Of a stretch of DNA of 64,000 nt, positions 1-64,000 are shown one piece after another. The stretch covers positions 248,001 through 312,000 of the forward strand of contig NZ_JAAVUW010000005.1 in the NCBI RefSeq assembly GCF_018449605.1, read 5' to 3'. This DNA comes from Luteibacter sp. dw_328. Its GTDB lineage: Bacteria > Pseudomonadota > Gammaproteobacteria > Xanthomonadales > Rhodanobacteraceae. The position numbers and the translations under genes were made by a program. Positions within the stretch are counted from its first letter, which is position 1. Every line of letters begins with the position of its first letter. The notes under the pieces are model-generated. The model made no database searches. It had not been told where the DNA came from and saw only the letters and a list, made by a program, of their open reading frames with translations.

Positions 1-1074
1 GTTAACGTTAAAAGGGTCGGCCATGCCGCCTACCGAGACCGCCGAACGCTCAATCGCTTCCATGGCGGAACTCGTTCGAGCCACGGACCCAACAGGAGCG
101 CCGCCGCCCTCCGCCGCGGGAGTTCTACCGCCGACCGCCGCAAAGGCCGCGCCACCGCCCGTCGCAATCGCAGAACCGACCATGCCTGCCGTGCCAGCGA
201 ACATGCCGAGTGAAGAACCGGTCACTAGCGTGTAGAGGAGTTGCGGCACGCGTAACCCAAGCACGAGCATGAGTACTGAGACTACGAGAATCTCTCCGAG
301 GCTTCCGTAAGGAAGTTCAGCCCGTAAGCTACTTGCCGGAGTGATACGTCCGAACACGCTCTCACTCACCGCACCGATGATACCCAAAGCGAGGATAGAG
401 ATGCCCAACGCGACAACGTGCTTGTAGTAGTTGATTGCGATCTGCGACGTCCAGCGAGAGCCTCCGAAGCCGAGCAGGAAGATTCCGCCGTATCCCAGAA
501 ACCACGCCATCACTAAGGCAAGTAGAAATTGTGCGGCGAGAAGCGTCAGCGCGATCAACACGATGATACCCATCACCCCACCAACAATGCGGTCGCCTTC
601 ATCACCCTGCGATGTGTCTTCGATCACCCGAAGGTAGACGTGCAACGCACGTCGCATCGCACCGTTTCCGCCCGTAAGAAACGCTGCCTTGGAACCACCT
701 GGGTCCAGTTGGTAGAAGGAGCCCACAATGCGCTGCACGAAGTCTTCGCCACCCGCGTGGTCGCTAGCGTTGATCAAAAGCCAGTAAAGCGTTCCAGTCA
801 CGACCATGAAGCGAAGGAGCTCCATTACCACCTCCCCGATATCCTGGCGCAGGATCAGAAGGCCCATCGTCCAGACAAGGCTGATCGTCGCAAGAGCCGC
901 AAACAGGTTTTTGGCAGCGTCGAGAATGACTTCGTCGCCAGTCAGCCTCCCCGAGAAATCCGATTCAATCTCGGTCAGGAGGTTGCTGAGGTCGACTTTA
1001 TCTGCGACCGCCGCGGACGCTATCAGGCTGAGGGCGACACCCAGCGCGACGCGAACTTGAATGCTTAACTGCAT
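1..1074 (-). CDS. trbL: TrbL/VirB6-like conjugal transfer membrane protein (partial, 3' end beyond window)
   Basis: Polytopic inner-membrane component of the Trb mating-pair formation channel. The frame opens at an ATG ending at 1074 and stays open for 358 codons to the left edge, so the C terminus is missing. A signal-like hydrophobic N terminus (residues 4-23, ending in ASAAVA) precedes a soluble stretch. Several membrane segments follow (about residues 60-100, 165-205, 228-248 and 268-300), then a Gly/Ala/Ser-rich tail, all typical of TrbL. It is the last visible gene of the operon, 74 bases after trbJ; that gap holds two hairpins. No strong ribosome site precedes the ATG. The family call rests on topology and position in a complete trb order. 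Confidence 0.85.
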   Translation of the reverse strand, partial: MQLSIQVRVALGVALSLIASAAVADKVDLSNLLTEIESDFSGRLTGDEVILDAAKNLFAALATISLVWTMGLLILRQDIGEVVMELLRFMVVTGTLYWLLINASDHAGGEDFVQRIVGSFYQLDPGGSKAAFLTGGNGAMRRALHVYLRVIEDTSQGDEGDRIVGGVMGIIVLIALTLLAAQFLLALVMAWFLGYGGIFLLGFGGSRWTSQIAINYYKHVVALGISILALGIIGAVSESVFGRITPASSLRAELPYGSLGEILVVSVLMLVLGLRVPQLLYTLVTGSSLGMFAGTAGMVGSAIATGGGAAFAAVGGRTPAAEGGGAPVGSVARTSSAMEAIERSAVSVGGMADPFNVN

Positions 1075-1091
1075 TAATCACCGTGGAACGG

Positions 1092-1111
1092 GATGGCGTA
1101 GACACGCCATC
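1092..1111 (-). terminator. Hairpin 1 in the trbJ-trbL gap
   Basis: Perfect inverted repeat with 8-base arms GATGGCGT / ACGCCATC and a 4-base loop. It lies 18 bases upstream of the trbL start and could act on trbL expression as an RNA structure. Function is inferred only from position. Confidence 0.4.
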
Positions 1112-1120
1112 AGGAGGAAA

Positions 1121-1141
1121 GGCGACGAAAATGTCGTCGCC
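1121..1141 (-). terminator. Hairpin 2 in the trbJ-trbL gap, terminator-like
   Basis: Perfect inverted repeat with 8-base arms GGCGACGA / TCGTCGCC and a 5-base loop. On the minus strand it is followed by TTTCCTCC, a weak U-tract. It starts 8 bases after the trbJ stop codon and resembles an internal terminator or attenuator within the trb operon. Confidence 0.45.
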
Positions 1142-1148
1142 CCCGACT

Positions 1149-1940
1149 TCAGAACACTGGCTGCTTCGCAACCATCTGATAGCGCTGGTCCGACAGACCC
1201 GCTCGCATGGCCTTGCCGGTGGCGATAGCGCGCGCATCTTTGTCGGCGGAGGCTTGGGCCTCTGCTGCGCGAGCGGCTTCAGACACGAGCATCATTGACC
1301 GTAGCTTCATCAACTGGGTGACCTGTGTACCAGCAAGCACATTGGCCACCTGTTGTTGTCGTCCGCGACCCTTAGCATCCTTGCTCTTGTCCGCGAAAAG
1401 AGTGAGTGATTCGGCCTCTTTCTCAAGCGCTTCCTGATCCATCTCAATAGACTTTATCAGGGCGTCATTGGCCGCCTTCCGAGCACGCGAACCCTCGAAT
1501 CCTACCTCCGTAAACTCCTCGCGGCTCTCTTGGTCGACGTAGTACTTTGCTGACTGGAACTGCGCCGCGTAACCATCATTTGTGTGCTCTCCTAAAACAG
1601 CTTTGAGCTTCTCGGCGACCTCCCTAGGGATCGGCACAACTTCGTCCTCACTACCCTTGCTAATGATCCAGGTGAACTCATTTGAGATTTCCGTATTCTC
1701 AACAATCGATTTGTCAATGTTCGTCGTCGACCTATCTATGTTGTTTGTGTAGTTATTGATCGTTCCATCACCGGTATTGGTCAAAGAATGCTTAATAGCC
1801 TTTAGCTGGAAGTTCTGAATGATGTTGGATGTGGCGTTCACAACGTCGATGACCGGGACAATGGCATGTGCATTTCCTGCGCAAGTCAGTCCGCTCAATA
1901 GGAGGACGGTCAACGCGTTATTCCTTGCTGATGCTTTCAT
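1149..1940 (-). CDS. trbJ: TrbJ-like conjugal transfer protein
   Basis: Exported protein of 263 residues in the Trb type IV secretion operon. The chosen ATG at 1940 has a purine-rich AAGGAG site 9 bases upstream; an ATG 24 bases further upstream would place this site inside the gene. The N terminus is basic and hydrophobic and ends in NAHA, a clear signal peptide. The mature part is rich in Gln, Lys and Glu and largely helical (about residues 120-250), as in TrbJ/VirB5 proteins that decorate the pilus. Codon use is noticeably more AT-rich than in the neighbouring genes, a sign of transfer. It follows trbI by 26 bases. Confidence 0.8.
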   Translation of the reverse strand: MKASARNNALTVLLLSGLTCAGNAHAIVPVIDVVNATSNIIQNFQLKAIKHSLTNTGDGTINNYTNNIDRSTTNIDKSIVENTEISNEFTWIISKGSEDEVVPIPREVAEKLKAVLGEHTNDGYAAQFQSAKYYVDQESREEFTEVGFEGSRARKAANDALIKSIEMDQEALEKEAESLTLFADKSKDAKGRGRQQQVANVLAGTQVTQLMKLRSMMLVSEAARAAEAQASADKDARAIATGKAMRAGLSDQRYQMVAKQPVF

Positions 1941-1966
1941 CCTTCTTCTCTCCTTGTTTCGCATGT

Positions 1967-3211
1967 TTAATAGTCGAACGCCCGATACGGGCTCTTAAAC
2001 GTCAGGTCCTTAATAGCCATCACGTTGAAGCGATAGCCGGGTCGGATCTTCAGCGTTGGTGCGTAGCTCATGTTTCGCTTGATCATCTGAGTAGCGACCT
2101 CGCCGACCTGCTGAGCAAGCGCCTGACTCATCTGGACGGAGTTGGACGTACCGAACGGGTCGTCCTCGGGGCGAATACTCGATGATGTGAGACCTGCGGT
2201 AATCCCGGACATCAGGATGGCCTGGCTAAACAGGCGCAGGTAGTGACGGTTCACCTTGTCTTCGAACCCTGCATAGCCTGCCGAGTCCACACCTTCCATG
2301 GCACCGATATCCAGCGCCTTGCCGTCGGGAAACACGATCCGCTGCCACGCGACCAGTACACGCGACTGGCCGTCTACGATGTTGTGGTTATATCGACCGA
2401 TGAGCCGCGAGCCTTGTGGGACCAGGCGATACTTGCCGGTCGGCGTATCGAACACGTCCTGACTCACCTGCGCGATGATCTGCCCCGGCAAGTCCGAGTT
2501 GATGCCGGAGATCATGGTCGCCGGAATCACCGAACCCGCACGCACCTCGTATGCCGTTCGCGGTGCCTCGATGCCATTGCCGAGCAACCAACGGTCGGCG
2601 CCCTTGTCCCGTTCCTCAGCTCCAGCGAACTGTCCATAGTCGCCATCCGCGTGCACGGGTATCCGCGTGTCAGGCACTTCAGGAAGCGCTGGCTCCATGG
2701 GATCCTCCGGCGCCGACGGAGCGGTGGCCGACGGTGACCCGCCCGCGTCGACTGCCTTCGCCAGGCCAGTCTTCGCATGCATGGCGGTCTGGAAAAGCTT
2801 CATCCTTTCGTTCGCCACGGGATCGTCAGCGCGGTCCCCGCCGCCGCCGGAGCGACCAGGCATCGGCGGCGCATCCATATTGGAGACCCGTGCAACCGGG
2901 AAGGACGCTGCCTTGTCATCGGGATCGCCAACCAGCCCGCCCACTGCGGTACTCGCCAGCATCTGGTCCAGCACCTGACTGCTCTCGGGCAGACTTGTCG
3001 ACGAGGGCTCGATAGCCGACTTCTTTTCACCACGCCGGGCAGCAACCATCGCCACGAGGATGATAAAGACCACCAGAACGGCGCCGATGATCAGAAGAGG
3101 CATGTTGTTGACGCGGCGCACCCCCGTGACCGAGTCGCCGGCCTTCGGGAGGATGTCGCCGCCCAGCGCCACATCATCGGTTTCCGGACTCGTCTTGCCC
3201 ATGTCACTCAT
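1967..3211 (-). CDS. trbI: TrbI/VirB10 family conjugal transfer protein
   Basis: 414-residue protein that spans the inner membrane and reaches the outer-membrane core of the mating channel. The start at 3211 overlaps the trbH stop as ATGA, the coupling seen elsewhere in this operon. Domain order: short cytoplasmic N terminus, one membrane segment (PLLIIGAVLVVFIILVAMVA), a Pro/Ala-rich periplasmic linker, then the VirB10 beta-barrel domain. The VirB10 domain includes the family hallmarks VRAGSVIPATMISGINSDLP and LVPQGSRLIGRYN. The C terminus YRFNVMAIKDL is also typical. Longer in-frame starts exist upstream but would run into trbH. Confidence 0.93.
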   Translation of the reverse strand: MSDMGKTSPETDDVALGGDILPKAGDSVTGVRRVNNMPLLIIGAVLVVFIILVAMVAARRGEKKSAIEPSSTSLPESSQVLDQMLASTAVGGLVGDPDDKAASFPVARVSNMDAPPMPGRSGGGGDRADDPVANERMKLFQTAMHAKTGLAKAVDAGGSPSATAPSAPEDPMEPALPEVPDTRIPVHADGDYGQFAGAEERDKGADRWLLGNGIEAPRTAYEVRAGSVIPATMISGINSDLPGQIIAQVSQDVFDTPTGKYRLVPQGSRLIGRYNHNIVDGQSRVLVAWQRIVFPDGKALDIGAMEGVDSAGYAGFEDKVNRHYLRLFSQAILMSGITAGLTSSSIRPEDDPFGTSNSVQMSQALAQQVGEVATQMIKRNMSYAPTLKIRPGYRFNVMAIKDLTFKSPYRAFDY

Positions 3212-3615
3212 TCCCGCCTGGTCCATGCACCGCCCGTCGAGACGCCGCCGCTTGCGTTCATCCACAGGCGCGACATCGTGGACGTCCCTACGCGGACCTT
3301 GAGGCGATACAGGCCCCCGCCGATCGAATCGACGACGCAGTCAAAGGCTGCGCCTCGTCCGCCAACGGGCGAAACGGTGTATCCCTTGGCCCGAAGCGCG
3401 GCAAGCAACGCGCTGTCAAACGCACCCGCCGGCGCGCGCATCGGTGCCAGAACCGTGGCGGACGGCGTAAATACGTCGCTCATGCCGAGCACGACGTCCT
3501 CGACGACAGCCCGGCGCAACGGATCCACGTCGGCAACCGAAGGGCTGACCGGGACCGGCGCGCATCCTGTGAGCAAGAGCGTGATGAGCCACGGATAGAG
3601 ACGCACGGCCCTCAT
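3208..3615 (-). CDS. trbH: TrbH-like lipoprotein
   Basis: 135-residue predicted outer-membrane lipoprotein. The signal peptide ends in the lipobox LLTGC, giving Cys18 as the acylated residue. It overlaps trbG by four bases at its start (ATGA) and trbI by four bases at its end, so it is translated within the operon. RP4 TrbH is also a small lipoprotein between TrbG and TrbI, so position and type agree. Sequence conservation in this family is low, so the name rests partly on synteny. Confidence 0.75.
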   Translation of the reverse strand: MRAVRLYPWLITLLLTGCAPVPVSPSVADVDPLRRAVVEDVVLGMSDVFTPSATVLAPMRAPAGAFDSALLAALRAKGYTVSPVGGRGAAFDCVVDSIGGGLYRLKVRVGTSTMSRLWMNASGGVSTGGAWTRRE

Positions 3616-4511
3616 CGACGCCTCTCGATCGTGATCTTGCGCTGGCCCATCCCGACGCCCGCAACGAGCACCGCCTTCTCGAACAACGTGTCCACGATGT
3701 AGCGACCATCCTGAAGGCGATAGTTGACCATCACCTCTTCGTTCTTCTTGAAGACACTGCCACTGTCCCTCACGACGAGCAGGGTCGGCGCCTCACCCTG
3801 CGAGAACGTGGACGGCATCTCGATGATGGTCTTGACGCCATCGTTGTAGACACGGGACGGCTTGAAGGGCGCATTACCCGACACCCGGTACGCGAAGTCG
3901 AGGTTGCCTAGGTATTCGTTCTTCGACCCGCCCGTCGCAGCGCTGCGGGCCTTATCGGCAGCGACCTTCTTCTTCACCGCCACCCATTTCGCGTCGACGG
4001 ACTCGGAGTACGAGAATGCGACGCGCGGCATGTACTCCGTGCGGTGAGACCGAAGACGTAGGTGATAGGTACGGCGATCCGTCGTCACCATGAGTGAGGT
4101 TTCAAGGCCGACGTCGAGCGGCTTGATGACCAGGTGCTGGATAGCGTCCTCGCCCGAACCCGACAGGGCGGGTTCGACCAGCCAACGCACGGCGTCACCC
4201 AGGTTCACCGAGCTCACTTGCTCGCCGGGCTGTAGCTCGACATCACAGACCTGCATCACCGCACAGACGATGCTCGGCTGCGATTGGCCGAATAGGAAAC
4301 GGATCGTGCCGTCGGGGCCGGGCACCGGCTTTACCGATGCCGATGTGCTGGCAATCCATTTACGCGAGATATCGAGGCCCGCCTTCTCCTGCGGCGTGAG
4401 CTTTGGGTTGTCGGCGGAGAAGAACTGATTGGCGAGATCCGTCTCGGTGGTGGCCGCGACGACGCCCGGAGCGAGCATCGCCAGCACGGCGAAGAGAGAT
4501 GTCTTTGTCAT
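3612..4511 (-). CDS. trbG: TrbG/VirB9 family conjugal transfer protein
   Basis: 299-residue periplasmic/outer-membrane subunit of the channel core complex. The start MTKTSLFAVLAML at 4511 gives a normal signal peptide ending in VVAA; a longer frame upstream lacks one. The VirB9 signature is seen in the central beta domain (PSIVCAVMQVCDVELQPGEQ; VTTDRRTYHLRLRS) and at the C-terminal beta sandwich (NLDFAYRVSG, FKPSRVYNDGVKTIIEMP). It is expected to pair with TrbH and TrbI in the outer-membrane ring. It lies 10 bases after trbF. Confidence 0.93.
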   Translation of the reverse strand: MTKTSLFAVLAMLAPGVVAATTETDLANQFFSADNPKLTPQEKAGLDISRKWIASTSASVKPVPGPDGTIRFLFGQSQPSIVCAVMQVCDVELQPGEQVSSVNLGDAVRWLVEPALSGSGEDAIQHLVIKPLDVGLETSLMVTTDRRTYHLRLRSHRTEYMPRVAFSYSESVDAKWVAVKKKVAADKARSAATGGSKNEYLGNLDFAYRVSGNAPFKPSRVYNDGVKTIIEMPSTFSQGEAPTLLVVRDSGSVFKKNEEVMVNYRLQDGRYIVDTLFEKAVLVAGVGMGQRKITIERRR

Positions 4512-4521
4512 GTCGTGCCTG

Positions 4522-5241
4522 TCAAAACTGCTTCGACCAGGAGTAGTCGGAGATATAGATGCCCATCGGGTTGAGACGGAGCTGTTCTTCATTCACTTCG
4601 GCGGGGAGCGGCCGCGCCTCGATGTTGATCAGGGCGCGCATGCGATAAGGCTTGCCCTGGATCTCACCCCGGCGCGTACGCTGGGTCTCAATCCAGTCCA
4701 CCTGCCAGGTCGTCGCCGTCTGCGGAATGGCGGAGGCAATTTCGATGCCGACCGTCTGCTTCTCCGCGCGCTTGAACGGATTGGTCTCGGGCGAGCCGTT
4801 GAGGTAGGCGGTCATCTTGCGCACGGCTACGCTGCCCGACGACATCAAGGCGTATACCTTGAAGATGACGCGGCGCTGCATGGCGATGTCGGGCGTCACC
4901 GTCCTCGCGTTAACGATAAACTCGGCCACGGCCGCACGAACCACGCGTTGGTCCACCTTGTCCGCCTGCGATGCCGGTGCGACGGCCATCGCTTCGCCCA
5001 GCTTGTTGACCTCGACCACATAGGGAACGAACTTGGACTGGCTACCGATGTAGACAACGCCACCGACGGCAGCAAAGACGATCAGAAGACTGAGGAGCGC
5101 CACCGCCTGCCACAACGTACGCGACGCGATGAGACTACCTACGTGCGAGTTCCAGGATCGCCGGGCGTTGAGGTAAGGATGCTGCTGCCCCTGATGGGGA
5201 AACGGGCGCGGCGCGCCGGCCCGCCTCTTCTTCGGTTTCAT
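4522..5241 (-). CDS. trbF: TrbF/VirB8 family inner-membrane protein
   Basis: 239-residue bitopic protein that nucleates assembly of the inner-membrane part of the channel. After a basic cytoplasmic N terminus there is one membrane segment (about residues 46-66) and then a VirB8-like periplasmic domain (SKFVPYVVEVNKLGEA, FKVYALMSSGSVAVRKMTAY, WQVDWIETQRTRRGEI). The start MKPKKRR at 5241 lies two bases after the trbE stop; a longer frame would overlap trbE for 60 bases. Confidence 0.92.
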   Translation of the reverse strand: MKPKKRRAGAPRPFPHQGQQHPYLNARRSWNSHVGSLIASRTLWQAVALLSLLIVFAAVGGVVYIGSQSKFVPYVVEVNKLGEAMAVAPASQADKVDQRVVRAAVAEFIVNARTVTPDIAMQRRVIFKVYALMSSGSVAVRKMTAYLNGSPETNPFKRAEKQTVGIEIASAIPQTATTWQVDWIETQRTRRGEIQGKPYRMRALINIEARPLPAEVNEEQLRLNPMGIYISDYSWSKQF

Positions 5242-5243
5242 GT

Positions 5244-7775
5244 TCAAACTCCGTAGTCCGCAAGTCGTAGCCCCTTGAGTGCGAGCCACTCGTCCACCCA
5301 TGCGTTGCCATGGCGGGCCTCGAGGGTGCGAATGGTGGCGAGGGATTCCTTGTCGGTGCTGCCGATGAAGGCGAGGGCCAGCGGCCCCAGCGCGAGGTCG
5401 TACAGGCGTCGCCCCTTGTCCGACATGTAGTAGTAGTGGCGTTTCTGCACGGCGGTCGCGAGGATCTCGATCTGCCGCGAGTTCAGGCCCATGCGTCGGT
5501 AGAGCACCATCGCGTCATCGTCGCGGGCGAAGGGATTGGGAAGAAATATCTTCGTCGCGGTGGATTCGACGATGACATCGAGGATCCCGGAGTTCGCCGC
5601 ATCGGACAGGCTCTGCGTCGCCATGATCACCAGGCAGTTCGACTTGCGAAGCACCTTCAGCCATTCACGGATCTTCGCCCGGAACACCGGGTGGCCGAGC
5701 ATCAGCCATGCCTCGTCGAGGATGATCGCTGCTGGCTGGCCCTTCAGCGCGGTCTCGATGCGGCGGAACAGATACAGCAGCACCGGCAACACGAACTTGT
5801 CGCCGAGATTCAATAGATCCTCGATCTCAAAGACGGCAAAGTCTGAAAGACGCAACCCATCGATCGAGGCATCGAGCAGGTGCCCCATGGCGCCATCCGC
5901 CGTATAGACCTTCAAGGCTTCACGGATCGACTCGTCCTGGATCATGAGGACGAACTCCGAAAGCGTGGTCGCTCCCGAGCTATGCATCGAGAGAATCGCA
6001 TTGCCTATCTCATTGCGCTGCGCCGGCGTGGTCTGCACGCCGTTCAGGGCCAGCATGGCGTCGATCCACTCCATTGCCCAGGCGCGATCGGACTTTCCAT
6101 CGAGGAACTGCAACGGGCAGAACGCCAGGGTCTCGTCATCACCACCCACGTCGAAGTGCAGTCCGCCGCACGCCTTGACCAGGGGATACAGCGACCGCCC
6201 CTTGTCGAAGCAGTACAGCGACATATCCGGGTAGCGACGAAGCTGCGCGGCCAGCATGCCAAGGTGCGTCGACTTACCCGCACCCGTGGGGCCGAAGATG
6301 AAGGTGTGCCCCAGGTCATCCACGTGCAGATTGAGACGAAAGGGAGTCGCACCCTGGGTCACGCACTGCATCAATGCAGGCGAATTGGGCGGATACATCG
6401 GACATGGCGCCTCTGCCAGACCCGTCCAGATGGTCGAACTTGGAAGCAGGTCCGCCAGGTTCAGGGTATTGATCTGCGGCCGGCGAACGTTCTCTACGCC
6501 ATGTCCGGGCATGCTTCCGAGCAAGGCATCCATCGTGTTGATCGTTTCAATGCGCGCGGCGAAGCCACGGGCATTGATGGCCTTCTCGATCTGCCGCACG
6601 GAGCGATCCAGCCGCGAACGATCCTCGTCCGAGACGATGACGACACTGGTGTAGTAACCCTGTGCCACCACACCGCTGTTGATCTCCGCGATCGCTGCCT
6701 CCGCGTCCTGCATCATCGAGAGCGCGTCGTAGTTCACCGAGCCTGTGTTGGTCTGGAAGATCTGGTCGAAGAAGCCACGGACCTTCTGCCTCCACTTCTT
6801 GCGGAACTTCTCCATCTCCTTCAGGGCCTGGTGCGGATCCATGAAGATGAAGCGATTCGACCAGCGGTATTGACTCGGTAGCTCAGCGAGCGAAGCGAGG
6901 ATCCCGGGATACGACTCCATCGGAAAGCCTTCGATGGCCACTACGTGCACGAACCGGCGACCGATACGCGGCGCCACGCCGGCCCAGATTTCCTGGCCGC
7001 CCACCAGAGCGTCGATGTAGACCGGGTTGTCCGGCAGCTGGATGGGATGGTCCAGCCCGGTCACGCAGAACTGCAGCCACTGGAGAAAGTCGTCGTGAGT
7101 AACCTCACGCCCCTGCTCGGTAACGCTATTGTGGCCTTTCAGTCGCGTCATACGGAAAACGCTAGAAAGACGACCCTCGAAGGAACGGCACTCCCGCTCA
7201 AAGTCGGCGATAAGCGTTGTCGTCCGTTCGGTCTTCCCTGCCACCTCGGCGTCATCGTCGAACATCAACTCGACGAACTTCCTCTGCGCGAGCTGAGGCG
7301 GGAACCATGTAAGCGTCATGACGAGGTAGCCCTCGTACGTCGTGCCAAGACGATGGAACATCCGCCGACGCTCTTCATCCATCGCGGCAGAAACACGGTC
7401 GGGGAAATGCGAGCTGGCGGCCGGCGCGTAGTCGTGCGCCGGCCGACGAACGGCATCGACATGGATCATCCACCCATTTCCCAGGCGCGACAGCGCCTGG
7501 TTGACGCGCATGGACGCCGTCTCGCGCTGCTCATCCGTGCTGCTGGCCGCGTCATCACCTTCGAAGATCCACGCCGCCATGAACGCACCGTTCTTGCACA
7601 CGATCACCCCGTCCTCCACGACGGCGGCATAGTTCAGCAGGTCCGCCACGGCCTGGCCGTGGGGACGCCGATGATCGAGCTTCGGCTCCGCATCCAGACG
7701 ACGGATACGGAACAAAAGAAGGACAACGAGGATGGCGACAATCGACACCATCCCCGTGATGATCGCGAGCATCAT
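5244..7775 (-). CDS. trbE: TrbE/VirB4 conjugal transfer ATPase
   Basis: 843-residue ATPase that powers pilus assembly and transfer, at the cytoplasmic face of the channel. The N terminus has one hydrophobic segment (residues 3-22), then a CagE/VirB4 N domain. Walker A is GPTGAGKST near residue 495. Walker B with its Glu-containing extension is AAIILDEAWLML near residue 685, and the downstream VIMATQSLSDA motif is typical of VirB4 proteins. Length fits TrbE. The start overlaps trbD by four bases (ATGA). Confidence 0.96.
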   Translation of the reverse strand: MMLAIITGMVSIVAILVVLLLFRIRRLDAEPKLDHRRPHGQAVADLLNYAAVVEDGVIVCKNGAFMAAWIFEGDDAASSTDEQRETASMRVNQALSRLGNGWMIHVDAVRRPAHDYAPAASSHFPDRVSAAMDEERRRMFHRLGTTYEGYLVMTLTWFPPQLAQRKFVELMFDDDAEVAGKTERTTTLIADFERECRSFEGRLSSVFRMTRLKGHNSVTEQGREVTHDDFLQWLQFCVTGLDHPIQLPDNPVYIDALVGGQEIWAGVAPRIGRRFVHVVAIEGFPMESYPGILASLAELPSQYRWSNRFIFMDPHQALKEMEKFRKKWRQKVRGFFDQIFQTNTGSVNYDALSMMQDAEAAIAEINSGVVAQGYYTSVVIVSDEDRSRLDRSVRQIEKAINARGFAARIETINTMDALLGSMPGHGVENVRRPQINTLNLADLLPSSTIWTGLAEAPCPMYPPNSPALMQCVTQGATPFRLNLHVDDLGHTFIFGPTGAGKSTHLGMLAAQLRRYPDMSLYCFDKGRSLYPLVKACGGLHFDVGGDDETLAFCPLQFLDGKSDRAWAMEWIDAMLALNGVQTTPAQRNEIGNAILSMHSSGATTLSEFVLMIQDESIREALKVYTADGAMGHLLDASIDGLRLSDFAVFEIEDLLNLGDKFVLPVLLYLFRRIETALKGQPAAIILDEAWLMLGHPVFRAKIREWLKVLRKSNCLVIMATQSLSDAANSGILDVIVESTATKIFLPNPFARDDDAMVLYRRMGLNSRQIEILATAVQKRHYYYMSDKGRRLYDLALGPLALAFIGSTDKESLATIRTLEARHGNAWVDEWLALKGLRLADYGV

Positions 7776-8083
7776 CGGTACTGCGCCTCCTCAGCCGGGC
7801 CATTCGTGCGGAACGGCGTCGAACGTGGCGCGTAGTACTGACGGTAGCGGCGCTGGCGGAGATAGACGAAGCGCATCTTTGGATCCGCTTTGGCCATGAC
7901 TCGAAACAGCTGGACAGCGCCAATCCAAACGGCAGCGCCAAAGATTGCTGCTTTCATGTCGTGCGCGGAGAAGATAAGTGTGCCTGCCAGTAACCCGGCG
8001 AACATCACCATCTCTCGATCACCACCCAGGACGAGATTGTCTCGGTTGCCGGCGCGTCTGACTGGAATGGTACGGATTGCCAT
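7772..8083 (-). CDS. trbD: TrbD/VirB3 family membrane protein
   Basis: 103-residue inner-membrane protein associated with TrbE. The start MAIRTIPVRR overlaps the trbC stop by one base, so the longer frame was not used. The N-terminal basic region with RRAGNRDNLVLGGDRE is followed by a hydrophobic pair (about residues 26-65), the VirB3 topology. It is placed between pilin and ATPase as in all trb operons. Confidence 0.9.
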   Translation of the reverse strand: MAIRTIPVRRAGNRDNLVLGGDREMVMFAGLLAGTLIFSAHDMKAAIFGAAVWIGAVQLFRVMAKADPKMRFVYLRQRRYRQYYAPRSTPFRTNGPAEEAQYR

Positions 8084-8481
8084 CAGTTCGACTTTCCAGT
8101 GAATGGGCGCGACGTGACGACCACCGTCCCGCTTACCGGCTTCCACTTAAGACCGAGGATAGAAATGAGCGTGGATGCCTGAACGATGACCGATACGACA
8201 AGCACGATGAAGACCATCGTTCGCATGAAGCCGCTGATCTCTCCTCCAAAGATGAGCATCGCCCCGCAGGCCACGATACCGACCAGCGAAATGATGAAGG
8301 GAACTGGGCCCTGCAGAGACACTATAAGGACGTTGATTCCAGCTTCATATGGAAGCGCCTCGCCGACAGCGAGGGCCGAATCTGGAAAGAGGGTTACGGC
8401 GACGGCGAGCACGATCAGGCGCAGCGACTGAGAAAGACCCTTCACCCAGCCGAAGGATCGAATTGCAGTTTTCATAGACAT
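8083..8481 (-). CDS. trbC: TrbC/VirB2-like conjugative pilin precursor
   Basis: 132-residue pilin precursor. A long N-terminal signal (about residues 1-38, ending in DSALA) is followed by two hydrophobic helices separated by a short polar turn (FGGEISGF), the VirB2/TrbC fold. RP4 TrbC is cyclised by TraF; whether that happens here cannot be told because no traF is in the window. It lies 11 bases after trbB. Confidence 0.88.
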   Translation of the reverse strand: MSMKTAIRSFGWVKGLSQSLRLIVLAVAVTLFPDSALAVGEALPYEAGINVLIVSLQGPVPFIISLVGIVACGAMLIFGGEISGFMRTMVFIVLVVSVIVQASTLISILGLKWKPVSGTVVVTSRPFTGKSN

Positions 8482-8492
8482 TTCCTAAGCCT

Positions 8493-9476
8493 TCAAAGAT
8501 TACGAAGCACATACCGCCCATCCTCATAACCTTCGACGGCTACGACTTCCTGGACGCGGCGGCCATTGGGGGTTCGCGAAATATGGACAAGCAAATGCAC
8601 GGCCTCGCCGATCAACGGCTCTATGGGCCGTGGCGCATCGCGATGCATGCTGATAAGCATCGACAGCCGTGACAGCCCTGCCCGCGCGTCGTTGGCATGA
8701 AGCGTCGCCGCGCCACCTTCATGGCCGGTATTCCACGCCATGAGGAGATCCAGCGCTTCCGGCCCACGCACCTCACCGACGAGAATGCGATCCGGCCGCA
8801 TGCGTAACGACGTGCGTAACAGCTGCGTCATGCTGACTTCGAACGAGGTCCGGTACTGCACGAAGTTCTCAGCCGAACACTGGATCTCTCCCGTGTCTTC
8901 GATAATGAAGACGCGCTCGCTGGCATCCGCCTCGACCATCTCGCGGATGAGCGCGTTGATAAGCGTGGTCTTGCCCGATCCGGTACCGCCGATAACAAGA
9001 ATGTTCCGGTGTCCGAGAACAGCGTTCATGAGCACGTCGCGGTGCTCTTCGCTAATCACACCCGCCGCCACGTAGTCCGCCAGCGTGAAGATCGACACCG
9101 CCTTCTTCCGCAAGGCGAAGGTCGGCCCACTTACGATGGGCGGAAGCTGCGCAGCAAAACGCGATCCATCCAAGGGAAACTCCGACTCCAGCACCGGGTT
9201 CGCGCGGGTTATTTCCTTGCCGTAATAGCCGGCCGTCGTCTTGATCACCGCTTCTGACTGGCTCGGGCGCATGCTGCCGATGCAACGCATGCCCTCACCC
9301 AGCCGCTCTTGCCACAGGCGGGTGTCCGCATTGAGCATGATCTCGACGGTCTTCGGATCATTGAAGGCATCCAGGAAGGCGTCGCCGAGATCGCGCATTA
9401 GTTTCTCTCGCGCGCGCTCCTTCACCACGGCGGATACGCCGGAAGGGGGTCCCTGTTCCATGTGTATTGCGATCAC
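8493..9476 (-). CDS. trbB: TrbB/VirB11 conjugal transfer ATPase
   Basis: 327-residue hexameric traffic ATPase of the type IV secretion system. Visible motifs are Walker A GGTGSGKT near residue 165, the Asp box (RVFIIEDTGEIQ), Walker B region (RILVGEVRGPEALDLLMAWN) and the His box (GHEGGAATLHAND). The start is taken as GTG at 9476 because it overlaps the TGA of a short upstream frame as GTGA. An ATG five codons later (9461) is possible but has no well-placed ribosome site. It is the first surviving gene of the trb operon, only 87 bases after the fimbrial usher. Confidence 0.95.
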   Translation of the reverse strand: MIAIHMEQGPPSGVSAVVKERAREKLMRDLGDAFLDAFNDPKTVEIMLNADTRLWQERLGEGMRCIGSMRPSQSEAVIKTTAGYYGKEITRANPVLESEFPLDGSRFAAQLPPIVSGPTFALRKKAVSIFTLADYVAAGVISEEHRDVLMNAVLGHRNILVIGGTGSGKTTLINALIREMVEADASERVFIIEDTGEIQCSAENFVQYRTSFEVSMTQLLRTSLRMRPDRILVGEVRGPEALDLLMAWNTGHEGGAATLHANDARAGLSRLSMLISMHRDAPRPIEPLIGEAVHLLVHISRTPNGRRVQEVVAVEGYEDGRYVLRNL

Positions 9477-9553
9477 TCCGGCACCGGCGCGACCGTCATG
9501 GTCCCTACCGGCGATACGTCGACAACGGGCGCCTCCGCGACCCGTACTTGGTG
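9473..9553 (-). pseudogene. 3' remnant of a lost gene upstream of trbB
   Basis: A 27-codon frame ends in TGA overlapping the trbB GTG as GTGA, the stop-start coupling used throughout this operon. The frame is closed at its upstream side by a TAG at 9554-9556, right beside the usher stop codon (9564-9566). It encodes a Pro/Val-rich tail (VVDVSPVGTMTVAPVPE) that I do not recognise. It is best read as the end of a gene that once preceded trbB and was cut when the fimbrial cluster became its neighbour. It could also be chance. Confidence 0.35.
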
Positions 9554-9563
9554 CTATCGAGGC

Positions 9564-12227
9564 CTAGGCGGCCTTCTTCAGTGGGACAGCCGCTGCAGAG
9601 TCGGCACCGATGCATGTGGTACGAAGAGAGCGATGCATCCCGTGCAAGGTCGTGCTCTCCAGCGACTGCGGCACGTCGACGTAGCAGGCGGTGGGCGGAC
9701 CCTCGCCCCAGCGCACGGTGAGGCGCGATCCTGCCGCGACACCCCGCGTGAATATCTTGCTTCCCTGCCCGACGACGCCAACCACCTGGCCATGGCTATC
9801 GGTCACCGATGCGCCAAAGGGAAGCGGCTCTCCGCTCACGCGCGATGCCCGGATCAGCAGGGCCTGCGAGACGGTCGTGCGGTAGTCGAGTCGCGCAAAT
9901 GCGCCCGCGCGCGGCGCGACGCTCTCGCTCGTGCTCTCGAGCTCGACGTCCTGCGAGGCGCCGGCCGGATTGATGGAGACCGTGTTCAGCTGGTAGGGCT
10001 GCAGGCCGCGCACCACGGCATTGCCGCGCCGATCGAGGCGGGCGCCGCCGTGATTGTCGATGCGCGCACCGGCCGCTCCCGGGGCGTGGACGATCGCGTT
10101 CGTCTCGCCGAGCTCCTGCGCAAGGGTGATCCCATCGCGATGGGCCACAAGTGCGCCCGTGGCGCCGAGCGAGTACTGGGACGTGCTGCCGCTGTGACCC
10201 ACGCCAACGCGGTAGACACCGGCGGGTGCACGGTAGGAAAGACTGGCGTTGCCACCCTGGTTGGCACCCCGCCCCGGAAGCTCTGAGCGGCTGCCGGACA
10301 GGTTGTAGGTAAGGTCACGCGCGTTGTCGATCACGCCATTGACCGAAGCCAGCGTCGTGCGACGTCCGTCATCGGAACGGTTGTGGCTGACGTTGAGATT
10401 CGGCGAGCGCGACTGACTACCCAGGGGGACCGAGAGCGACAGATAGATCGTCGTGTCGGTTCCATCGCTGCGGCGGCCATCGATGCGGCCCCCGAACGCG
10501 TCGCCGACGCGGGAGCGTTGAACCGATACGTTGTAAGACACCGCGCGCCAGCTGTTGCCATAACCGAGCGAGAAGTTGAGGCCGCGCGAGCGATCCCCCC
10601 AGTAATCGACCAGCGACCCAGTGGCGACCAGACGACCTTCACCCAGCGCCTGGGCCACCGTCAGATCGAAGCGGCTACGCTCGCCCCCGATCCGCGTTCC
10701 GTTCTCGCCGCGACGAAAGCGCTCGCGCAAGGTGGCTGCGTCGGTGACCCCGAGGAAGTCGCGAGTGGAGAAACGGTAGGCAGAGACGCCGATGTTTGTC
10801 CCGGTGGTGTTGACGCTCCGACTGTAGCGAACGCGTGTACTGATGCCCCGACGCACGCCCGCCGCGCGGAACGCGGCGCGTGACCCGGTGACATCCAGGG
10901 AGACAGCACCGAAAGGCAGATTGACCGCAGCCCCGAGCAGTCCGGCGACGTAGCTGTTCGACGCGGTTGTGCCGCCGTATAGCGTGCTGTTCGTCGTAAC
11001 GCCGCGCTGGACCGTCGCCTGAAAAACGAACGGTGTGGCGACGAGACTCGTCTCCGACACCTGGCCGGCGGCAACGGCGAATCGCGTCGTGCCTTCGCGG
11101 AGCATCTGTGGCACGGACGTGTACGGCACCACGATGGTCTTGGTGCGGCCATCAGCTTCGGTAATCACCACCTCGAGATCGCTGCCGTACCCCGTGGGAT
11201 ACAGATCGTCGAGCTGGAACGCACCCGGAGCGACCGTGGTGCTGGCAATGACGTAGCCATTCTGGCGCACCGTCACCTGTGCGTTGCTCTCGGCGACACC
11301 GCGGATGACCGGCGCGTACCCTCGTTGGGAGGCGGGCAACATGCGCTGATCGCTCGCGATCGAAACACCGCGAATGCGGACGCTGTCGAGGATCTCCCCG
11401 CTGGTGTAGCTCTCACCCACGGTCAACTGGGCACGCGCGTCCGTCAGGTCGTGCTGCGCGTAGGTCAGCGTGTTCTGCCAGCTCCGCTTGCCCTCGGTCA
11501 CGCTCATCGAACCGTTGTGACGCAGGCGCCAGCCAGCGACGTTTGCTCCGGCGTTCACGCCGACGAAGGTCGACGTCGATCGCCTGCCATTCGAGCGCAG
11601 CTGGAAGGTATTTGCGTTGTAACCGATCATCAACGCCGCCTCTCCCGCATCCCACAGGTCGGGACTCACGTAGCCGCGCGCATGGCTTGCCATGAACACC
11701 TGCGGTACGGTGATGTGCAGGATCTGCTCCGCATCGTCGAAGTCCACGGTGGCATCGGGGACCGCGGCGTCCAGATTGCCGCAGAGAAGGGTGTCGTCGA
11801 GTGGCCGAAGGGCCGTGTTTTCGCTGCGGGCCCGCAGCTTGTCGATATCCAGACCAAAGGCGACAAGCATCTCCCGATTCAGGCAAGGCTGCGCACTGGT
11901 GCTGTCCGCGACCTGACGGAAGATGACATTACGCGATCCCGGCACCGGCTGGCCGTTCACCTGGATCTGCGGTCGATAGATACCAGCGAGAGTGACATTG
12001 CCGCGCTCGAAGCGCGAAAGGTCCACGTCGGACGACAAGGAGTGAATGAAATCGGCGTTGAACACGGCCTGCGGCTCAAGCGACGCGGGAAGAGGGTCGG
12101 GACCGACCGGATCGATGGCTGCGTCGGCAGCGCTCGGAAGCGCCAGCGCGAGCGCCAGCACCAAGGGATGGCGGACGAACGGGCGAGTCCCCGTGACGCG
12201 AGGGGTTGTCCTTGAGAGTTCGTTCAT
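9564..12227 (-). CDS. Outer-membrane fimbrial usher (FimD/PapC family)
   Basis: 887-residue usher that takes chaperone-bound subunits and forms the outer-membrane export pore. A signal peptide ends in SAADA near residue 36. An N-terminal periplasmic domain (FNADFIHSLSSDVDLSRFE, NGQPVPGSRNVIF) is followed by a long Thr/Ser/Gly-rich beta barrel with a plug and C-terminal domains. The two Cys near the C terminus are present. Length fits the family. The start has a GGGAAGGA ribosome site. It follows the chaperone by 18 bases in a three-gene operon. Confidence 0.95.
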   Translation of the reverse strand: MNELSRTTPRVTGTRPFVRHPLVLALALALPSAADAAIDPVGPDPLPASLEPQAVFNADFIHSLSSDVDLSRFERGNVTLAGIYRPQIQVNGQPVPGSRNVIFRQVADSTSAQPCLNREMLVAFGLDIDKLRARSENTALRPLDDTLLCGNLDAAVPDATVDFDDAEQILHITVPQVFMASHARGYVSPDLWDAGEAALMIGYNANTFQLRSNGRRSTSTFVGVNAGANVAGWRLRHNGSMSVTEGKRSWQNTLTYAQHDLTDARAQLTVGESYTSGEILDSVRIRGVSIASDQRMLPASQRGYAPVIRGVAESNAQVTVRQNGYVIASTTVAPGAFQLDDLYPTGYGSDLEVVITEADGRTKTIVVPYTSVPQMLREGTTRFAVAAGQVSETSLVATPFVFQATVQRGVTTNSTLYGGTTASNSYVAGLLGAAVNLPFGAVSLDVTGSRAAFRAAGVRRGISTRVRYSRSVNTTGTNIGVSAYRFSTRDFLGVTDAATLRERFRRGENGTRIGGERSRFDLTVAQALGEGRLVATGSLVDYWGDRSRGLNFSLGYGNSWRAVSYNVSVQRSRVGDAFGGRIDGRRSDGTDTTIYLSLSVPLGSQSRSPNLNVSHNRSDDGRRTTLASVNGVIDNARDLTYNLSGSRSELPGRGANQGGNASLSYRAPAGVYRVGVGHSGSTSQYSLGATGALVAHRDGITLAQELGETNAIVHAPGAAGARIDNHGGARLDRRGNAVVRGLQPYQLNTVSINPAGASQDVELESTSESVAPRAGAFARLDYRTTVSQALLIRASRVSGEPLPFGASVTDSHGQVVGVVGQGSKIFTRGVAAGSRLTVRWGEGPPTACYVDVPQSLESTTLHGMHRSLRTTCIGADSAAAVPLKKAA

Positions 12228-12245
12228 GATCCTTCCCGCGTCTGA

Positions 12246-12989
12246 TCAGTGGCCGAGCGTGGCCGTGTGTTTCACGAATCCGCCGTAGTCGTTGATCGTC
12301 TGGAAAGCGATCTCGACACGACTCCCTTTCTCGACAGCTGCTTTCATCGGTACGGTGTAGACACCGTGCGGCTCGAGGGCGAAGGGTTCTGCTTCCACCA
12401 CTTTCCCGTCGATCGTGAGCTTCAGGTCGTTGACGGTGACGTGGAACGCACTGTCGTTGCCGACGGAGATTCCGCCACTACCGGGAGCCTTCCAGACCAG
12501 CCCGGCCGCCGCTGAATCGGGCGAACCCGCCAGGCCCTTCGGCCGGTAGAAGAGTTTCAGACGGTAACGAAAGGCGAGCTGCATCTGACCGCCCTCATCG
12601 ACTTCTTCCGCCTTCGGTGGCACCTCGAGGATGTTGAGCCAGAACTGCGACTCCCGATCGGCGGCAAGTTCGCCGCCGGTGTAGGCCAGACGTAAGGTCT
12701 GCGACTTTCCTGCTTCGACACGCGCGATCGGCGGCGTCACGTTGAATGGCACATCCACCGTCTCCGGCTTCGCATTGGCGTCGCCGTCATCGAGCCAGGC
12801 CTGGGTGAGCGCGGGGAGCTTGCCCACGTTGCTCACTTTGATGGTGATCTCCTTTTCGCCTTCGCGATAAACGAAACGGGTGCCACTCATGACCACGCTG
12901 GCCAAGGCCGGCGCGCTATTCATGGCGACGCCGAGTAACACCAGGGCAAGGCAAAGCCACCGCGAGCGGTGATGGAAGTGTTTTTTCAT
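12246..12989 (-). CDS. Periplasmic fimbrial chaperone (PapD family)
   Basis: 247-residue chaperone for fimbrial subunits. The start MKKHFHHRSR at 12989 has an AGAGAA site and gives a signal peptide ending in APALA; the longer frame does not. The PapD hallmarks are visible: an N-terminal strand (MSGTRFVYREGEKEITIKVSN), the alternating SQFWLNILEVPPK segment of the G1 strand, and LAFRYRLKLFYRPKGL linking the two Ig-like domains. It lies between pilin and usher. Confidence 0.94.
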   Translation of the reverse strand: MKKHFHHRSRWLCLALVLLGVAMNSAPALASVVMSGTRFVYREGEKEITIKVSNVGKLPALTQAWLDDGDANAKPETVDVPFNVTPPIARVEAGKSQTLRLAYTGGELAADRESQFWLNILEVPPKAEEVDEGGQMQLAFRYRLKLFYRPKGLAGSPDSAAAGLVWKAPGSGGISVGNDSAFHVTVNDLKLTIDGKVVEAEPFALEPHGVYTVPMKAAVEKGSRVEIAFQTINDYGGFVKHTATLGH

Positions 12990-13042
12990 AACGTTCTCTG
13001 GGCAGGTCGGTCGCCAATCGAGCACGGCGACCGACGTCTTGC

Positions 13043-13594
13043 TTACGGTTCGAAGCGGATCGTGTACTTCACCGAACCACCCGCCTTACCCGGGCCGACC
13101 GATGCGGCGATCTGCTCGAAGGCCACGACGTGGGCGAGAATCGCCTGATTGTTGTCGACGACCTTCTTCACGACCTGCTGGTCGCCCCAGATGTCGATGG
13201 GTGCCAGGTTTTCATTAAGGAGGCGGAACTGCACGCCCGTCGCCGTACCACTGGTGACTTTCACCATGCCCGTGTTGATGTCGGTCAGCGTGCTGTCCGG
13301 ATCGAACGAGGCCCACACCTTGGTGGTATCGGTGCAGGTTGTTTCACCGGTCTTGCCGATATAGATACGGAAACCGGTCTCACCGACGCGCGTGCCGATG
13401 CCCGTGAACTTCGAACCGTCTACGCCGGCCAGGGAGACGGTGAAGTCCGGACCGACGCCGCCCTCACCACTGACGCTGCAGGAGACGTTGGTGATCTCAC
13501 CGTCGAAGGTGATCGTACCGTCCGAAGCGGCGAAGGCCGACGGTGCGGCCAGACCCGCGAAGAGCAGGGCGGAAAGTGTTGCCTTGAGGTTCAT
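13043..13594 (-). CDS. Fimbrial major subunit (FimA-like)
   Basis: 183-residue exported pilin. A signal peptide ends in PSAFA near residue 22. The mature protein starts with SDGTITFDGEITNVSCSVSG, the donor-strand region and first Cys of type 1 pilins; the partner Cys is in GETTCTDTT. The C terminus has the penultimate aromatic pattern (VKYTIRF). An AAAAGG site precedes the ATG by 8 bases. No second subunit or tip adhesin gene is present before the usher or after it. Confidence 0.92.
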   Translation of the reverse strand: MNLKATLSALLFAGLAAPSAFAASDGTITFDGEITNVSCSVSGEGGVGPDFTVSLAGVDGSKFTGIGTRVGETGFRIYIGKTGETTCTDTTKVWASFDPDSTLTDINTGMVKVTSGTATGVQFRLLNENLAPIDIWGDQQVVKKVVDNNQAILAHVVAFEQIAASVGPGKAGGSVKYTIRFEP

Positions 13595-13849
13595 CCAATT
13601 AACCTTTTACTGTTTTTTGTGTTGATCGACGGCCGAAGCGGCCGCCGGCGTCAGGGAGACACGGGGTCATCCCCGCGCATCACGCAGCCGAGCTCGACCA
13701 ACGCGAGCGCCAGTAGAAGTTTGTAGGAGTTACCCTTCGATCCATATGGAAGATTACTCAAAAGTAAGGTTTTCTTACGTTGAGTGAGGGCGCCACCGCG
13801 TCCGTTTGGGGATCGTTCTCAAGACGCGGCGGCACTCACGTGGTAAGCG
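13595..13849 (-). promoter_or_regulatory. Leader region of the fimbrial operon with a compound inverted repeat
   Basis: This 255-base gap holds the fimbrial promoter region, but no clear -35/-10 pair could be assigned. At 13758-13784 there is a two-step inverted repeat: CTCAA / TTGAG outside and GTAAG / CTTAC inside, with a 5-base centre. It could be an operator or a weak hmp terminator, since it lies 66 bases after the hmp stop. Confidence 0.35.
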
Positions 13850-15031
13850 TCAGTCGAGCGAAGAGGCCGGCCCGAAGAACTCGTACTTCGCCCGGGCATC
13901 GGGCACGCCCAGGTCGCGCAGTGCCCGCCGCACGGCCTTCATGAAAGGCTTCGGCCCCAGGTAGTAGGCGTCCATCGTGTCGATGGCCGGCAGCCACGCA
14001 GCGAGAAGGTCCTTGTCGAGGAAACCGGTCGCGTCGGGTTCGGCGTCACCCTTGCGCGGCGCCTCGTAGCAGTAGTACCGGCGAAGCCTGGAATGCTCCG
14101 CCGCGAGGTTGTCGATGACATCTCGAAAGGCATGCACGCCGCCATGACGCGCCGAATGGATGAAGTGAATCGGGCGTTCCGTCGCCAGCGCGGCCTGCAG
14201 CATGGCCAACGTCGGCGTGATGCCGACACCACCGCTGATGAGCACGAGTGCGCGGTCGTTATGCTCGAGCACGAAGTGGCCCGAGGGCGGAAAGAGTTCA
14301 ACCGTGTCGCCTACCTGGATGTGGTCATGCAGGTGGTTGGACACCAGGCCACCGGTTACCCGCTTGACGCTTATCCGGTAGCCCTTTTCATTCGACGCGG
14401 CCGACAACGAGTAGTTACGGCGCGCATCCTGGTTGCCCACGAGGACGCGCAGGCCGATGTACTGGCCCGGCGCATGAGCGATGACAGCACCGCCGTCTTC
14501 CGGAACGAAGTGGAACGAGGTGATTTCGTCGCTCTCCTGCACCTTGTGCGCGACGACGAAGGTCCGCCCGTCGCGCCAGCCACCCGGGCTCGACGCCACG
14601 CGGTCATAGATGACTTCTTCGGCATCGCCGAGGATATCGGCCAGCTGCTGGTAGGCGACGCCCCAGGCCTCGAGCACCGCGTCCGTGGCGATGTCGGCGC
14701 CCAATACCTCGCGGATGGCACGCAGCAAGGAGGCACCGACGACCGGATAGTGCTCGCGGCGAATCCTCAGCGACACGTGCTTGCTGATGATCGCGCCGAC
14801 GAGGTCGCCGAGGGCTTCGAGCTTGTCGATGTGCCGTGCGTACATCAGCACGCCGTTGGCCAGCGCGCGCGGCTGCTCGCCTGTGGCCTGGTTGGCCTGG
14901 TTGAAGAAGGGACGCACCTCCGGATGCTCGTCGAGGAGGATGCGATAGAAGTGCGTCGTGAGCGCCTCGCCGCCCTGCTCGAGCAGGGGCACGGTGGAGC
15001 GGACGATGGCGCGGTGTTCGGCGGAAATCAT
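13850..15031 (-). CDS. hmp: Flavohemoglobin nitric oxide dioxygenase
   Basis: 393-residue enzyme that converts NO and O2 to nitrate using NAD(P)H in the cytoplasm. An N-terminal globin domain contains the B10 Tyr (HFYRIL) and the proximal His (ISKHVSL). The FAD domain has RNYSLSAAS and the NAD domain has VLISGGVGITPTLAML and the C-terminal EFFGP. The start MISAEHR at 15031 has an AGAGG site; an ATG 60 bases upstream would cover the predicted promoter. It is divergent from norR, with NorR-type sites between them. Confidence 0.96.
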   Translation of the reverse strand: MISAEHRAIVRSTVPLLEQGGEALTTHFYRILLDEHPEVRPFFNQANQATGEQPRALANGVLMYARHIDKLEALGDLVGAIISKHVSLRIRREHYPVVGASLLRAIREVLGADIATDAVLEAWGVAYQQLADILGDAEEVIYDRVASSPGGWRDGRTFVVAHKVQESDEITSFHFVPEDGGAVIAHAPGQYIGLRVLVGNQDARRNYSLSAASNEKGYRISVKRVTGGLVSNHLHDHIQVGDTVELFPPSGHFVLEHNDRALVLISGGVGITPTLAMLQAALATERPIHFIHSARHGGVHAFRDVIDNLAAEHSRLRRYYCYEAPRKGDAEPDATGFLDKDLLAAWLPAIDTMDAYYLGPKPFMKAVRRALRDLGVPDARAKYEFFGPASSLD

Positions 15032-15065
15032 GGGACTGCCTCTGGTTTTGGGTATGTCCTCTTTA

Positions 15066-15082
15066 TTCACATCCCATGCCAG
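15066..15082 (-). promoter_or_regulatory. Candidate sigma-54 promoter of hmp
   Basis: On the minus strand CTGGCATGGGATGTGAA aligns with the -24/-12 consensus: the GG at 15080-15079 and, after ten bases, a G at 15068. The second -12 base is A rather than C, so the match is imperfect. It would give a leader of about 25 bases to the ATG at 15031, and the NorR dyads lie about 45-85 bases upstream, as expected for an enhancer-dependent promoter. Confidence 0.45.
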
Positions 15083-15120
15083 TTCTGACATTGTTTAAAG
15101 TTCATAGAGTTAGAATAGCG

Positions 15121-15165
15121 AAGGGTCGAAGTGACCCGCTCCGAGACCGGGTCACTTCGACCCTT
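15121..15165. promoter_or_regulatory. Pair of NorR enhancer sites (inverted 17-base repeat)
   Basis: Two perfect 17-base arms, AAGGGTCGAAGTGACCC and its reverse complement, are separated by 11 bases. Each arm contains a GT-N7-AC core (15125-15135 and 15151-15161) flanked by GGGTC/GACCC, the known NorR binding pattern. Centre-to-centre spacing is 26 bases. The pair lies between norR and hmp, so it can serve both hmp activation and norR autoregulation. Confidence 0.75.
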
Positions 15166-15176
15166 GCGAGGTCGAT

Positions 15177-16727
15177 ATGACTGCAGCTCGTCCTGAACTC
15201 GATGCCCTGCTGCCGCTGGTCGACGATCTCTCCAGGGAGATTCCCGAGGCCGAGCGCTACCGGCGACTTCTCGATACCTTGCGCTTACTCGTGCCTTGCG
15301 ACGCCAGCGCCCTGCTCCGTCTCGAGGGTCGCGAGCTCGTACCCCTGGCGGTCGACGGACTCACCGAGGACACGCTCGGCCGTCGCTTCGTCGTGGCGGA
15401 CCATCCCCGGTTCGCCGCCTTGCTCGCGCAGGAAGGTCCGACCCTGTTCCCGCCCGATAGCCCCCTGCCCGATCCTTACGACGGCCTGGTGGAGGCTCAT
15501 TTGCCGCTCGACGTGCATGACTGCATGGGCTGCCCCCTGGTGATCGACGGTAAGCCCTGGGGTCTGGTGACCGTCGATGCGCTGGAGGCAGGTCGCTTCG
15601 GACCGTCCGACCTCACTACCGTGCGCGCCTTTGCCAGTCTTGCCGCTGCCACGGTTTCGGTGGCTGAGCGGATGCGCGGCCTGCAGCGCTCCGCCGAGCA
15701 CGAGCGTGCCCGCGCCGAAGGTTTCCGGCTAGCGGCCGGGCAAGTGCCCGGCCGCGCGCTTGCTGGCCGCAGCCCGGCCTTTCGGCGGCTGGTCGACGAC
15801 ATCGCCACCGTCGCCGGCAGCGACCTCACCGTACTGATCCGCGGCGAGACGGGCGTCGGCAAGGAACTGGTGGCGCAGGCCATCCATGCGGCCTCGCCGC
15901 GCGCCGACCGGCCGCTGATAGCGGTCAACTGCGCTGCGCTTCCCGAGCATCTGGTGGAGAGCGAGTTGTTCGGGCACGTGCGCGGTGCCTTCTCCGGCGC
16001 AACGACCGACCGCCGCGGCAAGTTCGAGCTCGCCGACCACGGCACGTTGTTTCTCGACGAAGTCGCCGACCTCTCCCTCGCGGCGCAGGCCACACTGCTT
16101 CGCGTGATGCAGAGCGGCCAGCTGCAGCGGGTCGGGTCCGATCGCGAGCACCGGGTAAACGTACGAATCATTGCCGCGAGCAACCGCGATCTTGCCGATG
16201 AAGTGCGGGCCGGCCGCTGCCGTGCGGACTTCTACCACCGCATCAGCGTCTATCCACTACGTGTGCCAGCGTTGCGGGAGCGTGGTAACGACGTGTTGCT
16301 TCTGGCCGGTACGTTTCTCGAAGAGAATCGAGGCCGACTCGGTCTGACAGGCCTCCGGCTGGCCAGTGACGCGCAAGCCGCCCTGCTCGCCTGGACGTGG
16401 CCGGGAAACGTGCGTGAGCTCGAACACACCATCGGCCGTAGCGCACTGAAGGCGCTGTCGCGGCAAGGGAGCAAGGCACGTGCGCTGACGTTGTCGGCGT
16501 CCGACCTCGACTTGCCCGTAGCGAAGACTGTGCCGGTCGCGGTACCCGAGAGCACCGATCAGATCACCGGCCTGTCACTCCGCGCCGATCTCGATCGCTA
16601 CGAGCGCTCGGTCATCGAACGCAGTCTCCGTCGGAACGACAACAACTGGGCGGCCACGGCGCGAGAGCTCGGGATGGACCGTGCCAACCTGCGACGATCC
16701 GCAGCCCGGCTCGGCATCCCGAGATAG
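15177..16727 (+). CDS. norR: NorR, NO-responsive sigma-54 activator
   Basis: 516-residue enhancer-binding protein. The N-terminal GAF domain (about 20-165) carries the PDPYDG and HDCMGCP segments of the non-haem iron NO sensor. The AAA+ domain has Walker A GETGVGKE (223-230) and Walker B LFLDE (291-295). The sigma-54 contact loop reads GAFSGA (270-275) instead of GAFTGA, a conservative Thr to Ser change. A Fis-type helix-turn-helix ends the protein (NWAATARELGMDRANLRR). It is divergent from hmp and convergent with the sugar transporter gene. Confidence 0.95.
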   Translation: MTAARPELDALLPLVDDLSREIPEAERYRRLLDTLRLLVPCDASALLRLEGRELVPLAVDGLTEDTLGRRFVVADHPRFAALLAQEGPTLFPPDSPLPDPYDGLVEAHLPLDVHDCMGCPLVIDGKPWGLVTVDALEAGRFGPSDLTTVRAFASLAAATVSVAERMRGLQRSAEHERARAEGFRLAAGQVPGRALAGRSPAFRRLVDDIATVAGSDLTVLIRGETGVGKELVAQAIHAASPRADRPLIAVNCAALPEHLVESELFGHVRGAFSGATTDRRGKFELADHGTLFLDEVADLSLAAQATLLRVMQSGQLQRVGSDREHRVNVRIIAASNRDLADEVRAGRCRADFYHRISVYPLRVPALRERGNDVLLLAGTFLEENRGRLGLTGLRLASDAQAALLAWTWPGNVRELEHTIGRSALKALSRQGSKARALTLSASDLDLPVAKTVPVAVPESTDQITGLSLRADLDRYERSVIERSLRRNDNNWAATARELGMDRANLRRSAARLGIPR

Positions 16728-16736
16728 GCCCCAGGT

Positions 16737-18131
16737 TTACCGACCGATCCGGCGCAGCGGTTTGCCGCTCATCAGGTTGCTCTCGATCTGCTCCAGCGTC
16801 ACGCCCTTCGTCTCCGGCACCAGCAAGAAAGTGAAAACGATGAACAGCGCGTTGAGTCCGCCATAGAGCCAGAAGGTCTGCGCATTGCCGATGCCGCTGA
16901 GCAGACTGAGGAAGGTCACGCCGACCACCCAGTTGGTGGCCCAGTTCGTAAACGTGGAGGCAGCGATACCGAAATCGCGCCCCTTAAGTGGCTGAACCTC
17001 CGAACACAGTGTCCAGATCAACGGACCGGCCGACATCGCGAAGCCGACGATGAAGAGCAGCAGCATGCCGACCGTAAAGAACTGCTCGCCGCGCGAGTGG
17101 ATACCGAGTCCCATCATCGTGCCGACGACACCGAGGCCGATCGCCATGATGGTGAACCCGGCGTACAGGATCGGCTTGCGGCCCAGGCGATCGACGAGAC
17201 CGAAGGCGATCAGGGTTGCCAGCACGTTCGTCAGGCCGACCGCCGCGGTGAACCACATCTGGGCGTGGGTGTCGTAACCCATGTCCTTGAAGATGCGCGG
17301 CGCGTAGTACATCACGACGTTCATGCCGGTAAATTGCTGCATGGCCTGCAGCAGCACGCCGAGGCCCACCGAGCGACGGAAGTTGCCGTTGTCCCGGAAC
17401 ATGCTCCAGCCGTGCTGCTTGGTCTTCAGCTGTTCGTCGATGGCGGCGATTTCCTGCTTTACCACCGCCTCGTCGCCGCGCAGCTTCGCAAGCACCACCT
17501 GGGCTTCCTCGCGACGGCCACGCATGAGCAACCAGCGCGGACTGTCGGGAAGGAAGAACAGGCCGATCAGGAAAAGTACGCCCGGAGCGGCGATGATGCC
17601 GAGCATCCAGCGCCAGTTACCGGTCGAGCTGAAGGCCGTGTCCGAGAGAAAGGCGAGAAGGATGCCCGTGGTGATCATCAGCTGGTAGGTGGAGATCATG
17701 GCACCGCGAATTTTCTCCGGAGCCACTTCGGCAAGGTACAACGGCGCGGTAAACGTCGCCACGCCGATAGCCACGCCCAGTACGCAGCGCGCCACGATGA
17801 GAATCGTTGGCGACCCGGCGACCGCGCAGAACAGCGAGCCACCGATGAACACCACGCCAGCGAACATCAGTGAGCGCTTACGGCCCAGTGTGGCGGACAT
17901 CCAACCAGCGGCCAGCGCGCCGACGCACGCGCCCAACATCATCGAACTGACGATCCACTCCACCATGCTGTCCGACACCTTGAAGTCGGCCTGGATGAAC
18001 TGGGTCGCGCCCGAGATCACACCGATATCAAGGCCGAACATCAGCCCGGCGAGGGCGGCGAGGATACACGTGGTGACTATGGCCGCCTTCGGGTGGGCGG
18101 CCTTCGCTTCCTGTTTTACGGTGGCATCCAT
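16737..18131 (-). CDS. Sugar porter family MFS transporter (GalP/XylE-like)
   Basis: 464-residue sugar:proton symporter with 12 predicted membrane segments. Family signatures are visible: LGRKRSLM after helix 2, the central PDSPRWLLMRGR loop, DRLGRKPIL after helix 8 and the C-terminal PETKGVTLEQIE. The substrate cannot be read from sequence; a hexose or pentose is likely. An AGGAA ribosome site precedes the ATG. A palindromic operator lies 24-48 bases upstream. Its stop is 9 bases from that of norR. Confidence 0.93.
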   Translation of the reverse strand: MDATVKQEAKAAHPKAAIVTTCILAALAGLMFGLDIGVISGATQFIQADFKVSDSMVEWIVSSMMLGACVGALAAGWMSATLGRKRSLMFAGVVFIGGSLFCAVAGSPTILIVARCVLGVAIGVATFTAPLYLAEVAPEKIRGAMISTYQLMITTGILLAFLSDTAFSSTGNWRWMLGIIAAPGVLFLIGLFFLPDSPRWLLMRGRREEAQVVLAKLRGDEAVVKQEIAAIDEQLKTKQHGWSMFRDNGNFRRSVGLGVLLQAMQQFTGMNVVMYYAPRIFKDMGYDTHAQMWFTAAVGLTNVLATLIAFGLVDRLGRKPILYAGFTIMAIGLGVVGTMMGLGIHSRGEQFFTVGMLLLFIVGFAMSAGPLIWTLCSEVQPLKGRDFGIAASTFTNWATNWVVGVTFLSLLSGIGNAQTFWLYGGLNALFIVFTFLLVPETKGVTLEQIESNLMSGKPLRRIGR

Positions 18132-18154
18132 GGGATCGGTTCCTTATACGAAAA

Positions 18155-18179
18155 GGCAGATGCCAGGCATTGAATGCCT
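18155..18179 (-). promoter_or_regulatory. Two adjoining palindromes upstream of the sugar transporter
   Basis: AGGCATTGAATGCCT (18165-18179) is a perfect 7+1+7 palindrome. Directly beside it GGCAGATGCC (18155-18164) is a GGCA/TGCC palindrome. They lie 24-48 bases from the transporter ATG and look like a repressor operator. The cognate regulator is unknown. Confidence 0.4.
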
Positions 18180-18461
18180 CGACATGTATCGGACCCGTAT
18201 GCGATGTGTCGGCACGGGGTGAGTCCGCAAGAAAATGCGCGAAAACGGCAAAGTCGTTGAGAGTGGCTATCGCGATCGGCGACTGCCTTCATGATGGATG
18301 CAACCTCAACGCGCTGGCCTGTTCACCATGCGTCATTGCCGCGTCGCCGCGTGTATTTTCCGACGTTGACCACCGAAACACGCGAGCGTTGCCAAGCGTG
18401 ACAAGCATTGGCCTGTGTTAGCGTCGATCTGTTAATCCTTACGCACATAACCGCCTTGCTC
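18180..18461. other. Intergenic region between divergent sugar transporter and HTH-GAF gene
   Basis: Non-coding stretch that must hold the HTH-GAF promoter and part of the transporter promoter. I see no convincing -35/-10 pair, no RNA gene and no strong repeat in it. The only clear signal is the palindrome pair next to the transporter. Confidence 0.5.
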
Positions 18462-19217
18462 ATGTCTTCCTCCCGCTCCCCGATTGACGATCCCACCCTC
18501 ACCACGCGCGACGCCGCGCGCCTGCTTGGCATCTCCGTAAGCACCGCACAGAAGTGGATCGAAAGCGGCGCGCTCGAATCCTGGAAGACGCCCGGCGGCC
18601 ATCGCCGTATGCGCCAGAGCGCGGTCATCGCGCTGCTCGAGGAACGCACGGCGATGTCCGCGGACTCCCTCCAATGCATGCCGCAGGAGTTACGAGCCGA
18701 GCGCTCTCCGAACTATCCGGTACCGCACGACGAAGCCGCGCGACTACGTATGGTCGGCCGTACGGGCTTGCTGGACACGCCCGCCGATCCGGCATTCGAT
18801 CGCATCACGCGGCTGGCCTTATTGATCGCAGGCACCCCGGTCTCGTTTATTTCGCTGCTCACCGCGAAGCGTCAGTGGTTCAAGTCGGCGCAGGGAACGA
18901 AACTGCGGGAAACACCTCGCGCCCTGGCGTTCTGCAGCCACGCCATTCTCGGCGAGGACATGGTCACCGTCGAAGATACGCGGCAGGACGCGCGCTTCAA
19001 CGCGAGCCCGCTGCTTGCCGGTGAGCCGCATATCCGCTTCTACGCGGGTTGCCCCCTGCGGGGTCCGGACGGCCATGCCCTGGGGACCCTGTGCGTTGTC
19101 GACCGCATGCCGCGACGACTCGACGACTCGCAGAAAGAAGGCCTGCGCGCGTTGGCGGATATCGCCGAAGATGAAATCCGCCTGTATATGGTGGAACACG
19201 GCCGCCGCTGGGGTTAA
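18462..19217 (+). CDS. MerR/excisionase-type HTH plus GAF domain regulator
   Basis: 251-residue two-domain protein. The N terminus (about residues 12-60) is an excisionase/MerR-like helix-turn-helix (TTRDAARLLGISVSTAQKWI, then KTPGGHRRMR). The C-terminal GAF domain (about 110-245) has the pattern LDTPADPAFDRITRLA, KRQWFKS and FYAGCPLRGPDGHALGTLCV common in cytoplasmic GAF sensors of Xanthomonadales. The start MSSSRSP is taken because the upstream codons do not extend the HTH; no clear ribosome site is seen. It probably senses a small molecule and binds DNA; its targets are unknown. It overlaps the convergent VOC gene by four bases. Confidence 0.8.
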   Translation: MSSSRSPIDDPTLTTRDAARLLGISVSTAQKWIESGALESWKTPGGHRRMRQSAVIALLEERTAMSADSLQCMPQELRAERSPNYPVPHDEAARLRMVGRTGLLDTPADPAFDRITRLALLIAGTPVSFISLLTAKRQWFKSAQGTKLRETPRALAFCSHAILGEDMVTVEDTRQDARFNASPLLAGEPHIRFYAGCPLRGPDGHALGTLCVVDRMPRRLDDSQKEGLRALADIAEDEIRLYMVEHGRRWG

Positions 19218-19639
19218 CCAGGCAGAGGAGCCCACGGGTCGTAGCTGCCGAAGTACCACAGGTGACCCTCGGGATCGCGGGCGGAGTAACCGGCGCCGCC
19301 GTATTCCTTCTCTTCGTAGTCGTCGACGATACGCGCACCGCGGGACCTGGCGGTCTCATAGTGCGCTCGCACGTCGCTCACGAAGACGCAGGGACACTGC
19401 GTTTCGCGGCCGCCGACTTCATCGGGCTGAACCATGTGCTGGCTGAAAGGCGTGTCGTCGCGGGCCGAGCCGAGCATGATCATGCCGCCGCCGAAGGTCA
19501 GCTGAGCATGATCGACGATGTGCTGATGCTCCGCGTTGACGTACACGGCATGTTTTTCGAAACCGAAAGCGGAACAGAGGAAATCGATAGCCTCCAGGGC
19601 GTCCCGGTATCGCAGGCAGGGAACGATCGTGCTGTTCAT
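19214..19639 (-). CDS. VOC superfamily (glyoxalase-like) protein
   Basis: 141-residue single-domain VOC protein with the beta-alpha-beta-beta-beta pattern (VPCLRYRDALEAIDFLCSAFGFEKHAVY; QLTFGGGMIMLGS; GYSARDPEGHLWYFGSYDPW). It resembles uncharacterised glyoxalase/bleomycin-resistance proteins that act on small electrophiles. The start MNSTIVPC has a GAGGAG site 8 bases upstream. Confidence 0.82.
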   Translation of the reverse strand: MNSTIVPCLRYRDALEAIDFLCSAFGFEKHAVYVNAEHQHIVDHAQLTFGGGMIMLGSARDDTPFSQHMVQPDEVGGRETQCPCVFVSDVRAHYETARSRGARIVDDYEEKEYGGAGYSARDPEGHLWYFGSYDPWAPLPG

Positions 19640-19670
19640 GGCGTGAGCTCCTCGTCGGGGAGCCCCTACG

Positions 19671-20993
19671 TTACGCCAGTTCGGCCACGGCGCGCCGAAC
19701 CGAGTCGATACCATGGGCCTGTGTGTTCGTTGCCTGCGCCACGTCCGACACGCGGTCGAGCAAGGCGCTGACCGCGGTCAGGATGTCACCCATGGCGGCC
19801 CCGGCCTCCCCGCTTCGCTCACTGCCTTCGCGAACGCGGTCGAGCGTGCTCTCGATCAGGCTGCGGATCTCCCGAGCGGACGCAGCACTGCGTTGCGAGA
19901 GCATGCGCACCTCCTGGGCCACGACGGCGAAACCCTTGCCATGGGTTCCGGAGCGCGCCGCCTCGATGGCGGCGTTCAGGGCCAGGATATTCGTCTGGAA
20001 CGCGATCGAATCGATCAGGCTGACGATCTCCGCGATGTCCTGTGCACCGCCCTGTATGGCCGCCATGGTAGCGATGACCGCTTCGACCATGGCGCCGCCA
20101 TCGGCGGCAGAACGACTCGCGTCGTTGGCCAGCGCATTCGTCACGCGTGCTTGCTCGGCGATGGCTGGCACGGTGTCGGCCAACTCCGTGAGAGAGGCAT
20201 GAAGTGCGCGCGTGGCGCGCGTCTGCGCCGACACGTCGGTGGCGTACTTCACCACCTTGAACGGCCGCCCGGCCATGTCGAGGATCGGGTTGTAGCTACC
20301 CTGGATCCACACTTCGCGGCCTTGCCTATCGACGCGGCGATACAGCGACGAATCGTATTCGCCGCGTCCGAGCTTCTCCCAGAACGCCCGGTACTCGGCG
20401 CCTTCGCGGTCCACGCGATCGACGAACATCCGGTGGTGCTGGCCGATCACTTCGTCACGCGTGTAGCCCATGGTGGCAAGGAAGTTGTCGTTGGCGTCGA
20501 GGATGATGCCGTCGAGACTGAAACTGATGACGGCCTGGGCTTTGTCGATGGCAGCGAGGCGTCCTTCCATGTCGGCGGCACGCAGACGCTGCTCGGTCAC
20601 GTCGGTGGCGAACTTCACGACCTTGAGCGGGCGTCCGCGACCATCGAGCACCGGGTTATAGCTCGCCTGGATCCAGACCTCGCGCCCGTTCGCCCCGAAC
20701 CGCCGATAGAGACCGACGTCGGGCTCCCCCTTGCCGAGACGCGCCCAGAAATCGGCATAGGCCGCGCTCCCTGCTTCCGATGGATCGACGAACATGCGGT
20801 GATGCCTGCCGATGATGTCCTCGCGCGCATAGCCGAGCGCTGCCAGGAAGTTGGCGTTCGCATCGAGGATGGTGCCGTCGAGCGCGAACTCGATCACGGC
20901 CTGGGTGCGATCGATCGCAGCGATCTTTCCGCGCATATCCGTTCGCGAATGTCCGAAGAGCGTGCGAAGACGTGTGACGATGTCGATGCGCAT
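19671..20993 (-). CDS. Soluble double-PAS methyl-accepting chemotaxis-type protein (BdlA-like)
   Basis: 440-residue cytoplasmic sensor with no membrane segment. Two near-identical PAS domains (about 22-140 and 143-262) share [17 protein letters not shown] / [17 protein letters not shown] and [10 protein letters not shown] / [11 protein letters not shown] short signalling domain follows with the conserved hairpin tip ([20 protein letters not shown]) and [16 protein letters not shown]. The signalling domain is shorter than in classical receptors. P. aeruginosa BdlA (biofilm dispersion) has the same PAS-PAS-MCP layout, so a redox or oxygen signal is a reasonable guess. No che genes are nearby. 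Confidence 0.88.
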
Positions 20994-21080
20994 GATCGTT
21001 GCCTGCCCGATGACGGTGTTCGATCATTGTTATCGACACCTGCGGGGAAGAGCTGTAAGTGAGATGCCGATTTCGCGTAC

Positions 21081-21118
21081 GGATTGCTGGCTATCGCCGA
21101 TGAATCGGCTCCTACAAA
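21081..21118. repeat. REP-like extragenic palindrome
   Basis: On the minus strand it reads TGTAGGAGCCGATTCATCGG followed by CGATAGCC. The head TGTAGGAGC and the imperfect hairpin GCCGAT/ATCGGC match the style of repetitive extragenic palindromes common in Xanthomonadales and pseudomonads. It lies between the pbpC stop and the chemoreceptor start. No second complete copy was noticed in the window. Confidence 0.5.
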
Positions 21119-21140
21119 TCGCGGTTTTGACGAATCTGGT

Positions 21141-23507
21141 TTATTCGACGGCGCCAATCGTCAGGTCACGTGAATCCGTGCGCCCGTGGTCGTCAACGAC
21201 GCGAATGAGGAAACGTCCTGTGCGTTCGGGCGCCCACATAAGCGGCTGGCCGCTCGCCACGCTCCCCAGGTAAGCGTCGTCGGCAAACCAGTAGAGCGTC
21301 CGGGAGCCGGCATCCGTCGTCGCAGCGAAAGTAATGCGTTCGCTGCCCAGGCGGGAAACGCGAATCTGATAGGTACTGCCCTTCAGCGGGGACGTGATCT
21401 TCGGCGGATCGCCGGCCAGCTGACCACCGCCCTGGCAATCCGGCAACGGTGGCGGCGTGCGGCGTGCCATGCCCGCCTGCGCGAAGACGCGCGCCAGGTC
21501 GGACGGCCAGTACTCGTACACCTCCGTCCGCGTACGTTCGGGATCGTAGGGTGGACAGGCCGGTTTCCCGCTGTCCTTGTCCACCACCACGGGACGATGG
21601 ATGTTGCTCACGCGGATCGGCGACTTGCCTGGAATGAACCAGGTACTGCCCACCTGGGGGCACCATGCATTCGGAAGTTCGCCGCTAGCCAGGCAAATCG
21701 GCACACGGCGGAGGTTGGGCGGATTTCGTCGGATCGGTTCCGCCAGCCCCGGCCGTTCGGCACGCAGGGCGTCGGCGATGCGGAAGAACAGCGGCGCGGC
21801 CGCATCCACGCCGACGAACGCGGGGTTGCCGCTGCCGTCGAAATTGCCTATCCAGACCACCAGGACATACGGACCGAAGCTACCGGCTGTCCACGCATCC
21901 CGGAAACTCCACGACGTGCCGGTCTTCCAGTAAAGCGGCAACCGGGAAGGCTGGGCCGCCACCGCGTCATCCGGCCGCGGATTCTGGCGCAACATGTCCA
22001 TGACCATGAAACTCGCTTCTTCGCTGAGCATCCTCGTGCCCTTCGTGCGCGGCTGGGCTGCAAGCGTACGCAGCGGGCGCAGTTCGCCGCGGTTGGCGAG
22101 CATGGCGTACAGGCCACCGAGCTCCTGCATGGTGACTTCCCCGCCGCCGAGGACGAGGGCCAGTCCGTAATGTTTCTCGCTGGCCATGCGTGAGACGCCG
22201 GCGTCGTGCAGGAACTGGTACAGATTCGGGTTAGCGAGCCTGGCAGCGATCTGCACCGCGGGAATGTTGCGACTACGGACCAGGGCCTGCGTCGCCGTTA
22301 CAGGGCCGAGGAAGTGACCGTCAAAATTCTCCGGCGTGTACGGGCCGAACGCCGATGGCACATCGCGGAGTACGGTTTCGGGATGAAGAAGGCCCTGGTC
22401 GAAGCCAAGGGCGTAGATGAAGGGCTTCAACGTCGAGCCCGGCGAACGCTTAGCCTGCGTGCCGTTCACCTGCCCGAAGATTGATGAGTCGAAGTAGTCG
22501 GCCGAACCGACCATCGCCTTGACGCCCATGTCGCGCGTGTCGATCAGGATCGCCGCGGCATTGCGGATGCCGCGGTCGCCACTGCGCTGCACGTACTGGC
22601 GCACCTGTCGTTCCAGACTGTGTTGCAGCCCGAGATCGAGCGTGGTCGTGATCCGCATGTCGTCGTCGCCATCGAGACGGCGCTCGGCAAGTACCTGCTC
22701 GACGAAGTGCGGCGCCTCGAAAGGCAGGCGCGATAGCGGGCGTAGCCGTAACGGCAGGTCGAACAGAGGTCCGGCGTTGGCATCGGCTGGGTGCTTCGTG
22801 ATCCAGCGGCTAAAGAGACGATCGCGCGATGCCTTCAGCGCCGTCCCGATGACGGCGCTGCCGTTGACATCACCCGGAAGTCCCCGGGACGGATCCTGCG
22901 GAATCACCGCCAGCGTCAACGCTTCCGGCAGGCTTAGTCTTGCCGGGGCCTTGCCGAAGTACGCAAGGCTGGCCGCGCCCACGCCTTCCACGTTGCGTCC
23001 ATAGGGGGCGGCGTTGAGGTAGGCCTCGAGGATATCGTGTTTGGAATAGCGGGCCTCCAGCTGGACGGCGTGCATCGCCTGCACCAGTTTGCCTCGAGGA
23101 CTCCGCGTGTCGAGATGCCAGATCAGCCGGGCAAGCTGCATGGTGATCGTGGAGCCCCCCTGCCGACTGCCATGCCTGGCATACGTCACCCAGGCACCGC
23201 GCACGAGACCCCACGCACTCACGCCAGGATGCCAACGGAACCAGCGATCCTCATGCAGCAGCACGCCATCGACGAAGGCGGGTGACATGTCTTCGAGCGG
23301 GACCCAGAGTCGGTAACGATCGTCGCTGGCGAGCGTAAGACGGAGCAGGCGTCCGTCTGCATCGTAGACCGCCGTGGACGAGGGAAACCAGGCGCGCAGC
23401 GGTTCGTGTGGCCAGCATCTGAGCACCACGGGTAAAGCGGCAAACAGCAGCAACGCCACAAGGGCGTTGTGCCATTTGATGCGACGGAAGCGGTGAAGAC
23501 TGTTCAT
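21141..23507 (-). CDS. pbpC: Penicillin-binding protein 1C (bifunctional)
   Basis: 788-residue murein polymerase of the inner membrane. One N-terminal membrane segment (about 15-32) is followed by the glycosyltransferase domain (LLHEDRWFRWHPGVSAWGLV, QGGSTITMQLARL). The transpeptidase domain has the SxxK Ser in RSPGSTLKPF, the SxN motif in VRSRNIP and KTGTSW. The C-terminal BiPBP_C domain is present (PPKITSPLKGSTYQI). It lies 38 bases after the alpha-2-macroglobulin gene, the conserved yfhM-pbpC pairing. Confidence 0.96.
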   Translation of the reverse strand: MNSLHRFRRIKWHNALVALLLFAALPVVLRCWPHEPLRAWFPSSTAVYDADGRLLRLTLASDDRYRLWVPLEDMSPAFVDGVLLHEDRWFRWHPGVSAWGLVRGAWVTYARHGSRQGGSTITMQLARLIWHLDTRSPRGKLVQAMHAVQLEARYSKHDILEAYLNAAPYGRNVEGVGAASLAYFGKAPARLSLPEALTLAVIPQDPSRGLPGDVNGSAVIGTALKASRDRLFSRWITKHPADANAGPLFDLPLRLRPLSRLPFEAPHFVEQVLAERRLDGDDDMRITTTLDLGLQHSLERQVRQYVQRSGDRGIRNAAAILIDTRDMGVKAMVGSADYFDSSIFGQVNGTQAKRSPGSTLKPFIYALGFDQGLLHPETVLRDVPSAFGPYTPENFDGHFLGPVTATQALVRSRNIPAVQIAARLANPNLYQFLHDAGVSRMASEKHYGLALVLGGGEVTMQELGGLYAMLANRGELRPLRTLAAQPRTKGTRMLSEEASFMVMDMLRQNPRPDDAVAAQPSRLPLYWKTGTSWSFRDAWTAGSFGPYVLVVWIGNFDGSGNPAFVGVDAAAPLFFRIADALRAERPGLAEPIRRNPPNLRRVPICLASGELPNAWCPQVGSTWFIPGKSPIRVSNIHRPVVVDKDSGKPACPPYDPERTRTEVYEYWPSDLARVFAQAGMARRTPPPLPDCQGGGQLAGDPPKITSPLKGSTYQIRVSRLGSERITFAATTDAGSRTLYWFADDAYLGSVASGQPLMWAPERTGRFLIRVVDDHGRTDSRDLTIGAVE

Positions 23508-23545
23508 CGGTGCGACGGAAACGCCTTTGGTTTCGTGTCGGCCCG

Positions 23546-26500
23546 TTACGGTTTACGTTGGACGGTTATCGCGCCGCCGCCCGGGGCGCGTGCCTGGACG
23601 CCGCGGTCGTAGAGCGATTCGATCAGAGCGGGCGGAATCACGAACTTACCGGCATTGGTCGCCTTGATGCGGTAGATGAACTCCTGCACGTCGGTACTGG
23701 CCGTGCCGTAGACCACCACGCGATCCTCGCGGACATCCGCGTACTCGGGCTTCCAGGTGGACTCGGGGTTGCCGATAGGTGAATGCCAGGCAGGTGTGTT
23801 GTCATCGGCGCCATCGGCCGCGCCACCATTGCCTTCGGCATCGCTATCGGCATCGCCGTTGCCCGATGCGTCCGACGTTGCCTCGTCCGAAGACGGTGCC
23901 GCCTCCGCAGCATCGGCAGGTGGCGCGGTGTCCAGCACCGGTTCGAAGCCACCGGGCAGCAGGTCGACGATCGCGACGTCGAACACATCGTGATCGGTCG
24001 TGGAGCGCACCCTCACGTGCACGTCGATCTCGTCGCCGGTATTGACCGTGTCGACGGATTTGCCCTTGGTGTCCGTATACGTGCGGGTAATCTCCAGACC
24101 ATCCTTGCGCGTATCCGTGGACGGCTTGCGATCGAATCCTGTCTGCGCGACGCCATACCAGGCCGTCGCTTCGGCGTCATTGACCAGACGCAGGCGCTGC
24201 GCCCCGGTCGACCAGTGGCCGTCCACCAAAGACCCCTTCACGACGCCGATGGGTGTCACCGTGCCGTTGGCCGCCACCGCACCGATCGAGAGCTTGCTCA
24301 CGTCGCCGCCTGCCTGCGAGGCCCAGGCATCCAGCGCGATGATGATCATGCCGGAGGAAAGCGTGTTGTAGTGGCCCTTGGCCAGCGGGCGTACGAGGTT
24401 CTCGATCGTCTCCGGCGGTAGGGTCTTCGCCTGCTCCGGGAAGTGCTTGGCAAGCAGGTAAAGGACCGATGCGTCCCGGATGGGCGTGTCGTAGTAATCG
24501 CTGTAGTCGTAGGTCTCATCGGCCGGCTTGCGCGAGAGCAGCTTGCGCGGGCGCGACATCAGGTCGTTGGCCAGCTTGTCCTGATGAAGCATCTGGTAGG
24601 ACGCGGCCAGCCACGCGGCGGCGAGATCGTCGTGCCACTGCTTCGGGTAGACCTCTTCCAGGCGACGCTGCACCGAGGCGAGGTCATTCGTGGTGACGTT
24701 GCCCTGGCGTGTCAGCAGGTAGATCGCGTAAGCGCGCTGGCGCATTTCCACCAGCGTGTCGCCACTGTCATCGGCAGCGATCTGGCGGAGGGCGTTGTCC
24801 GCCGACGCCAGCAGATCCGCCGGCACGGCCACGCCGTGGTCGCCTGCTTCGATGAGGTAATGAACTGCGTAGTCCGTCGCGAACACATGTGTGTCTGGCG
24901 TCGCCGTCCAGAGTCCGAAACCACCCTGGCCGTTCTGACGAGCACGAAGCACGTCGAACAGGGCAGCGACCGGATCCGCTGGTGCGGTCTCGTCACCCGA
25001 CATGCGCGCCGGCTTGACGTCGCCGAACTCCGTTCGCTTGCCGAGGATCAGGGCCGGCATCGCGGCACTGATCACCTGCTCGGTGCAGTAATGCGGGAAG
25101 TCGACGAGATACGTGGCGAGGCCGCGCGCCAGCACCACAGGTACGGTCGAAAACGAAGCGTCACGCTTGGCGTATTCATCGTGCATGTCGCGTAGCGATG
25201 TCACGTCGGCGCGTCCGTGCGCGTCGACCCGACCGAAGGCGAGGTCCGTCCGCAGGGGCGACGCGGGGCGTACGGACAGGTCCACACTCTGCTTCGCGGA
25301 TTTACCGTTGAAGGCGGCAGTGAACGTCATGTTGCCCGAACCCAGCTTGTCCGTGGCCCGCACGCGGAAGATCGCCACACCTTCGCGCATCTCGCCGAGG
25401 CTCAGCGTCTTCGTCGCATCGCCGACGATCTGCAATGGCGCGCCGAGCTTCAGGGTCACTCCGACCGGTACGTCCTTGCCACCGAGGCCAGTGAGGTTGT
25501 TGGCCACACCCACACTGATCTCTGCCTCGTCACCCGGCGCGAGCGTCGTCGGCACATTGGGCGAGAGCACGAAGTCACCACGTACCGTGGTCGCTCCCTC
25601 GAAGGTACCGATTTTCTCCGGCGAGACGCTGACCGCCATGACGCGCAGCTTGCCATTGAAGTAGTCGGGAACCTTGTATGTGAGGTCGCGCGAGCCGTCG
25701 ATGTCGACGATACCGGACCAGTACGCCACCGGCTTGTCCCGCTTTCGCCGGAACGGATTGAGTTGGCGGCCGATGGCACCGTCCGCATCGCCTCCGGGGG
25801 CGGCCATCGTCATCAACTTCTGGAAGTCCGGGATGATCAGGTCGAGGATCTGCGACGTGGACACTTCCAGCATGCGCTTGCGGAAGAAGTACTGCAGCGG
25901 ATCGCCCAGCTTGTAATGCGCCACCTGCAGGATGCCCTCGTCGACGGCGAATACAACCGCGCGCGTCGGTGTCGTGGAGGTCACGTGGAAGGTGACGGTA
26001 TCGCCAGGCTTGACCAGCTGCGGCGACTCGACGGCCAGCACGTTGCGCCTGGCATCCATGTTCACCGAGAACGGGACCACGCCGAACGACAGCGGGCTCA
26101 TGAAAATCTCGTCCGAGGAGGGGTCGCGCACGTACTGCACGTTGATGTATCCGTTGCCTTCGAAGTCCGCCGGCACCGTGATGTGCTGGACGGTGCTGGT
26201 CGAATCGGCATGGAACCAGGCGTGAGCGTAGACCTTGTCGCGCTCGATGGTGATCAGGCCGCTACCGGCATACGGCGCGCGGATGGCGATATCCACTGCC
26301 TCGCCCGGTGCGTAGTCCTTCTTCGACAGCGTGAGCTGGAGCTCGGCATTGCGTTCAAGCGAACGCGACACGTTGCCTTCGCCGGCCACCGACCAGGCGA
26401 CGCGATTGATTTCCTTGCCTTCGGCGTTCTTCAGTACCAGCGCGAAATTGCCCGGCTTGTCCGTCGGAAGCGTTACGTCGAGGCCCGCTGCCGGGAGGGT

Positions 26501-29500
26501 CAGTGGCGTCTCCGATACCGTGGTCTCACGGGCTTTGGACTCGTACTTGAAGACCCCGGAGTCCTGCTTGGTCAGCACGGAGACGAAGCGCGTTTCGACG
26601 ATAGCCTGCTTGAGACCCTTTAAGTCGATGCGTTTCGCGGTGGGATCGATGGCGACCAGGTTGACGATGCGTTTCGCGTCTCGGCTCACATAGTCGAGGT
26701 TGTCGACCGCCTTGTAGCCGACGAGCCAGTCGTTTGACGACACCATGCCCTGCGTAGCCGCGGCCACGCTGCGTCCGCCTTCGGCTTCATAGGCCTTGGC
26801 CAGGAAGTAGAGCTGGTACGTAGCGTCGGCATACTTGGACAGGTCTAGTGCAAACTCCGCGTGCCCCTTGTCGTCGGTCTTCGCGTCGGCGAGCTTCTCC
26901 TCGAAGCCTTCCTTCGCACGACGCACGTCGTAGAAGTGATAGTCCTTGTAGCTGGGGAAAGAGGGGAACGCCGGGCGCAAGGTGAGCGAACCCTCGACGC
27001 GCCGGTCCGCGGCGGGCGTCCCGAACAGATTCTGGACGTCGACCAGCGCCTTCAGCTGCGCGGGCTTCACCCAACCCTCAGTCACCGCGGTGGAGAGCTT
27101 CGCCGACACCTTCATGCGGTCGGGCTGGAATTCCTTGACCTGGACCGTGGTACTACCGATCTGCGAGTACGGCTTGCCGTCCTTGGCGATGTATAGGTTC
27201 ACGGTCCAGTTGCCGGTCGGCGAGGTCTCGGCCGTGGTGTGGTCGAGCTCGGCGAAACCTGCGGCGTCCATCGATATGGTCTGCTGGCGTACCGTCGTGC
27301 CGCGGGGATCGACCACCTCGGCGATCAGGGGCATGCCGGCGACGCTGCGCGTCCAGCTGTTCGCGCGCACGATCATGCCAATGTGGAAAAGGTCGCCCGG
27401 CCGATAGATGCCACGATCGGAGAACAGGTAGCCGGACAGCTGACCCTGGCTGTGCGCGTTGGGTTCGCCGCCGATGTCGAAACGGGAGAAATCGAGCGTG
27501 CGGTCGTACGAGGTCACGGGCAGGAAGGAGAGATCCTCCCCCTGGCGTACGACGTACATGGCCGGGGCCTTCTCCTGGGTGAAGCCCTTGAGGTTAGCGA
27601 AGTGCGCCTTGCCGTCCGCCCCGGTGTTCTGGGTGAACAGTGTGCTGCCGTTCTTCGCGATCACCGCAACGGATGCACCCGACACCGGTGAGCCCGTGCG
27701 AATGGACTGCACGAAGATGTCCTGGCTACCGTCCATCGACTTCTTGGCAATCACGCCAAGATCGGTGATCACGACGAGGCGTTCGTCCTTCGGCCAGTCG
27801 TATGGCACGCGGTCGGTATCGTCATCGTCTTTCGCTGCATCAGCCGCTGCGGCGTCGGCATCGGCACCCGCGTCACGGGCTGCCGCTTCGCGTGCCGCCT
27901 TGACCCGGCGATCGCGTGCTTCCTGATCGACCTTTTCGTCGTAACCGGACAGCTTGAGCAGGAACACACCGCGCTTGCCGGCAGCAAGGTACTGGCCGAG
28001 GTCGAAGCCTTCGTAGTGGGCCTTGCCCGCGCCTTCGTCTGGAAAGGAAACCTTCTTCACGAAACGATCGACGATATGGTCAGACGTGAACCCATACATC
28101 TCGGGCTTGGTGTAGCTGCCCGAATTGAGCGACACCAGGTGTTGCAGCTGATCGGGAAGAACCCGGCCGACCTCGACGCGCATCCCCGGCATGTTCCGGG
28201 AGACGACGGAGATGCGCTTGTCACCGCTCAGCGAAAGCAGGGAGCCGTCCGCCATGAAGCGAAGCAGGCGCGGATAGTCGGGCACGCTGAGGATGTCCAC
28301 CCGCGGCTTGGCCATGACATAGCCGCCGAACGAGGTCATGCCCTTCTCGACCCGCACGTAGATGCGCTGGCCCGGCTGCGCGTGATAGCGGAAGCTCTGC
28401 GCGGCCGACCAGTCGTTCTCGGTAGGTACGACTTCCGGCTTGAGCTGGGTAAAGGAACGAAGATCGCTGTCGCTGATGGTGCTTGTCGACCAGCTGCGCT
28501 TGTTGTCCTGCGGAACGACCCAGGCGCGGAGATGCTTGGTCAGCTCGGCATCGCTGACCGGACCGCCGAAGTTCATCACCACGACCTGTTCCGGCTCGAA
28601 GCGTGCGTTGTCGACCAGCGTGGCTGAGACCTCATCGAGCGTAAGGCTGTACAGGCCGGGCACGCGTACCGCGGTCTCGAGAGCCTTTTCGGTGCCATCG
28701 CCCCCACGGCTGCTGCGCACGCCATCATCCATCTTGAGACCCACCGAGCCATCGTCGCGTGGGAGCTGCAGGGGCTGCGAGTGAACGAAAGCGTTGAGGT
28801 GATGCTCGTCGTAGGTGACGCTGAACTTGAGTTCCGCGCCGCGCTTCTCGTCACGATTGCGCAGATCGAGCGCCAGGCGCTTCTCCAGTTGCGCCGGGTC
28901 CACCGGGTAGTTGAAGCCCAACTGGACGATGGTCTTCTTCTTGGTCGGATCCTGTGGATCCTGGTAGAACTCGCCGTTGACCACGCGCGCCGTGAAGGGT
29001 GCCGTGGCAACGTCGAAGTGATCGTCCGCCAGCAGCACGTGTGGCGCGAACACCTTGGCTTTGTCGAAACGGACCTCGATCTTCCGTCCCACGGGCCAGT
29101 CGGCGGCCGGGACGAACTTCAGCACACGGTCGCTTTCCCAGCTCCACTGACCGGCAAGCTTCGGGTCCATGGCGATGCCGTCGGTGACGGGCTTGCCCAG
29201 CGACTCGAGCTTTGCCGCCGAGGCGGAGAACGTCACCGTGAGGGGATGAACGCTCACGGGGGCACGGTCGTAGTCGCTGATGTCCGGCGCCGGCGCCTCG
29301 AAAGTGATCCGGTTCGGCTCGACCGGCTTGGGTCGGTTCTCCCACCAGTGCCAGCCGAACCACCCGGCTGCGGCGACGATGAGCACGCCGGCGATCGTTC
29401 CCGTGAACTTCAGGGGATGCTGGCGAGCGGCTCGCCCGGTCGCGGGTACCCAGGAGGGCGCGGACCAGGACATGTTGCCGAAGATGGGCCGGAGGACGCC

Positions 29501-29569
29501 CGCGAGCAGCCAGAGCAGGCCGCGCAGCAGGCGCACGGGTAACGACGCGATGAAACGAAGCAGATCCAT
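23546..29569 (-). CDS. Bacterial alpha-2-macroglobulin (YfhM-like)
   Basis: 2007-residue periplasmic protease trap that is thought to guard the cell with PbpC repairing murein. The start MDLLRFIASL has a GGAAGGGA site. No lipobox is seen; instead hydrophobic stretches at 11-30 and 54-76 anchor the protein, unlike E. coli YfhM, which is a lipoprotein of about 1650 residues. MG domains fill the N-terminal part. The thioester motif is CTEQ with Cys at about residue 1495, followed by the alpha-helical toroid. Near the C terminus there is an Ala/Asp/Ser/Gly-rich acidic insert (about 50 residues) before the last beta domain. Confidence 0.93.
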   Translation of the reverse strand: MDLLRFIASLPVRLLRGLLWLLAGVLRPIFGNMSWSAPSWVPATGRAARQHPLKFTGTIAGVLIVAAAGWFGWHWWENRPKPVEPNRITFEAPAPDISDYDRAPVSVHPLTVTFSASAAKLESLGKPVTDGIAMDPKLAGQWSWESDRVLKFVPAADWPVGRKIEVRFDKAKVFAPHVLLADDHFDVATAPFTARVVNGEFYQDPQDPTKKKTIVQLGFNYPVDPAQLEKRLALDLRNRDEKRGAELKFSVTYDEHHLNAFVHSQPLQLPRDDGSVGLKMDDGVRSSRGGDGTEKALETAVRVPGLYSLTLDEVSATLVDNARFEPEQVVVMNFGGPVSDAELTKHLRAWVVPQDNKRSWSTSTISDSDLRSFTQLKPEVVPTENDWSAAQSFRYHAQPGQRIYVRVEKGMTSFGGYVMAKPRVDILSVPDYPRLLRFMADGSLLSLSGDKRISVVSRNMPGMRVEVGRVLPDQLQHLVSLNSGSYTKPEMYGFTSDHIVDRFVKKVSFPDEGAGKAHYEGFDLGQYLAAGKRGVFLLKLSGYDEKVDQEARDRRVKAAREAAARDAGADADAAAADAAKDDDDTDRVPYDWPKDERLVVITDLGVIAKKSMDGSQDIFVQSIRTGSPVSGASVAVIAKNGSTLFTQNTGADGKAHFANLKGFTQEKAPAMYVVRQGEDLSFLPVTSYDRTLDFSRFDIGGEPNAHSQGQLSGYLFSDRGIYRPGDLFHIGMIVRANSWTRSVAGMPLIAEVVDPRGTTVRQQTISMDAAGFAELDHTTAETSPTGNWTVNLYIAKDGKPYSQIGSTTVQVKEFQPDRMKVSAKLSTAVTEGWVKPAQLKALVDVQNLFGTPAADRRVEGSLTLRPAFPSFPSYKDYHFYDVRRAKEGFEEKLADAKTDDKGHAEFALDLSKYADATYQLYFLAKAYEAEGGRSVAAATQGMVSSNDWLVGYKAVDNLDYVSRDAKRIVNLVAIDPTAKRIDLKGLKQAIVETRFVSVLTKQDSGVFKYESKARETTVSETPLTLPAAGLDVTLPTDKPGNFALVLKNAEGKEINRVAWSVAGEGNVSRSLERNAELQLTLSKKDYAPGEAVDIAIRAPYAGSGLITIERDKVYAHAWFHADSTSTVQHITVPADFEGNGYINVQYVRDPSSDEIFMSPLSFGVVPFSVNMDARRNVLAVESPQLVKPGDTVTFHVTSTTPTRAVVFAVDEGILQVAHYKLGDPLQYFFRKRMLEVSTSQILDLIIPDFQKLMTMAAPGGDADGAIGRQLNPFRRKRDKPVAYWSGIVDIDGSRDLTYKVPDYFNGKLRVMAVSVSPEKIGTFEGATTVRGDFVLSPNVPTTLAPGDEAEISVGVANNLTGLGGKDVPVGVTLKLGAPLQIVGDATKTLSLGEMREGVAIFRVRATDKLGSGNMTFTAAFNGKSAKQSVDLSVRPASPLRTDLAFGRVDAHGRADVTSLRDMHDEYAKRDASFSTVPVVLARGLATYLVDFPHYCTEQVISAAMPALILGKRTEFGDVKPARMSGDETAPADPVAALFDVLRARQNGQGGFGLWTATPDTHVFATDYAVHYLIEAGDHGVAVPADLLASADNALRQIAADDSGDTLVEMRQRAYAIYLLTRQGNVTTNDLASVQRRLEEVYPKQWHDDLAAAWLAASYQMLHQDKLANDLMSRPRKLLSRKPADETYDYSDYYDTPIRDASVLYLLAKHFPEQAKTLPPETIENLVRPLAKGHYNTLSSGMIIIALDAWASQAGGDVSKLSIGAVAANGTVTPIGVVKGSLVDGHWSTGAQRLRLVNDAEATAWYGVAQTGFDRKPSTDTRKDGLEITRTYTDTKGKSVDTVNTGDEIDVHVRVRSTTDHDVFDVAIVDLLPGGFEPVLDTAPPADAAEAAPSSDEATSDASGNGDADSDAEGNGGAADGADDNTPAWHSPIGNPESTWKPEYADVREDRVVVYGTASTDVQEFIYRIKATNAGKFVIPPALIESLYDRGVQARAPGGGAITVQRKP

Positions 29570-29756
29570 GTTCCCTTCCGATCCTTTGATTCGTGTGACG
29601 GCGCGAAGCCGTGCCCGCGGATACATCAACGCCGGCCACGCGCCCGAGGCGGTGTTCCGGCAGTGTGACGTTGGTCCCCAAGGAGATGTTGCGCGCGACC
29701 CCTGTCGCGGCGACGTCCGGATTCTGACATGGCGGCGCCAGACTTCGGGAGTTTTG
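29570..29756. other. Intergenic region before the alpha-2-macroglobulin gene
   Basis: Presumed promoter region for the alpha-2-macroglobulin-pbpC operon. No confident -35/-10 pair, RNA gene or repeat was found in this stretch. Confidence 0.4.
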
Positions 29757-29794
29757 CGGGCGTTACTAAGTAGGACTACTTAGACGGACGCCCG
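29757..29794. promoter_or_regulatory. Nested inverted repeat between divergent operons
   Basis: Outer arms CGGGCGT / ACGCCCG enclose inner arms CTAAGTA / TACTTAG with a GGAC centre; small unpaired bases lie between them. The element could form a 14-pair cruciform or RNA stem. It lies 194 bases before the HWE kinase start and 188 bases before the divergent alpha-2-macroglobulin start. It is an operator or terminator candidate. Confidence 0.5.
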
Positions 29795-29987
29795 GAACCG
29801 ACAACCGGACCGTCGGGAGATCTCTGGAACCGATACGTATGAGCCTATGCGCAATAGAAGAAATCGGAAAATTCCCCCGAATTTGCCGCGCCGTGATCGA
29901 TCTCACGCGTTCGGCCCAAAGACATTCATCGCGCCTGCGACTTGCGATATGGTTGACCTGCACGGGGACGAGCGAAGGGGAAAAGGG

Positions 29988-31022
29988 ATGTACGACGAGG
30001 CCAAGAGTCCTTATGAGAGGGCCCTCAGCACGAGCGACGGCGAGTTTCGCGAGCTCGCCGATTTTGCACCCGTCATGATCTGGCGTGCGGGTACGGACCA
30101 GCTCTGCGACTGGTTCAATACGCCCTGGCTGACGTACACCGGCCGCCCGATGATCGACGAAGTGGGCGATGGATGGGCCGGAGGCGTACATCCTGAAGAC
30201 CTGCAACGTTGCCTGTCCATCTATGGAGGCGCCTTCCAGGCACGTGAGCCGTTCTCGATGGAATACCGGCTTCGCCGATACGACGGCGAGTACCGCTGGC
30301 TCCTCGACACTGGCAAACCCTTCTATCGGGACGATCGCTTTGCCGGGTACTGGGGAAGCTGCATCGATGTGACGGCTCATCGCGATGCCGCACGCGCTCA
30401 GCGGATCCTCGTCAACGAGCTGAGCCACCGGGTGAAGAACACGCTCGCCGTGGTCCAGGCCATGGCCACGCAGACCTTCACCGGCGGCCGGCCGATGGCC
30501 GAATGCCTTGCTGCGTTCGAGAGCCGGCTGCGGGCCCTGGCGGGGGCGCACGACCTGCTGGTCACCCACGCCTGGGAGGAGGTGGCGCTACGCGGTGTCG
30601 TGGAAGCCACCATCGCTCCCCACGACCCGGGCAACGCACGCATCGCCATCGGTGGCCCTCCCCTCATGCTCGCCTCAGCCACCGCCGTGGCCGTTGCCAT
30701 GGCCGTGCACGAGTTGCTGACCAACGCGGCCAAATATGGGGCGCTGACGACCGCATCCGGTCGGGTGGACCTGTGCTGGCAATTCGACGCCGCATCCGAA
30801 CGCCTGCGTATGACCTGGAAGGAGAGCGGTGGCCCGCCCGTGGTCATCCCTGCCCACCGGGGCTTCGGGATTCGCTTTATCGAGCGGGTACTGGCCTGCC
30901 AGGCGGGCGGGGAAGCGACGATCGCCTTCGAGGAGGACGGTGTCCGTTGCTGTTTCGAGGCGCCGGCGCGGTCCTGGCGACACGCCGCTGAAAATAATCG
31001 TACGCCCGTGTCGATTCCCTGA
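29988..31022 (+). CDS. PAS domain HWE-family sensor histidine kinase
   Basis: 344-residue cytoplasmic kinase. A PAS domain (about 20-135) has FAPVMIWRAGTDQLCDWFN, VHPEDLQRCL and a PAC-like YRLRRYDGEYRWLLDTG. The HWE kinase core has the His in ELSHRVKNTLAVVQAMA, the N box HELLTNAAKYGAL and the family Trp-x-Glu in MTWKESGG. The start is set at 29988 by a GGGGAAAAGGG site; upstream in-frame ATGs have none. No response regulator is adjacent. Such kinases often respond to light or redox through PAS. Confidence 0.9.
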   Translation: MYDEAKSPYERALSTSDGEFRELADFAPVMIWRAGTDQLCDWFNTPWLTYTGRPMIDEVGDGWAGGVHPEDLQRCLSIYGGAFQAREPFSMEYRLRRYDGEYRWLLDTGKPFYRDDRFAGYWGSCIDVTAHRDAARAQRILVNELSHRVKNTLAVVQAMATQTFTGGRPMAECLAAFESRLRALAGAHDLLVTHAWEEVALRGVVEATIAPHDPGNARIAIGGPPLMLASATAVAVAMAVHELLTNAAKYGALTTASGRVDLCWQFDAASERLRMTWKESGGPPVVIPAHRGFGIRFIERVLACQAGGEATIAFEEDGVRCCFEAPARSWRHAAENNRTPVSIP

Positions 31023-31035
31023 GGGCACAATCGAC
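31009..31035 (+). promoter_or_regulatory. Candidate ECF42-dependent promoter
   Basis: TGTCGA (31009-31014), 17 bases, then CGAC (31032-31035). As I recall, the published ECF42 target motif is TGTCGA at -35 and CGA/TC at -10. It lies 50 bases before the first DGPF gene of the operon that also encodes an ECF42-type sigma factor. The -35 element sits inside the last codons of the HWE kinase gene. Confidence 0.6.
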
Positions 31036-31084
31036 GTAGTCATGAAGGCCGGGAGCGACCCGGCCATGGCAACGGAGAAGGCAC

Positions 31085-31516
31085 ATGCGTTTCATGGTGA
31101 TCCTCAAGGCGACGAAGGCGTCGGAAGCCGGCGAGATGCCCAGCGAGGCATTGATGACGGCGATGATCAAGTTCAACGAGGAACTGGTTAAGGCGGGCGT
31201 GCTCCTCGCCGCCGATGGGCTGCGCCCGAGCAGCGACGGTGCTCGCATCCGCTTCGCCGGCGACCGGCGGGATGTCACCGACGGCCCCTTTGCCGAGACC
31301 CGTGAACTGGTCGCCGGTTACTGGCTGATCCAGACGCGTTCACTCGACGAGGCCATCGAATGGATGAAACGGGCCCCCAACCCGATGGAAGGAGACGAGT
31401 CGGAGATTGAGATTCGTCGCATGTTCGAGATGGATGATTTCGGCGAAGAGTCGTTGACACCCGAAGCCCGCGCCACGGTGGAACGCATGCACGCGGAAGT
31501 CGCCTCGAAGTCCTGA
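31085..31516 (+). CDS. DGPF/YCII-related domain protein
   Basis: 143-residue small protein with the YCII-like ferredoxin fold: MRFMVILKATKASEAG at the N terminus, VTDGPFAETRELVAGYWLIQ with the DGPF motif, and EIEIRRMFEMDDFG. Members of this family are the usual partners of ECF41/ECF42 sigma factors; their biochemical role is not settled. A GGAGAAGG site precedes the ATG. First gene of the sigma-factor operon. Confidence 0.9.
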   Translation: MRFMVILKATKASEAGEMPSEALMTAMIKFNEELVKAGVLLAADGLRPSSDGARIRFAGDRRDVTDGPFAETRELVAGYWLIQTRSLDEAIEWMKRAPNPMEGDESEIEIRRMFEMDDFGEESLTPEARATVERMHAEVASKS

Positions 31517-31541
31517 TCCCTCCTCCTGAAGGAACACCACC

Positions 31542-31973
31542 ATGACCGTTACCCCCTACCTCAGTTTCAACGGCAACTGCGAAGAAGCCTTCGAGTTTTA
31601 TGCGAAGGTGCTCGGCGCGAAGATCATCATGATGGGCCGATACAAGGATATGCCGCCGCAGCCCGGGCAGCCCGCCTTGCCCAAAGACTTCGAAGAGAAA
31701 GTCATGCATGCCCGGTTACAGATCGGTGACCAGTGGTTGATGGCCTCGGACTGTCCGCCCCATATGCCGTTCCCAGGGATGCATGGTGTCTCGATCGCCC
31801 TGGGTTTCGATCAGGCGTCCGACGCGGACCGCGTGTTCGCCGCCTTGTCCGCCGGCGGAAACGTTCATATGCCGATCGCCGAGACGTTCTGGGCCGAGCG
31901 TTTCGGCATGTTCACCGACAAGTTCGGCACCAGCTGGATGATCAACGGTGCCGAGAAACATCCGAATCCTTGA
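31542..31973 (+). CDS. PhnB-like VOC protein
   Basis: 143-residue VOC protein of the DUF1428/PhnB type (TVTPYLSFNGNCEEAFEFYA, YKDMPPQP, VMHARLQIGDQWLMASD, FWAERFGMFTDKFGTSWMIN). It often sits with DGPF proteins and ECF sigma factors. An AAGGA site lies upstream. The substrate is unknown. It lies in the operon 25 bases after the first DGPF gene. Confidence 0.9.
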   Translation: MTVTPYLSFNGNCEEAFEFYAKVLGAKIIMMGRYKDMPPQPGQPALPKDFEEKVMHARLQIGDQWLMASDCPPHMPFPGMHGVSIALGFDQASDADRVFAALSAGGNVHMPIAETFWAERFGMFTDKFGTSWMINGAEKHPNP

Positions 31974-31985
31974 GCGGAGCAGCCC

Positions 31986-32756
31986 ATGCGCTTTCTGATC
32001 GTACGTAAGGCCGACACCGACAGCGAAGCCGGGGCGTCACCCAGCCGCGATCTGGTCGACGCCATGGCCGAGCATCTCGACACGCTTGCAGCGGATGGCC
32101 GCTTCCTCGCGGGAGAGGGTCTTAAGCCCAGCCGCGACGGGGTGCGCATCCATTTCGCGGATGGCCGCAAACCCGTGATGGTCGACGGCCCATTCCCCGA
32201 AACGAAGGAGCTGGTCGCTGGTTTCAGCATCATCGAAGCCGACTCGATGGAGCAGGCCGTGGCCTGGGTATCGGGGTGGCCCGCCGAGGACGCCCATGGC
32301 GGAGCCGAGGTTGAAGTACGCCCCCTCGGTTGCCCGGGCGGCCTGTCCGGCTTCGGCAACCCGGCCGAGGGCGACTCGGAGCTGCCGCGCTACATGGTCA
32401 TGCTCAAGGCCAACGAGCGTAGCGAAACGGACTTCGATCCGGGCCCGGACGTCCTCGGCAAGATGATGGAAGCAAACAAGGCTGGCCACGAGGCTGGTTT
32501 TCTCATCGCCGGCTTCGGCCTGTCATCCAGCCGGCATGCGAAGCGGGTTCGTTTCAGCAAGGGACATGCCACCGTGATGGACGGGCCGTTCGCCGAAATC
32601 AAGGAAATGGTTGCAGGATTCTGGGTACTGCGCGTGGCCTCACTCGACGAGGTCATTGCCTGGACGCAGACCTATCCCTTCCCCGACGGCGACGACGCCC
32701 GCCTGGAAATCCGACCGCTGTATGCCATGCGGGAGCTGCTCGCCACGTTGAGCTGA
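31986..32756 (+). CDS. Tandem DGPF/YCII domain protein
   Basis: 256-residue protein made of two YCII/DGPF modules. The first (about 1-118) has VMVDGPFPETKELVAGFSII and the second (about 135-256) has TVMDGPFAEIKEMVAGFWVL; both end with a VEVRPL/LEIRPL strand. It is probably a fused duplication of the single-domain protein at 31085. A GGAGCAG site precedes the ATG. Spacing within the operon is 12 bases upstream and 52 bases downstream to the sigma factor. Confidence 0.9.
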   Translation: MRFLIVRKADTDSEAGASPSRDLVDAMAEHLDTLAADGRFLAGEGLKPSRDGVRIHFADGRKPVMVDGPFPETKELVAGFSIIEADSMEQAVAWVSGWPAEDAHGGAEVEVRPLGCPGGLSGFGNPAEGDSELPRYMVMLKANERSETDFDPGPDVLGKMMEANKAGHEAGFLIAGFGLSSSRHAKRVRFSKGHATVMDGPFAEIKEMVAGFWVLRVASLDEVIAWTQTYPFPDGDDARLEIRPLYAMRELLATLS

Positions 32757-32777
32757 TGCGGCGTCGCAGCTTGCCCC

Positions 32778-32813
32778 GTCATGACGACGGGTGGTTTGAT
32801 CCGTCGTCATGAC
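32778..32813 (+). promoter_or_regulatory. Hairpin covering the sigma-factor start codon
   Basis: Perfect 13-base arms GTCATGACGACGG / CCGTCGTCATGAC with a 10-base loop. The right arm contains the ATG of the sigma-factor gene (32809-32811). No ribosome site is seen in front of that ATG, and an in-frame stop at 32797 excludes an upstream start. The stem would hide the start codon in mRNA, or the palindrome could be an operator. Confidence 0.6.
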
Positions 32814-34071
32814 CCTCCGCGATGCTCACCGCGCGATCGACGCGATCTGGAAGATCGAATCGCCACGATTGATCGCGACCATCGCACGGATGGTTCGCGA
32901 TGTCGGGCTGGCCGAGGAACTGGCCCAGGATGCCCTGGTCGTGGCCCTCGAGCAGTGGCCCACCGCCGGCGTACCCGACAATCCGGGTGCGTGGCTGACC
33001 CAGACGGCAAAGCATCGCGCGATCGATCGCATTCGCCGTGAACGCATGGCCGGACGCAAGCTGGAAGCCCTGGGCAAGGACATGGAAGGCATGCTCGAAT
33101 CGGCCGATGACGCGCTGATCGACGCCCTGGACGACGATATCGGCGATGACATGCTGCGGCTGATCTTCACGGCCTGCCATCCCGTGCTCTCCATCGAGGC
33201 CCAGGTCGCTCTCACCCTGCGCCTGCTCGGTGGCCTGACCACGGACGAGATCGCACGCGCCTTCCTGGTTCCCGAAGCGACCGTCGCGCAGCGCATCGTT
33301 CGCGCGAAGCGCAGCCTTGCCGACGCATCGGTGACTTACGAAGTTCCCCGAGGGGACGAGCTGAAGGAGCGCCTCGCCTCGGTGCTTCGCGTGGTCTATC
33401 TCGTATTCAACGAAGGCTATGCGGCGACGACGGGCGGCGACTGGATGCGTCCGGCGCTGTGCGCCGAGGCACAGCGACTGGGCCGCATCCTTGCCGGCCT
33501 GATGCCGGCCGAAGCCGAAGTACACGGACTGGTCGCCCTGATGGAAATCCACGCGTCGCGTGCCGGCGCACGGACGCGTCCCGACGGCGAACCGATCCTC
33601 TTGCTGGAACAGGACCGCGGTCGCTGGGATCGCTTGCTGATCGGCCTCGGACTGAAGGCGCTTGAACGGGCGGAGCGCCTTGGCGGCGCGAAGGGGCCCT
33701 ACGCCCTGCAGGCCGCTATCACCGCCTGTCACGCGCGAGCGGCACGCGCTGAGGACACCGACTGGGCGCGCATTGCGGCGCTCTACGCGGCACTCGTCGA
33801 GGTCGTGCCCTCGCCCGTTGTCGAACTCAACCGGGCCGTGGCGGTATCGATGGCCGAAGGACCCGAGGTCGCGCTGGATATCGTCGAAACACTGGTGGAC
33901 GAACCTTCGATGAAGGACTACCACCTCCTGCCCAGCGTTCAGGGCGACCTGCTGTTTCGACTCGGTCGCTACGCAGCGGCACGCGAGGCATTCCTGCGTG
34001 CCGCCGCCATGACGCGTAACGACCGTGAGCGCACTTTGCTGGAAGCGCGCGCGGCTGCATGCGTCGAATAA
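32809..34071 (+). CDS. ECF42-type RNA polymerase sigma factor with long C-terminal extension
   Basis: 420-residue sigma factor. Sigma-2 (about 1-80) includes MVRDVGLAEELAQDALVVAL and WLTQTAKHRAIDRIRRER; sigma-4 (about 120-185) includes RLLGGLTTDEIARAFLVPEA. The following 230 residues form a TPR-like, helix-rich extension starting with VVYLVFNEGYAATTG, the layout of group ECF42 (DUF6596), which lacks an anti-sigma factor and is governed by its extension. Linkage to DGPF genes is the known hallmark of the group. Confidence 0.93.
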   Translation: MTLRDAHRAIDAIWKIESPRLIATIARMVRDVGLAEELAQDALVVALEQWPTAGVPDNPGAWLTQTAKHRAIDRIRRERMAGRKLEALGKDMEGMLESADDALIDALDDDIGDDMLRLIFTACHPVLSIEAQVALTLRLLGGLTTDEIARAFLVPEATVAQRIVRAKRSLADASVTYEVPRGDELKERLASVLRVVYLVFNEGYAATTGGDWMRPALCAEAQRLGRILAGLMPAEAEVHGLVALMEIHASRAGARTRPDGEPILLLEQDRGRWDRLLIGLGLKALERAERLGGAKGPYALQAAITACHARAARAEDTDWARIAALYAALVEVVPSPVVELNRAVAVSMAEGPEVALDIVETLVDEPSMKDYHLLPSVQGDLLFRLGRYAAAREAFLRAAAMTRNDRERTLLEARAAACVE

Positions 34072-34111
34072 GTGGGATGTAGCGGCACCTGAACGCCCGA
34101 AGCTGGCCGGG

Positions 34112-34161
34112 CTGGCAGTGCCCGCCGGCAGACGCTATGCTGCATCGCAAATGCAATGCAG
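34112..34161 (+). promoter_or_regulatory. Candidate autoregulated promoter of the toxin-antitoxin pair
   Basis: CTGGCA (34112-34117), 18 bases, TATGCT (34136-34141) resembles a sigma-70 promoter (four of six matches in each box). The inverted repeat CTGCAT / ATGCAG (34140-34161) overlaps the -10 element, a usual operator arrangement for antitoxin autorepression. Confidence 0.4.
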
Positions 34162-34171
34162 GAGAGGCGCC

Positions 34172-34444
34172 ATGAAGTCCGCCACCATCCCATCCATCCG
34201 CGTAGAGCCGGCATTCCGCGAACAGGCCGAGAGCGTGCTTCGCAATGACGAAACCCTTTCGTCGTTTGTTGAAACTGCCATGTCCGAAGCCATCGATCGC
34301 CGCAGGATGCAGAGCGAATTTATCGCTCGCGGCATTGCCTCACGAGACGAAGCGGCACGCACAGGCGTCTATCACGCCGCCGCCGATGTACATAAGGAGA
34401 TCGCCGAGCGATTGGCCCGGTCCCGAAAAGCGAAAGGCAAATAA
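34172..34444 (+). CDS. ParD-like (YlcI/YnfO-type) antitoxin
   Basis: 90-residue ribbon-helix-helix antitoxin. The N-terminal strand ATIPSIRVEPAFREQAE and helix LSSFVETAMSEAIDRRR suggest DNA binding as a dimer; the C-terminal Ala/Arg/Lys-rich helix should wrap the toxin. The start at 34172 has an AGGAGAGG site. The stop shares one base with the toxin start. Confidence 0.8.
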   Translation: MKSATIPSIRVEPAFREQAESVLRNDETLSSFVETAMSEAIDRRRMQSEFIARGIASRDEAARTGVYHAAADVHKEIAERLARSRKAKGK

Positions 34445-34743
34445 TGAGCTACGAGGTCCGTTACACCGATGCCGCGCTAACGGACCTTCGTCGGCTCATG
34501 GACTTCATCGACGAGCTCGACGCGACGTTGGCCGACCGAGCGCTCGATGCGATTGTCCGCGCCTCTGCGTTGCTCGAATCATTTCCTTTCACGTGCCGCA
34601 AGGCCTCGCCCGACAACCCCTTTCTGCGTGAACTCGTCGTATCGTTCGGTGCGACGGGTTACGTCGCACTCTTCGACATCACCGGCAACCGGGTCACCAT
34701 CGTCGCGCTTCGTCACCAGCGGGAGGATGATTTCCTCTACTGA
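34444..34743 (+). CDS. RelE/ParE family toxin
   Basis: 99-residue toxin with the RelE/ParE fold: YEVRYTDAALTDLRRLMDFI at the N terminus, the DRALDAIVRASALLESFP helix, RELVVSFGATGYVALFDI and the closing VTIVALRHQREDDF. ParE relatives poison gyrase, RelE relatives cut mRNA; sequence alone does not decide. It overlaps the antitoxin by one base. Confidence 0.88.
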   Translation: MSYEVRYTDAALTDLRRLMDFIDELDATLADRALDAIVRASALLESFPFTCRKASPDNPFLRELVVSFGATGYVALFDITGNRVTIVALRHQREDDFLY

Positions 34744-34749
34744 CGAGTC

Positions 34750-35226
34750 TCAGTGCTTGACCTCGATATCGACATTGGCGCCGTCGGGCAGGTCATCAAG
34801 CTGTTGCAGGATGGAACCGGTGAGCTCGAAGTGTTCTTTCGCCGGGACCGGATTCAGGTTCTCGACCGTGTACTCGCCTTCCACGAAGATCGGCAGCGTG
34901 ACATAGCTGTAGCACTCGCCTTCCGCGCGGGTCTTACCTGCTTCGAGCAGGGCTTCGATGAGTCCCGGAAGGAGCCAGTCGTCCGCAGCTTCTTCGCGAA
35001 GCAGGTTGTTGAACTCGGGCACGTTGTCGGCCACGCGCTCGACCTCAGCGGTGCCTGTGTTCAGCCAGAAGATGCCGCCGGCGTCGGCTTCGAAGAACAT
35101 GTCGCCGAGTGCCGTGAACAGCAGCGGCGTGAAGGCGTCACCGATGAGCCAGTTCCAGGAGTCGGCGAGCGCGTCGATCGCTTCCTTGTCCGGCGTGCAG
35201 ATGAGGTCGTTCCAGGTAAGCGCCAT
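34750..35226 (-). CDS. DUF1851 (Tdi1-type) cytosolic protein
   Basis: 158-residue acidic protein. The stretch LFTALGDMFFEADAGGIFWLNTGTAEVERVA and DDWLLPGLIEALL fit DUF1851, the family that includes the C-terminal part of the T6SS immunity protein Tdi1. No type VI effector is next to it, so an immunity role is not supported here. The start MALTWNDL is preferred over a proline-rich upstream extension. It is convergent with the toxin gene. Confidence 0.7.
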   Translation of the reverse strand: MALTWNDLICTPDKEAIDALADSWNWLIGDAFTPLLFTALGDMFFEADAGGIFWLNTGTAEVERVADNVPEFNNLLREEAADDWLLPGLIEALLEAGKTRAEGECYSYVTLPIFVEGEYTVENLNPVPAKEHFELTGSILQQLDDLPDGANVDIEVKH

Positions 35227-35295
35227 GGGGCTGGCCTTCGTACGTATCGGGGGAGGGTCCGGGGATTTTAAGCCCATTCCCCCGGAGGCGTACTT

Positions 35296-36441
35296 TCAGC
35301 GGTCGAGACCGGCGATGACGGCGTCGACGAAGGCGGTGCGCGCCCTGGCCTGTTCATCGTTCGTGGCCACCGGCCATGCGGCCAACTGCGCGATCACCAG
35401 ATGGCGGGCGGGATCGACATAGAGCAGCTGCCCGAAGATACCGATACCCGCGAAGGCGCCGTTGTCGTACGTCCACCACTGATAGCCGTAACCGCGACCG
35501 GGTACGCCGAAATCGGCGTGCTTGTGGGTCGCGTCGGCTATCCAGCCTTCCGCCACCACGGGCTTTCCGGCGGCGATCCCTCCGTCGAGCAGGAACTGCC
35601 CAAGGCGGGCGTAGTCCGCCAGCGTTGCCGATACGCCCGAGCCACCCGCTTCGGTACCGTCGACCTCGTCCTTCAGCCAGAGCGCATCCGAGGCCATGCC
35701 GTATGGCTTCCAGATCTTCTCGGAGAGATACGCGGCCAGTGTCTTGCCGGTGGCGCGGGTGACGAGGATGCCGATCAGGTCGGTCTCGCCGGTCTTGTAG
35801 ACCCAGCGCTCACCCGGTGCGAATTCACGAGGGAGCCCAGCCATGTAGGACACGAGCAGTGGCACGCCGGGTTGGCGCGCGCCTTCGTACATCATGGCGA
35901 CATCGGATCTGGGATCGACGTAATCCTCGTTCCAGCGAACCCCCGAGGTCATCGTCAGCAACTGCCGCACGGTTACGTCGCGGTACGCGCCGGCGGCGAG
36001 TTCGGGGATGTAGCGGGTGACCTTGTCGTCGAGGCTGTGAAGGGATCCATCGCGTAACGCCGCGCCCACCAGGGTCGAGGTGAACGACTTGGCCACGGAG
36101 AATGAGGTCCAGCGGGTTTCCGGTGTGGCGCCGAGGCCGTAGCGTTCCAGGCGCACGCGGCCGTCCTGCAGGACCATGATGCCGGCGACGTGATGTGCCG
36201 CCATGTAAGTGTCGAGCGTATCGCCCTCGACGAAGTGGGGCTGGATGGGTAGGCCCGCAGGGAGTGGGTGTGCGATGCCATGACGTACGACGTTGCTGGC
36301 GTAGTGCGTCTCCATCGCGCGGAAGGCCGCTTCACGCTGCGGTTGATTCCAGAACAGCACGTCGGTACGACGGGCGTGTGGCGTGGCGCACGCGGCCAGC
36401 AGGGCCGCAGCGGCGAGGCTGACCCAACGCACGCACTTCAT
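35296..36441 (-). CDS. Serine hydrolase lipoprotein (class C beta-lactamase family)
   Basis: 381-residue exported hydrolase. A lipobox LAAC near residue 19 follows the signal peptide. The SxxK catalytic Ser is in TSFSVAKSFTSTL; the second-box Tyr is probably in LADYARLGQF. Substrate unknown: esterase, peptidase and lactamase members share this fold. It overlaps the next upstream gene by four bases (ATGA), so the two are cotranscribed. Confidence 0.86.
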   Translation of the reverse strand: MKCVRWVSLAAAALLAACATPHARRTDVLFWNQPQREAAFRAMETHYASNVVRHGIAHPLPAGLPIQPHFVEGDTLDTYMAAHHVAGIMVLQDGRVRLERYGLGATPETRWTSFSVAKSFTSTLVGAALRDGSLHSLDDKVTRYIPELAAGAYRDVTVRQLLTMTSGVRWNEDYVDPRSDVAMMYEGARQPGVPLLVSYMAGLPREFAPGERWVYKTGETDLIGILVTRATGKTLAAYLSEKIWKPYGMASDALWLKDEVDGTEAGGSGVSATLADYARLGQFLLDGGIAAGKPVVAEGWIADATHKHADFGVPGRGYGYQWWTYDNGAFAGIGIFGQLLYVDPARHLVIAQLAAWPVATNDEQARARTAFVDAVIAGLDR

Positions 36442-37415
36442 GCGGCCTTCCTGGTGCGCCGGCGCACTTCATAGGCGCCAAGCGCGAGCGACGCCAGCAC
36501 GAAGGGCCCCAGGCCATAGATCGCGCGGTAGGCCAGCAACGCGGCGAGCACCTGCGCGCGTTGCTCCTGCGGAAAGGCGGCAAGCGTGATCGCCTCGAAG
36601 GCGCCAATACCGCCGGGCGTGTTGCTGACGATGCCGGCCAGGATGGCGCCGACGTAGATCGGCGCGAAGTCGAGGAAGTTTCCCGCGATGTCGGTCGGCA
36701 GCAACAGGTACATCGCGGTGATCGCGGCAACCATTTCGACCACGCCGATGACGATCTGCGCGCCGGCCGAACGGACCGAGGGCACGGGTGTGGTGAATTT
36801 CCAGATCTTCAGTTCGTCGTGCTTGCCGGCCAGCCAGCGAAGCAGGAGAACAAAGAGGATGATCAACGCCAGCCCGAGCCACCGACCCCAGCCATGGGCG
36901 ATGGCCGGCTCCAGCATCATGGCGATGGCGGTGACGGCAGCGAATCCCAAACCCACCGCAAAGCCGACCAGGCCGACCACACGTGCGACATCGGGTGCAC
37001 CGACACCCTGGGTGGAAAGCATGCGATAGCGCAATGCAGTGCCGGTAATCGCATGAAAGCCGAGCGCATTACAGACGGCATGCGTGGTCACGCCGGAGAA
37101 GATCTTCATCCGCATCGACACCTTGCCGGGAACCACGGTCTCGACGGCAAACACGTCATAGGCCGTCAGGCAGGCCCAGCTGACCAGGGTCGCCAGGATC
37201 GAGCCACCGACGTGCCAACGTGGGATACGTTCGATGGCGGCAAGCACGTCGTTCCAGGCCATCCGCGCGATATAGCGATGCAGCAGGAAGATCGCGCCAG
37301 CAACGATGGCGGCGGTGAGCAGGTACTTGATGGCGCGTGTCACGAAGACCCTGCCGCCCTGTTTGTCGTGCCCTGCCGTCACTGCGGTCGCCTGTCTCGC
37401 CGGGTAGTCACTCAC
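36438..37415 (-). CDS. UPF0104/LPG-synthetase-like membrane protein
   Basis: 325-residue polytopic inner-membrane protein with about eight hydrophobic segments. Typical motifs are GFHAITGTALRYRMLS and SNTPGGIGAFEAITL, found in the flippase-like domain of MprF and in stand-alone relatives. The soluble synthetase domain of MprF is absent. A lipid-related role is inferred from the family. Confidence 0.82.
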   Translation of the reverse strand: MSDYPARQATAVTAGHDKQGGRVFVTRAIKYLLTAAIVAGAIFLLHRYIARMAWNDVLAAIERIPRWHVGGSILATLVSWACLTAYDVFAVETVVPGKVSMRMKIFSGVTTHAVCNALGFHAITGTALRYRMLSTQGVGAPDVARVVGLVGFAVGLGFAAVTAIAMMLEPAIAHGWGRWLGLALIILFVLLLRWLAGKHDELKIWKFTTPVPSVRSAGAQIVIGVVEMVAAITAMYLLLPTDIAGNFLDFAPIYVGAILAGIVSNTPGGIGAFEAITLAAFPQEQRAQVLAALLAYRAIYGLGPFVLASLALGAYEVRRRTRKAA

Positions 37416-37427
37416 GAAAGGCGGGCA

Positions 37428-38099
37428 TCATCCCACGTGCACCACCCGGCCGTCGCGGATTTCGAACGTGTGGCCGTCGAGGGCGTCGACATCGGCGGGG
37501 TCATGGGTAATCACCATCAGCTGGAGATCGAGGCGTGCCTGAAGGGCCAGCAGTTCGGCGCGCATGCGGCCACGTAACGCGGGATCGAGCGCCGCGAAGG
37601 GCTCGTCGAGCACGACGATGCGTGGCTCGGTCGCGAGAGCTCGCGCCAGGGCGACACGCTGCCGCTGTCCACCCGAGATGCGCGATGGGTAGCTGTCGGC
37701 GACATTTCCGAGTTCGAAGCTGTCGATCCAGTGATGAACGCGCTCGTCGCGCTGGCGGCGTCGCGGGTTCAGCCAACCGCGGTCCAGTCCGAACCCGATG
37801 TTCTGGGCCACAGTGAGGTGGGGGAACAGCGCGTAATCCTGGTACACGTAGGCCACACCGCGCATCCGGGTGGGCAGGTCGACCCGGGCAACCGAGTCGT
37901 AGAGAACGCGGCCGTCGATGCGTACGTGACCCGAATCCGGCGTGAGCAGGCCAGCCACGGCGCGGAGGGTCAGGCTCTTGCCGGAACCCGACGGACCGAA
38001 CAGCACGACGCGTCGGTGTTGCGAGACGATCGCCACCTCGAGCTCGAAGTGACGATCGTCCGAGCGCAGCGTCTTGCATACCGCGATATCGACGCTCAC
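37428..38099 (-). CDS. modC: Molybdate ABC transporter ATPase lacking the Mop domain
   Basis: 223-residue ATPase. Walker A GPSGSGKS, Q loop VYQDYALFPHLT, signature ISGGQRQRVALARAL and Walker B IVVLDEPFAALD are all present. The protein ends right after the nucleotide-binding domain, so the C-terminal molybdate-binding TOBE/Mop part of a canonical ModC (about 350 residues) is missing. It overlaps modB by four bases. Confidence 0.9.
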   Translation of the reverse strand: MSVDIAVCKTLRSDDRHFELEVAIVSQHRRVVLFGPSGSGKSLTLRAVAGLLTPDSGHVRIDGRVLYDSVARVDLPTRMRGVAYVYQDYALFPHLTVAQNIGFGLDRGWLNPRRRQRDERVHHWIDSFELGNVADSYPSRISGGQRQRVALARALATEPRIVVLDEPFAALDPALRGRMRAELLALQARLDLQLMVITHDPADVDALDGHTFEIRDGRVVHVG

Positions 38100-38770
38100 G
38101 GCCGCGACCGCCGCAGGTGATCTGGCGCCAGCCAGCCGGCAAGCAGCAAGGCGATGACGCAGGTCGCCGAGGTCACGGCGACCATCAGGCCCGCCGTGGT
38201 GTCGTCGCCCGATTGCACCGCGGCGTAGATCGCCACCGACAGGGTCTGGGTGCGGCCCGGCAGGTTGCCGGCGATCATCAGCGTGGCACCGAATTCACCG
38301 AGCGCCCGGGCGAACGCCAGCAAGGCACCGGCCGTGATGCCCCGAGCCGCGAGGGGCAACGAGACGCGGAAGAACACGGCTGCCTCGCGCAGCCCGAGTA
38401 CGCGCGCAGCGCTTTCCAGTTGCGGGTCCACGGCCTCGAACGCCGCTCGAGCCGCCTTCTGCACGAGCGGAAAGGCGACCAGGGTCGAGGCGATCACCGC
38501 TCCTTGCCAGGTAAACACCAGTTCGATGCCGAGCCGGTCCAGCCAGGCGCCGAAGACGCCGCGCCGGCCCAGCAGCACGAGCAGGTAATAGCCGAGCACC
38601 GTCGGCGGCAGGACAAGAGGCAGGGTCAGGATCGAATCGACGACCTCGCGCGCACGCGATCGCCACCGCGACAGCCCGAAGGCCACCGCGACGCCGAGCA
38701 CGAGGTTGATGGCGGTCGCCCACAGCGCGACCTTGAGCGAGAGCGCGAGCGGTACCCAGATCGCGCCCAC
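38096..38770 (-). CDS. modB: Molybdate ABC transporter permease
   Basis: 224-residue permease with five hydrophobic segments. The LPLVLPPTVLGYYLLVLLG stretch is typical of ModB/CysT proteins. The coupling motif RVLGLREAAVFFRVSLPLAA precedes ALGEFGATLMIAGNLPGRT. It lies 6 bases after modA and overlaps modC. Confidence 0.95.
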   Translation of the reverse strand: MGAIWVPLALSLKVALWATAINLVLGVAVAFGLSRWRSRAREVVDSILTLPLVLPPTVLGYYLLVLLGRRGVFGAWLDRLGIELVFTWQGAVIASTLVAFPLVQKAARAAFEAVDPQLESAARVLGLREAAVFFRVSLPLAARGITAGALLAFARALGEFGATLMIAGNLPGRTQTLSVAIYAAVQSGDDTTAGLMVAVTSATCVIALLLAGWLAPDHLRRSRP

Positions 38771-38776
38771 GAGGCG

Positions 38777-39523
38777 TCAGGGCGCCTGGAAGCCGAACCC
38801 GGCGAGAATGCCGCGCCCTTCGGGCGACTGGACGAAGGCTTCGAACGAAGCGGCTTCCTTCGCCTGTTTGGAGTCGACGACCACGGCGATCGGGTAGGTG
38901 ATCGGCTTGGGTGTCGGCACCGTGGCGGCGACCTCGACCTTGTCCTTCATGATGGTCGCGTCGGTGGCGAACACGAATCCGGCATCGACCTCACCGCGGG
39001 CGACATAGTCGAGGCTCTGGCGAACGTTCTGCGCCAGCACACCCTTGGCCGAGATGACATCCCACAGGCCCTGCTGCTCGAGCGCCGCCTTGGTGTAGCG
39101 GCCCACGGGTACCGAGGCGGGATCCCCATAGGCCACCCGCTTCACGGTGTCCGCCTTGAGGTCGACCGGCGAGGTCACCCTCAGCTTGCCTCCCTTCGGC
39201 ACGATCAGGACCAGGCGATTGCTGGCGAAATCCTGGCGGCTGGCCGGGTCGACCGCCTTGGCGGCCACGGCCTTGTCCATGGCGGTCTCGTCCGCGGAGG
39301 CAAAGACATCGGCCGGCGCGCCGCTGGCGATCTGGCGAAGCAGGACATCGGAGGCCGCGAAATTGAGCACGACGTGGGTCCCCGGATGTTTCGCCTCATA
39401 CGCCTTGCCGACGGCCTGGAAGGCGTCGGTCAGGCTGGAGGCGGCGGAGACGACGAGGTCGGCCGCCGCGGCGCTGCCGGAACCGACCAGGAAAATAAGC
39501 GCAACGAGCGGACGAAGGCGCAT
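38777..39523 (-). CDS. modA: Periplasmic molybdate-binding protein
   Basis: 248-residue solute-binding protein. The start MRLRPLVALIF at 39523 gives a signal peptide ending in SAAAA; the longer frame does not. Molybdate-pocket motifs are visible: VSAASSLTDAF, NFAASDVLLRQI, GAPADVFASADE, YGDPASVPVGRYTK and the GFVFATDA segment. It is the first gene of modABC. Confidence 0.94.
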   Translation of the reverse strand: MRLRPLVALIFLVGSGSAAAADLVVSAASSLTDAFQAVGKAYEAKHPGTHVVLNFAASDVLLRQIASGAPADVFASADETAMDKAVAAKAVDPASRQDFASNRLVLIVPKGGKLRVTSPVDLKADTVKRVAYGDPASVPVGRYTKAALEQQGLWDVISAKGVLAQNVRQSLDYVARGEVDAGFVFATDATIMKDKVEVAATVPTPKPITYPIAVVVDSKQAKEAASFEAFVQSPEGRGILAGFGFQAP

Positions 39524-39552
39524 GGGAGTCGGTCCTTGGCGGCGGGTTCCGC

Positions 39553-39582
39553 AATATAGGGACGCACGCCGCGCAGGGTCAA
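39553..39582 (-). promoter_or_regulatory. Predicted sigma-70 promoter of modABC
   Basis: On the minus strand TTGACC (39582-39577), an 18-base spacer and TATATT (39558-39553), 30 bases from the modA ATG. No palindromic ModE-type operator is recognisable. Confidence 0.55.
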
Positions 39583-39599
39583 CGACGACACGTGAGGTC

Positions 39600-41702
<2,103 letters not shown>

Positions 41703-41766
41703 GGCGGCGACCTCGTAAGCGGCCCCGTAGCATGGCCATCGGGGCGAAAGGAAAACGTGAGGACTC

Positions 41767-41779
41767 ACACGGATCGTGT
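41767..41779. promoter_or_regulatory. Palindrome upstream of the efflux operon
   Basis: ACACG-GAT-CGTGT, 78 bases before the EmrA-like start and in the gap shared with glgX. It is an operator candidate; no regulator gene is adjacent to the efflux genes. Confidence 0.3.
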
Positions 41780-41857
41780 CCGCACCCGCAGGATTCGCCA
41801 AGCAAGTTGACCGGGGCGGTGGCAGCGTGGCGCCGTGCCCATGGAGGAATGGCGGGA

Positions 41858-42853
41858 ATGAAACACGCGTTACGGATCATCGGGGGCCTGCTGGTGGTCG
41901 GCACGCTCGTCATCGTCATTTTCTTCTGGCTCGACCGGACCGAAACCACGACGGATGCCTATGTCACCGGGCGTCTCCACCCCATCGCGCCGCGGGTCAC
42001 CGGGACCGTCGTGAGCCTGCATGTGGACGACAACCAACACGTGAAGGCCGGCGAGGTGCTGCTGGAACTGGACACCCGCGACTTCGACGTCCGGGTGGAA
42101 CAGGCGCGTGCCGAGATCGACCGGGCCAAGGGCCAGGTGGCCAGCGCCGACGCCCAGATCGTCGAGGCCAACGCCTCGATCGTGGCCGCCCAGGCCAGCG
42201 TGGAGAAGACCGTCCTCGACCTGAAGCGTGCCAGCGAACTGGTCAACGAAACGCCCCGGGGCGTATCCCGGCAGGAATACGACGCGGCCAAAGCGGCGTC
42301 CGACTCCGCGCGGGCAAACAAGGCGAGCGCGGAGGCGCGCAAGGTCGCCGCAACGGCGGCAAGTGAATCGGCGCGGGCACAGGTCGCCACCGCGGAGGCC
42401 TCGCTACACGACGCCAACCTGGCCTACGGCTACACCAAGGTGCTCGCCCCGGTCAGCGGCTACGTGGGCCGGCGCTCGGTCGAGGTGGGCGCGCGGGTCA
42501 ATGCCGGGCAGACCCTGCTGTCGATTGTCTCCGATCAGGTCTGGGTGGTGGCCAACTTCAAGGAGACCCAGCTTCACGGCATGAAACGGGGCACCGAGGC
42601 CAGGATGACCATCGACGCCCTTCCCGACCTTACCTTCATCGGTCGCGTGGACAGCCTCTCGCCAGCGTCGGGCTCGCAGTTCGCGCTCCTGCCGCCGGAT
42701 AACGCCACCGGCAACTTCACCAAGGTGGTCCAGCGTGTTCCGGTGAAAATCCTCTTCTCCGACGACGACCTGCGTCGCTATCGGGAGCGGCTGGCGCCCG
42801 GTTTGTCGACCATCGTGAAAATACGCGTACCGGAAGGCGGAACCGGCCTATGA
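41858..42853 (+). CDS. EmrA/HlyD family efflux adaptor
   Basis: 331-residue membrane-fusion protein. One N-terminal membrane segment (about 6-26) is followed by TTDAYVTGRLHPIAPRVTGTV, a lipoyl half, a long Ala/Glu/Lys coiled-coil hairpin (about 85-200), the second lipoyl half (YTKVLAPVSGYVGRRSVEVG) and a beta barrel. The start MKHALRI at 41858 has GGAGG ten bases upstream. It overlaps the outer-membrane factor gene by four bases. Confidence 0.92.
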   Translation: MKHALRIIGGLLVVGTLVIVIFFWLDRTETTTDAYVTGRLHPIAPRVTGTVVSLHVDDNQHVKAGEVLLELDTRDFDVRVEQARAEIDRAKGQVASADAQIVEANASIVAAQASVEKTVLDLKRASELVNETPRGVSRQEYDAAKAASDSARANKASAEARKVAATAASESARAQVATAEASLHDANLAYGYTKVLAPVSGYVGRRSVEVGARVNAGQTLLSIVSDQVWVVANFKETQLHGMKRGTEARMTIDALPDLTFIGRVDSLSPASGSQFALLPPDNATGNFTKVVQRVPVKILFSDDDLRRYRERLAPGLSTIVKIRVPEGGTGL

Positions 42854-44277
42854 CCTCCCGGGCACTTGTGCTGGCGCTGTGTGTCGCCGGCCTTGGCGGT
42901 TGCGTCGTGGGCCCCGACTACCAGCGTCCGGAGACCCCGGTGCCCGCGGCCTGGAAGCAGGCGCCCTCCGTGAGCGCGCCACTGCCGGACGCCTGGTGGA
43001 ACCTGTTTGGCGACGACGAACTGAATCGGCATGTGGCGGCGACGCTTGCCGCCAACCAGGATCTGGCCAGCGCCCTGGCACGCTTCGACCAAAGCCGCGC
43101 CCTGCTCGGTGTCGCCCGCGCGGATGAATTTCCCGATGTGAGCTTCGATCCTGCCTACTCGCGCGCCCGGACCTCCGGGACGATCGCCAACCGGTTTCCC
43201 GTTCTCGAGACCACAGTGTGGGAGGCGCCGGTCGATGTCGCTTACGAAGTGGATCTGTGGGGACGCGTGCGACGGAGCGTGGAAGCTGCCGGGGCTGACC
43301 TACAAGGGAGTGCCGACGCGATCGCGCAGGTTCGCTTGAGCCTCGCGGCGTCTACCGTGTCGACCTATCTTTCCCTGCGTAGTAGCGATCGGGAGATCGA
43401 CGTGCTTTCGCGCACCGTCGGCCTGCGCGAGGACGAGCTCAGCCTTGCCGACCGACGCGCCCGGGCGGGTGTGGTCAGCGACCTGGACGTGTTGCGTGCG
43501 CGTGCCGAACTCAGCCAGACACGCGCCGACCTGTCCGATGCTCGCCGTCGCCGTGACAATCTCGAACACGCCCTGGCAGTTCTCGAAGCGCGTAACGCCG
43601 CGGACTTCAGCGTGGCGCCGGTGCCGTGGACGCCCCACGTGCCCGATGTGCCCGCCGGTCTTCCCTCGACGCTGCTCGAGCGCCGCCCCGATGTCGCCAG
43701 CGACGAGCGCGCCCTGGCAGCGGCCAGCGCGCGCATCGGCGTGGCGAGGGCCGCGTTCTTTCCTACCGTGAGCCTCACCGCATCGGGGGGGTTCGCCAGT
43801 CCACGCCTGGGCGACCTCACCGATAACGAAAGCCAGATCTGGTCGATCGGCCCGTCGGTGCATCTGCCGATCTTCGAGGGGGGGCGCAATCGCTCGCGCC
43901 TGGAAGCGGCTGAAGCGGCGTATCGCGGTGCGGAAGCAAAATGGCGCCAGACCGGCATCACGGCTTTCCGGGAAGTGCAGGACGCCCTTGCAGACACCAC
44001 ATGGCTACGCGAGCGTGGCAGCGCATTGGATGCGACAGTCGACGCGTCGACAGCGGCGGCAAAACTCTCGCGCTCGCGCTATGACCGCGGCCTCGCCGGC
44101 TACTTCGAAGTGGTCGATTCCGAGCGCCAGGCTCTGGGGAGCCAGCGCGCCGTCATCCAGAACGACCAGCAACGGCTGCTTGCCGCGGTCTCGCTGATCA
44201 AAGCCCTCGGCGGTGGATGGAAAGAGGGCGACACGGTGCCAAGACAACCCGGCAGCACGACGCCGACGTTGCCATGA
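42850..44277 (+). CDS. Outer-membrane efflux lipoprotein (NodT/OprM family)
   Basis: 475-residue trimeric outer-membrane channel. The lipobox is LGGC (Cys at about residue 18) followed by VVGPDYQRPETPVPAAW, the NodT signature. Two OEP repeats follow, with LPSTLLERRPDVASDERALAAA and a GLAGYFEVVDSERQAL segment. It overlaps both neighbours by four bases (ATGA), so the three efflux genes form one translational unit. Confidence 0.94.
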   Translation: MTSRALVLALCVAGLGGCVVGPDYQRPETPVPAAWKQAPSVSAPLPDAWWNLFGDDELNRHVAATLAANQDLASALARFDQSRALLGVARADEFPDVSFDPAYSRARTSGTIANRFPVLETTVWEAPVDVAYEVDLWGRVRRSVEAAGADLQGSADAIAQVRLSLAASTVSTYLSLRSSDREIDVLSRTVGLREDELSLADRRARAGVVSDLDVLRARAELSQTRADLSDARRRRDNLEHALAVLEARNAADFSVAPVPWTPHVPDVPAGLPSTLLERRPDVASDERALAAASARIGVARAAFFPTVSLTASGGFASPRLGDLTDNESQIWSIGPSVHLPIFEGGRNRSRLEAAEAAYRGAEAKWRQTGITAFREVQDALADTTWLRERGSALDATVDASTAAAKLSRSRYDRGLAGYFEVVDSERQALGSQRAVIQNDQQRLLAAVSLIKALGGGWKEGDTVPRQPGSTTPTLP

Positions 44278-45908
44278 ACACGGTCACTCCCGTAGCCACA
44301 ACGGCGCCCGCGCCGCCCGCCAACCTTCCCTGGCTGGGTATCGTCGCCGTGCTGGTCGGTGCGCTGGCAACCACGCTGACGTCGCGACTCACGTCGATCG
44401 GTCTCGCCGACGTGCGCGGCGCCGTCAGTGCCGGCTTCGACGAAGGGGCATGGATTCCCACCGCGTTCACCGCCTCGCAGATGATGATCGGACCGCTGTC
44501 GATCTTCCTCGGCCGCGCATTCACGCCGCGCCGCGTGCTCCTGGTCGGCTGCGTCGTCTACGGTGTGGCGTTGTTCCTCGTTCCGTTCGCACCGGATCTG
44601 CGCGCGCTGCTCGTGCTCCAGTGCCTGGCGGGGCTCGGGTCCGGCACGTTCATTCCGCTGACCGCCGCTTTCATCCTCACCGCGCTACCGAAGAGACTCT
44701 GGCCATGGGGCCTGGCTGCGTACGCGATGAACATCGTGCTCGGCCTCAACCTGGCCTCGACGCTCGAAGGCTGGTACGTGGAACACGTGACCTGGGATTG
44801 GATTTTCTGGCAGAACACCGTCGTGGCCGTGCCTCTTTTCCTACTCTATTGGTTCGGGTTACGACGACTGCCCATCGATCGCGACTACCTGCGAAACGGC
44901 GACTTTCGCGGCATGCTCACGGGTGCGGCAGGATTCACGTTTATCTTCGTTGCGCTCGACCAGGGCGATCGCCTCGACTGGTTCTCCTCCACGCTGATCG
45001 TCACCCTGCTCGCGCTGGGCGTCATATGCATGGGTCTGTTTCTTCTCCATGAATCGACACTCGATACACCCAGCGTGGACTTCCGGTTGCTCATGCGGCG
45101 CAATGTGTTCCTGCTGATCGTGCTGGTCCTGGCAACACGCTTCATGGTCACCGCCAGCAACACGCTGGTCGCGAATTACCTGATCCAGGTGCGCGGCCTG
45201 CGTCCGGAAGAAGTGGGGAATGCGGCCTTATGGGTGGCGCTGCCTCAGTTGATCATCGCGCCGACCGTCGCGTGGCTGCTCAACCGCGTGGATGCACGCT
45301 TTGCGATCGGCACGGGTTTCGCCATCGCCGCCACGGGTTTTCTTCTGGCCACGGGCATTACCTCCGAATGGACAGAATCGAACTTCAGTCTTGCCCTCCT
45401 GCTGCAAGCGATCGGGGAGACGCTGGAACTGACGGCGGTCATCTACTTCTTCGGCCACCATGTCGGGCCGGCGGATGGCATCACCTTCGGGGCGATCATC
45501 CAGACGGCCCGCCTGTTCGGCGGACAACTGGGAACCTCCGTGCTGGTGACCTTCACGCGGAAGGCCGAACAGTTGCACTCCAACCTCATCGGCCAGCACG
45601 TCGTCGCCGGCGAGCCGATGACGAACGAACGTCTCCTTGCTTACACGCAGATTTTTGGTTCATCGACCCAAGGTACCGGCGCACCTGAAGCCCGCGGCGC
45701 GGGCCTCCTGCTCGGTGCCGTCCGTGGTCAGGCTTACACCTTGTCGATACTCGATGGATTTCTTCTCGCCGCCGTGGTCGGCACGTTGGCCGTCGTACTG
45801 GTGATGTGCCTGCGCGAGCCCCCCGTCCTGGTCACTCCCGCCGCTGTGCCGCCGCTACCCCCTGAAGAACGTGACACCGTGTCGCATCCCGTTCACTCCA
45901 CTTCGTGA
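44274..45908 (+). CDS. EmrB-like DHA2 family MFS drug transporter
   Basis: 544-residue inner-membrane pump with 14 predicted segments. Signs of the family are the helix 1-4 region with ISTxxx-like DEGAWIPTAFTASQM and LGRAFTPRRVLLVG; the long C-terminal loop holds LHSNLIGQHVV. With the adaptor and outer-membrane channel it makes a tripartite pump similar to EmrAB-TolC. Substrates are unknown; hydrophobic toxicants or fusaric acid-like compounds are exported by relatives. Confidence 0.92.
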   Translation: MNTVTPVATTAPAPPANLPWLGIVAVLVGALATTLTSRLTSIGLADVRGAVSAGFDEGAWIPTAFTASQMMIGPLSIFLGRAFTPRRVLLVGCVVYGVALFLVPFAPDLRALLVLQCLAGLGSGTFIPLTAAFILTALPKRLWPWGLAAYAMNIVLGLNLASTLEGWYVEHVTWDWIFWQNTVVAVPLFLLYWFGLRRLPIDRDYLRNGDFRGMLTGAAGFTFIFVALDQGDRLDWFSSTLIVTLLALGVICMGLFLLHESTLDTPSVDFRLLMRRNVFLLIVLVLATRFMVTASNTLVANYLIQVRGLRPEEVGNAALWVALPQLIIAPTVAWLLNRVDARFAIGTGFAIAATGFLLATGITSEWTESNFSLALLLQAIGETLELTAVIYFFGHHVGPADGITFGAIIQTARLFGGQLGTSVLVTFTRKAEQLHSNLIGQHVVAGEPMTNERLLAYTQIFGSSTQGTGAPEARGAGLLLGAVRGQAYTLSILDGFLLAAVVGTLAVVLVMCLREPPVLVTPAAVPPLPPEERDTVSHPVHSTS

Positions 45909-45914
45909 CATCAT

Positions 45915-45934
45915 CCCTGGACCCACGTCCAGGG
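45915..45934 (+). terminator. Terminator-like hairpin after the efflux operon
   Basis: Perfect 8-base arms CCCTGGAC / GTCCAGGG with a CCAC loop, 7 bases after the emrB-like stop and followed by TTGAAAC. The U-tract is short, so termination may be partial. Confidence 0.5.
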
Positions 45935-45956
45935 TTGAAACATAGGGGACGCCGAC

Positions 45957-46340
45957 GTGCGTCGTGGTCTGGCACGAAACCGCTGGTTGGGATGGATGGC
46001 GCTGGTCGCCGTCTGGCTCACCGTGCTGGCGCCGTCGGTCTCGCGGACCGTATCGGCGGCCTTCGTGTTCCCGGACCTCGGGGCGTGGTGTGAAACCTCG
46101 CCGTCCGACCACCATGGCGCCACGACCGGCCATGACATGGATGCTCCCGGTGACGGCGCGGCGTGCGGCTACTGCACGCTGTTCGCACAGATGCCCGCGC
46201 TGGGTACCGCTTTCCACATCGGCCATGTCCTCCCGTCGCCCGGCTACGTTGCCGCCGCCCTTCCGGCCACACGCGCGCACGTGCCGGTGGCCATCCTGCA
46301 CGCACCGCCACGAGGTCCGCCGGTCGCCGCGCACGCCTGA
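45957..46340 (+). CDS. DUF2946 family exported protein
   Basis: 127-residue protein with an N-terminal membrane anchor or signal (about 10-35), a His/Asp-rich stretch (SDHHGATTGHDMD) and the DUF2946 hallmark GAACGYCTLFAQMP. Such proteins usually precede genes for TonB-dependent metal receptors, often linked to copper. The GTG start has an AGGGGAC site about 9 bases upstream. It lies 46 bases before the receptor gene. Confidence 0.78.
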   Translation: MRRGLARNRWLGWMALVAVWLTVLAPSVSRTVSAAFVFPDLGAWCETSPSDHHGATTGHDMDAPGDGAACGYCTLFAQMPALGTAFHIGHVLPSPGYVAAALPATRAHVPVAILHAPPRGPPVAAHA

Positions 46341-46386
46341 TCGCACCCGATCCCGCCGTACGCCACCGACCCACGGACTTATCGCC

Positions 46387-48684
46387 ATGACCCTGTTCCC
46401 CACGGATGGACGCGCCCTTGCGCGTGCCGTCGCCTGCGCCCTTGGCGCGGCCTGCCTGCCTGTCCACGCCGCCGACGGCCCCGATGACCCGCAACACGCG
46501 ACCACCCTGCGTGAAGTGCGTGTCTCAGCCGCCAGCCATGGCGCGCCGGTGGATCCCGACCTACCCGCCGCCGTCGAGACGATCACCGCCGAACAGCTGG
46601 ACCATCTCAACGTGATCAACGCCGAGGATGCGCTGAAGTACCTGCCTTCCTTCGGCATCCGCAAGCGCTTCACCGGCGACGAAAATGCCACCTTCTCCGT
46701 GCGCGGCACCAGCAACCAGCAGAGTGCGCGCGGGCTGGTCTACCTCGATGGCCTGCTACTTTCCAACCTGCTAGGCAACAACTGGGCAAATCCGCCGCGA
46801 TGGTCGATGGCCTTCCCCGAGAACCTCTCGCGCGTCGATGTGATCTACGGCGCTTACTCCGCGCTTTACCCGGGCAACGCCATCGGCGCGACCGTGCTGA
46901 TGACCACGCGCATGCCGGAGAAGCTCGAGGTCACGGGGGATGTGCAGGCATTCACCCAGCACGTACACACGTACGGTGTCGATCGCGACTACGGCGGCAG
47001 CCGGCAGACGGCGACCCTCGGCGACCGCGATGGTCGCTTTGCCTTCCTGATCGGGGTGTCGCATCTTCAGGCCAACGGCCAGCCACTGGTCTACGCCACG
47101 CAGAATCGATCTACCGTGCCGGGCACGCGCAATCCGGTCACCGGGGCCATCGGCGACACGGGCGCCAACGGCCTGCCGCGAGAGGTACTCGGGATCAATA
47201 GCGAGGGTCAGGAGGCGAGTAGCCAGGACGAAGCGCACGCGCGCCTGACCTATGACATCACGCCCGAACTCACCGCGGCGGTCACCGCGGGCTATTGGAA
47301 GCAGGACCTGTCGCACCGCACGGCGTCCTTCCTGCGCGATGCGAACGGCCAGCCCGTGTTGTCCGGACCGGTGACGATAGGCGGGCAGCAGTACACCGTG
47401 CCCGCCAACTTCTTTGCCCCGAGCACACGGCAGAGCCGGAATTATCTGTACGGCGTGTCACTGGGAACCCATCGTGACAGCGGATGGAACGTCGAAGGCG
47501 ACGCGTCTTACTTCGACATGGACCGGAACCGCGACCGCGTCGCCAATGCGGTGACCGACAATGGCGCGGGGCTGCTCACCGCTGGCGACGGCAGCCGCTG
47601 GCGCACGCTCGACCTGCGCGCCAGTCATACGCCCGACAGCCTCGAGGCCAACACACATTCGGTGAGCTTCGGCTATCACTTTGATGGCTATGCGCTGGAC
47701 AACGCCACGTACAACCTTGCCAATTGGCGCAACGGTGACGCGGGTGCCCTGACGAGCGCTAACGGCGGCAGCACGCAAACGCAGGCGGTCTATCTGCAAG
47801 ACGCGTGGCAGCTGATCGACCGCTGGCGGCTTACCGTGGGCGCGCGCTACGAACAGTGGCGTGCGTTCGACGGATCGCGCTCGACGTCGACGGCCACGGT
47901 CGGCTACCCAGAGCGAAAGGAATCACATACCTCGCCCAAGGCCTCGCTGGCGTACGACGCCAGTGACACGGTAACCCTTCGCCTGTCCGGCGCACGGGCC
48001 TATCGCTTCCCCACGGTGAACGAGTTGTTCCAGGGCACGTTCAACGGCATCGCGCTGATCAACAACGATCCCAACCTGAAGCCCGAGAACGACCTCTCGC
48101 GTGAATTTTCCACGGAGTGGTACCAGCCCAACGGTGTGGCCCGCTTCACGATTTACCGCAGCGATACGCGCAATACTCTGTTCAGCCAGACCGACACCAC
48201 GGTATTCCCGAATGTCACCAGCGTGCAGAACGTCGGCCTCGTACGCACACGCGGCGCCGAGGCGAGCTACGACGGCACCGGCGTCTGGTGGCCGATGTTC
48301 GACCTCAGTGCCAACGCGGCATATACGCAGGCGACGACGGTGACCAATGCGCGTAATCCCGCGTCCGAAGGCAAGCAGTTCTATCGCATTCCGCGCTGGC
48401 GGGCGAACGTGATCGGCACGTATCACGCCAGCGAGCATGTCGCCATGACTCTCGCCGGGCGCTATTCCGGGCGCCAGTACAACACCCTCGATCACAGCGA
48501 CATCGACCCGGACACGTTCGGCGGTGCCAGCGCCTTCCTTACATTCGATGCCAAGCTGACGTGGAAAGTCAGTGACCACGTGGAACTCGGCGCGGGCGTC
48601 GACAACCTCACCAACCGCCGCTATTACGTGTATTACCCGTACCCGTCGCGGAGCTACCTGGTGGAGGCCAAGTTCCGGCTCTGA
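46387..48684 (+). CDS. TonB-dependent outer-membrane receptor
   Basis: 765-residue receptor. A signal peptide ends in PVHAA near residue 31, then a TonB box-like LREVRVSA, a plug domain (AVETITAEQLDHLNVINAED, RGTSNQQSARGLVYLDG, VDVIYGAYSALYPGNAIGATV) and a 22-strand barrel ending in YLVEAKFRL. A longer frame without a start near a ribosome site was not used. The DUF2946 neighbour suggests a metal or metallophore ligand, but no ligand-specific motif was recognised. Its last 31 bases overlap the convergent lanthipeptide synthetase gene. Confidence 0.92.
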   Translation: MTLFPTDGRALARAVACALGAACLPVHAADGPDDPQHATTLREVRVSAASHGAPVDPDLPAAVETITAEQLDHLNVINAEDALKYLPSFGIRKRFTGDENATFSVRGTSNQQSARGLVYLDGLLLSNLLGNNWANPPRWSMAFPENLSRVDVIYGAYSALYPGNAIGATVLMTTRMPEKLEVTGDVQAFTQHVHTYGVDRDYGGSRQTATLGDRDGRFAFLIGVSHLQANGQPLVYATQNRSTVPGTRNPVTGAIGDTGANGLPREVLGINSEGQEASSQDEAHARLTYDITPELTAAVTAGYWKQDLSHRTASFLRDANGQPVLSGPVTIGGQQYTVPANFFAPSTRQSRNYLYGVSLGTHRDSGWNVEGDASYFDMDRNRDRVANAVTDNGAGLLTAGDGSRWRTLDLRASHTPDSLEANTHSVSFGYHFDGYALDNATYNLANWRNGDAGALTSANGGSTQTQAVYLQDAWQLIDRWRLTVGARYEQWRAFDGSRSTSTATVGYPERKESHTSPKASLAYDASDTVTLRLSGARAYRFPTVNELFQGTFNGIALINNDPNLKPENDLSREFSTEWYQPNGVARFTIYRSDTRNTLFSQTDTTVFPNVTSVQNVGLVRTRGAEASYDGTGVWWPMFDLSANAAYTQATTVTNARNPASEGKQFYRIPRWRANVIGTYHASEHVAMTLAGRYSGRQYNTLDHSDIDPDTFGGASAFLTFDAKLTWKVSDHVELGAGVDNLTNRRYYVYYPYPSRSYLVEAKFRL

Positions 48685-51344
48685 CGTATCGGTGTCGGCA
48701 GGTGTTCGTCGAGCATGAAGGCCGCCGGTGCATCGCGCCGCAGTCGGTCGAAGAACGAACCGACGCCCACGCCGCCCGTGGCCAGGTCGCAACTGATGCG
48801 CAGCAATTCGGTACCAGGCACGGCGAGCCCCTCCTCGCGCTGGATGAGGAAGGGCTCGATGCCGTGCGCCACGCGAAGGGCGCCTTCGCGATAGATCGAA
48901 GCGCGTTCGGGCATGAAGTGCGCAAGGTCCAGAAGCGTCTCGCCGATACCAGCGAGCCCCTCAAAAAGGCCCGGGCTGATCGCGTGGCTGCGTAGCAAGT
49001 CTTCCTCGCTGGCGAGCAATACATCCCGGTAGTGCGCCTCACCTGTGAACGCTAGAAAACGGGCAACCACGGCCGTGACTCCAGCCGTTCCCCTCCTCAG
49101 GTAGGGCACTGAAGGGAAGGGCCCCCGGGACATCGGCCATGTCCAGGCACCATCCGCATTGCTGCGCCGCTGCGCGAGGTCGTAGGCGAGGCCGGCCGTT
49201 GCGCCCCGGAGGAAACGTGGTTCACCGGTGGCTACGTGCAGGTGGAGAAGGAACAAGGCGATTCCCGCCGCACCATGCGCGAGGCCGATCGGTTGCTGAT
49301 CGCCATCGGGCCAGCGCAGCGTTTCGTCGTCCTCGGTGATCGCGGCGGACAAAAGTTCGTCACCTGCTCGCGCGGCTGCTGTGAGAAAGCCGCCATCCGC
49401 TGTTTCGTGCCATGCCTTGATACGGGCAAACCCCCAACCGGCGATGCCCTCGTACAGCCCGGGGCATTCCCGGATACCGCCCTCGAGCGAGTCCGGGCGC
49501 AGCAGCGCCACCGCACGTTCGGCGTCACCGGCCTCGAAGAGGACCCATGCGATACCGGCGTCCCCAGACATCAGGCTCACGCCACGCTGCCGGGGCTCAT
49601 CGACGCCGGAAAGCAGATAGTCGCGCAGCCCGTCCGGCGGCACACGCGCACCGCGTAGATAGGCATGCAGGATGCCGGCGGCACCATGGGCGACACCCCA
49701 GGGGTGAGTCTCGAAGACATCGGGGGCAGCGGGCACGAATCGATCCGGTCTTGCGTGCACCGCCTGCGCCGTGACGTAGCCGAACAGCTTATCTGCATGC
49801 TCCGCCAAGGGCGGAGTAAGACGATTGCGATGGGGCACCGGTGCGGTACCCGCCTCCACGCATGCAAGGCTGGCCCGTAAGGCGGTCATCACTGTCGTCG
49901 GTGACGGCCGTGCCGTTGGTCTCGTATCCAGTAACTGGCCAATCGCTTCGGCCAGCGCGTCGGGGTATCCCATGTCTGCGCTCAGCCGGCGGGCGAAGCG
50001 CAGCGCGACGCTCCGGTCCAGGGGCAGCATCGCGTTCACGGGAATCATGGCTGCCAACAGGTTCGCGCCGAAGGCATAGCGATCTTCGCTCACCGCCGCC
50101 TCGTGATCCTTGGGTAGCGGATCGCCCGAGGCGAACCCCGGTGTCCGAAAAGGCATGGGCGCGTCGAGCCCGTGCTCAACGGCCGCCTCCAGATCGATCA
50201 GCCGTATCTCGCCCGTGGCATCCACGATGATGTTATGGAATGAGAGGTCACCCAGTGACACGCCGACCGCGTGGACCCGCTGGATCGCATCGGCGAGGCG
50301 ACCGAATACCGCGACGACATCGGTGAGGAAACCGGCCACGTCGTCCCTGGTAGCCCGTGTTTTCAGCCAGGGGTAGCGCTTGCCCAGCCAGGATCGAAGC
50401 GTAGGCCCTCGCAGGTACTCCTCGACCAGGAAACCATGTTCGCCTTCCTCGAAGCATGCGATCGGCTGCGGCGCGATGCCGAGGGACGCCAGGCGTCGAA
50501 GCAGGCGGAACTCCTTGCGTAGGTTGTCCTTGGCTGTTTCGCCATAGCCGACATACGGGCGGGCCTCCTTGATGACGACGCGACGCCCTTCGTGCAAATC
50601 GTCGGCGAGGTAAACCCCACCCGCGGAGGAAAATGCCAGGGCCTCGTGCACCCGGTAGCGGCCACCTCCCAGCAGGACAGAAGGCGCCGGCTCGGTGGGA
50701 GCGGCGGTGCCAAAGGGGTCGCGTAGCCAGTCGGAAAGTCGAAACCGCGGCAGGCGATCATCGGGTTCCACGGCGTCATCGGGGCGCCGCAGCAACCATT
50801 CGTGGCGCCCGCCCGGCGACACACGAAAATCCGAGACGATGCCGCCATAGCGGTAGTGGAGTACGCGCGAGTCATCGTAGCGGCGATCGGTAAGGACGTA
50901 CGGCCCGATATACCCCGACAGCGCCGCATGAAGATTGGCCATGACCTGACGGAAGTCGTCCACATTGCGCGGGTACACCGTAATGAACTTGCCCGATCCA
51001 CTTCGCGGCCAGCGTTTGCCGTTGATAGCGGCGAGCATGCCCTGATCCGCGGCGAACTTGAATGCGGTACCGGACTCGGCGAGAACCGCCGTGGCGACGG
51101 ACAGCACGATGTGTGCGGTAGAAGCGATCGAGGAGATGTGGATCTTCCAACCTTGTGTCGGCAGCACGGCGTTCGCGGGCCGACAGTGCACCCATATACC
51201 CGACCGCTGGATCGACCAGTGCGCGGGAAGCACGCGCCTGGCCGGGGAGATGAAGTCGGCCTCCTGCACAGCGCGACGTGCATAAGGTTCGAAAAACTCG
51301 CGATCGACCGCGGTGTACTGCAACAACTGGGCGCGTCGTTCCAT
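48654..51344 (-). CDS. Class III lanthipeptide synthetase (LanKC-like)
   Basis: 896-residue three-domain enzyme expected to phosphorylate and eliminate Ser/Thr and then form (methyl)lanthionine or labionin rings. The N-terminal lyase domain (about 60-200) has WKIHIS (66-71), FKF (96-98) and SGKFITVYP (117-125). The kinase domain (about 228-500) has VVIKE with Lys259, LGDLSFHN with Asp366 and IDLE with Asp384 in place of DFG. The C-terminal LanC-like domain (about 540-896) has the repeats VAHGAAGIL, LAHGAAGIA, RRGTAGV and FEGLAGIG. It lacks the Cys-Cys-His zinc set of NisC-type cyclases, as class III enzymes do. The start at 51344 has a GGGAGG site; a longer frame covers the precursor gene and is rejected. 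Confidence 0.92.
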   Translation of the reverse strand: MERRAQLLQYTAVDREFFEPYARRAVQEADFISPARRVLPAHWSIQRSGIWVHCRPANAVLPTQGWKIHISSIASTAHIVLSVATAVLAESGTAFKFAADQGMLAAINGKRWPRSGSGKFITVYPRNVDDFRQVMANLHAALSGYIGPYVLTDRRYDDSRVLHYRYGGIVSDFRVSPGGRHEWLLRRPDDAVEPDDRLPRFRLSDWLRDPFGTAAPTEPAPSVLLGGGRYRVHEALAFSSAGGVYLADDLHEGRRVVIKEARPYVGYGETAKDNLRKEFRLLRRLASLGIAPQPIACFEEGEHGFLVEEYLRGPTLRSWLGKRYPWLKTRATRDDVAGFLTDVVAVFGRLADAIQRVHAVGVSLGDLSFHNIIVDATGEIRLIDLEAAVEHGLDAPMPFRTPGFASGDPLPKDHEAAVSEDRYAFGANLLAAMIPVNAMLPLDRSVALRFARRLSADMGYPDALAEAIGQLLDTRPTARPSPTTVMTALRASLACVEAGTAPVPHRNRLTPPLAEHADKLFGYVTAQAVHARPDRFVPAAPDVFETHPWGVAHGAAGILHAYLRGARVPPDGLRDYLLSGVDEPRQRGVSLMSGDAGIAWVLFEAGDAERAVALLRPDSLEGGIRECPGLYEGIAGWGFARIKAWHETADGGFLTAAARAGDELLSAAITEDDETLRWPDGDQQPIGLAHGAAGIALFLLHLHVATGEPRFLRGATAGLAYDLAQRRSNADGAWTWPMSRGPFPSVPYLRRGTAGVTAVVARFLAFTGEAHYRDVLLASEEDLLRSHAISPGLFEGLAGIGETLLDLAHFMPERASIYREGALRVAHGIEPFLIQREEGLAVPGTELLRISCDLATGGVGVGSFFDRLRRDAPAAFMLDEHLPTPIRQSRNLASTR

Positions 51345-51377
51345 AGCGAGCCAATCCTCCCTGTTCGGATGCAACCC

Positions 51378-51413
51378 GGCACGCGGGGCGGCCCGGACGC
51401 CGTCCCGCGTGCC
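51378..51413 (-). terminator. Attenuator-like hairpin between precursor and synthetase genes
   Basis: On the minus strand 10-base arms GGCACGCGGG / CCCGCGTGCC enclose a further 4-base stem CGGC / GCCG with a 6-base loop; one A-C mismatch separates the two stems. It begins 14 bases after the precursor stop and ends 33 bases before the synthetase start. No U-run follows, so partial read-through or RNA protection is likely. This would give more precursor than enzyme. Confidence 0.7.
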
Positions 51414-51427
51414 TTCGCTTGCCCGTG

Positions 51428-51559
51428 TTACTCCGCGAAGCCGTCCATTTGGTAGATGGAGCAATGAGTGTCGCTGCACGACGTCACACCCTCGCCACCC
51501 TCGTTGTGATCCCAACCAGGATGGGTTGCGAGGTTCTGCAGATCGAGTACGTGTGGCAT
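51428..51559 (-). CDS. Class III-like lanthipeptide precursor (43 aa)
   Basis: Small gene below usual length cut-offs. The ATG at 51559 has AAAGGA six bases upstream and the frame ends in TAA at 51428. The leader starts MPHVLDLQNL; VLDLQNL (residues 4-10) matches the ILxLQ-type recognition motif of class III leaders. A Gly/Glu-rich link with GG at 21-22 leads to the core-like region TSCSDTHCS (26-34). Within it T26-x2-S29-x3-C33 fits the labionin pattern (Ser/Thr)-x2-Ser-x3-Cys, and C28 is a second thiol. It lies directly before the class III synthetase gene on the same strand. Function is inferred; no homologue search was possible. Confidence 0.82.
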   Translation of the reverse strand: MPHVLDLQNLATHPGWDHNEGGEGVTSCSDTHCSIYQMDGFAE

Positions 51560-51593
51560 GACTATTCCTTTAGTTCCGCGATGTGTTCGAGCC

Positions 51594-51653
51594 GAATCTA
51601 GGGTGCGTTCAGTGCCCCAGCCAGTGCCCGGGGCGATCGTTCAGGGGATGAAC
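51594..51653 (-). promoter_or_regulatory. Control region of the precursor gene with GTTCA-N5-TGAAC palindrome
   Basis: A perfect palindrome GTTCATCCCCTGAAC lies at 51653-51639. Downstream there is TAGATT (51600-51595) as a possible sigma-70 -10 box. Overlapping this is CTGGGGCACTGAACGCA (51620-51604), whose GG-N10-GC spacing fits a sigma-54 core. A direct repeat GGGCACTG occurs at 51629-51622 and 51617-51610. The region lies between the histidine kinase stop and the precursor start; which promoter is used is not decided by sequence. Confidence 0.45.
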
Positions 51654-51672
51654 CTGCGCATTCGATGGATTT

Positions 51673-53091
51673 CTATCGGGCGTGACCGCTTTTGAGTGCC
51701 TTCGCTGTCCGGAACCGGACAGCGCGGTCCGCAGCCGGACACAACGGCAGCCGCACGGTGGCCACGACGCCCTTCGCATCGCTGCGCGCGGCGAGGTCGA
51801 CTGTTCCACCGTGCGCTTCGACGATCAGGCGCGTCAGCGTGAGGCCGATGCCCGACCCCTCGGGCTTCGTGGTGAAGAAAGGCACGAAGAGACCGTCGCT
51901 GGCGGGCAGCCCGCTGCCCTCATCCTCGATCGTCACACGCGCGTAGTCCTCTTCGATGCGCCAGTCGACGCGAACGCCGCCGCCCGTCGCCAGCGTGGCC
52001 TCGACCGCGTTTCGCATGAGGTTGATGAAAGCCTGGCCCAGCTGGTCTTCGTCACCGTCGATGGTCACCGCCGAAGCGCCATGGACGTCGATGATCTTCC
52101 GCTGTTCGAGCCGTGCGAAGCGCAGCAACGCGACGTCGAGGCGGAAGGGGCGACGTTGCAGGGGAGGCAGACGCGCCAGGCGGCCATAGCCGGCGAGGAA
52201 GCGTGTCAGGGAGTGGGCGCGCCGGCCGATCACTTCGAGACCGAGGCGGAGCTCGTCAACGGTTGTTGCGCGATCGCCCGCGTCGAGCAGGGTTGAGAGA
52301 CTGCCCGCCAGAGAGCCGATCGGGGCGAGTGAGTTGTTCAGCTCGTGACTGAGCACGCGAATCAGTCGCTGCCACGCGCGTCGCTCCTCCTCACTCAATG
52401 CGGCACTCAAGTCGTGAAGCATCACCATCGTGTGCTCCGTTCCCTCGCTGTACCAGACCGCCCGGCGCACCGCCCAGCGACCGTTGGCCGCAGGAAACCG
52501 GTGGGTGAGAATGGCTCCGTCAGCAGCCCCAAGCGGGACGGACAAGCCGAGTGAGTCCGTGTCATGTCCAACGATAGACGCGCGCTCGCCACCAATCAGC
52601 CGCCTGGCGGCCGGGTTGATAAACGTCACGCGAGTCTTGTCGTCGACGACGAAAACCGCGCTATGCAGTGCAACCAGGGTCTTGCCCAGGAAGCGGGAAG
52701 CCTCAGTACGCTTGCGCCTCCCCGCGCGCAGGTCGTCGGTCAGCACGTTCACGTCCGCAATCATGCCTTGCAGGGGATCGCGGCCGGGACGAACCCTTCC
52801 GCGCATGCTGTAGTCGCCTTCACGTACGGCGAGCAGCAGGTCGAAGACCGTCCCCAACGTGGCAACCAGGCGATTGCCACGTATCCAGCCGACGAGGACA
52901 CTCAGCAGAAGTCCGGTGCCAAACAGAACGGCCCGCAAGGCCCCGGAGAGTCCATCGAGGGTGGCAAGCAGCGCGCCGCTCACGATGAGCGGTGTCAGGA
53001 GGACCCCGACCCAGAGTGTCGCCTCGATGCGCAGTACCGTGGAGCGATCGCGCACCGCCTTGGCAGGGCGCGGGGGACGAGCCGGGGCCAT
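51673..53091 (-). CDS. Membrane sensor histidine kinase (NtrY-like)
   Basis: 472-residue kinase. Two membrane segments (about 22-44 and 52-70) with almost no periplasmic loop suggest sensing within the membrane or cytoplasm. A HAMP-like linker, a PAS domain (about 135-230) and HisKA with His249 (RVLSHELNNSLAPIGS) follow. The ATPase has NLMRNAVEA, DEGSGLP and GSGIGLTL. The start at 53091 has an AGAGG site. It lies 13 bases after the response-regulator stop and 113 bases before the precursor gene, so it probably controls the lanthipeptide locus. Confidence 0.92.
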   Translation of the reverse strand: MAPARPPRPAKAVRDRSTVLRIEATLWVGVLLTPLIVSGALLATLDGLSGALRAVLFGTGLLLSVLVGWIRGNRLVATLGTVFDLLLAVREGDYSMRGRVRPGRDPLQGMIADVNVLTDDLRAGRRKRTEASRFLGKTLVALHSAVFVVDDKTRVTFINPAARRLIGGERASIVGHDTDSLGLSVPLGAADGAILTHRFPAANGRWAVRRAVWYSEGTEHTMVMLHDLSAALSEEERRAWQRLIRVLSHELNNSLAPIGSLAGSLSTLLDAGDRATTVDELRLGLEVIGRRAHSLTRFLAGYGRLARLPPLQRRPFRLDVALLRFARLEQRKIIDVHGASAVTIDGDEDQLGQAFINLMRNAVEATLATGGGVRVDWRIEEDYARVTIEDEGSGLPASDGLFVPFFTTKPEGSGIGLTLTRLIVEAHGGTVDLAARSDAKGVVATVRLPLCPAADRAVRFRTAKALKSGHAR

Positions 53092-53104
53092 GTCTGTCGG
53101 CCTC

Positions 53105-54481
53105 TCAGTCCACAGGCTCGAAGCTGCTTCGGAGACGGCGCTTGTCGAGGCGGCGATACAACGACTGTCGTGAAATGCCCAGTGCATCGGCGGCACGCTG
53201 AAGGTTGTGATCGTTGCGATCCATAGCCTGCCGTATGAGCATATCTTCGGCTTCGGGAAGTGTGAGTCGGTCCAGCAACAGAGGCGATCCCGTCTGCTTA
53301 CTCAGATTCAGGCCCTCCACATCGATCTCATCGCGATCGGCCAGTAAGACTGCCCGCTCCACCGCATGCTCCAACTCGCGGACATTTCCCGGCCAGTCGT
53401 AGGTGCGCAAGAGACGTTCAGCCGACGGCGCCATGAACATGCAGTCCCGCTGGCGACGGCGACATTCGCGCAGGAGGAAGTGTCGGGCCAGCGGAACGAT
53501 GTCTTCGAATCGTTCGCGCAACGGGGGCAGACGTATCTGCATCGCGTTGAGACGATAGAGGAGATCGCGTCGGAATCGATCGGCACGAACCGCCTCGCCC
53601 AGGTCGGCGTTGGTGACAGAGATCACCCGCACATTCACCCGGTGCGTGCGAGCCGACCCGGAATGCTCCAGTTCACCTTCTTCGAGCACCCGCAGCAGCT
53701 TCACCTGCTGGCTCATCGGTATATTGCCGATCTCCTCCATGATCAGGCTGCCCCCACAGGCCAACTCGAAGCGCCCGGGCCGCGGCCTCGGATCATCGTC
53801 GCCGAACATTTCGTCGACGAAGCGGGATTCGGGGAGGCTACCCATATCGACGCGGATCACGGGTCCTTCCGCGCGCGACGACATGGTGTGAATCTCGCGG
53901 GCCAATAGGGATTTCCCCGTCCCATTCTCGCCGAGGACAAGGACATTCGAGTCGCCCGGAGCGATACGGGATGCCAGCTTCATCACCTCGCGCATCGCCG
54001 TCGACTCCCATGCCCGCCACACGTCGGTCATCTCCCTGCCCAGCGCGTTCTCGGCACGAAGGCGTCGGTTCTCCTCGCGAATCGTGCGCAACGCGATCTG
54101 GCTGCGCACGGTATGGACGACTCGTTCGTTGATCCAGGGCTTCTCGATGAAGTCTGCTGCGCCAAGCCGCATGGCATGGACGGCAAGATCGACGCTGCCC
54201 CAGGCGGTCATCGCCACGAGCGGGAGATCGGGTACTTCTTCGCGGAGGCGGGCGATCAGTTCCATGCCTTCCCGACCGGACGTTGTGTCGGCGGTGTAGT
54301 TGAGGTCAAGGACGGCACAGGAGAATTCGACGCGCGATACCGCGTCAAGGGCCGCCGCAGGTGAAGTGACTTCCACAGACGGAATGTCCGCGGAGCGGAA
54401 AAGCAGGCGTAGTGAAACCAGTACGTCGGCCTGGTCGTCGACGATAAGCACGGGGAGTGGGGGCGCGCAGAGCATGGTCAT
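53105..54481 (-). CDS. NtrC-family response regulator lacking the GAFTGA loop
   Basis: 458-residue regulator. The receiver domain has the acidic pair at 15-16, phospho-acceptor Asp59 (VLDL) and Lys114. The AAA+ domain has Walker A GENGTGKS (184-191). After MFG (225-227) the sequence runs DDDPRPRPGRFE, so the sigma-54 contact loop GAFTGA is deleted, and Walker B reads LIMEEI instead of LFLDEI. A Fis-type helix-turn-helix ends the protein (NLQRAADALGISRQSLYRRL). Loss of GAFTGA suggests it acts without sigma-54, like TyrR or Rhodobacter NtrC. It overlaps the permease stop by four bases. Confidence 0.93.
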   Translation of the reverse strand: MTMLCAPPLPVLIVDDQADVLVSLRLLFRSADIPSVEVTSPAAALDAVSRVEFSCAVLDLNYTADTTSGREGMELIARLREEVPDLPLVAMTAWGSVDLAVHAMRLGAADFIEKPWINERVVHTVRSQIALRTIREENRRLRAENALGREMTDVWRAWESTAMREVMKLASRIAPGDSNVLVLGENGTGKSLLAREIHTMSSRAEGPVIRVDMGSLPESRFVDEMFGDDDPRPRPGRFELACGGSLIMEEIGNIPMSQQVKLLRVLEEGELEHSGSARTHRVNVRVISVTNADLGEAVRADRFRRDLLYRLNAMQIRLPPLRERFEDIVPLARHFLLRECRRRQRDCMFMAPSAERLLRTYDWPGNVRELEHAVERAVLLADRDEIDVEGLNLSKQTGSPLLLDRLTLPEAEDMLIRQAMDRNDHNLQRAADALGISRQSLYRRLDKRRLRSSFEPVD

Positions 54482-56877
54482 GACCGGAAGCTCCTCTCTC
54501 GGCGGGACCCCCGAGGCGATATCGTCAGCTCGCCGCGAAGTATGGTGACGGATCGAAGGGTGGAGGCGCGTAGCGACGGCAAAGCCACGGCGCAAAGCGC
54601 CGCGAAAATCATCATCAGGGCGACGGCGGCAGCCACGCTGGCGTCGATCCCGCCGGTCTCGAGCGCCGAATGCCGAAATGCCTGCCCCATGACGACGGAA
54701 GCGACCAAACCTAGCGCGACACCAGGCATGGCCATGGCCATGCCGCGTGAAACGGCATGGCCAAACAGGTCCAGAGGCGTCGCCCCCAGTGCGTCGCGAA
54801 GGGCGATGTCACGTCGGCGGCTGATCACGTCCAGCGTTTGCACCGCATAGAGACCGATGCAGGCGAGGGACAGCGCCATGCCAGAGAAGGCTGCAGCCAG
54901 GGCGGCGTTACGTCGCGTCTCCGCGGTCGCGTCGCGAACGAGTCGTTGAAGGGGTTGCAGCGGCCCCGCTACCAGACCCGGTGCGGCTCGTTCGACCATC
55001 GTCTGCAAGACCTGAGCGTCCACGGGCTTGCTACCCGGACCGCGAACGACGACGAATGTCGATACGAAGCGTCTGATGAAGGCATAGGTACCCGGGTCGA
55101 CCTGGGCAAACGGCACGTAGATCGTGGGCTCCGTTGATCGCTCCGCGCCGGCAGCTCGCGTATCCGCCACGACCCCCACGATGCGAAGTGCCCGGGTTGT
55201 ACCGAGTTGCGAAGCGGGCATCACCGAGGCGCCGATGCCGCGTCGATCGATCTGGTCGACATACGCCTGGTTGACCATGGCCACGTGCGGGGCTGTGGCC
55301 CGGTCGTCCGCGTCGATGTCCCGGCCTGCTGCCCGGTCGATTCCCATCGAGTCCATCGCGCCGGGGGAAACCATGACGTACCGAAGGTAAGAGATTTCTC
55401 CATTCGGCGACCGAAACGGTCTGAAAAATCCGGTGCCCACCGGAAGCAGGGTGGTCAACCCCACCGCGTCGACGCCTGGCAGTCGCAGGGCGCCGATTCG
55501 CAGCGCTTCGCCGGCACGGACCACGCTGGCAAGCGTAGGGAACTGCAGGCTGTCCGGGCTGATTTCGACGAAGCTCGCCCCTTCCGCCTGAAAACCGAGG
55601 GGTATCTGTATCACGCGCCACATCCGGGTCACGGTCGCCACACCCAGGACCAGCAGCATCGTCGCGAGTGCCGTCTGGATCAGCACGATCAGGTGCCGGG
55701 CACGCCGGGCCGGACCCGGCGATGTTCCTCCCAGTGTGAACTGCGCACGCAAGACCCGTTCCGGGCTGGCGTGCATCGCGGCGGGTATCGCGGCGGCGGT
55801 CGTCGAAGAGATAGCCGCGACTACCGTCGCAAGGCAAACCGGTAAGTCCAGATCGATCGGCAGCGACGAGATGAGCCAGGACGGAGGGACAAAAGAACGC
55901 ACCGCCGTCACGATGGCATGTGCGAGCGGCAGTCCCACGACCAGTCCACCCACACTGATGGCGGCGACATCCGCGATCAGTGGAAGCCTGGGCCGCCACC
56001 CCAGTCCGCCGAAGGCTATCGCAAGGCAGGTCTCATGCGTGCGCCGCAGTGCGCGCGACAAGAGGAGGTTGGACAGATTCACCCCGGCAATGGCAAGGAC
56101 CAACAATGAACACATGAAGAAGGTGAGCACAGCGGGCCTGGCCTTGCTGGTCAGGACGGTATCGAGCGGCATCGTTCCATACGGGAGGGTCGGTGTCTGC
56201 GCCTGCAGCCATCGTGCAACGCTGTCGCCGGATACGCCGGGAGCAAGCCGTGCGATGGCGACGAGGTTCGCCGCACTGTCGCCGGACAGGTGCATCGACG
56301 GAAGCGGAAGGAGCAGGTCCATGTCGGCGAACAGGCGGTAGTCCGGCGGAAGTACACCGCGCACCGTCATTACCGCTCCGTTTACCGCGATGCCGCGCCC
56401 CACCACACCCGTATCACCGGCGAGCCAGCTCAACCAGAACGCGTGCGAAAGCATGACGCTGCTTTCGGCGGTGATCGACGAATCATCCGGCAGTACCGAC
56501 CTGACACCCAGGGTGGGTAGGAATCCGGCATCGACGCGCTGAGCACGCGCGAGAGCCTGCCGGATACCCACACGAACATTCACCGATTCAGCCATATGTG
56601 CGGCGCCGGTCGAAAGTACGCCCGGGGGCCGGCCAATGGCGTCGTATGCCTTCGGCGAAGCCGCAAGGCCAACGGGGTCGCGTCCTGCCTCGCCGTAGAT
56701 GACGACGCGGTCGTGGTAGGGGAATGGCGGCGAGGTCAGAAGGGATTCGACCATGGTCAGGGCACTGGTGAAGGCAGCCAGGCCGATCCCCAGGGTCAAC
56801 GCCGCTAGCGGCAGGAACCCGCGCGGGCGCCAGAGTGCCCGCCAGGTGCGATCCAGGGCATTCAGTGGCACGTTCAT
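54478..56877 (-). CDS. MacB/FtsX-type ABC permease, duplicated (ADOP-like)
   Basis: 799-residue permease with eight predicted membrane segments and two periplasmic MacB_PCD domains. The layout is TM1 (about 20-42), domain 1, TM2-4, TM5 (RARHLIVLIQTALATMLLVL), domain 2 (VMVSPGAMDSMGIDRAAGRD, IVGVVADTRAAG, IYVPFAQ) and TM6-8 with RRRDIALRDALGA. This duplicated form resembles the acidobacterial duplicated orphan permeases, but here an ATPase is adjacent. It overlaps the ATPase and regulator genes by four bases each. Likely exports or senses the peptide, or gives immunity. Confidence 0.9.
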   Translation of the reverse strand: MNVPLNALDRTWRALWRPRGFLPLAALTLGIGLAAFTSALTMVESLLTSPPFPYHDRVVIYGEAGRDPVGLAASPKAYDAIGRPPGVLSTGAAHMAESVNVRVGIRQALARAQRVDAGFLPTLGVRSVLPDDSSITAESSVMLSHAFWLSWLAGDTGVVGRGIAVNGAVMTVRGVLPPDYRLFADMDLLLPLPSMHLSGDSAANLVAIARLAPGVSGDSVARWLQAQTPTLPYGTMPLDTVLTSKARPAVLTFFMCSLLVLAIAGVNLSNLLLSRALRRTHETCLAIAFGGLGWRPRLPLIADVAAISVGGLVVGLPLAHAIVTAVRSFVPPSWLISSLPIDLDLPVCLATVVAAISSTTAAAIPAAMHASPERVLRAQFTLGGTSPGPARRARHLIVLIQTALATMLLVLGVATVTRMWRVIQIPLGFQAEGASFVEISPDSLQFPTLASVVRAGEALRIGALRLPGVDAVGLTTLLPVGTGFFRPFRSPNGEISYLRYVMVSPGAMDSMGIDRAAGRDIDADDRATAPHVAMVNQAYVDQIDRRGIGASVMPASQLGTTRALRIVGVVADTRAAGAERSTEPTIYVPFAQVDPGTYAFIRRFVSTFVVVRGPGSKPVDAQVLQTMVERAAPGLVAGPLQPLQRLVRDATAETRRNAALAAAFSGMALSLACIGLYAVQTLDVISRRRDIALRDALGATPLDLFGHAVSRGMAMAMPGVALGLVASVVMGQAFRHSALETGGIDASVAAAVALMMIFAALCAVALPSLRASTLRSVTILRGELTISPRGSRRERSFRS

Positions 56878-57752
56878 GGAAACGACTCCGTGCTGCGGCG
56901 CTCGTCCAGACCCGCTTCGGCCTCACGCTGTCGCTGACGAAACGTCGTCTCATCGATGACACAGCCGTCCAGCAACCGTATCGTGCGGTCCGCCACCCCT
57001 CTGAACCGCTCGTCGTGCGTGACCATGCAGATGGTCCGACCCGACGCGTGCAGACGGCTGAGAAGTGCCATCACAGTCTCACCATTGCGCAGGTCGAGAT
57101 TGCCCGTTGGCTCGTCGGCAAGGAGGATGGACGGCTCGCCAGCGAGCGCCCGGGCCACGGCCACACGCTGCTGCTGTCCCCCGGAAAGCTGGTCGGGATA
57201 GTGGCGCATGCGGTGCGCCATGCCGACATCGGCCAACGCGCTGGCTGCGCGATCCGCGCGCTCGCGGCGACTCATGCCATCGCGAAACGACAGCGGCAAT
57301 TCGACGTTCTCGGCGACCGTCATGTCGCCGATCAGGTTGAAAGCCTGAAAAACGAAGCCGATGTGCTGGTTCCGCAGGCGCGCCCGGGCACGCCTGCCCA
57401 GACCGGACATCGACTGTCCCAGAAAGCGAAATGTCCCGTAGGTGGGTATGTCGAGGACACCCATCAGGGACAGCAGCGTGGTTTTCCCGCAACCGGAAGG
57501 CCCCGCGATCGAGACGAACTCTCCCCGACGAATATCGAGATGGATGTCGCTGAGGACGTGGACTTCCATCGCGCCGATGTCGAAGACCTTGCCGATGCCT
57601 CGCATCTCGATCACCGCGGGAGCGCGAGCCGATTGCACCGTAGCCACCTCGCCCCATTGACCCCCGTCGATGGATTGTGACCCGGCACTCAAGCTCTCGT
57701 GGATCGCGTCGCTATCTTTTGCCGGAAACGCTTTGTGATCAGCGCTTTCCAC
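56874..57752 (-). CDS. MacB/LolD-type ABC transporter ATPase
   Basis: 292-residue ATPase. Walker A GPSGCGKT, Q loop GFVFQAFNLI, signature LSGGQQQRVAVARAL, Walker B ILLADEPTGNLD and switch His in CMVTHDE are complete. The MacB/LolD subfamily is shown by IGDMTVAENVELPL. The GTG start at 57752 adds about 48 residues before the domain; an internal Met at residue 50 could be the real start. First gene of the operon that leads to the regulator and kinase. Confidence 0.92.
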   Translation of the reverse strand: MESADHKAFPAKDSDAIHESLSAGSQSIDGGQWGEVATVQSARAPAVIEMRGIGKVFDIGAMEVHVLSDIHLDIRRGEFVSIAGPSGCGKTTLLSLMGVLDIPTYGTFRFLGQSMSGLGRRARARLRNQHIGFVFQAFNLIGDMTVAENVELPLSFRDGMSRRERADRAASALADVGMAHRMRHYPDQLSGGQQQRVAVARALAGEPSILLADEPTGNLDLRNGETVMALLSRLHASGRTICMVTHDERFRGVADRTIRLLDGCVIDETTFRQRQREAEAGLDERRSTESFP

Positions 57753-57909
57753 TCAATCGTTTTCCGCATCTACGTTACGACTTACGTTAACTAGACGATG
57801 CCGGTCTGCCGGGCAGCCGCTGCCGTGAGGCGACCCAAGGGATTCGCCGAAACGCGAGGCGGCCGAAGACGGTCAATTCGGCCACGACGAATGCTTTGTG
57901 CCCCAACGA
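57753..57909. other. Divergent control region, ABC operon versus GH3 gene
   Basis: Intergenic DNA that should contain the ABC-operon promoter. It shows a TACGTTA direct repeat (on the plus strand, near 57772 and 57784), but no reliable promoter boxes. The GTTCA-N5-TGAAC palindrome seen before the precursor gene is not repeated here. Confidence 0.35.
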
Positions 57910-57923
57910 TGTAATCGTTTACA
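57910..57923 (+). promoter_or_regulatory. LacI-family operator
   Basis: TGTAATCGTTTACA matches TGTAA-N-CG-N-TTACA, the palindrome bound by many LacI-family sugar repressors. It overlaps TTACATGTAA (57919-57928), a second small palindrome. It lies about 100 bases before the GH3 start and should mediate sugar-dependent control. No LacI gene is in the window. Confidence 0.6.
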
Positions 57924-58023
57924 TGTAACGCTATTTACGTGCCCACTCGGGGTGCCGATGCCGGTATCCTTGCCCGCTTACGGCGCCGGAACGCGCGCCG
58001 ACCGTTCCCAGGGCAAGACCACC

Positions 58024-60201
58024 ATGATCCGTGACCCCCGCATCGAAGACCTGATCGCCCGCATGACCGTCGAAGAGAAGGTCGGCCAGTTGGGCGTGTT
58101 TGCCGATGCCGTGCGCCCGTTCGCACCCGATATCAATCCCGAGGCCAACGCCCGTGGTGCCGCCGAGGTACTCGAGCAGGTGCGCGCCGGGCGCGTGGGC
58201 GCGTTGTTCAACGGCGTCGGCGCGACGGAGGGTCGCGAGGCGCAGCGAGTAGCCGTGGAAGAGAGCCGGCTGGGCATTCCCTTGTTGCTCGGCGCCGACG
58301 TGATCCACGGCATGCGCACTGTTTTCCCTATCCCGCTGGGCGAAGCGTCCACTTTCGAGCCGGACCTCGCCGAGCGCACCGCACGCGCGACGGCGGTCGA
58401 AGCCACCGCCGCAGGCATTCACTGGACCTACGCGCCGGCGGTCGACATCGCGCGCGACCAGCGTTGGGGGCGCGTGGCCGAGGGCGCCGGTGAAGACGTG
58501 GTGTTGGGTTCTGCGTTCGCCGCGGCGCGCGTGCGCGGCTTCCAGGGCACCGACCTCACGGCCGACGACTCGCTGCTCGCCACCCCGAAGCACTTCGCCG
58601 CCTATGGCGCCGTGGCCGGCGGCATGGAATACAACTCGGTGGAGATCGCGCCGCAGACGCTGCGTGACGTTCACCTCCCACCCTTCAAGGCGGCTCTCGA
58701 AGCTGGCGCGCTGACGTTCATGAGCGCGTTCAACGATATCAACGGCGTGCCAGCCTCCGCCAATCGCGAACTGATGACCGATATCCTGCGCGGCGAATGG
58801 GGCTTCGAGGGTTTCGTCGTCTCTGATTACACCGCCGACATGGAACTCATCGCCCACGGCTTCGCGGAAGACGAACGCGATGCCTCGCGCCTTGCCTTCC
58901 TCGCCGGCGTGGACATGAGTATGCAGAGCGGTTTCTACGCCGCTCACCTGCCCGACCTCGTCGCGAAGGGCGACGTACCCATGGACGTGCTGGACGAAGG
59001 CGTGCGCCGCGTCCTCCGCGTAAAGAACGCGATTGGCCTGCTGGACAATCCCTACCGCTCCCTCGACCCCGCCGTGGAAGCCGACACCTCGAAGAATGCA
59101 GAGCACGCGGCGCTGGCACGCGACGGCTCGCGGCGTTCCATCGTCATGCTGAAGAACGACGGCGTCCTGCCGCTGCGCAAGCGCGGCCAGAAGATTGCCT
59201 TGATCGGGCCGTTTGGCGCGGACGTCGACAATCTCGAAGGTTGCTGGACCCTTTTCGGCGACAAGACGCGTCACGTGAACATCGAGACTGGTCTGCGCGA
59301 TGCGCTGGACATGAACACCGAGCTCGAGGTCATCGCCGGCAGCGGCATCGAGGACGCGATCGCGGGTGGTATCGAGGCCGCCGTGGCGGCTGCCCAGCGA
59401 GCCGACGTCGTGCTGCTCGCCATCGGTGAGCCCCAGGTTTATTCCGGAGAGGCCCAGTCGCGCACGCAGATCATCGTACCGCCAGCCCAGCAGGCCCTGG
59501 CCGAAGCGGTCGCCGCCACAGGTACGCCGGTCGTGGTGCTCTTGAAGAACGGACGTGCGCTCGCTCTCACCGGGGCGGTGCGCGACGCCAACGCCATCCT
59601 CGTCACCTGGTTCCTCGGCAGCCAGACCGGCCCCGCCATTGCCGACGTCGTCTTCGGCGACTACAACCCGGCCGGACGCTTGCCGGTCAGTTTCCCGCAG
59701 GACGCTGGCCAACAGCCCTATTACTACAACCATCTGCGCACCGGCCGCCCGGAACTCGCCGAGCAGCCGCCCGCGTTCAAATCGCGCTATCGCGAGATAC
59801 CCTTCGACGCGTTGTATCCCTTTGGCCATGGCCTCAGCTACACCACGTTCGCCTACACGGCGCCCGAAGTGAAGGCGCAGGTCGGCTGGAACGACGCCAT
59901 CGTGGTCAGCGCGACGGTAACCAACACCGGGGACATCACGGGCGAGGAAGTCGTGCAGTTGTACATTCACGACCGCGTCGCGAGTCGTGTGCGGCCGGTT
60001 CGCGAACTGAAGGCGTTTCGCAAGATCCTCCTCGCACCGGGCACTTCCGACAAAGTGTCGTTCGAACTGACCCGCGAGGATCTCGCATTCACGCACCGTG
60101 ACGGCAAGACGTTCGAAGCCGAACCGGGCGACTTCCAGGTGTGGATCGCCGGATCGTCCGCGCAGGGTGACGCAGCGACCTTCGTCCTTGGGAGGCCCTG
60201 A
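58024..60201 (+). CDS. Glycoside hydrolase family 3 beta-glucosidase
   Basis: 725-residue GH3 enzyme that releases sugars from the non-reducing end of beta-glycosides. The N-terminal barrel has GIHWTYAPAVDIARDQRWGR, LATPKHFAAYGAVAGGMEYN and the nucleophile Asp in GFVVSDYTADME. The second domain (about 380-600) and a fibronectin-like C-terminal domain (VTNTGDITGEEVVQLYI) complete the family layout. The start MIRDPRIEDLI gives a protein without a signal peptide, whereas E. coli BglX is periplasmic; an upstream start at 57958 would not add a convincing signal either. Confidence 0.93.
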   Translation: MIRDPRIEDLIARMTVEEKVGQLGVFADAVRPFAPDINPEANARGAAEVLEQVRAGRVGALFNGVGATEGREAQRVAVEESRLGIPLLLGADVIHGMRTVFPIPLGEASTFEPDLAERTARATAVEATAAGIHWTYAPAVDIARDQRWGRVAEGAGEDVVLGSAFAAARVRGFQGTDLTADDSLLATPKHFAAYGAVAGGMEYNSVEIAPQTLRDVHLPPFKAALEAGALTFMSAFNDINGVPASANRELMTDILRGEWGFEGFVVSDYTADMELIAHGFAEDERDASRLAFLAGVDMSMQSGFYAAHLPDLVAKGDVPMDVLDEGVRRVLRVKNAIGLLDNPYRSLDPAVEADTSKNAEHAALARDGSRRSIVMLKNDGVLPLRKRGQKIALIGPFGADVDNLEGCWTLFGDKTRHVNIETGLRDALDMNTELEVIAGSGIEDAIAGGIEAAVAAAQRADVVLLAIGEPQVYSGEAQSRTQIIVPPAQQALAEAVAATGTPVVVLLKNGRALALTGAVRDANAILVTWFLGSQTGPAIADVVFGDYNPAGRLPVSFPQDAGQQPYYYNHLRTGRPELAEQPPAFKSRYREIPFDALYPFGHGLSYTTFAYTAPEVKAQVGWNDAIVVSATVTNTGDITGEEVVQLYIHDRVASRVRPVRELKAFRKILLAPGTSDKVSFELTREDLAFTHRDGKTFEAEPGDFQVWIAGSSAQGDAATFVLGRP

Positions 60202-60204
60202 AAC

Positions 60205-60981
60205 ATGCACGACCTGACGGGCAAAGTCGCTCTCGTCACCGGCGCAGCGAGCGGCATTGGCCGCGCGATTGCCGAAGCCTATGCGCGCGCCGGCGCGCGG
60301 GTGGTCGTCGCCGATATCGCGGTCGACAGGGCGAGCGAAGCCGCCGCGGCGATGGGGCACGGTGCCGTCACACTTGCCATGGATGTGACGGACGAGACGC
60401 AGGTGGACGAAGGCTTCGCGCGCATCGGGCGCGAACTCGGCCCCGTCGACATTCTGGTCAGCAACGCCGGTGTGCAGATCATCTCGCCGCTGGTGGATTT
60501 TCCGTTCGCGGACTGGAAGCGCATGCTCGCCATCCACATGGATGGCGCCTTCCTCACGTCCCGCGCCGCCATGCGTCAGATGATCGCGTCCGGGCGCGGT
60601 GGCTCGATCATCCTGATGGGCTCGGCGCATTCGCATGTGGCGTCGAAGTTCAAGGCGCCTTACGTGGCGGCGAAACATGGACTGCTGGGTCTTGCGCGGG
60701 TAATCGCAAAGGAAGGCGCAAAGGACAACATCCGCTCCAACGTGATCTGCCCGGGTTTCGTGCGCACGCCGTTGGTCGAGAAGCAGATTCCCGAGCAGGC
60801 GCGCGAGCTTGGCATCAGCGAAGACGACGTCGTGCGTAACGTCATGCTGCGTGACACGGTGGACGGCGAGTTCACCACGCTCACGGACATCGCCGACACC
60901 GCACTTTTCCTCGCGGGCTTCGAATCGAATGCGCTCACAGGCCAGTCGCTTGTCGTGACGCACGGCTGGCACATTCAGTAA
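60205..60981 (+). CDS. SDR family dehydrogenase, 3-hydroxybutyrate dehydrogenase-like
   Basis: 258-residue NAD(P)-dependent oxidoreductase. The cofactor motif is TGAASGIG, the structural motif is SNAG and the catalytic set is Ser in [10 protein letters not shown], Tyr-x3-Lys in YVAAKHG. The segment [21 protein letters not shown] strongly resembles 3-hydroxybutyrate dehydrogenases. It lies three bases after the GH3 stop, so it is cotranscribed; the link between a glucosidase and this enzyme is unclear, and it may act on a sugar derivative. Confidence 0.85.
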
Positions 60982-61122
60982 CGATCGGTCGCGGCCAGCG
61001 AGCCGGGACAACCCTACGTGCGCCTCGGCGAATGGTGCAAATCACCGCGCCGATGACCGATATGGGCAGCGCTCCCCCGCGCGTAGCTTCGTGGTCCCCT
61101 CGATACGAGAGAACCACCAAGC

Positions 61123-62808
61123 ATGCATTCTCCTCATCGTCCCGTTGTCGCGGCGGTCGTGCTAGCCAGCCTGCCCGCCGTTTGCGGCGCCACCTCGATC
61201 CCGACCCCGCACATAGCGTGGGGCGCTTGCCCGGACAGCTGGGTGGGCAGGACATCCGTCGTACTTGGCACGCGTCTGCAGTGCGGCAACCTGAAGGCGC
61301 CACTTGACCATGTGACCCCCGACGGACGACAGATCGATGTCGGTGTCATCCGGGTACGCGCGGGCGATCCGGCAGGACGAGAAGGCGCCATTTTCTTCAA
61401 TCCGGGTGGTCCGGGCATTCATCCGGGGAAGTTGCTCCGATCGATAGGCGAAGGCTGGTCGAGTATGCGTACCGACGACCCGGACGAAGGCGACAAGCGG
61501 CGGCTCGCGGACCGCTACGATCTCATCGCCGTCATTCCGCGCGGCCTCGTCGGAAGTGGCAGCTTCCGTTGCGCCGTGGACGCGCCGGCCCCGCCGGCGT
61601 ATGCGTTCCTGCCGACCCATCTGGGCGATGCCAACTGGCGACTCGTGGTCGAGAGCGCCCAGGCGACGGTGGACGCGTGCTCGACACCAGCAGGCGCCCG
61701 CCACATCAACACCGAACAGCACGCGCACGACATGGACATGGTTCGCCGCGTCCTTGGCGACGAACGTCTCCATTTCTATGGCATTTCCTACGGCGGCATG
61801 GTGGGTGCCTGGTATGCATCCATGTATCCGACGCACACCGGCCGCTTGCTCCTGGATTCGACCATGGATCTCATGCACGGGTACCGCGCCGCCGCGCTTA
61901 TGGCCCTGGCGGCGCAGCAGCGCGCCTTCAGCGAGGACGTCGTCGCGCCGGTGCTGCGTGACCCCACCCGTTTCGGACTGGGCACAAGCCGCGACACGGT
62001 CGCCTCAGCCATCGACGACTTTCCAGCGCGTGCCCGTGAGGCCTGGGCGGGACGCCTCGATACGCCGGTACGCCTCGCTGCCGCCCTGAAGCTGGTGGAG
62101 TGGATGGCCAGCGGCGATCCGCCGACCCTGGAGGCCATGACGCGCTTCATTGGCCGCACCATCTTCAGCAACGACCAGGCGCTGGACAGACGCCTGCGCT
62201 GGGAAGCCGGCCAGCTGGCTCGCACGCTGTATTCCGCGTCTGCCACGGATCCCTCCACGGACACGGAACCGGACGGCGGCGTCGTGCGCATCCTCATGGG
62301 CTGCAACGACGTTGCGTGGCCGCGGAGTGAAGCCGAGATACGCGAATCCGCGCGACGTTATGCCGCGCGGTATTTCAACTTCACGGGTGACGCAACGATG
62401 GAGGAGCTCACATGCTCGCGCTGGGGCGGCCCTGGTGCTCGCCAGCCGAATCTCACCGTACTGGGAAGCGCATCGCCATTCCTTCTGATCCAGTCCGAGA
62501 AAGACACGTCCACGCCGCTGGCAGGCGCCAGTCACGTGCTCCATGCCTTCGCCAACGCGCGGATGCTACTCGTGCGTAACTCGAGCCTGCACGGCGTGTT
62601 CAACTTCACGACGTCCCCATGCATCGAGCGAACGGCGTCACGCTACCTGCTCACCGGTGACCTGCCGGCCACACGATCGCGCGCGTTCGCGTGCAACGAG
62701 GTGTTCGATAATCCCGTCGATGCAATGCCGGGCGGGCCATCCCAGACTGCGACCGAACCCACGCCCATGGAGGGGCCGCTCGTGCCAGCGGATCACGACG
62801 AATTCTGA
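61123..62808 (+). CDS. Secreted alpha/beta hydrolase (tripeptidyl aminopeptidase-like)
   Basis: 561-residue exported hydrolase. A signal peptide ends near VCGA (residue 23). The domain starts with WGACPDSW, then LKAPLDHVTPDGRQIDV and FFNPGGPG, the family oxyanion strand. The nucleophile elbow is GISYGG; Asp is likely in LLIQSEKDTSTP and His in NSSLHGVFN near the C-terminal TAP domain. Relatives cleave N-terminal peptides from proteins. The next gene is a paralogue. Confidence 0.88.
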   Translation: MHSPHRPVVAAVVLASLPAVCGATSIPTPHIAWGACPDSWVGRTSVVLGTRLQCGNLKAPLDHVTPDGRQIDVGVIRVRAGDPAGREGAIFFNPGGPGIHPGKLLRSIGEGWSSMRTDDPDEGDKRRLADRYDLIAVIPRGLVGSGSFRCAVDAPAPPAYAFLPTHLGDANWRLVVESAQATVDACSTPAGARHINTEQHAHDMDMVRRVLGDERLHFYGISYGGMVGAWYASMYPTHTGRLLLDSTMDLMHGYRAAALMALAAQQRAFSEDVVAPVLRDPTRFGLGTSRDTVASAIDDFPARAREAWAGRLDTPVRLAAALKLVEWMASGDPPTLEAMTRFIGRTIFSNDQALDRRLRWEAGQLARTLYSASATDPSTDTEPDGGVVRILMGCNDVAWPRSEAEIRESARRYAARYFNFTGDATMEELTCSRWGGPGARQPNLTVLGSASPFLLIQSEKDTSTPLAGASHVLHAFANARMLLVRNSSLHGVFNFTTSPCIERTASRYLLTGDLPATRSRAFACNEVFDNPVDAMPGGPSQTATEPTPMEGPLVPADHDEF

Positions 62809-62845
62809 CACTGATCCGGTGCGTGCGCTGATGCCGACGGAGTGC

Positions 62846-62867
62846 GCCGCCTCCTAACGTAGGCGGC
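62846..62867 (+). terminator. Hairpin between the paralogous hydrolase genes
   Basis: Perfect 7-base arms GCCGCCT / AGGCGGC with an 8-base loop, 38 bases after the first hydrolase stop and 20 bases before the next start. No U-tract follows, so it is a weak terminator candidate. Confidence 0.35.
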
Positions 62868-62887
62868 CCTTACAAGGCGCTGCCCTT

Positions 62888-64000
62888 ATGAAGAAGCAAG
62901 TCACCCTGGCCATGTGGGGCATGTTGCTATGTCACGGCACGAGTTCCGCACAGGAAACACCGAACTGGCAGCTCCCCGCGTTGCAAGCCACGACGATCAC
63001 GTGGGCTCCATGCTCGCCGACGCTCGTACGAGCAAGCGCCTTTCGGCTGGGTGAGCGCTTGCGCTGCGGCACGATGTCCGTTCCGCTGGATCATCATCCC
63101 CAGGCCGGAAATATAGACGTCGCCCTCATCCGCGTCGCCGCGAGCGATCCGGCGCATCGGCAGGGTGCCATCTTCTTCAACCCGGGCGGGCCGGGCGAAA
63201 CCCCGATGCACTACCTGCCATCATTGGCACAGTACTGGGACGACGCGTATGCCGAACACCCCGTGCACGGGACGAAGAAACATCTCTCCGCGCAATTCGA
63301 CCTGATCGGCGTCGTTCCACGCGGGCTCGAAGGCGGCACTCGCTTTACGTGTACATCCGACGCCCAGTCGACCGACTACAACGACATCGTCGCCGATTCT
63401 TCGCCGGCGAATGTCCAGCGGATGGAAAGCTACATGCGTGCGACCGCTGCCGCGTGTCGCGCCAATCCGCTCCATCGGTTCATCAATACCGAGCAGACGG
63501 CGTATGACATGGAGGTCGCGCGCCAGTCATTGGGTGAACCGCGACTGCACTACCTGGGTTTTTCCTACGGCGCGTGGCTCGGCAGCTGGTATGCGGCCAC
63601 CTTCCCCGAACGAGTGGGACGCATGGTGCTCGATTCCAGCATGGACTGGACGGCCGATTGGGATACCAACGTCACCCGCAGCAAGGAGGCATCGCAGGCA
63701 AGATTCGATCGCCTTGTCGGCGAACCCGCTGCAAATGACACTGATCGCTATCGACTCGGAGCGGATGTCGCGACGGTTGTCGCCCAGGTCGAGGGCCTTA
63801 CCTTTCGGGTCCGGCAGGCCTGGGGCGGATTCTGGAAAACGCCCGAGGATCTCCTTGGGGCGCTGATCGTGTCGGACTGGCTGCGCGTCGAGCCTGACAT
63901 CAGCATTGAAACGCTCATCGCGCGTGCGCAGGCCTATCGATTCCATCATGAGGACGCCGTCGACACGGCGATACGCAACGCGGTCATAGACCAGCCATGG
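62888..64000 (+). CDS. Secreted alpha/beta hydrolase, paralogue of the previous gene (partial)
   Basis: 371 codons to the right edge of the window; the C terminus lies beyond it. The start MKKQVTLAMWGML has an AAGG site about 10 bases upstream, and a signal peptide ends near TSSA. It shares WAPCSPTL, MSVPLDHHPQAGNIDVALIR, FFNPGGPGE and the nucleophile motif GFSYGAWLGSWYAATFP with the gene at 61123. Its Asp and His should lie beyond the window. Tandem duplication is likely. Confidence 0.88.
   Translation, partial: MKKQVTLAMWGMLLCHGTSSAQETPNWQLPALQATTITWAPCSPTLVRASAFRLGERLRCGTMSVPLDHHPQAGNIDVALIRVAASDPAHRQGAIFFNPGGPGETPMHYLPSLAQYWDDAYAEHPVHGTKKHLSAQFDLIGVVPRGLEGGTRFTCTSDAQSTDYNDIVADSSPANVQRMESYMRATAAACRANPLHRFINTEQTAYDMEVARQSLGEPRLHYLGFSYGAWLGSWYAATFPERVGRMVLDSSMDWTADWDTNVTRSKEASQARFDRLVGEPAANDTDRYRLGADVATVVAQVEGLTFRVRQAWGGFWKTPEDLLGALIVSDWLRVEPDISIETLIARAQAYRFHHEDAVDTAIRNAVIDQPW

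Follow-up and report, generated by a model that had tools for sequence, protein, structure and literature searches.

A class III lanthipeptide locus of Luteibacter, probably controlled by a captured NtrC-type regulator that switched its sigma class

The gene order ATPase, ADOP-like permease, NtrC-type regulator, histidine kinase, precursor and LanKC synthetase is present in 21 of 23 Luteibacter genomes (one of the 21 loci is split over contigs). According to the sequence evidence, the regulator was probably captured by this locus, has switched sigma class in step with its promoter and is what now turns on production of the peptide. The product would be a class III lanthipeptide of nearly the whole genus, made by a Gram-negative host, and the proposed mode of its control can be tested; turning on expression is, in our view, often an obstacle to finding lanthipeptide products. 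Because the loci are related by descent, the counts over loci given below are not independent events.

All six genes lie on the minus strand of the window, the 64,000-nucleotide stretch of Luteibacter sp. dw_328 that was analysed. They lie in a row, as an earlier note on this DNA had claimed, and the DNA, described there as Xanthomonadales-like, is of Luteibacter type. The ATGA overlaps reported among the first three genes agree with the 4-base overlaps found in the window at both the ATPase/permease and the permease/regulator junction. The proposed locus end at 57752 needed revision: it is an upstream GTG, whereas most relatives align from 57638, which places the ATPase gene at 56874–57638. 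The order of the six genes is identical in all 20 other genus loci, and the ABC genes adjoin the kinase/regulator pair in every genus locus. The two remaining genomes, G113 and G119, lack the six-gene set at the corresponding site and have neither a LanKC anywhere in the genome nor a regulator match at E <= 1e-90. The suggested co-occurrence of the kinase, regulator and ABC genes with the lanthipeptide genes therefore holds, since they are found together or are jointly absent from the site, and the promoter array described below precedes lanA. In a scan of the genome_contigs collection a single locus came up, L031 (Luteibacter sp. OK325). The window has no match to Rfam.

The synthetase gene (48654–51344, minus strand) encodes 896 aa with PF25816, PF00069 and PF05147 domains. 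Its product passes the class III NCBIfam model NF038151 with 690.7 bits (cut-off 575), as expected of the full class III LanKC that had been proposed. Class IV (LanL) identity was rejected, NF038150 giving 548.2 bits, below its cut-off of 650. The closest PDB relatives are the LanKC chains 8sao, 8sap and 8sam, the match spanning residues 45–420. The kinase-domain Lys and two Asp are invariant across 20 aligned LanKCs. The LanC-like domain of these 20 proteins is without zinc ligands, the three positions, assigned from motif and not from structure, being occupied by S/T (one A), mostly F, and D/E. A metal-free cyclase is known for class III lanthipeptide synthetases. The same pattern is described for ThurKC, which has Ser726, Phe770 and Asp771 at the zinc-ligand positions (PMC10604976).

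The precursor gene lanA (51428–51559, minus strand) encodes 43 aa with an LDLQNL leader motif and a TxxSxxxC core motif; the 43-residue precursor of the earlier note is confirmed and is SapB-like. LanKC relatives with no precursor at this position, which would have spoken against the assignment, were looked for, and a precursor ORF is found at the corresponding place in 20/20 related loci, ORF and start being chosen by hand among the listed ORFs. The core motif [S/T]xxSx(2-3)C is kept in 21/21 precursors, the window peptide having Thr first. Its strict form occurs in 20 of the 21, where shuffles average 0.8 (maximum 5 in 2000). The LxLQ leader motif is present in 19/21, G106 and G117 being without it. 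Precursor dN/dS is 0.23–0.56 in six pairs, eight having been tried and two skipped for unequal length. The best NCBIfam precursor match of the window peptide, NF033212 (SapB/AmfS), reaches 17.9 bits, below the cut-off of 25. NF038154 (cut-off 22) is matched at E <= 1 by 12/21 precursors and passed by only two, G122 (24.2) and G118 (22.1). These failed cut-offs reflect a weak model for short peptides and not the defining chemistry. The LxLQ leader is predicted to recruit LanKC, which would dehydrate the Ser/Thr-x-x-Ser-x-x-x-Cys core and, with its metal-free cyclase, form a ring of the labionin or lanthionine type, so that a small class III lanthipeptide would result. The gap between lanA and lanKC (51345–51427, minus strand) holds a strong GC hairpin, which in the window has −46.3 kcal/mol and, relative to mononucleotide shuffles, a z of −2.9; it was dropped as a defining part, z <= −2.5 being reached in only 7/21 loci.

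The ATPase (minus strand; PF00005, 114.6 bits) is MacB/LolD/DevA-like, and its best NCBIfam matches, DevA, MacB and DarD, are each below cut-off. Its identity is 65–96% in 19 of the 20 other genus loci, and in L040 it shows up as a pair of overlapping fragments with 61% and 75% identity. The duplicated MacB/FtsX permease (54478–56877, minus strand; PF12704 and PF02687) is ADOP-like and stands outside TIGR03434 (ADOP) membership, matching that model over its full length at 377.3 bits and missing the cut-off of 622.3; matches to the MacB structures 5lil and 5nik are weak. Both families are shared with MacB/ADOP and DarD-type exporters, but here they belong to a lanthipeptide cluster that contains no adaptor (membrane-fusion protein) gene, and the permease falls below the ADOP cut-off. 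The histidine kinase (51673–53091, minus strand; HATPase_c, 67.2 bits) has two transmembrane helices close together, and a periplasmic sensor domain is not evident in it. Its hydropathy segments in the window are 19–48 and 48–72, two clear membrane segments being resolved by a simple hydropathy rule in only 14/21 lan kinases, and its PAS matches fall under their gathering scores. Since no sensor domain is evident, the kinase would most likely monitor the MacB-type transporter's state in the way that BceS monitors BceAB, and would couple production to export or self-protection. BceR is an OmpR-type regulator, and the Luteibacter locus differs from Bce modules in having an NtrC-type regulator and in a predicted output that is biosynthesis, not the transporter. 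As in BceAB-BceRS, where the kinase has no sensor domain, an FtsX-family ABC transporter, a kinase and a regulator are encoded together (PMC10314905); the kinase of this locus may likewise lack such a domain.

Bce-type modules are resistance modules (PMC10314905), and it is possible, although we consider it the less probable case, that the transporter serves immunity only, the peptide leaving via another exporter and the pair sensing foreign peptides or envelope stress instead of its own product. This reading, which is compatible with a sigma switch, gains from the adjoining OEP-MFS pair and from other LanKC loci, 10 of 15 of which have a Pfam-confirmed ABCB-type exporter, at least three of these also carrying MacB/FtsX permeases. 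Against it, the palindrome array faces lanA, and neither an array nor a transporter autoregulation site was found before the ABC operon in the lan loci.

Rhodanobacteraceae commonly carry related ATPase-ADOP-regulator-kinase cassettes that lack LanKC; the ABC and two-component genes, which the earlier note took for a new lanthipeptide architecture, are instead a variant of this cassette. A comparison set of 34 generic cassettes (20 + 14) was hand-chosen from a longer list and is not random. The GA[FY]TDA loop is retained in 34/34 of their regulators. The adaptor promoter could be scanned in 26 of the 34 (L098, L111, L113, L114, L154, L157, L161 and L162 have no usable adaptor start), where a sigma54 site lies 26–28 bases ahead of the adaptor gene in 25/26 (background 0.4%) and paired palindromes occur in 22/26 (background 0.1%). 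In L098, a sigma54 site was seen by eye upstream of the ATPase.

The lan regulator (53105–54481, minus strand; PF00072, PF00158, PF02954) has a Sigma54_activat domain yet no GAFTGA, as had been noticed in the window, and its Walker B reads ...MEE. The GAFTGA/L1 loop is missing from 21/21 lan regulators, aligned examples showing a six-residue gap relative to the generic ones, and Walker B Asp is replaced by Glu in 20/21. In a tree that took in the first 20 generic regulators and not the later 14, a branch with 100/100 support sets the lan regulators apart. Walker A is the usual GKS in lan regulators and an odd GKG in most generic ones, so that loss alone does not describe what changed in the ATPase site. 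A sigma54 site at >=9/10 is found in 0/21 lan loci, whether before lanA or before the ATPase gene, and 8/10 of the consensus is reached by two of the 21 lanA promoters (0.9 expected). With the loop missing and no such site found, the regulator does not fit the description of a sigma54-dependent enhancer-binding protein. The genome contains rpoN. A GG-N10-GC element near 51620, picked by eye as a sigma54 promoter for lanA, was rejected, having 6/10 positions in the window and >=9 in 0/21 loci.

Two palindromes, TGTCCG-N4-CGGAC(A/C), lie 20 bp apart at 51706–51741 (minus strand) within the 3' end of the kinase gene and are presumed to be regulator sites. Such palindromes are found upstream of lanA in 21/21 loci, as pairs spaced 18–24 bp within 260 bp; the shuffle background of 0.1% was taken on the last 200 bp, where 16/21 loci show the pair. 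At <=3 mismatches the genome has a single copy of the tandem array, this one, with 0 mismatches, against five chance places for the reversed tandem pattern; single palindromes are not rare (24 places at <=1 mismatch, 18 for the reversed control). The presumed lanA promoter (51593–51624, minus strand) consists of a −35-like CTGGCT, 18 bp and TAGATT within CCTAGATTCG, which has one occurrence in the genome. The −35-like element has the genus consensus TTGnnn, the window itself reading CTG. This sigma70-like promoter, TTG-N21-TAGATT, has its box in 17/21 loci (G104, G106, G107 and G114 are without a clear one), and a CCTAGATTCGC-like box is found in 17/21 lan loci and in only 1/26 generic cassettes. 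The distance from the last palindrome to the box is 93–94 or 115–117 bp in 17/17 box-bearing loci. The L1 deletion, paired upstream sites and sigma70-like promoter would mark the regulator as a GAFTGA-less sigma70 NtrC-type activator, which may bind the tandem palindromes, centred ~100–145 bp upstream of the predicted start.

NtrC-type regulators with an L1 deletion are reported to act at sigma70 promoters in Rhodobacter capsulatus and Caulobacter, and few such proteins have been described (PMC10274813). The deletion is shared, and sigma70 action, reported there, is predicted here; on the other hand, the lan regulator adds the Walker B change and has loop-keeping sigma54 relatives in the same family. 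Because the Caulobacter protein activates some of its targets and represses others (PMC10274813), the regulator could also be a repressor, or act with sigma54 in an unusual way, the TAGATT element then being no promoter; that lanA promoter use is predicted from sequence and that four loci lack the box leave some room for this. We regard it as unlikely, given sigma54 sites in none of the lan loci as opposed to nearly all scanned relatives, the fixed array-to-box spacing and the conserved TTG-N21-TAGATT.

The two-component pair and the ATPase and permease probably derive from a stand-alone sigma54-dependent cassette of adaptor, ATPase, ADOP, regulator and kinase; the lanthipeptide version has no adaptor gene, its regulator would have lost the sigma54-contacting loop, and its sites face lanA instead of the transporter. 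In its full form, towards which we lean with some reserve, capture by the lanthipeptide locus was joined to a switch both in trans (L1 loss and Glu for Asp in Walker B) and in cis (the sigma54 promoter giving way to TTG-N21-TAGATT at a fixed distance from the old array), and a transporter-reading kinase would drive the peptide from an enhancer-type sigma70 promoter. That an efflux or stress cassette merely came to lie beside a lanthipeptide gene pair by chance is very unlikely, for although LanKC is absent from the stretch in 20/20 fetched related loci and 13/15 other LanKC loci have no kinase/regulator match, the array precedes lanA, G113 and G119 have neither half at this site, and the cassette itself keeps neither sigma54 site nor array. 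In L094, a regulator adjoins LanKC. Under the proposed switch, a loop-keeping sigma54 form and a switched form coexist within one bacterial family, and with a seemingly single target array the switch could be taken apart one residue and one base at a time.

The description of the system as undescribed was half right. Published antiSMASH calls of class III clusters in 4/5 strains of Luteibacter mycovicinus (PMC11165876), possibly of the present locus, mean that this type of gene was already known, and for Lysobacter a lanKC has been reported (PMC9410377). These belong to the same genus and the same order, respectively, with the same synthetase class, and the portions of the two accounts considered give no gene order, precursor, regulator or promoter (PMC11165876, PMC9410377). 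The novelty looks to lie in the control of the locus. With the class III systems (SapB/AmfS, labyrinthopeptin type, ThurKC) it shares a LanKC with RamC_N, kinase and zinc-ligand-free LanC-like domains, the LxLQ leader and an SxxSxxxC core; unlike them, it has a gammaproteobacterial host, a short one-motif core, its own two-component pair and no ABCB exporter among the scanned neighbours.

As for its surroundings, an ORF at 57931–61011 (minus strand) was rejected as the flanking gene, being antisense to a GH3 gene, with no Pfam match in the 756-aa part scanned. Besides the OEP-MFS pair, the neighbour flanking the locus is this GH3 glycosidase (57898–60201, plus strand).

The six minus-strand genes of the lanthipeptide locus, in a draft genome of 5.05 Mb, are placed as the earlier note had described, with starts corrected for the ATPase (57638) and LanKC (51344). 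Pfam and NCBIfam indicate an ABC ATPase, an ADOP-like MacB/FtsX permease, an NtrC-type response regulator, a histidine kinase, and a class III LanKC. Consecutive plus-strand genes for an outer-membrane efflux protein, an MFS pump, and a TonB-dependent receptor (window 42850-48684) converge on LanKC, whose 3' end overlaps the receptor gene by 31 bases. The gap between lanA and lanKC (window 51345-51427) contains a strong hairpin, with z <= -2.5 in 7/21 loci, which may set the precursor-to-enzyme ratio.

The LanKC scores above the class III cut-off and below that of class IV. In an alignment of 20 genus LanKCs, excluding the split sequence of G114, the kinase lysine and two catalytic aspartates are invariant and the LanC zinc-ligand positions, as assigned by motif, hold S/T (one A), mostly F, and D/E, resembling ThurKC, for which excerpts report the same pattern (PMC10604976). 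A precursor ORF occupies the corresponding place in the 20 other genus loci (where several were listed, the one with a leader or core motif was taken), and the core motif [ST]xxSx(2-3)C recurs in all 21 precursors, 20 having the strict xxx form; 0.8 was expected from residue shuffling, with a maximum of 5 in 2000 shuffles. The G117 core is SxxSxxC, and the leader motif LxLQ is found in 19/21, being absent from G106 and G117. Sx2Sx3C and LxLQ are reported features of class III precursors (PMC7268733, in part), and SxxSx{2,5}C is given for their core (PMC11251773, in part). The window precursor scores below the precursor-model cut-off (17.9 vs 25). NF038154 matches 12/21 genus precursors at E <= 1; two of the 21, those of G122 (24.2) and G118 (22.1), score above its cut-off of 22.

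LanKC is present in 21 of the 23 Luteibacter genomes, including G114, where it is spread over two contigs, and the kinase, regulator, permease, and ATPase genes lie beside it in conserved order in 20/20 other genus loci (in L051, the contig ends within LanKC). The ATPase match of the G118 locus (L040, 14091-14827) consists of two overlapping, frameshift-like pieces. The TonB-dependent receptor accompanies 18 of these 20 loci, the contig of one stopping too early, and occurs at the corresponding position in G113 and G119 too, two genomes in which no lanthipeptide set was found between the TonB-receptor and GH3 flanks. The absence of the ABC, kinase, and precursor genes from these two genomes refers to that site; genome-wide searches found neither LanKC, apart from one short cyclase-like match in G113, nor the regulator at E <= 1e-90. 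The G113 site is occupied by a 276-aa ORF that we read as PhzF-like, and the G119 site by unrelated genes, with short ATPase/kinase similarities (~35%, 59-67 residues) inside larger ORFs. Within the family, some LanKC match occurs in 61/233 genomes; beyond the 21 of the genus, LanKC is carried by G090, G141, G159, and G206, and the remaining matches are short kinase/cyclase similarities. The class III cut-off is passed by 29/398 genomes of the order sample, 19 of them Luteibacter, and by 1/14 control genomes; 393 of the order genomes show a weaker match of some kind. In the phylum sample at E <= 1e-60, the genome containing the window was the sole match (1/398).

Fifteen other LanKC loci were compared: the order search supplied ten and the family search four, and the last is a second copy in G110. 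Their LanKCs are 29-36% identical to the window enzyme, apart from C-terminal pieces of two-piece genes, at ~40%. The second G110 copy (L052, G110:C1:2277544-2280189) is 33-34% identical, with the regulatory set absent from the stretch. Separate kinase and cyclase parts in G090 (L054, 11010-13686) and G450 (L096, 7566-4892) represent either true splitting or frameshifts. Three similar small candidate precursors occur in each of L088 (G334) and L091 (G251), with the motifs GSAASLGCD and GSFAS(I/L)GCD. No kinase or regulator match at E <= 1e-3 lies in the stretch of 13/15 loci. In L094 (G476, 7985-14172), a divergent regulator-kinase pair (39% and 32%) stands immediately upstream of LanKC; its NtrC-type regulator has a GAYTGA loop and a normal Walker B, and neither a palindrome array nor a sigma54 site at >=9 was found. 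Here LanKC has a two-component partner of another kind than in the Luteibacter locus. In L093 (G280), a kinase (36%) and a regulator end lie ~4 kb away. These two loci argue against regarding a two-component neighbour as unique. Among the subset of neighbouring ORFs scanned, Pfam-confirmed ABCB-type exporters occur in 10/15 loci and MacB/FtsX permeases in L053, L054, L056, L089, and L090. G450 and G460 carry relatives of the ATPase (60-62%) and ADOP protein (30-31%) near LanKC, and an HlyD adaptor was confirmed in G450; neither stretch gave a match to the regulator or the kinase. MacB-type transporters therefore recur beside LanKC in the order; among the LanKC loci examined, only the Luteibacter locus showed all six genes in this arrangement.

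Relatives of the regulator with 50-58% identity occur throughout the family. All 20 generic loci that we chose to fetch have regulator, kinase, and ADOP genes, and 19 the cognate ATPase, the stretch of the remaining one being too short; in most cassettes the first gene encodes an HlyD-type adaptor. No LanKC lies within these stretches; three of the genomes carry one elsewhere, and two of the loci are second cassettes in Luteibacter. The L1 loop motif GA[FY]TDA is retained in 34/34 generic-cassette regulators, those of these 20 loci and of 14 more, and the loop is absent from 21/21 lanthipeptide-locus regulators (a six-residue gap in aligned examples), of which 20 have ..EE as Walker B. In a 41-row tree, which was midpoint-rooted and drew a program warning on long branches, a 100/100 branch separates these 21 from the rest. 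We infer that the loop-bearing form is the older one.

The promoters differ likewise. Scored as TGGCAC-N5-TTGC with >=9 of 10 positions, a sigma54 promoter lies 26-28 bases 5' of the adaptor start codon in 25 of the 26 generic cassettes whose adaptor start was usable (shuffled background, 0.4%), and paired palindromes lie upstream in 22/26 (background, 0.1%). At this threshold none of the 21 lanthipeptide loci has a sigma54 site upstream of lanA, where two score 8, or of the ATPase gene; rpoN is present in the genome containing the window. TGTCCG-N4-CGGACA palindromes precede lanA in 21/21 loci, 20 of which have two or three that score >=9 of 12. A box close to CCTAGATTCGC follows in 17/21 (a clear one is absent from G104, G106, G107, and G114), 93-94 or 115-117 bp downstream of the last palindrome, and occurs in 1/26 generic promoters. 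Despite this fixed spacing, the TAGATT-to-start-codon distance ranges between 41 and 73. A TTG lies 18 bp 5' of the hexamer (T 12, T 17, and G 16 of 17 loci) and, together with the TAGATT box, has the sequence of a complete sigma70-like promoter. NtrC proteins of Caulobacter and Rhodobacter capsulatus lack GAFTGA, and the latter is reported to activate sigma70 transcription with a need for ATP binding rather than hydrolysis (PMC10274813, in part).

The genes, motifs, spacing, and co-inheritance are established, and beyond them we infer a likely working scheme. The window kinase has two almost contiguous membrane segments (two were resolved in 14/21 loci) and no evident sensor domain, as in BceS, the proposed reader of BceAB cycling (PMC10314905, in part). 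The kinase would read the ATPase/permease, and the phosphorylated regulator, bound to the palindrome array, would activate sigma70 RNA polymerase at lanA. The peptide would be modified by LanKC, and the transporter would export it or protect the cell. Among the matches listed from the open-licence literature, no paper describes the six-gene architecture or a lanthipeptide regulator that has changed its sigma class. The system had been called undescribed-looking, which holds only in part; the class III gene type is already known in Luteibacter because class III calls are in print for 4/5 L. mycovicinus strains, their identity with the window locus not being established (PMC11165876, in part).

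In the genome containing the window, the tandem array occurs once at <=3 mismatches, with zero at lanA (reversed control, 5), and CCTAGATTCG also occurs once (control, 0); single palindromes are not significant (24 vs 18 in the control). Three more TGTCCG-N4-CGGACA-like palindromes lie inside 3.3 kb at G000:C1:955239-958499 (L117, L122, L123), and are perhaps targets of another regulator.
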